Made by a program: the position numbers and the translations under genes
In this document: positions 1-22,395 of the stretch, piece by piece
How positions within the stretch are numbered: the first letter of the stretch is position 1
Layout: every line of letters starts with the position of its first letter
NCBI GenBank assembly: GCA_000310025.1
Contig: FN648904.1
Coordinates: forward strand, 1-22,395
DNA from: Ectocarpus siliculosus
Taxonomy: Eukaryota > Sar > Phaeophyceae > Ectocarpales > Ectocarpaceae
Direction of reading: 5' to 3'
DNA length: 22,395 nt
The notes under the pieces: generated by a model
What the model was told of the DNA's origin: nothing
The model's input: the letters and a program-made list of their open reading frames with translations, nothing else
The model's database searches: none

Positions 1-3000
1 GTCGCTACATTGCCCGCATGTCTTCCCGGGGTTGTTTGCAGTGTAGTTGTAGTTACGGAACGTAGAGGTCACGACCGTTGGATGGGCAGTGGCTTTTGTT
101 TGGAAGTGGGCGAGCTCAGGATCAGATTGATGTGTTATTTCCGTATTTGCACCCCCTGTAATTGCTCAACACGGACCACGTTTGTCTCCCGATGTCCGTG
201 TACGGGTTGGTCCTGTTTGCTTGTCGTGACGTGTGTGCTGGCATGTGCGGGCGTCGCCGATGTCGTATTGGTACTCTTGGTGGCAGGGATCACGCCGGCC
301 CCGACAGCTGATGGAACAGTGTCGCCGACTCCAGGTGATTTCCACCAGTCCGATGGTCGCTACATTGCCCGCATGTCTTCCCGGGGTTGTTTGCAGTGTA
401 GTTGTAGTTACGGAACGTAGAGGGCACGACCGTTAGATGGGCAGTGGCTTTTGTTTGGAAGTGGGCGAGCTCAGGATCAGATTGATGTGTGATTTCCGTA
501 TTTGCACCCCCTGTAATTGCTCAACACGGACCACGTTTGTCTCCCGATGTCCGTGTACGGGTTGGTCCTGTTTGCTTGTCGTGACGTGTGTCTTGACGCG
601 TGCGGACGTCGCCGATGTCGTACTGGTACTCTTGGTGGCAGGGATCACGCCGGCCCCGACAGCTGATGGAACAGTGTTGCCGACTCCAGGTGATCTCCAC
701 CAGCACGATGGTCGCTACATCGCCCGCTTGTCTACCCGGGGTTGTTTGCAGTGTAATTGTAGTTACGGAACGTAGAGGGCACGACCGTTGGATGGGCAGT
801 GGCTTTTGTTTGGAAGTGGGCGAGCTCAGGATCAGATTGATGTGTAATTTCCGTATTTGCACCCCCTGTAATTGCCCAACACGGACCACGTTTGTCTCCC
901 GATGTCCGTGTACGGGTTGGTCCTGTTTGCTTGTCGTGACGTGTGTGCTGGCATGTGCGGGCGTCGCCGATGCCGTATTGGTACTCTTGGTGGCAGGGAT
1001 CACGCCGGCCCCGACAGCTGATGGAACAGTGTTGCCGACTCCAGGTGATTTCCACCAGCCCGATGGTCGCTACATCGCCCGCATGTCTAACCGGGGTTGT
1101 TTGCAGTGTAGTTGTAGTTACGGAACGTAGAGGGCACGACCGTTGGATGGGCAGTGGCTTTTGTTTGGAAGTGGGCGAGCTCAGGATCAGATTGATGTGT
1201 GATTTCCGTGTTGGCACCCCCTGTAATTGCTCAACACGGACCACGTTTGTCTCCCGATGTCCGTGTACGGGTTGGTCCTGTTTGCTTGTCGTGACGTGTG
1301 TGTTGACGCGTGCGGATGTCGCCGATGTCGTATTGGTACTCTTGGTGGCAGGGATCACGCCGGCCCCGACAGCTGATGGAACAGTGTTGCCGACTCCAGG
1401 TGATTTCCACCAGCCCGATGGTCGCTACATTGCCCGCATGTCTTCCCGGGGTTGTTTGCAGTGTAGTTGTAGTTACGGAACGTAGAGGGCACGACCGTTA
1501 GATGGGCAGTGGCTTTTGTTTGGAAGTGGGCGAGCTCAGGATCAGATTGATGTGTGATTTCCGTATTTGCACCCCCTGTAATTGCTCAACACGGACCACG
1601 TTTGTCTCCCGATGTCCGTGTACGGGTTGGTCCTGTTTGCTTGTCGTGACGTGTGTCTTGACGCGTGCGGACGTCGCCGATGTCGTACTGGTACTCTTGG
1701 TGGCAGGGATCACGCCGGCCCCGACAGCTGATGGAACAGTGTTGCCGACTCCAGGTGATCTCCACCAGCACGATGGTCGCTACATCGCCCGCTTGTCTAC
1801 CCGGGGTTGTTTGCAGTGTAATTGTAGTTACGGAACGTAGAGGGCACGACCGTTGGATGGGCAGTGGCTTTTGTTTGGAAGTGGGCGAGCTCAGGATTAG
1901 ATTGATGTGTAATTCCAGTATTTTCACCCCCATAAATTGCCCAACACGGACCACGTTTGTCTCCCGATGTCCGTGTACGGGTTGGTCCTGTTTGCTTGTC
2001 GTGACGTGTGTCTTGACGCGTGCGGATGTCGTATTGGTACTCTTGATGGCAGGGATCACGCCGGCCCCGACGGCTGATGGAACAGTGTTGCCGACTCCAG
2101 GTGATCTCCAACAGCCCGATGGTCGCTACATCGCCCGCTTGTCTAACCGGGGTTGTTTGCAGTGTAGTTGTAGTTACGGAACGTAGAGGGCACGACCGTT
2201 GGATGGGCAGTGGCTTTTGTTTGGAAGTGGGCGAGCTCAGGATCAGATTGATGTGTAATTCCAGTATTTTCACCCCCTGTAATTGCCCAACACGGACCAC
2301 GTTTGTCTCCCGATGTCCGTGTACGGGTTGGTCCTGTTTGCTTGTCGTGACGTGTGTGTTGACGCGTGCGGACGTCGCCGATGTCGTATTGGTACTCTTG
2401 ATGGCAGGGATCACGCCGGCCTCGACGGCTGATGGAACAGTGTTGCCGACTCCACGTGATTTCCACCAGCCCGATGGTCGCTACATTGCCCGCATGTCTA
2501 CCCGGGGTTGTTTGCAGTGTAGTTGTAGTTACAGTATCTGGAGGGCGCGGACGTTGGATGGGAAGTGTCTTTTGTTTGGAATTGGGCGAGCTCAGGATCA
2601 GATTGATGTGTGATTTCCGTATTTGCATCCCCTGTAATTGCTCAACACGGACCACGTTTGTCTCCCGATGTCCGTGTACGGGATGGGGCTGTTTGATTGT
2701 CGTGACGTGTGTGTTGACGCGTGCGGATGTCGCCGATGTCGTATTGGTACTCTTGATGGCAGGGATCACGCCGGCCCCGACAGCTGATGGAACAGTGTTG
2801 CCGACTCCAGGTGATTGCCACCAGCACGATGGTCGCTACATTGCCCGCATGTCTAACCGGGGTTGTTTGCAGTGTAGTTGTAGTTACGGAACGTAGAGGG
2901 CACGACCGTTGGATGGGCAGTGGCTTCTGTTTGGAAGTAGGCGAGCTCAGGATCAGATTGATCATATTGGCACCCCGTGTAATTGCTTAACACGGACCAC

Positions 3001-3501
3001 GTCTGTCTCCCGATGTCCGTGTACGGGTTCGTGTACGGGTTGGTCCTGTTTGCTTGTCGTGACGTGCGTGCTGATGCATGCCCATGTCGCCGATGTCGTA
3101 TTGGTACTCTTGATGGCAGGGATCACGCCGGCCCCGACAGCTGATGGAACAGTGTTGCCGACTCCAGGTGATTTCCACCAGCACGATGGTCGCTACATTG
3201 CCCGCATGTCTAACCGGGGTTGTTTGCAGTGTAGTTGTAGATACGACATGTGGCAGGGACAACCAAGTGGTTTTTGTTTGGAAGTGGGCGTGGTCAAGAT
3301 CAGATTGATCTATTTCCACCCGCTGCATTTCTTCAACACGGACCACGTTTGTATCCGGACGTCGGTGAACGCGTTGGTCCTGTTTGATTATCGTGACGTG
3401 CGTGCTGACGGGTGCGGATGTCGTCGATGTCGTATTGGTACTCTTGATGGCAGGGATCACGCCGGCCCCGACAGCTGATGGAACAGTGTTGCCGTCGTCA
3501 G
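1..3501 (+). repeat. Tandem array of ~355-bp exon-bearing units
   Basis: Ten complete units follow a partial one at the left edge, so the array continues upstream. Distances between the same point in successive units are 355, 355, 355, 355, 346, 355, 355, 357 and 334 bp. The 346-bp unit lacks 9 bp near 2027; the 357-bp unit has a short duplication of GTGTACGGGTT near 3020. Units near the left are almost identical, while the last (about 3168-3453) is clearly diverged. Since 355 is 1 mod 3, any long open frame through the array rotates frame each unit, so no continuous protein repeat is encoded. Each unit instead contains a 48-bp segment bounded by AG and GT that fits an exon. Array structure is seen directly; the exon reading is inference. 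Confidence 0.95.
287..3501 (+). CDS. Ten 48-bp symmetric mini-exons encoding 16-aa Pro/Thr repeats
   Basis: Each mini-exon follows the acceptor context TGGTGGCAG or TGATGGCAG and ends at CCAG|GTGATT or CCAG|GTGATC. The last copy ends at TCAG|GTAAAT. All are phase 1 at both ends, so each adds GITPAPTADGTVLPTP or a close variant (V-S-P in copy 1, PAST in copy 7, LPSS in copy 10). The composition, rich in Pro and Thr, suits an extended O-glycosylated mucin-like stalk. In the diverged last unit the first 41 exon bases are unchanged although the flanks have drifted, which supports coding use. The joint from copy 10 to exon A (3813) is also phase 1. Copy 7 has C instead of G as its last exon base (2455), which may weaken its donor. 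Confidence 0.65.
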
Positions 3502-6500
3502 GTAAATGTCAGCACCATGATACACTTGTCGAATGTTCGCTTGGTTAAGACCCGTGTTTTGTTTTCCTGATTTCATGTGCGCTTGGACTGACTTCTGGAA
3601 GCAATACTAGGAGCTCATTTGAGACGCAGCGGTTTCCCACACAGGCGAAAGTTGACTTAGGCATATCACTCCGCTGGTGTGGCACGTGAGATTTCATAGA
3701 CTACCATGTAGCCATGGTGCGGTCAATTCTTGGGCCTTGGCCACTACTTTGTTCGACGTTTCACGTAAACTTCCCTCCACCTGAAGCCTGTCATATTTCC
3801 TCTGCTACGCAGAAGAAATCCCGTCGACACAAGCTCCTTCGCATGCAGCTGCTGTCCAAGCCCCTGGGTCTGTAAGCACGGCTGACCCTGACGGTGGAGC
3901 CGACTTCGATCGAGTTCCGACAGCAGCGCCCACCTCGGCACCAACGTTCCTGGTCGAGGTGAACGATTTGCAGCGATTTATTTGGGTACGGCCGTCATTT
4001 TTCGGTAGAACTGTTGACGTTGAGCACCTACTCGTGATCCGCAAATCAGTTCGCTTGTGAACCGTTGAACGTTCCACGGGGATGGTACCGCTTTTTTCGC
4101 TTTCGTGCTGCAGGTTCAGGGGGCCGCCATCGGTGCCGCCCGTGTTGTCTCGGCCGCCTCCGTTGGGGGTGTGGTGGCGTCAACCGTGGGCACCGTCGTC
4201 AGTGGTTCCGCCAGTGCAGCGTCATCAGCAATGGCGGGGGGCACGGTATGTCCCGGAGAATAGGAATAGTTGGTTGTCGTTGGATAGTAACAATACATTA
4301 TTATTGCATGTTCAATCTACTGTTCATATTCAGCACAGCAGTGTTTTACGTGCCGATCCTTGTTCGGCTTATAATTCCTTCGCGCTCGGTCACTTCATCA
4401 TCCTACACTATTTTCAAGTATTCTCCTCTCACGTCTTTGCCCCTTGTTTCGAAACAGGGCCAGGCAGCGACGCAGACTACGTTCCGCAATCCGTCGTCGA
4501 CGATGGCTTTAGTTCTTACGTCACAAATTCAGTTTTTAGCAACGCTGTCGTTCGTGGACAATACGGGAGCGGAGGATTCTGCTCTCTCTGGGTTTACCAA
4601 CGCCCTCAGGTCAGCAAGAATATCCATTAGGCCGATGAGACGGTTGCGACGAGTGGGTCACCTCAATCTCTAGAGGAGCGCGCGTCCAACGGTTACGTGC
4701 TTCGTGCATTAATCTGTAGTGCAGAAGGACTAAGCGCTGAAAACACCACTTGGCCAACCATTGAGCACTTGTGTGGACGCATGCAACAACGTATCTGAAT
4801 TGCACTCGCTGTGTTACTACGGATCTATACCGCTCGGCATCGTCAAGGTGGGTAAACTTGTGGCCAAGCGAACGCTTCTCGGAGGTTGTTGCATCACGGA
4901 TCTTTTCGAGCAACCCCGACCAAACCCATGGAGAAGATGATGGTGACGATGATACAACAAAGCGAGGAATGTCCGTGTCATTCACCAACGACCTCGGCTC
5001 TCTGTTGTTCATGGGAAATCTTGCGCTTTTTGCGGGTCTTCTGGCGATCATATTTTCCTTGCATATCTTGGTGGCGTCGGCAATTGAGGCGCACTGGCTG
5101 GCAAAGGTGAGAAAAGGCCCTAAATTGAGTTGTACGTTGGGGTCGCGAGCCGTTCCCGAGGGAAAAGCATACATCTGTTTAAGAAAAAGCATGGCAGGTG
5201 TGTTCGGCGTGCAGACTATGATTTTTGCGAAACCAAATGATGGTGGCATCATGGGTATTGGGCGTAGAGCTACATAGAGCTGCAACGGGCAACGCATCTT
5301 ACTTACGCACCTCCCTACGACCGACCTGTCGTCATGCCTCTCTTTCGTACTTTAATAGCAACGGGCGAGCAGGGAGGCTTCAAGAGCCTTGGGCCATGGC
5401 CTTTCTTTAAGCGAGCTGTCCACCACCCTCTTGGACACACGCTTCCAGCAGCCGAGTTTGGATGGGGGCTCCTCAGCAGGGAGCCAGTCGTCCGATGCCG
5501 TCCAGTCGCACTCATTGAGAGGACAATCTACGTCATTTCGGGGCAGCAGCGACTCGGGGGATTTGGAGAGTAATAAAGAAGAAGGCGGACGAACGAACGC
5601 GCGTCAGAGCAAATCGATGGGCCGAGTGTTGGAGTGTCGAGAACTGTCGCAGTCACCGTGGCTCCATTACCCGCACCTGGAACTCATCTTTCTTTTCTTC
5701 GCCTTCGAGGGGGCAGTCACCTCACAGGTCTCAGCCTTGCGAAGTACAAGTTCTTCGAAGCTTTATTACGCGGCCTTGGTGACGTTGGTGAGGGCATGCG
5801 AAGCGGTGACAGTACGTAATAGAACTTTGTGCGTTATGCGGGTGCTATGAACAGACTTCAGGGGAGAACGTCGGTCGCAAACAAGCAACGCGGTGAGATG
5901 CCCTAATAGGGGGGGTGGGAACAGGTCTCAGGTACAGGTTTCAAGAGCTGTCACGTAAACGCACCCGCACTCGCAGGATCTTTTAGTGCAGCGCTCGTTG
6001 TGATGGGGGCTAGGCACTGTTCGCTTAGCTCGCTCCGCACAAAAAGTTCGCCTAGCCTTATAAATGTACGTCCCGACAGATATCTCGCCGGGTAGATAGG
6101 GAGACGTCGTCAACACCAGTGGTTCACAACGAATCGAATACCGGAGTAGGTTCATGCAATCGATACCCTCATCGACTTTTACACGCGTCTTCGCTGCGCT
6201 CCCTCGCCTATCGAAACCACCCCATCACCGCCTGGGTCCTGGGTTCCTGACAGTGCGTCTTTCGTGTCTACTTCCGACTGTGGGGCCTGTCATTTGGATG
6301 AAATTTGTGCATTGTGTCGTGCTTGAGAGTTTCCATGGAGTCATGTCAGAGCGTGTCCTGATCAACTTCCATCGCTGTTCTATAATTTCTCGGTGAACGA
6401 ATGCGCGAACAGGTGCTCTACCCGGTGCTGATGTTTGCAATGGTCACGCGAACTCACAGGTAAGATACTTCCCTCTATCCCGAAACTGGTCACGTGCAGA

Positions 6501-9500
6501 CAGCGTAGAGGCCATCCTCAGCTTCCGACCACCTCGTATTGCTCTGAGAACTATCGAGGCTTTCTGTGGGTGTACTCTAGTTGCAGCGATTTCCGAGTGG
6601 TTATATCTGCCGCTCTCCAACCAGGTGTACCCAATTAGTGGAAAACCCGCGGAAGGCTAATGTGCTGTTTGGGTGACGCGTGTTCCGTAAGAAGGCGAAC
6701 ATGGACCGCTCATATAGATTTGTTGTGTGTCAACTTCCCGCGTTGTGTCTATCGGATCGTGGCCACCTCATCTCATATCTTCTGTCTGTATTGTACGTGG
6801 CAGGGTGAGGGTTCGATCGGATGCCCTCATTGTGTTCGTGTCCAATGAAAACCGCGTAACCTCTACGGGCAAGAAAGAGTTTTTCTCTAAACTCCTTGCT
6901 GGTTCGAGAAATGATTTGAGCTTATTTACTTGGGCGGACAAGGGACAGTGGGAGACAGTCCAAACGTCGGACGTGAATGCAAGGCGTGATGCTGATTGGT
7001 TCCGGATCGGGTTCGAGCCCTTGTTTGCCGACTTCACCCAAGCTGGATCGTGGTTCATTCTCTACACATTGATGGAGGTACGTCGCGGTTCAAGAGCAGC
7101 CTCTCCTCCACTCGATTCCTAACCCCGACTCACTCACCACTCGTCGATAGAGTGAGTACCTGGCAAGAGTTGAGGCTATCTCCGCTAGCGGTACGGGGTA
7201 CGTTTGATGAGGCGACCATGTCTTCGTTTCTACCAATCATGCTGTTTCACGCCGCTACCCTGACGTACAAGTAGCTTCTGTCTCACCGTCAAGCGCGTCG
7301 TCCAGTGCTTGACACTGTTTGACATTTGTACTAAGTTTCATTGCAACTGGCATCCAACTTCCATTCCCGTCGGTCGAAGCTGATCAATCTTGATAGGAAG
7401 AGGGCATGCTGTAGCCCGGTATTGAAATCAAAGTTGATGAACTTGGTCAGTCTAGATCAAACTTCGCCTACAACAAACTGGGCTGGTGTCTCCAGTTTGG
7501 ATGGAAGTTCCATGCCAACTTTCGTTCAGCCTTCATCCCAATCTTGGCAACAATTTTTCGTCAAAGTCGAGTGTGTTTCCGTCACACGGAAACATGCGGA
7601 GTTGTCGCAACAAAACAAACAAAATGCGTTGTATAGATATATCGCGTTGTGATTGTTCTTCTCTCTATTTTGTTCACAATAATGCATGATTCGCCGACGG
7701 AGCTAGCCTAGTCGTTGCCGACCAGTATACTTTACAGGGTCCCTCCGCATTCCGCTTTCCACGAAAATATCGACAACATTGAGAACCCGTATCACCCCAA
7801 CGGGTGTTGATCGGCGTGCAAGTTGGACCGAGTTCTTTCCCGAATGGCAGAAAGCGAACAATAAAATTGTGACTACATGTAGCGCTGATGCAAATTTGAT
7901 CAGGTACATGTGGGTTAATGTTATGCGAAATCCAACACAAATCCAACCGTTGAACACCACTCTAAATATGATCCTGCTTTTTCCAAGTGTCAACAAACGT
8001 GCGGTATCGAAAACAATGCAATGTTCTAAGGTGTCATAGCTGACACTGTATGCATGTGTTGGGAACGATGAGTGACAACGTTGATCAATGTTGGCCACAG
8101 TTCCGGTTAGATATTATCCTTTTCTCAGAATAGCTCTGATCACATTTGGATCAAAGGCTTCACGGCATTCGTCATTCCAATTGCCATCGCAGATCATAGT
8201 TGATCACACCTCGAAGTTCCAACGCATTCCATTTATTTCAACAACGTCCATCACATTGTATAAGAGTTCATGCTTTGTCGAATCAACATGCATCGAAGCA
8301 AAAAAAAGACACAGTGGACCGCGTTTCCGTCACACTCCCAACGCACTAGCGTCAACACTCGTCGAAGTTTCATTACGATTTGCATGGACATTGTAAAACG
8401 CGCACCGACATTAATCAACGTCCGGCTGCTATCATCAACCTTGATCCCAGTTGCCATGCGAACTCAATGAAAATGTCAAATAGTTGGTGTATAATACTCG
8501 CTTCACCCGAAGTGGAATTGATTCTGCCGACTCGAGGCGTCAGCCCTTTAGCAGGCGTTTCACGCTCCTCATGGCCGTATATCTGCCCCCTGTGCGCGCT
8601 GCCCGAAGGCCTGCACAAAAAAGCCTCCACCACATCTTGTGTAAGGTAGAGTACCATGGGTAATTGTTTGTCATTGGCGCGTCGGCATTTCTGTTTCTAT
8701 TGGGCCCGTGAACAGTTTGCCACTGCTTGCTTCTGAGACGCGCACGCAGGAGCTTCATCGTTACACTTACCTTGACCCCGAACGTCGCGGGTACCGGTTC
8801 TTTTTCTACCGCTGATGAGATACAACCCGGGTGGCAAGTCGCCAAACCTGGAAGGATAGCCTTGCTAGAAGTACCAAATGTTACGATCACTTTCACCGGA
8901 GCGCTCACGTGCAAGCGGGGGAACTTTGAGGTTTCTTTGATGAAGGTGTTTACTCTGACCTTTTACGACGCGCACCAGGACGCCCCTCCTCAATGTATAG
9001 CTCTTCGCGGCGTCAGCGAGAAATATGCTCTTCCAGCCTGACCATCGTGTCGCGGGATCGGGCGTCGAAGATTCAGTTACAGTAGGCCGATTCGGCTCCG
9101 ATCAGCCTGAACGTGTTTTTCATGCTTAATTGGTTCATGCTAACTGTTGGGTTTTCGTGTTCTCTCCCATGTCGTCTTGCAAAGTGGGCGTTCTATGCGA
9201 TCGTTGGCGTGCTGGTGGACAACAGTGTGGTTCAACTCGGCTTATTCTGCGCCATGCATTCGTTGACCTTCATCCTCCTCGTGGTTTTCAAGCCCTTCGC
9301 AAACAGGTGGGTGGATGTCGCCCAGAACCACGAATGAAATTACTTCCTTCTTTGTATCGTAGTATCGTCTTCAGCATGTAGCTTGAGGCCTTTCTAGCGG
9401 AAAGGGTATGGCAAATATGATTTTTCCTGGATCGTGTGAGCAAGAATCGACTGATCAACATTGGTGTTGATATACGCAACACAGCGTCGTGCACACGCGC

Positions 9501-11547
9501 TTGGTCAGCGCTACGTCCACCGAAGGCATAGAGCATTGAATTTCGACGCATCGGGAACCGGACAATTTGAAGGTTTCCACCCATGGGGAGAAATTCGAAA
9601 CAATGACCCTTCTAATGTCTAGGATGTCGACTGCTCGCAATGAAACGTTTGTGTTTTTATTTTTGCGGAAGGTTTGGGACTGTTCTGCCAAAGTTGACGG
9701 TCGGGCGGGTTAGGCAGTTCATACAAACATGATACTATCACAACCCGCTCTTTTTTCTGTACAGTAATCGGAGACAACACAACTCACGACGCCATCGACC
9801 ACCTTTCAGAGTCGCGATCGTCGTGGCAAACAATAACGTCACACAAACGTTTTCTAATCTCTTGTTACCTAGGTTTATGGGGCATGGTCGGCCCTTAGTT
9901 TTGAACATCCGAAGCTGTTCCACGTGTTGCGCTAAGCTTGGTCGAAACGTTTGTTGCCCACGAGAAGACTCCATGAAACCAGAGCGATATCACGCTCTTG
10001 CTCGGTGGATGGCAGTTACTACCCAGAGACATGTGTAGCTGTGTTAAGTTTGACCGGTTATGTCTTCCGGTCGACGAACGCGGGGGGCGCCATGAGGATT
10101 TGCCCTGCACCAGCTTCCCCCCGGGAAACCCGCGGGAGCTGCAGGGTTTAATGATTCCCCCTTTGTCGTTACGTCCAACCTGGCGGCCGGTGCGAGAGAC
10201 TTTGCGGAACACTCCCCACCCAGAGCCACGAAGGGAACACATTTGAAGTCGTCTTGATGGGTACAGACTTGTACGAGACACGAAACGCCGCTTGTGAAAC
10301 TATATTGTGTCGTCTGTGGATAACGATTTGAAGGAGAAACCAGACTCTCCTTGTCGCTCTTCACTTTCGATGTCTGGGCGTCTCGTGCACGCAGCGTTCT
10401 GAACGCGATGGGGGCAATGGTCATGCTGACGGACGCGGTTTGTATGGGGATGCTGGCCATTTCCGCTAGCATGTTCGACGGGACTCCGACAGCAAACGGG
10501 ATTGACACGGCAGTCATGGTCACACAACAACTTTGTGTTGCAGGTGAGGCTCGGTTGAATGTAATGACACAATTTCCAGCAATATATCTAACGTATTGCC
10601 AACTGGTTCTGTCAGCCAGTCTGTGCTCGTACCTTGGGGCGCTGCATTTTTTCTGGAAGCGCTTAGCGTGCTCTTCCATGTGGTGTTCTCCACCGTACAC
10701 GTCGCTGGCAAGAAAGTCGAACATTATTGGTTTTACATCGGCAGCGGCAGGAACGCTACCGTGTCGCCCGTGAATTTCGAGTTTGGCTCGTTGCCTGCCC
10801 TGATCCGCGCTGCAACGTCCCTTGCTTGTACAGCACTGGTGGTACCCCTCTACTTGGATACTTGCGTGTCACTATGGGGGGCGTTTCGAGACAGGAGAGG
10901 ACGCGTCAAGACCAGAGAGAATGAAGATGACGTGAGTTCAAACACAACAGCACACAGCCATCGTAGTATCGGTGAAAATGTTTCAGCACACGTCAAGGAG
11001 GGAGACGTGCCGGATATGCGTTTACAAATTTCGTACGGCAGAGGGTTTACAAAGCTAATACGTCCGTGCTTGGGCAACTCAGTCGTGCATTTCGTCTTGT
11101 ACGGCAGCCCCAGAGAAGGCGGTTCAATTTCACGTTTTAGCACCAAGAACGTATCGACCACAGATGTTTGAAAGTTTACCACAGTCTTGAAAGGGGAGAA
11201 CACGAAGGTGTAACGATTCATCTCCTAGACGTCGCGCGTAGAAGGTTAGCACTGGCGTCGTCTTAGCTTCGGCGAAGGACATCCAACTATTTACCATGCC
11301 CGCTGCCTTCTACGTGCAGGAGCCAATCGATTCATGTACCGAAGCCAATCGCACGCCTTTTCCTCGCTAAACAATCTCTTTGCAGCGCGCCGAGCGGGAG
11401 TTCATCACCCGTCGCACTCTCCGGCTGTGGGCACCCACCTGGTTCAGGATGGTCGGCAACAACCTGTTCGCATGTAGGTTGCTGTTGCGAAATGCTTTCG
11501 GAAGCGGAAAAGTGCGACCGCGTGTGAGGGCTTGGCCACGGGTCTGA
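287..11547 (+). CDS. Multi-exon surface membrane protein with mucin-like stalk, 5' partial
   Basis: I read this as one spliced gene. Exons: ten mini-exons at 287-334, 642-689, 997-1044, 1352-1399, 1707-1754, 2053-2100, 2408-2455, 2763-2810, 3120-3167, 3454-3501; then A 3813-3958, B 4114-4245, C 4458-4609, D 4848-5106, E 5359-5787, F 6413-6459, G 6804-7077, H 9185-9306, I 10395-10543, J 10660-10931, K 11386-11547. All introns are GT-AG and all phases agree; the total is 873 codons plus stop, beginning inside a codon. The order is a Pro/Thr stalk, a Gly/Ala-rich segment, about eight or nine hydrophobic helices, a Ser-rich loop and a basic tail. It should sit in the plasma membrane with the stalk outside. 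Blocks such as LRWVNLWP, DWFRIGFEPLF and RLWAPTWF resemble, from memory, stramenopile surface proteins often labelled PMP- or TRP/polycystin-like. Channel function is unproven. The N-terminal ectodomain and start lie upstream. The tail may instead continue into the 11745-15349 frame. Confidence 0.72.
3502..3812 (+). other. Intron after the last mini-exon
   Basis: The donor is GTAAAT and the acceptor CTACGCAG has a pyrimidine-rich lead (CATATTTCCTCTGCTACGCAG lies just before exon A). At 311 bp it matches the ~307-bp introns inside the array. Its first ~50 bases still show weak similarity to the repeat unit, so it is probably a decayed repeat half-unit. I see no gene in it. Confidence 0.6.
3813..3958 (+). 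CDS. Exon A: Pro/Thr/Ala-rich end of stalk
   Basis: It enters in phase 1 (the G of copy 10 plus AA gives Glu) and leaves in phase 0 at GTCGAG|GTGAAC. The 48-residue segment includes EIPSTQAPSHAAAVQAPG and TAAPTSAPTFLVE, which are Pro, Thr, Ser and Ala rich. It continues the mucin-like stalk up to the membrane domain. The opposite strand shows open frames over the same bases, but these do not connect to anything. Confidence 0.7.
4114..4245 (+). CDS. Exon B: Gly/Ala/Ser/Val segment
   Basis: The acceptor is TCGTGCTGCAG and the donor ACG|GTATGT; both ends are phase 0 and the exon has 44 codons. The product (VQGAAIGAARVVSAASVGG and onward) is almost entirely small residues, like a glycine-zipper or flexible membrane-proximal helix. 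This type of segment precedes the first helix in the stramenopile proteins this gene resembles (recollection, not a search). Confidence 0.7.
4458..4609 (+). CDS. Exon C: first clear helix, SQIQFLATLSFV
   Basis: The acceptor is TTTCGAAACAG and the donor CTCAG|GTCAGC, which is a weak donor. It enters phase 0 and leaves phase 2. The segment MALVLTSQIQFLATLSFV is hydrophobic and is followed by DNTGAEDSALSGFTNALR. Joined to exon D it gives FTNALRWVNLWP, a block that reads through smoothly and supports the splice. Confidence 0.75.
4848..5106 (+). CDS. Exon D: acidic loop and long membrane helix
   Basis: It enters phase 2 and leaves phase 0 at GCAAAG|GTGAGA. It starts WVNLWPSERFSEVVASR, has an acidic stretch (HGEDDGDDD), then a strong hydrophobic run SLLFMGNLALFAGLLAIIF followed by EAHWLAK. 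One or two membrane segments are likely. Confidence 0.8.
5359..5787 (+). CDS. Exon E: Ser-rich loop and helix PHLELIFLFFAFEGAV
   Basis: It enters and leaves in phase 0; the donor is ACGTTG|GTGAGG. About 85 residues of Ser/Gln/Gly-rich, charged sequence come first, probably a cytosolic loop with phosphorylatable sites (SQSSDAVQSHSLRGQ). Then comes SPWLHYPHLELIFLFFAFEG and the start of the next helix (LYYAALVTL), completed by exon F. Confidence 0.78.
6413..6459 (+). CDS. Exon F: 47-bp micro-exon completing a helix
   Basis: The acceptor is GCGCGAACAG and the donor CACAG|GTAAGA is near-ideal. It enters phase 0 and leaves phase 2. Joined to exon E it gives YYAALVTLVLYPVLMFAM, one continuous membrane helix, followed by VTRTHR. 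The helix is split by the 625-bp intron 5788-6412, in which I see no gene. Confidence 0.75.
6804..7077 (+). CDS. Exon G: conserved WFRIGFEPLFADFT block
   Basis: It enters phase 2 (AG plus G gives Arg) and leaves phase 0 at ATGGAG|GTACGT. The first 70 residues are soluble (TWADKGQWETVQT, DVNARRDAD). They are followed by WFRIGFEPLFADFTQAGSWF and the start of a helix, ILYTLME, which continues as WAFYAIVGVLV in exon H. This is the segment most like the family I recall. Confidence 0.8.
7078..9184 (+). other. 2.1-kb intron
   Basis: The donor is GTACGT and the acceptor CGTCTTGCAAAG; phase 0 is kept between exons G and H. It is the longest intron in the window. Its middle (about 7300-8500) is richer in A+T than the exons and contains short recurring words (TTGATCA, GTTTCCGTCACA at 7579 and 8326). 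An open frame at 8727-9041 is noted under findings. No convincing gene or complete mobile element is visible. Confidence 0.6.
9185..9306 (+). CDS. Exon H: two membrane helices
   Basis: It enters phase 0 and leaves phase 2 at AACAG|GTGGGT. WAFYAIVGVLVDNSVVQLGL and LTFILLVVFKPFAN are both strongly hydrophobic. The first helix is completed by the end of exon G. Confidence 0.8.
9307..10394 (+). other. 1.1-kb intron
   Basis: Donor GTGGGT, acceptor GTGCACGCAG. Phase 2 is kept (AG plus C gives Ser, reading FANSVLNAMG). Several open frames cross it on both strands, but none has a recognisable domain or connects to an exon. I see nothing else in it. Confidence 0.6.
10395..10543 (+). CDS. Exon I: helix VLNAMGAMVMLTDAVCMG
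   Basis: It enters phase 2 and leaves phase 1 at the ideal donor TTGCAG|GTGAGG. A Met/Ala-rich hydrophobic helix is followed by a polar stretch (DGTPTANGIDTAVMVTQQL). Confidence 0.75.
10660..10931 (+). CDS. Exon J: last two membrane helices
   Basis: The acceptor is GCATTTTTTCTGGAAG, with a strong pyrimidine tract, and the donor GATGAC|GTGAGT. It enters phase 1 and leaves phase 0. The helices are AALSVLFHVVFSTVHV and IRAATSLACTALVVPLYLD, followed by a charged segment (FRDRRGRVKTRENEDD). Frame forces this acceptor: the AGs at 10614-10615 and 10618-10619 do not match the phase of exon I. Confidence 0.7.
11386..11547 (+). CDS. Exon K: basic C-terminal tail
   Basis: The acceptor region has a CTAAAC branch-like word and a pyrimidine tract (ACAATCTCTTTGCAG). 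It enters in phase 0 and reads RAEREFITRRTLRLWAPTWF then RMVGNNLFACRLLLRNAF, ending at TGA 11545-11547. A weaker alternative last exon, 11320-11370 (EPIDSCTEANRTPFPR then stop), uses a poorer acceptor. A donor at CAT|GTAGGT (11474) could instead join this exon to 11745. Confidence 0.6.
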   Translation, partial: RAEREFITRRTLRLWAPTWFRMVGNNLFACRLLLRNAFGSGKVRPRVRAWPRV

Positions 11548-11635
11548 GGGACGGGGCTGTTGTGAATTGCACCCACGAAGGCCTTCAAGTACAGAATAAG
11601 CAAACCAACAACATCGATGGCCACATTATTGACCA

Positions 11636-14600
11636 ATGTTGAGACGCGTGGGTGTGAGACGTCAATCCAGCTGTTCCAAGCATGTCGACGAAGAAATGAG
11701 TACCACAGTGATGCCCAACGGAACTCCACCCTCTTCTAACGCAGGTGTGAGGGATACTAGAGAAGGTATCCGTGACCCGACAGGTTCCAGGCTCCAAGCG
11801 AGTCTGCGAGCTGGGCGCATCGGCCCGTATCCTGAATGGGTTATGAAACTACGAGCACCGGTTCCTATCGACCTGCCACGTCGCCGTTCCGGTGCTTCAT
11901 ATCGGTACGAGGAGCAGGTGGATGCCAAAACTGAGCAATATTTCTCTGGAAAACGCTCGAGCGGGAAAGGATGGCCTATGGAGTACGATCTACCTCTCCG
12001 TCGTCCGCGATACTCTTTTGATTCGTGTACCTCTTCCGCAAGCATGGACACATCCGGTCAAATGGCAACGCCCGTGAATATGGACGGGCACCGAAGTTAT
12101 GGAAGGCAGAACCAAGCAGGTGTTACCGAGGACGATCTGCCCCGCCGCCGTTTCTTCTCCCCCTCGATATCGGGGAGTGTGGACAATGCCATGGACGAAC
12201 AGGCGATCCAGGACCATGGTGTTGACACGGAAACTACGTCAGAAGTGCAAGGTCGAAGTCACGGTCGGGGTCGTACACCGGAAGGACCGACAGAGGAAGA
12301 TTTGCCGCGTCGTCGCCCGAGATTTTCGTTTGCTTCAACGGTTTCGGTTGACCGGGCCGACAACCTCCACGTCGTCCGGTCAGTTAGACCGAAGCACGAG
12401 GATAGTCGGACACGAGTAAGGGGAGGGCCCATCGAGGACGATTTGCCCCGGCGTCGTTCCTGTCTCTCTTCTACCTTGGGAAGTTCGAAAGGGCGTATCG
12501 ACGATCCTGGCCTGCAGTCAGTGCCGGAACACGAACATGGTCTGCAATATCCTGTCGATGAGATCGATGCTCGAAGACGTGATGGGTTAGGGGAACGTCG
12601 ACGGGCAGGACCCATCGAAGACGATCTGCCACACCGCCGCTCCGGTTTCTCCTCGACTTCTGGTTCCGCGTCATATGGCCCCGACCCCCCTGGTGTGAAG
12701 GCTAAGCACGATTACAGCAAAAACACTGAAGGCGAACGCGGTGACACAAGTAATCTAACTCAGAGATGGGGAGAACCCGTCGAAGATGGCCTTCCCCGGC
12801 GTCGGTCGGGTTTCTCTTCCGCTTCAATGGCTTCGGTGGATGGCAGCAGTAAACGCGAAAAGGAGTCCGTGTCGACGTGTGAGGATGGCCTGAAATCTGT
12901 GGTGAATGAAGACGGTAGAAGCGGTTGGGGTCGTGTGCGAAGAGGACCCGCCGAGGACGACCTGCCCCACCGCCGCCCAGTTGTCTCTTCCATGTCGGAT
13001 TCTTCGACGGATTCCAGAGGGCATGGACTGCGAAAATGGGGAGAACCCGTTGAGCATGACTTGCCCCAGCGTCGGTCGTGGTTTTCTTCTGCTTCGACGA
13101 CATCGATACCAAGCATTAGCGACACCGGACTACCGTCAGCACCGGACCGCGGAGACGGTGTTATTTTTTATGCCGACAAGGACGACCTTCAGCATGGTCG
13201 AGGAAGAAAACGGTTCGGACCGGTTGAAGACGGCCTGCCCCAGCGTCGCTCTATTTTCTTTTTTCCGTCGACGGCGCCGGTGAGCATTAGCAATGACAGC
13301 GGCCCGCAGCCTGCACCGGAGCTTGGGAGTAGTGCAACGTCTGCTGTGTGCGAGAACGGTCTGAAGAATGGTCGAGGACGAAAATGGGGAGGGCCCGCCG
13401 AGGACGACTTGCCCCGGCGTCGACCGCGGTTCTCTTCTACTTCGACGTCATCGCTGAGCAGCATCAGCGACAACGGACCACCTTCAGCGTCGGACTATGG
13501 AGACGGTGGGATATCTGGTGTCGAGGAGAACGGACTTAAGCATGGTCGAGGAAAACGATGGTGTGCACCCGTTGAAGACGACCTGCCCCAGCGTCGCCCA
13601 ATCTTCTCTTCTGGGTCGACGGTTTCGATGAGCGACAGGAATGGCATAGGCCCGCAGCCGGCGCTGGAGCATGGGGATGGTACAACGTCTACTGTCGCTA
13701 AGGACGGCCTTCAGCATGGTCGCGGTCGAAAGTCGGGACGGCCCGTTGAACACGACTTGCCCCAGCGTCGATCGTGGTTCTCTTCTACTTCCACGGCATC
13801 GACAAGCAGCATCAATGATACTGGCTTGCAGTCACCGCAGTCACCGAAGGGCCATCGGGATGGGGTGGCTCTCAGCGTCGATGAGGACGACGGTCTGAAG
13901 CATGGCCGAGAGCGAAAGTGGTGGCAACCTGCTGAAGACGACCTCCCCCGGCGTCGGTCGAGTTTGACGCCTACGGTAGGGTATGCGGTAGGTTTTCCCG
14001 ACGAATCTGGGCTGCAGATAGGGCCGGAGCATGACAGCGGCCTTTCGTCTGTGGTCGATGAGAGCGGTCGGCGGCATGGTCAAGGACAAAAATGGAGAGG
14101 GCCTTTCGAAGATGACCTGCCTCGGTGTCGCTGCATCAGCTCGTCCAAAACGGAGTATTTGACAGATGCCATTTCTGCGTCTGACCGACAAGGAGAATGT
14201 GGTCACGGTGATGGCTTGGGGTCGGTCTTTGGTGACAACGGCTCCCCAAGTGTTGTGGGAGGTCGACACCAAGGAACGGTTCAAGACAAGTTTCTGCACC
14301 GCCGGCAAAACTTCGGCTCTGCTACATGTTTTCTGGCCGACACATTCGATGAATCAGTCCTGCCAGTAGCGCACGAGCACGACGTTGCCCCACGCGCCTC
14401 TTCGGATCAAGGTGGTCAAGGGCATGCTCGTACTGGTGTCGATCTTCCCAAGCCTGGGCGTCATGTTTGGTGGTCGGACATGATAGAGGGGGGATCGCTC
14501 GAGCTTTGGAGCGAATCATTACCTGCAGAGGCGGGTCTCCCTTGGGAGCCCGGAGAGAGTCCGTCTTCCAGGACAAGAGACCAGTCAAGAATGTATGAGG

Positions 14601-15349
14601 TGCGGCCATTAGAGGATCGAAGGAAGCCCTGTGTTCTGGCTCAGGGTAAGGTTCTTGATTCGTCGTCGGCGCCAGATTCCGACACACTAGTATGCGCGAT
14701 TGGGACAGGTTCGCAGGCCTCAAGAGTCCTTGCGGAAGACGTGGTGAGAAACGGCAGCAACCTCGTGGGTGGCAGCCGGAGTTGGAGCTTAAGCCGCCCA
14801 ACGCCAGTCGAAATCTACCTGCCCCACCGCAAGCGGAACAAGTTTTCCGCTTTTGAACAGTCGATGGATGATGGTGAAGTCACTAGTAGAAGATCGATGC
14901 CACAAGCCGGGGATGACGCCAGCCACAAGAGGAATGATAATTTGAACGGGGAGAAGGACGGGAGGTTAGAAGGCAGCACTCGTCGGCGCACATTTGGTCC
15001 TTTGTCTGGGCACACGCGGAGGCCTGCTGAGACTACAGTGCCACGGCGTCGTCCTAGCTTGTTCGCCGTTGGACACGAGGCTGGGGGAGGTTGCGAGACT
15101 CCCGGTTTTGGTGGAGTCGACACGGGCGGAGAGAAACATACCGGCAAAGCCGTGGAAGCAGACGAAGACGGGAAGAAGTACAATGACCCCGCTAGCACGA
15201 GCGAGGGTGCAGGCCTTTTCCGAATCGCGTGGGGACATCAAAGAGGAAAACCCACGGCCGTTGATCTCCCACGGCGCTCTTCCGGCTACTCGTTCGATTC
15301 ATCACATGCCCTGAATACCGCTGCAGAGGCGCCTTCCCTCCAGGACTGA
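11636..15349 (+). CDS. Repetitive disordered protein with ~19 DLPRRRS-type repeats
   Basis: This uninterrupted frame of 1237 codons starts at ATG 11636 (a second in-frame ATG lies at 11698). It is by far the longest open frame, so it is very likely coding. It is rich in Arg, Ser, Asp, Gly and Pro, has no hydrophobic segment and no signal peptide, and is probably intrinsically disordered. The repeat, about 58 residues in the middle copies, is a core such as GPAEDDLPRRRPRFSS, a Ser/Thr-rich stretch, a variable acidic part (GDG, DEDDG) and a basic end such as HGRGRKWG. The core contains R-R-x-S/T contexts that basophilic kinases favour, and the basic ends could act as nuclear signals; both are inference. 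I recognise no catalytic domain. The frame begins 88 bp after the stop of the membrane gene, so it may be a downstream exon of that gene, entered at 11745. Confidence 0.85.
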   Translation: MLRRVGVRRQSSCSKHVDEEMSTTVMPNGTPPSSNAGVRDTREGIRDPTGSRLQASLRAGRIGPYPEWVMKLRAPVPIDLPRRRSGASYRYEEQVDAKTEQYFSGKRSSGKGWPMEYDLPLRRPRYSFDSCTSSASMDTSGQMATPVNMDGHRSYGRQNQAGVTEDDLPRRRFFSPSISGSVDNAMDEQAIQDHGVDTETTSEVQGRSHGRGRTPEGPTEEDLPRRRPRFSFASTVSVDRADNLHVVRSVRPKHEDSRTRVRGGPIEDDLPRRRSCLSSTLGSSKGRIDDPGLQSVPEHEHGLQYPVDEIDARRRDGLGERRRAGPIEDDLPHRRSGFSSTSGSASYGPDPPGVKAKHDYSKNTEGERGDTSNLTQRWGEPVEDGLPRRRSGFSSASMASVDGSSKREKESVSTCEDGLKSVVNEDGRSGWGRVRRGPAEDDLPHRRPVVSSMSDSSTDSRGHGLRKWGEPVEHDLPQRRSWFSSASTTSIPSISDTGLPSAPDRGDGVIFYADKDDLQHGRGRKRFGPVEDGLPQRRSIFFFPSTAPVSISNDSGPQPAPELGSSATSAVCENGLKNGRGRKWGGPAEDDLPRRRPRFSSTSTSSLSSISDNGPPSASDYGDGGISGVEENGLKHGRGKRWCAPVEDDLPQRRPIFSSGSTVSMSDRNGIGPQPALEHGDGTTSTVAKDGLQHGRGRKSGRPVEHDLPQRRSWFSSTSTASTSSINDTGLQSPQSPKGHRDGVALSVDEDDGLKHGRERKWWQPAEDDLPRRRSSLTPTVGYAVGFPDESGLQIGPEHDSGLSSVVDESGRRHGQGQKWRGPFEDDLPRCRCISSSKTEYLTDAISASDRQGECGHGDGLGSVFGDNGSPSVVGGRHQGTVQDKFLHRRQNFGSATCFLADTFDESVLPVAHEHDVAPRASSDQGGQGHARTGVDLPKPGRHVWWSDMIEGGSLELWSESLPAEAGLPWEPGESPSSRTRDQSRMYEVRPLEDRRKPCVLAQGKVLDSSSAPDSDTLVCAIGTGSQASRVLAEDVVRNGSNLVGGSRSWSLSRPTPVEIYLPHRKRNKFSAFEQSMDDGEVTSRRSMPQAGDDASHKRNDNLNGEKDGRLEGSTRRRTFGPLSGHTRRPAETTVPRRRPSLFAVGHEAGGGCETPGFGGVDTGGEKHTGKAVEADEDGKKYNDPASTSEGAGLFRIAWGHQRGKPTAVDLPRRSSGYSFDSSHALNTAAEAPSLQD
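11855..15296 (+). repeat. Coding tandem repeat, ~174 bp per unit
   Basis: About 19 copies of the (D/E)xDLPxRR core occur from 11855 to 15296. Four central units in a row (copies 9 to 12) are each 58 residues long. Copies at both ends are irregular, and two decayed cores lie between copies 16 and 17 (VDLPKPGRHVWWS and AGLPWEPGESPSS). Homogeneous centre and diverged edges are typical of an array kept similar by unequal exchange. Confidence 0.9.
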
Positions 15350-15984
15350 CCCTTCCCAATGGGAGAGGCCAGAAACGTTGATTCCAATGACCATCATATT
15401 GCCGCCAAACCCGCCCGTTGCTTGTACCAGGCTACAGCATGTAGCGAAAAACATGCACTTAGTTCCCTGGATGGATGGCGTCTATCACCAAATCATCCTG
15501 GAAGATGGCCCTCGACGTGGTTGGAAGCCAGTTCAACATTCTGGAAAAGGGTCGGGAGGGGGTGACTTGTGTGAAGCAACAACAGCAGCAGCTACCGGGG
15601 TTCAAGGTCGGGGTTGGTGGGAATCGGCTGTTCCTGTAGATGATCATCCGAGCCACAACAACCCGTCCTTGTAACTGTACTACATTCTACGCAAGAGCTT
15701 TCCCAGGGGCCCCGTTTTGGTCCGGCCGTGCTTAGTTTTGTTCACCACGTATTGTCATGAATTGTCTCATTCCTTAGGCGTTTTTCTGGACTCTACTTGT
15801 TGTGCACGTCGGATTTCGGAGGCCCCCGCGTGCACATTGATTGCTTGATGATTCTGTGATGATTCTGTGTTCTGGCGTGTGTGTTGAGTACTGTACATGT
15901 ACAAATGACGCCACCCCCCCTCGGGGGTCTGGCCTGTTGTTGGTATTTTTCTTCGTCCTAGGAGGCCTGTGGCTCACGGGTGTG

Positions 15985-16017
15985 TATAAAGGAGCTCCAG
16001 CTGTTGGAAGCAGCTGG
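15985..16017 (+). promoter_or_regulatory. TATA-like site followed by a 7-bp inverted repeat
   Basis: TATAAA lies at 15985-15990, and CCAGCTG (15997-16003) pairs with CAGCTGG (16011-16017). No gene with clear coding signal follows, so promoter function is only a possibility. Confidence 0.2.
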
Positions 16018-17203
16018 GTCCTAGGGTAAAGAAAGAGGTACGGTCGCTTGATGCCTTGTCTCCAAGATTGTGTAGAAATGAGATGTTGCTTGAATTGAGA
16101 GCGAGGAAGAAGGTCTGATTGAGGAGGGGATCCTCCTAGCAACCAGGGGGCACGCAGGTAGCTGAGTCCTGATGTGGTATGGTCCCTGAGAGGTGTACCT
16201 CACGGACATCCCACATCCTACGCTAGACCAAGATGTACCCTATCTAGGCCCTACAGCAACACGTTTGGCCTCGGGATTGCGTATGAATGAGAGGAATTGT
16301 GTCTTCTATCATAGGGAACAAATTGGCTGTGGCTGCGAGGAGATGGGTATGACATTCGAAGAAGAATGCTACACATGCACTCCAAGACACGACTCCGACA
16401 CCCATCGCAAACCATCCGAGGACAGGAATCGTTAAGCCTGTAATAACAAACGTACATGGATGCGATAATAATGTTGCTGCCAAGAGGGGTCGTTTGGGTT
16501 ACATTGTGTGTGCCCAACGGACACACACACGGAACTGAATCTCGACTCCGTAATATCGTGCGGCATGAGCAGACATATCGAGGCTACACCCCGTCGTCAC
16601 CCAGCGACGTCAAGCACTCCTGGACGCGTGCGCAGAAATGGGTATATACCGGTTGAACATGCTGAACTTTGCAGCCATCGTGGAGCTAAGCCGTTCGCCA
16701 ACGACCCTAAACGGATATGCTGCCGAAAATGGAGGGTTCGCTTTCTACTACGTCTATCACCCCTGCCGCCCGTTCTCCAAGACGTCTACATATCCTCTCA
16801 TGCATCTGGGCAAGAATTCGCACAAAGAATCCCTGGCATACAATTTTTTCATCTCCGTTCCGATTTCGCATCAACGAATGTCGAACGCGGAGAACTACAG
16901 TACAGTAAGAATGACGTTCAATGGCCTCGTTAGTTTTCAAGTAATACTGAATAGATATAGCTTCTTCAATCGTCTGCAAGTACATTGGCTACACGCACAT
17001 GGTGATGAACTTCTATTTCGCTATTTCCACCCCAATTGTACGTGCTTCTGCCATGTTTTATACTTTCTTCGCATGTCATCAATAATACCCCGCTCGGCCT
17101 ACCGCTCTGTCCAACAGCAGCAGCACTACATATATTTCAGTATATAAGTAAGGCAAAATTTCCCGGAAAATTTTCCCGAACGGAGAGTTGCGTGAGATGC
17201 CTT

Positions 17204-17480
17204 GCGGCCGGGCGAAGGGTATTCTTCAACGCAACGACACCCGACCAAGTGAAGCTGTAGACGAGTCTTAGCGCAAGCACCCGCAGTGATGAACATGCCT
17301 TGTTTCGTGGTGTTGTTTCGGATTCGAATTCAGGTCTCACATCAATCTACTGCCATCATCACTACTAAACTGTATAGCTTGTTGTAGACTCCATCATCCA
17401 GACCCAGATACTGTTTGTTGTTGCTGCTGTAGCGTGCAGCGATGTGCTCCAACAAGGCGTTCTCCGCGCTCAACAATGAC
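17204..17480. repeat. Diverged dispersed repeat, copy 1
   Basis: Three blocks recur elsewhere. CGAAGGGTATTCTTCAACGC (17213) matches the segment at 17670-17741. The GGTGTTGTTTCGGATTCGAA area (17278-17332) and the AGCGTGCAGCGATGT area (17425-17478) match 18445-18600. Read on the minus strand, the blocks give similar peptides (ESETTPR, AARYSS, FTWSGVVALKN), so this may be an old coding remnant. Confidence 0.55.
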
Positions 17481-17669
17481 ATGCGACCTTGCGTCAACCG
17501 TTGCGTCAACGGTGGCATGCGCTTGTAGCTGTGCTGCCGAATTACAAACACCGCATTTGAGCTTGCTTGCTGTTACTTACTCACAGCGATTGATCGTGTA
17601 CGTGGGTGCGGTCGAAAACAATAACGTATCCATCCTTCAGTGCGACATCGGCTGCATGAAATAGTTCCT

Positions 17670-17741
17670 GCAACCGCGCGAAGGGCATACTTCAATGCAA
17701 TGCCACCGGACCAAGTGAAACGCTGCTGCTTGCTGTAGACG
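17670..17741. repeat. Diverged dispersed repeat, copy 2 (partial)
   Basis: It matches 17204-17263 with many substitutions and a 12-bp insertion before GCTGTAGACG. On the minus strand it reads FTWSGGIALKYALR, parallel to FTWSGVVALKNTLR in copy 1. Confidence 0.5.
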
Positions 17742-18444
17742 TCTTCTGTTACGGTTCGGGATATTCAATGTTCCGCAAGTACACCCCTTACTACAGAGGA
17801 TTAGGCCGCATTCTGCGGAGCCTCTGTGAGACTTGTTCGGACTGTTCGGAGACACCAGACACGCTCACTCGCCCCTCCAAACCAATCTACAAGCTACCCA
17901 TAACATCCACAAGGAGGCCTTTGCTCCGACACTACACCTGCTACCCCAGCGGGTACGAGTATCTTCACTACCCATCGCACTCGGTACAGCAGTCGTTCGA
18001 TTGCATAAAGAGAGGTCAGTGTGTGTGTACATCGCTGCATGAGAGTCTCTCCCATGAGCAGTAATCTCCTTTCCCTCGTCAAAGGCAGGGCCATAAACGG
18101 ATGCTGTATGTGTTCGTGGGTCTACGGACATGGTTTGGATATGTTAGCCGTACGTACAAGTGTGACGCAGATGGTGTAGAACCTTTGAGGTAGGGGTACG
18201 GTGATGATGCACCGGGGCCCCCTTTTGTTGTGTGCAGCAGCCCTGCTGCCACTCCTCCTTTCTGAGCACGACAGCGCCCTGGGTACGGGCGTTGCCTCAC
18301 CGTCTGAAGTTAATACACTACACAAACAATACCCGATAAGTACGCGGAGTACGGCCTGCAAACAATATGTACTTGCTTATTCCACACATACATTAGACCT
18401 TCACCGCCATAGACGAACGACTCGTTTCACTTAATGGTGCACAC

Positions 18445-18600
18445 ACCCGCAGTCAGTGTCGAACACGCTCTTGGTGTTGTTTCAGATTCAAGTTCCGTTC
18501 TTGAGTTGCCAGAATCAATCGGTGTGTCTACGGCTGTAGAATAGCGTGCAGTGATGTTCTTCAGCAGGATGCTCCTCGCGCTCAGGTTCGCGTGTGAGAA
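18445..18600. repeat. Diverged dispersed repeat, copy 3
   Basis: It matches 17278-17332 and 17425-17478 of copy 1, with a shorter spacer between the two blocks. On the minus strand it reads LSARSILLKNITARYS and ELESETTPRACS, against LSAENALLEHIAARYS and EFESETTPRNKACS in copy 1. Confidence 0.5.
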
Positions 18601-18691
18601 AGTTCCCTTTGGGATGTGTGGTGCTAACCCACACCGGTTCAACCTCTGGAGGAGAGGCTGACGAGTACGGATAGTTGTGTTGTTGAGTCAA

Positions 18692-19881
18692 GGGGGTTAG
18701 GGTTAGGGTTAGGGTTAGGGTTAGGGTTAGGGCCCCCATTTTGTCACGTGTCACAGAAAACAGGGTTGAAGATTGAAAACAGGGTTGAGGATTGAATCCC
18801 TGTTTTCACGGTGTATGTCTTGGCTTAGGGCCCCTATTTTGTCACGTGTCACAGAAAACAGGGTTGAAGATTGAAAACAGGGTTGAGGATTGAATCCCTA
18901 TTTTCACGGTGTATGTCTTGGCTTAGGGCCCCCATTTTGTCACGTGTCACAGAAAACAGGGTTGGAGATTGAAAACAGGCTTGAGGATTGAATCCCTGTT
19001 TTCACGGTGTATGTCTTGGGTTAGGGTTAGGGTTAGGGTTAGGGTTAGGGTTAGGGCCCCCATTTTGTCACGTGTCACAGAAAACAGGGTTGGAGGTTGA
19101 AAACAGGGTTGGAGATTGAATCGCTGTTGTCACTGTGCATGCCTTGGGTTAGGGCCCCCATTTTGTCACGTGTCACAGAAAAAGGGTTGGAGATTGAAAA
19201 CAGGGTTGGAGATTGACTCCCTGTTTTCACTGTGTATGTCTTGGGATAGGGCCCCCATTTTGTCACGTGTCACAGAAAACAGGGTTGGAGATTCAAAACA
19301 GGGTTGGAGATTGAATCGCTGTTGTCACTGTGGGTTAGGGCCCCTGTTTTGTCACGTGTCACAGAAAACAGGGTTGGAGATTGAATACAGGGTTGGGGAT
19401 TGAATCCCCGTTAGGGTTATGGCTAGGTTAGGGTTAGGGTTAGGGATAGGGCCCCCATTTTGTCACGTGCCACAGAAAACAGGGTTGGAGATGAAAAACA
19501 GGATCTCAGATTGAATCACTGTTTCCACGGTGTATGTCTTGGCTTAGGGCCCCTATTTTGTCACGTGTCACAGAAACTAGGGTTGGAGATTGAAAACAGG
19601 ATCTCAGATTGAACCACTGTTTCCACGGTGTATGTCTTGGCTTAGGGCCCCCATTTTGTCACTTAGGGCCCCCATTTTGTCACGTGTCACAGAAAACAGG
19701 GTTGGAGATTCGAAACAGGGTTGTGGATTGAATCCCTGTTTTCACGGTGTATGTCTTGGGTTAGGGCCCCATTTTGGGTTAGGGTTAGGGTTAGGGCCCC
19801 CTTTTTGTCACGTTTCACAGAAAACAGGGTTGGAGATTCAAAACAGGATCTCAGATTGAAACTCTGTTCTCACTGCTCGGT
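18692..19881 (+). repeat. Interstitial telomeric satellite block 1
   Basis: TTAGGG runs (18692-18732, 19018-19056, 19411-19452, 19777-19796) alternate with a unit of about 98 bp. The unit starts GGGCCCCCATTTTGTCACG, carries two tandem copies of a 19-bp word (CAGGGTTGGAGATTGAAAA) and ends near GTGTATGTCTTGGGTTA. CACGTG positions show unit spacings of 98, 98, 128, 98, 97, 89, 111 and 98 bp; the 128-bp step equals 98 plus five hexamers. The block decays near 19881, and a last TTAGGGTTAG occurs at 19924. The short open frames inside it are not genes. Confidence 0.95.
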
Positions 19882-20037
19882 CGTGCTCGGTGAGCGAGCG
19901 TGTCGCGTTAGGCGCCCTCGACGTTAGGGTTAGCAGAAAAACTGGAAAGCTTCAGACAGGTAACGCGACGATACTCGAGTTGCTATCACAATAAGACATC
20001 CATCTGAGCAATAGGGGTGCAGAAAAAATAAAAATGT
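19882..20037. other. Spacer between satellite and gene island
   Basis: It contains a short telomeric remnant (TTAGGGTTAG at 19924-19933) and an A-rich stretch near 20020-20034. It could hold the promoter of the gene that follows; I see no other feature. Confidence 0.4.
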
Positions 20038-20205
20038 ATGGTATATCCTGGGTGTAGCTTCTGGACACCGCATCGTCGACGAAAGATTCGTTCAAGGTAC
20101 ATACATACATTGGAAGGATCGTATTTAGAGGTTTGGTTAGCCCAGCTCGAGACTTCATTCATTTTAGACTACCATGATGCCGGCCGGTGGTGGTGGACAA
20201 GGTAG
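20038..20205 (+). pseudogene. Possible broken or separate 5' part of the subtelomeric gene
   Basis: An open frame of 55 codons from ATG 20038 ends at TAG 20203-20205. It lies in the same frame as the first supported exon of the next gene. It reads MVYPGCSFWTPHRRRKIR at the start and DYHDAGRWWWTR at the end. The stop may be a nonsense change in one longer exon, or the TAG may be the acceptor of an intron (GGTAG|GCGG). A rival start, ATG 20174 in another frame (MMPAGGGGQGRRKKKR), would need a one-base frame change near 20248. Confidence 0.3.
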
Positions 20206-21612
20206 GCGGAAGAAGAAGCGTACAAGAGGCCGCTCGAGGGGCCGAGGTGGGAATCCGGAGATCAATTCGACGGCCCTGCTTTCCACCGATTCCGCGATGC
20301 TTTCCAAAAATGCACTCTCATGGCCAACATTACAGCTACCAAGTATGGCAGATCCTCTTGGGCCCCTGCGGCGTTTGTTCTGAGGAAGGTCGTCTGCCTC
20401 GAAGCTCTTTCTCTCTTCTGCGCCATGTTTTCGTACTCCGTCGCCGCTTGCACGTTATGTTATCCTACCGTTCCTTTTCGTCATGCTTTACCAGTCTGTG
20501 CATGTGTGTCAACACTTTGGTTGCGGTTTTCGTATTTTGTAGGTAAACAACACGCCCGCCAACCGCGTGAACAACACCTTTCGGGCAACCCATGGGGCGG
20601 ACCCTACTCCACAAGATCCGCCTGGCCTCGTTGGGGCTCTCGTCGCGTGCTTTAGGAAAGCCGCTAGGAGTAGAAACGCCTCGAAGTTTGTCCCTGATCG
20701 GAAGGGAGGAAGTACGCCGGGTCTTGAGCTTCTCTCGCCCGCGCCGATCGCGAGCAGCAATGCTCCGAACATGATCACTGGAAGTGCCCAGAGTCTAGGA
20801 CTCCTTCCTCCTGCGCCGATTGCATCCAGCAGTTCTCCGAACATTCCCTTTGTGTTCCAAGATGAAGCACCATTGTCGTTGGGGGAGCCAGTAGTGGAGG
20901 GTCCGGACATCGAGGGATTATCCTGGGCTCCGCTTCATCGCCACAACGTCAACGGCGTCGCCACGTTTCCGGTTCAATTGCTGGCTTACCATGTGTTCGC
21001 CAAGGACAAGAGCGTATTGAAGAGAGTGAGGGAATCCGCGGGAAGCGTACTCGCAGGTTTCGCCCCCACGCACCTTAACGATCTACAAAAGACAACAAAG
21101 CCTGCTTCTCGTGCAAAGGAAATATACAGGCTATGGTGAGATTTGTTTTGAGTGATGGCTTGATTATAATACAAAGGCCATGGGGCAAACGTTGCGTTCA
21201 GGATTGCCTGGTGCTGATCAAGAATTTAGTGGAAGCTTTTCCGCCTAAATATATGTGCTCGGCGTGGAACTCAGGTCCGCTGTACTGGACAAGACCATCG
21301 AGGAACTCTACGACGATGAAGGAGCTAGTCTACCTGAGGACTATCTCGGTCGTGCTCGAGAGAGGTATGACGCCGCCGCCTTGCGGGCAGAGGACATCGA
21401 TTTTGATGTATTCGAAAGGTGCGTTTATAATGAAATCTTAGCTGTGGTTATGGTGCTGTTCATAAAAAAAATTGTGTAGTGATGGTACCGCAGACAATTT
21501 TCTAGCGGCATACAACACTTCCCGCGGCGACGTCCTCGTTGAGAGGGGTGCAACCGCGTTGGATAATTTGGACACTGTGTCCCACGGTCTGGTTGGCAGG
21601 AACACTGTTTGA
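20206..21612 (+). CDS. Four-exon gene of unknown function, subtelomeric, 5' end unresolved
   Basis: Exons: 20206-20388, 20543-21135, 21275-21418, 21480-21612. Introns are GT-AG with acceptors TATTTTGTAG, GGAACTCAG and ATTGTGTAG. Phases 0, 2 and 2 match, giving 350 residues and a TGA at 21610. Exon 1 reads FDGPAFHRFRDAFQKC and GRSSWAPAAFVLRK. Exon 2 is long and includes a duplicated stretch (LLSPAPIASSNAPN, LLPPAPIASSSSPN) and the segment VATFPVQLLAYHVFAKD. Exon 3 is acidic (KTIEELYDDEGASLPEDYL, RAEDIDFDVFE). Exon 4 ends DNLDTVSHGLVGRNTV. There is no signal peptide, membrane segment or domain that I recognise. The gene lies between two blocks of telomeric satellite. The upstream in-frame stop means the start is uncertain, and it could be a pseudogene. 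Confidence 0.6.
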
Positions 21613-21922
21613 CTATCCTCGTTTCCTCATGATCACAAGCGCCTCGGTGGTGGTGGATAGAAACATACACATTTTACCCGCCATTGGTTACGGTAAGGGT
21701 TAGGGTGTTGGCCTTTCTAACCCTAGATACACGTATGACCCGCCATTGGAGTTGGGAATGCATCCATGACTGGGTTAGGTATGCCCATAAACGTATTGGG
21801 TGGCGATGCGACGCCCGTGAACTTGACGAACGTGTTTTTTTCATTTCGCTGTCCACCGAAACGCTCACGCTGAAAGACATCAATATCTCGCGTGTTTCTT
21901 GTTTGTAGCAACGAGAGAGCAC
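21613..21922. other. Spacer with telomeric fragments
   Basis: It contains the small telomeric inverted repeat flanked by 12-bp direct repeats described separately. The rest has short open frames with no support. Confidence 0.4.
21676..21749. repeat. Telomeric inverted repeat between 12-bp direct repeats
   Basis: ACCCGCCATTGG occurs exactly at 21676-21687 and 21738-21749. The 50 bp between them hold AGGGTTAG (21696-21703) and its reverse complement CTAACCCT (21717-21724). This is the form expected of a small insertion with duplicated target, or of break repair that captured telomeric sequence. Confidence 0.6.
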
Positions 21923-22395
21923 CTTAGGGTTAGGGCTAGGGTTAGGGCCCCCATTTTGTCACGTGTCACAGAAAACAGGGTTGGAGATTGAAAACAGGGT
22001 TGGAGATTGAATCGCTGTTGTCACTGTGTATGCCTTAGGGTTAGGGTTAGGATTAGGGCCCCCATTTTGTCACGTGTCACAGAAAACAGGGTTGGAGATT
22101 GAAAACAGGGTTGGAGATTGAATCGCTGTTGTCACTGTGTATACCTGGGGTTAGGGCCCCCATTTTGTCACGTGTCACAGAAAACAGGGTTGGAGATTGA
22201 AAACAGGGTTAGGGCCCCCATTTTGTCACGTGTCACAGAAAACAGGGTTGGAGATTGAAAACAGGGTTGGAGATTGAAAACAGGGTTGGAGATTGAAAAC
22301 AGGGGTGGAGATTGAAAACAGGGTTGGAGATTGAAAAAAAGGTTGGAGATTGAATCGCTGTTGTCACCGTGCATGCCTGGGGCTACGGCCCCTAT
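21923..22395 (+). repeat. Interstitial telomeric satellite block 2, runs off the right edge
   Basis: The unit is the same as in block 1, with CACGTG at 21960, 22071, 22169 and 22227 and TTAGGG runs at 21923-21948 and 22035-22058. The final unit has six copies of the 19-bp word (starting 22243, 22262, 22281, 22300, 22319, 22338) instead of two. The G-rich strand reads rightwards, as expected on a right chromosome arm. Confidence 0.95.

Follow-up and report, generated by a model that had tools for sequence, protein, structure and literature searches.

Can a tandem repeat whose units are mostly not a multiple of three in length, and whose reading frames are interrupted by stops, encode a repetitive protein? 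This question is raised by the first 3,501 bases of the window analyzed here, a 22,395-nucleotide stretch of the Ectocarpus siliculosus genome (contig C339:1-22395), for which we searched the 189-Mb genome of 492 contigs. Taken as a whole, the evidence is best explained by a mini-exon cassette array encoding the stalk of a multi-pass membrane protein, a conclusion that we consider quite probable. Positions 1-3501 would then be part of the ectodomain of the gene for such a protein, with each 16-residue proline/threonine (P/T)-rich stalk repeat predicted to be its own 48-bp exon with phase 1 at both ends, and the amplified unit would be the exon plus its intron, about 355 bp. Pre-mRNA splicing would most likely join the mini-exons serially, placing a P/T-rich stalk before the membrane domain; judging from sequence features, splicing in this form is very likely.

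Anatomy of the array

TRF reported a 355-bp period with 9.9 copies and 92% matches at 1-3494, and the tandem array of exon-intron cassettes occupies 1-3501 on the + strand, truncated upstream where the contig begins. Because base 1 of the contig already lies within the array, ten copies are a minimum. Each unit contains a 48-bp segment, at 287-334, 642-689, 997-1044, 1352-1399, 1707-1754, 2053-2100, 2408-2455, 2763-2810, 3120-3167 and 3454-3501 (candidate stalk exons 1 to 10, all on the + strand). These segments are preceded by AG in ten of ten cases and followed by GT in ten of ten, with an in-frame stop in none. Joined from phase 1, they give (ITPAPTADGTVLPTPG)n, the copies differing slightly. 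The final base of exon 7 before the donor GT is C and not G (CCAC, not CCAG), and exon 10, at the array edge, has a diverged 3' end (LPSS). Both ends of the segments are in phase 1, and the joined frame continues into the exon at 3813. Thus, C339 has the features of exon-cassette arrays in general that we tested, namely a tandem unit made of exon plus intron and a symmetric exon with equal phase at both ends. The sequence-only reading of this DNA had described the same arrangement for 1-3501, and we confirm it with high confidence.

That reading had dismissed a read-through protein repeat on the grounds that the unit length is not a multiple of three. This is true of eight of the nine exon-to-exon intervals, which measure 355 (six times), 346, 357 and 334 bp, but not of the interval of 357. 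The stops provide more direct grounds for excluding read-through, as the longest + frame in 1-3500 has 193 codons, fewer than two units would provide. Minus-strand coding was also considered and rejected; frames of up to 230 aa occur on that strand within the array, but the P/T-rich exon candidates and the conserved downstream exons lie on the + strand.

Among nine exon-plus-intron units of the array, 4 of 48 exon columns are variable compared to 82 of 319 intron columns (Fisher p 0.004). Since the units are copies of each other, however, the ten intact splice-site pairs do not count as ten separate pieces of evidence. All splice sites in a homogenised array copy one ancestor, as would also be the case in a non-coding minisatellite, intronic or intergenic, in which the exon-like segment is fortuitous. 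Because of this copying within the array, we sought relatives elsewhere in the genome.

Paralogous arrays

A search with one C339 unit found further arrays on C321 and C309, with the match limited to the exon and its near flanks. Using a downstream membrane exon as the query, we found ten paralogous places, on C339, C321, C309, C487 (two), C90, C463, C157, C479 and C10; two other downstream-exon searches recovered subsets of these. Cassette arrays lie upstream on the same strand at six of the ten places: C339, C321, C309 (two arrays, C309a and C309b), the first C487 place (together with C388), C463 (two kinds) and C90. The presence or absence of an array was judged in the stretches examined upstream, which measured about 8.5-10 kb each at the second C487 place, C157, C10 and C479.

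Their shared strand and order suggest that the array belongs to the same gene as the membrane exons. For C339, C321 and C309, a homologous linking exon points to the same conclusion. In the window this exon is P/T/A-rich (EEIPSTQAPSH...PTSAPTFLVE; 3813-3958, + strand) and in frame with the array, and its homologues after the C321 and C309 arrays have the same entry and exit phase (ending PTSAPTLMLE and PTMAPTFLAE, compared to PTSAPTFLVE). A strand control was also informative. P/T-rich phase-1 exon candidates at the six array loci number 8, 6, 7, 26, 13 and 71 on the gene strand, compared to 0, 0, 0, 0, 1 and 1 on the opposite strand. The corresponding gene-strand and opposite-strand counts at the other places are 8 and 0 at the second C487 place, 2 and 1 at C157, 0 and 4 at C10, and 0 and 1 at C479. 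At the second C487 place, TRF detected in-exon repeats. Stalks within this one ten-member family seemingly come both from cassette arrays and from plain in-exon repeats.

Splice sites are retained to different degrees in the different arrays. AG and GT are both kept in all seven exons of C321, in all seven exons of C309a (each 36 bp), and in all five Cys-rich 144-bp exons and all six P/T 102-bp exons of C463. In C388, which has 43 exons, AG is present in 42 and GT in 43, and there are no stops. C487 has 21 units, including one exon of 49 bp and another that lacks the usual donor through a short deletion. TRF reported no repeat on C90:70000-89999, and we therefore applied exon scans to C90. They found 97 exons of one type between 40156 and 82955, a span of 42.7 kb. 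All 97 have an in-frame AG, 90 at the expected place and seven shifted upstream by 3 or 12 nt, which gives one 54-bp and six 63-bp exons. Donors are GT in 95 and GC in two, stops are absent, and the reverse-complement control gave no exons. Across all arrays tallied, 194 of 203 units have kept their splice sites (with GC accepted as a donor) as well as their length and frame, a share that is biased upward because units were found by similarity to the exon and badly decayed ones are under-counted. The cassette design is thus present at five paralogs besides the window, with exon sizes of 36, 48, 51, 54, 63, 102 and 144 bp. Phase 1 at both ends is shared by the C339 array and the remaining array types, except for decayed units in C309b and C487.

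The decay in C309b is extensive. Both splice sites are in frame in only one of its seven units, as a 63-bp exon; the acceptor has become CAA or CGG in three units and one unit contains a stop. One interpretation is that the C339 array is likewise a decaying relic, with its exons mostly skipped and the gene either a pseudogene or functional without a stalk. The loss of a splice site or the frame in six of seven units of this sister array would fit such a history, as would the diverged units at the 3' edge of C339 and the lack of such an array at four of the ten paralogs in the stretches examined. We nonetheless consider it decidedly unlikely, given that both splice sites and the frame are kept in all ten window exons and that the downstream exon at 6883-7077 is open and is 80% identical to its C309 counterpart and 75% to that of C321.

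Constraint on exons and introns

Between arrays, the C339 exon is 83% identical to that of C321 compared to 46% for the intron, 79% compared to 47% for C309b, and 67% compared to 43% for C309a. Among the C339, C321 and C309b arrays, exon identity is 79-92% and intron identity 46-71%. The exon is better conserved than the intron between most arrays, but not all; when C309a is compared with C321 and C309b, the exon, at 67%, has no advantage in conservation over the intron, at 67-70%. Within arrays, exon constraint is unclear in two of seven, C309a (p 0.34) and the 102-bp array of C463 (p 0.43, exon/intron ratio 1.03). C309a provides evidence of another kind. Its original acceptor is lost in an alignment gap and replaced by an AG 12 nt farther into the exon, which leaves an exon four codons shorter in unchanged phase. 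We read this replacement as selection for a spliceable, in-frame cassette.

Codon-level evidence comes from the largest array, C90. Over its 97 exons, dN/dS is 0.43 in the predicted frame (bootstrap 0.36-0.49) and 1.46 and 1.52 in the other frames, showing purifying selection on the predicted frame. In 65 C90 units placed in register, exon positions have a majority-base frequency of 0.88-0.95, and intron positions distant from the splice sites one of 0.36-0.54.

A non-coding minisatellite is very improbable in light of these results. Exon and splice-site columns are still conserved after the introns have diverged, a dN/dS of 0.43 is found only in the predicted frame, the cassettes begin and end in phase 1 in the array types of six paralogs, and the strand control favors the gene strand. 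The proposal that each stalk repeat occupies one symmetric phase-1 exon and was amplified together with its intron, as the sequence-only reading had it, is strongly supported by the paralogous arrays and by codon-level selection.

Copy-number change

Differences among the C339 units are unevenly distributed. Unit 0 differs from unit 3 at 2 aligned columns but from unit 1 at 19, and the two units at the 3' edge are the most diverged, with 39-72 differences from the others. The block at 361-840 (+ strand) recurs three units further on (+1065) with a single mismatch over its 480 bases, a trace of multi-unit exchange. Elsewhere, C90 has a 4.9-kb self-match at 94%, and two unit types are intermixed in irregular order in C487. 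A homogenised middle, a diverged edge and near-identical multi-unit blocks are expected from unequal exchange or conversion. The near-identical blocks and diverged edges support copy-number change through unequal exchange, which had been proposed before any paralog was known, as the probable origin of this pattern. Since each intact cassette is symmetric, the frame would be kept on gain, loss or skipping of units. Their near-identity would also let unequal exchange or conversion add or remove units, so that the stalk could evolve quickly in length.

Five contigs (C339, C321, C309, C388 and C487) have an end that falls within an array. This could indicate that misassembly inflated the copy number, an explanation that we find scarcely credible. 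The C463 and C90 arrays are internal to contigs of 161 and 160 kb, the C90 exons and introns differ from unit to unit, and contig breaks more likely mean that the arrays are longer than assembled, as the true arrays probably are. C388 and C487 have a unit type in common and may be two sides of one array. Given that the exons are short and that five contigs break inside arrays, similar surface proteins may be overlooked elsewhere.

Variation in stalk length between individuals and exon skipping are plausible on the evidence of this one genome. Skipping bears on a further explanation, cassette alternative splicing, in which the subset of mini-exons varies by transcript and each gene yields a range of stalk lengths. 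It is compatible with the stalk-array model, and we regard it as a possibility to be taken seriously without favoring it. Any subset of intact symmetric cassettes stays in frame, alternative splicing has been reported for brown-algal ROCO LRR exons (PMC11378527), and transcripts of the SmPoMuc mucins of Schistosoma mansoni are described as carrying 1 to 100 repeats from genes with at most 20 genomic units (PMC2576457). However, unequal exchange alone would also leave symmetry, and the C339 exons are nearly identical, so that a choice among them would alter the length of the stalk and hardly its sequence.

Downstream exons and the encoded protein

Under the stalk-array model, the exons that follow the array and the linking exon would encode the remainder of the protein. 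On the + strand, a glycine/alanine-rich, membrane-like exon (4114-4245) is followed by a conserved exon at 4458-4610 (GQAATQTTFRNPSSTMALVLTSQ...), a conserved membrane exon at 4846-5107 (WVNLWP...HILVASAIEAHWLAK, start approximate) and, with approximate ends, conserved exons at 5359-5811 (QRASREAS...WLHYPHLELIFLFFAFEGAV), 6404-6460 (short, REQVLYPVLMFAMVTRT) and 6802-7077 (RVRVRSDALIVF...DWFRIGFEPLFADFTQAGSWFILYTLME), part of the last having served as a query for paralogous places. Further along the same strand, also with approximate ends, are conserved membrane exons at 9137-9307 (...HSLTFILLVVFKPFANR) and 10390-10545 (RSVLNAMGAMVMLTDAV...) and conserved exons at 10767-10937 (PVNFEF...YLDTCVSLWGAFRDRRGRVKTREN) and 11386-11475 (RAEREFITRRTLRLWAPTWFRMVGNNLFAC), the latter with a match in C157 (E 2e-7). 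A long open frame of 1238 aa with many DLPRRRS-type repeats occupies 11633-15349 (+ strand). We suggest, in view of a weak match in C463, that it is probably the intracellular tail of the array gene.

The repeats are P/T/S-rich, a composition that fits a mucin-like stalk, and the hydrophobic segments come after the array. Hydropathy analysis gave eight hydrophobic windows, two of them overlapping, in the conserved exons 3' of the array. Stalk and membrane topology are assigned entirely from this composition and hydropathy. Domain searches gave no significant matches: none of ten pieces searched against Pfam matched at the curated cut-off, the joined membrane region matched no Pfam family at E<=1, and the same region gave nothing significant in the PDB (best E 0.79). 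The lowest Pfam E-value, 0.0042, was that of CAP-ZIP_m for the Cys-rich repeat, which we rejected because it scored 17.9 bits compared to a cut-off of 28.2. Pfam matches to ROC-COR domains were likewise absent from the window pieces and the joined membrane region, and a COR-A search of the genome gave a single match, on C17.

The Cys-rich modules of C463 (48 residues) and of C90, where 14 places were counted, precede or intersperse the P/T exons and are likewise repeated. Because hydrophobic windows lie downstream and repeated Cys-rich modules occur among P/T exons, the family looks like one of multi-pass membrane proteins with modular ectodomains built from Cys-rich modules and P/T spacers. 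Such proteins would be expected at the cell surface, perhaps glycosylated, with a possible function in adhesion, sensing or recognition there.

Position in the genome

TTAGGG tracts and satellite units at 18694-22354 of the window, with no strand assigned, suggest that this locus is perhaps subtelomeric, on mixed evidence. The satellite is also found in the first few kilobases of C100, C134, C14, C234, C279 and C21, always on the minus strand there among the matches listed. At the start of C321 is an imperfect (CCCTAA)n tract, about 21.6 kb from the array of that contig. From these repeats, C339 and C321 may both be subtelomeric. Against this interpretation, copies of the satellite are present in the interior of long contigs as well (in C26, for instance, at about 0.7 and 6.4 Mb), and a search of the initial 10 kb of C309 and of C321 detected none. 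Exchange at subtelomeres has been described in schistosomes (PMC10900676).

A wider scenario can be imagined in which the family comprises giant surface receptors or adhesins of a multicellular alga, partly subtelomeric, whose P/T-spacer and Cys-module cassettes would undergo unequal exchange and be spliced in mixed combinations, giving individual-specific ectodomains. This would be convergent with the polymorphic mucins of schistosomes and might serve self/non-self or pathogen recognition. We consider this scenario rather unlikely as a whole.

Comparison with known systems

Joint amplification of an exon and its intron is a kind of change already known from SmPoMuc, brown-algal ROCO and Tetrahymena LRR genes, and the array described here apparently adds another example of an extracellular stalk lengthened in this way. 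The likeness to Ectocarpus ROCO LRR exons drawn by the sequence-only reading is apt. In brown-algal LRR-ROCO genes, each LRR is reported to occupy its own phase-2 exon of 72 bp, the motifs number 4-49 and the exons are alternatively spliced (PMC11378527); one repeat per symmetric exon and tandem exon arrays are common to both systems. The LRR exons are reported to be under diversifying selection, whereas the window has 48-bp phase-1 P/T exons and the C90 exons have a dN/dS below 1. Tetrahymena LRR genes have 90-bp exons, 1-51 per gene in T. thermophila, for which unequal crossing over and retrotransposition have been invoked (PMC6564038). They resemble the present arrays in having very uniform, tandem, symmetric exons, but these are described as phase-2 LRR exons, in contrast to the phase-1 P/T exons of the window. 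Schistosome micro-exon genes also have short exons, mostly multiples of three, separated by long introns (PMC10526429), but these exons measure 3-81 bp and the proteins are described as secreted. Another possible precedent is a 1988 paper cited in the same source, whose subject is S. mansoni exons that are repeated in tandem and encode 81-base repeats.

The closest precedent among those compared appears to be the SmPoMuc mucins, in which exon 2 and its flanking introns form a tandem genomic repeat, a 27-bp exon in a unit of about 1 kb (PMC2576457). From what that source describes, SmPoMuc resembles the present family in that the tandem unit is an exon plus intron, the repeats are mucin-like, the introns are homogenised to a degree that prevents assembly, and the genes form a multigene family; we claim no sequence relation. 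The dimensions of the unit do not match, as the window has 48 bp in about 355 bp. SmPoMuc proteins are described as signal-peptide proteins with 9-residue repeats, whereas the repeats here have 12-34 residues and are accompanied by multi-pass membrane exons and Cys-rich modules.

In the open-licence PMC literature, we found no account of a P/T-spacer exon-cassette family. As far as that literature shows, what is new is a family of P/T spacers and Cys modules with multi-pass membrane exons, its scale, and the presence of cassette arrays beside in-exon repeats. Because one family seems to use both, these two routes of protein-length change can be compared directly. The scale exceeds that of three precedents as reported: up to 97 exons of one type are found here at one locus, compared to at most 20 genomic units in SmPoMuc, 49 LRR motifs in brown-algal ROCO genes and 51 exons in Tetrahymena.

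Results and discussion

Several paralogs of the window gene carry repeats of 144, 135, 24, 183 and 12 bp inside their exons (in L012 on contig C463, L007 and L008 on C487, and the further paralog stretches L009 and L010), and these in-exon repeats may give a single family two evolutionary ways of changing the length of its stalk. In C90:34001-60000 (L031, L026 and L027), proline/threonine-rich stalk exons alternate with Cys-rich modules, and the blocks that they form together recur every ~4.6 kb.

Decayed or possibly decayed cassettes were found on two contigs. On C309, six of the seven units of array b (L006) have lost a splice site or the frame, downstream of an intact array of 36-bp exons. 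The C487 array is uniform apart from two units at L007 1878-1926 and 2648-2695, one with a 49-bp exon that has an extra C within a C run and the other with its usual donor deleted; these represent either true decay or assembly error.

TTAGGG tracts interspersed with a ~98-bp satellite occupy window positions 18694-19868 and 21921-22354. The satellite has 207 matches genome-wide; among the matches listed, some lie no more than a few kb from the start of other contigs, oriented outward, and others occur in the interior of long contigs. Contig C321 starts with an imperfect (CCCTAA)n tract (L024 3-112), ~21.6 kb away from its array.

On the minus strand of window 1-3500, open frames of up to 230 aa span array units, with coding checked by strand control only. 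An open frame of 1238 residues at window 11633-15349 is likely the intracellular tail of the window's stalk gene. It contains many DLPRRRS-type repeats, part of which consist of ~348-bp repeats (13031-13814), and their RRxS is similar to a kinase motif.
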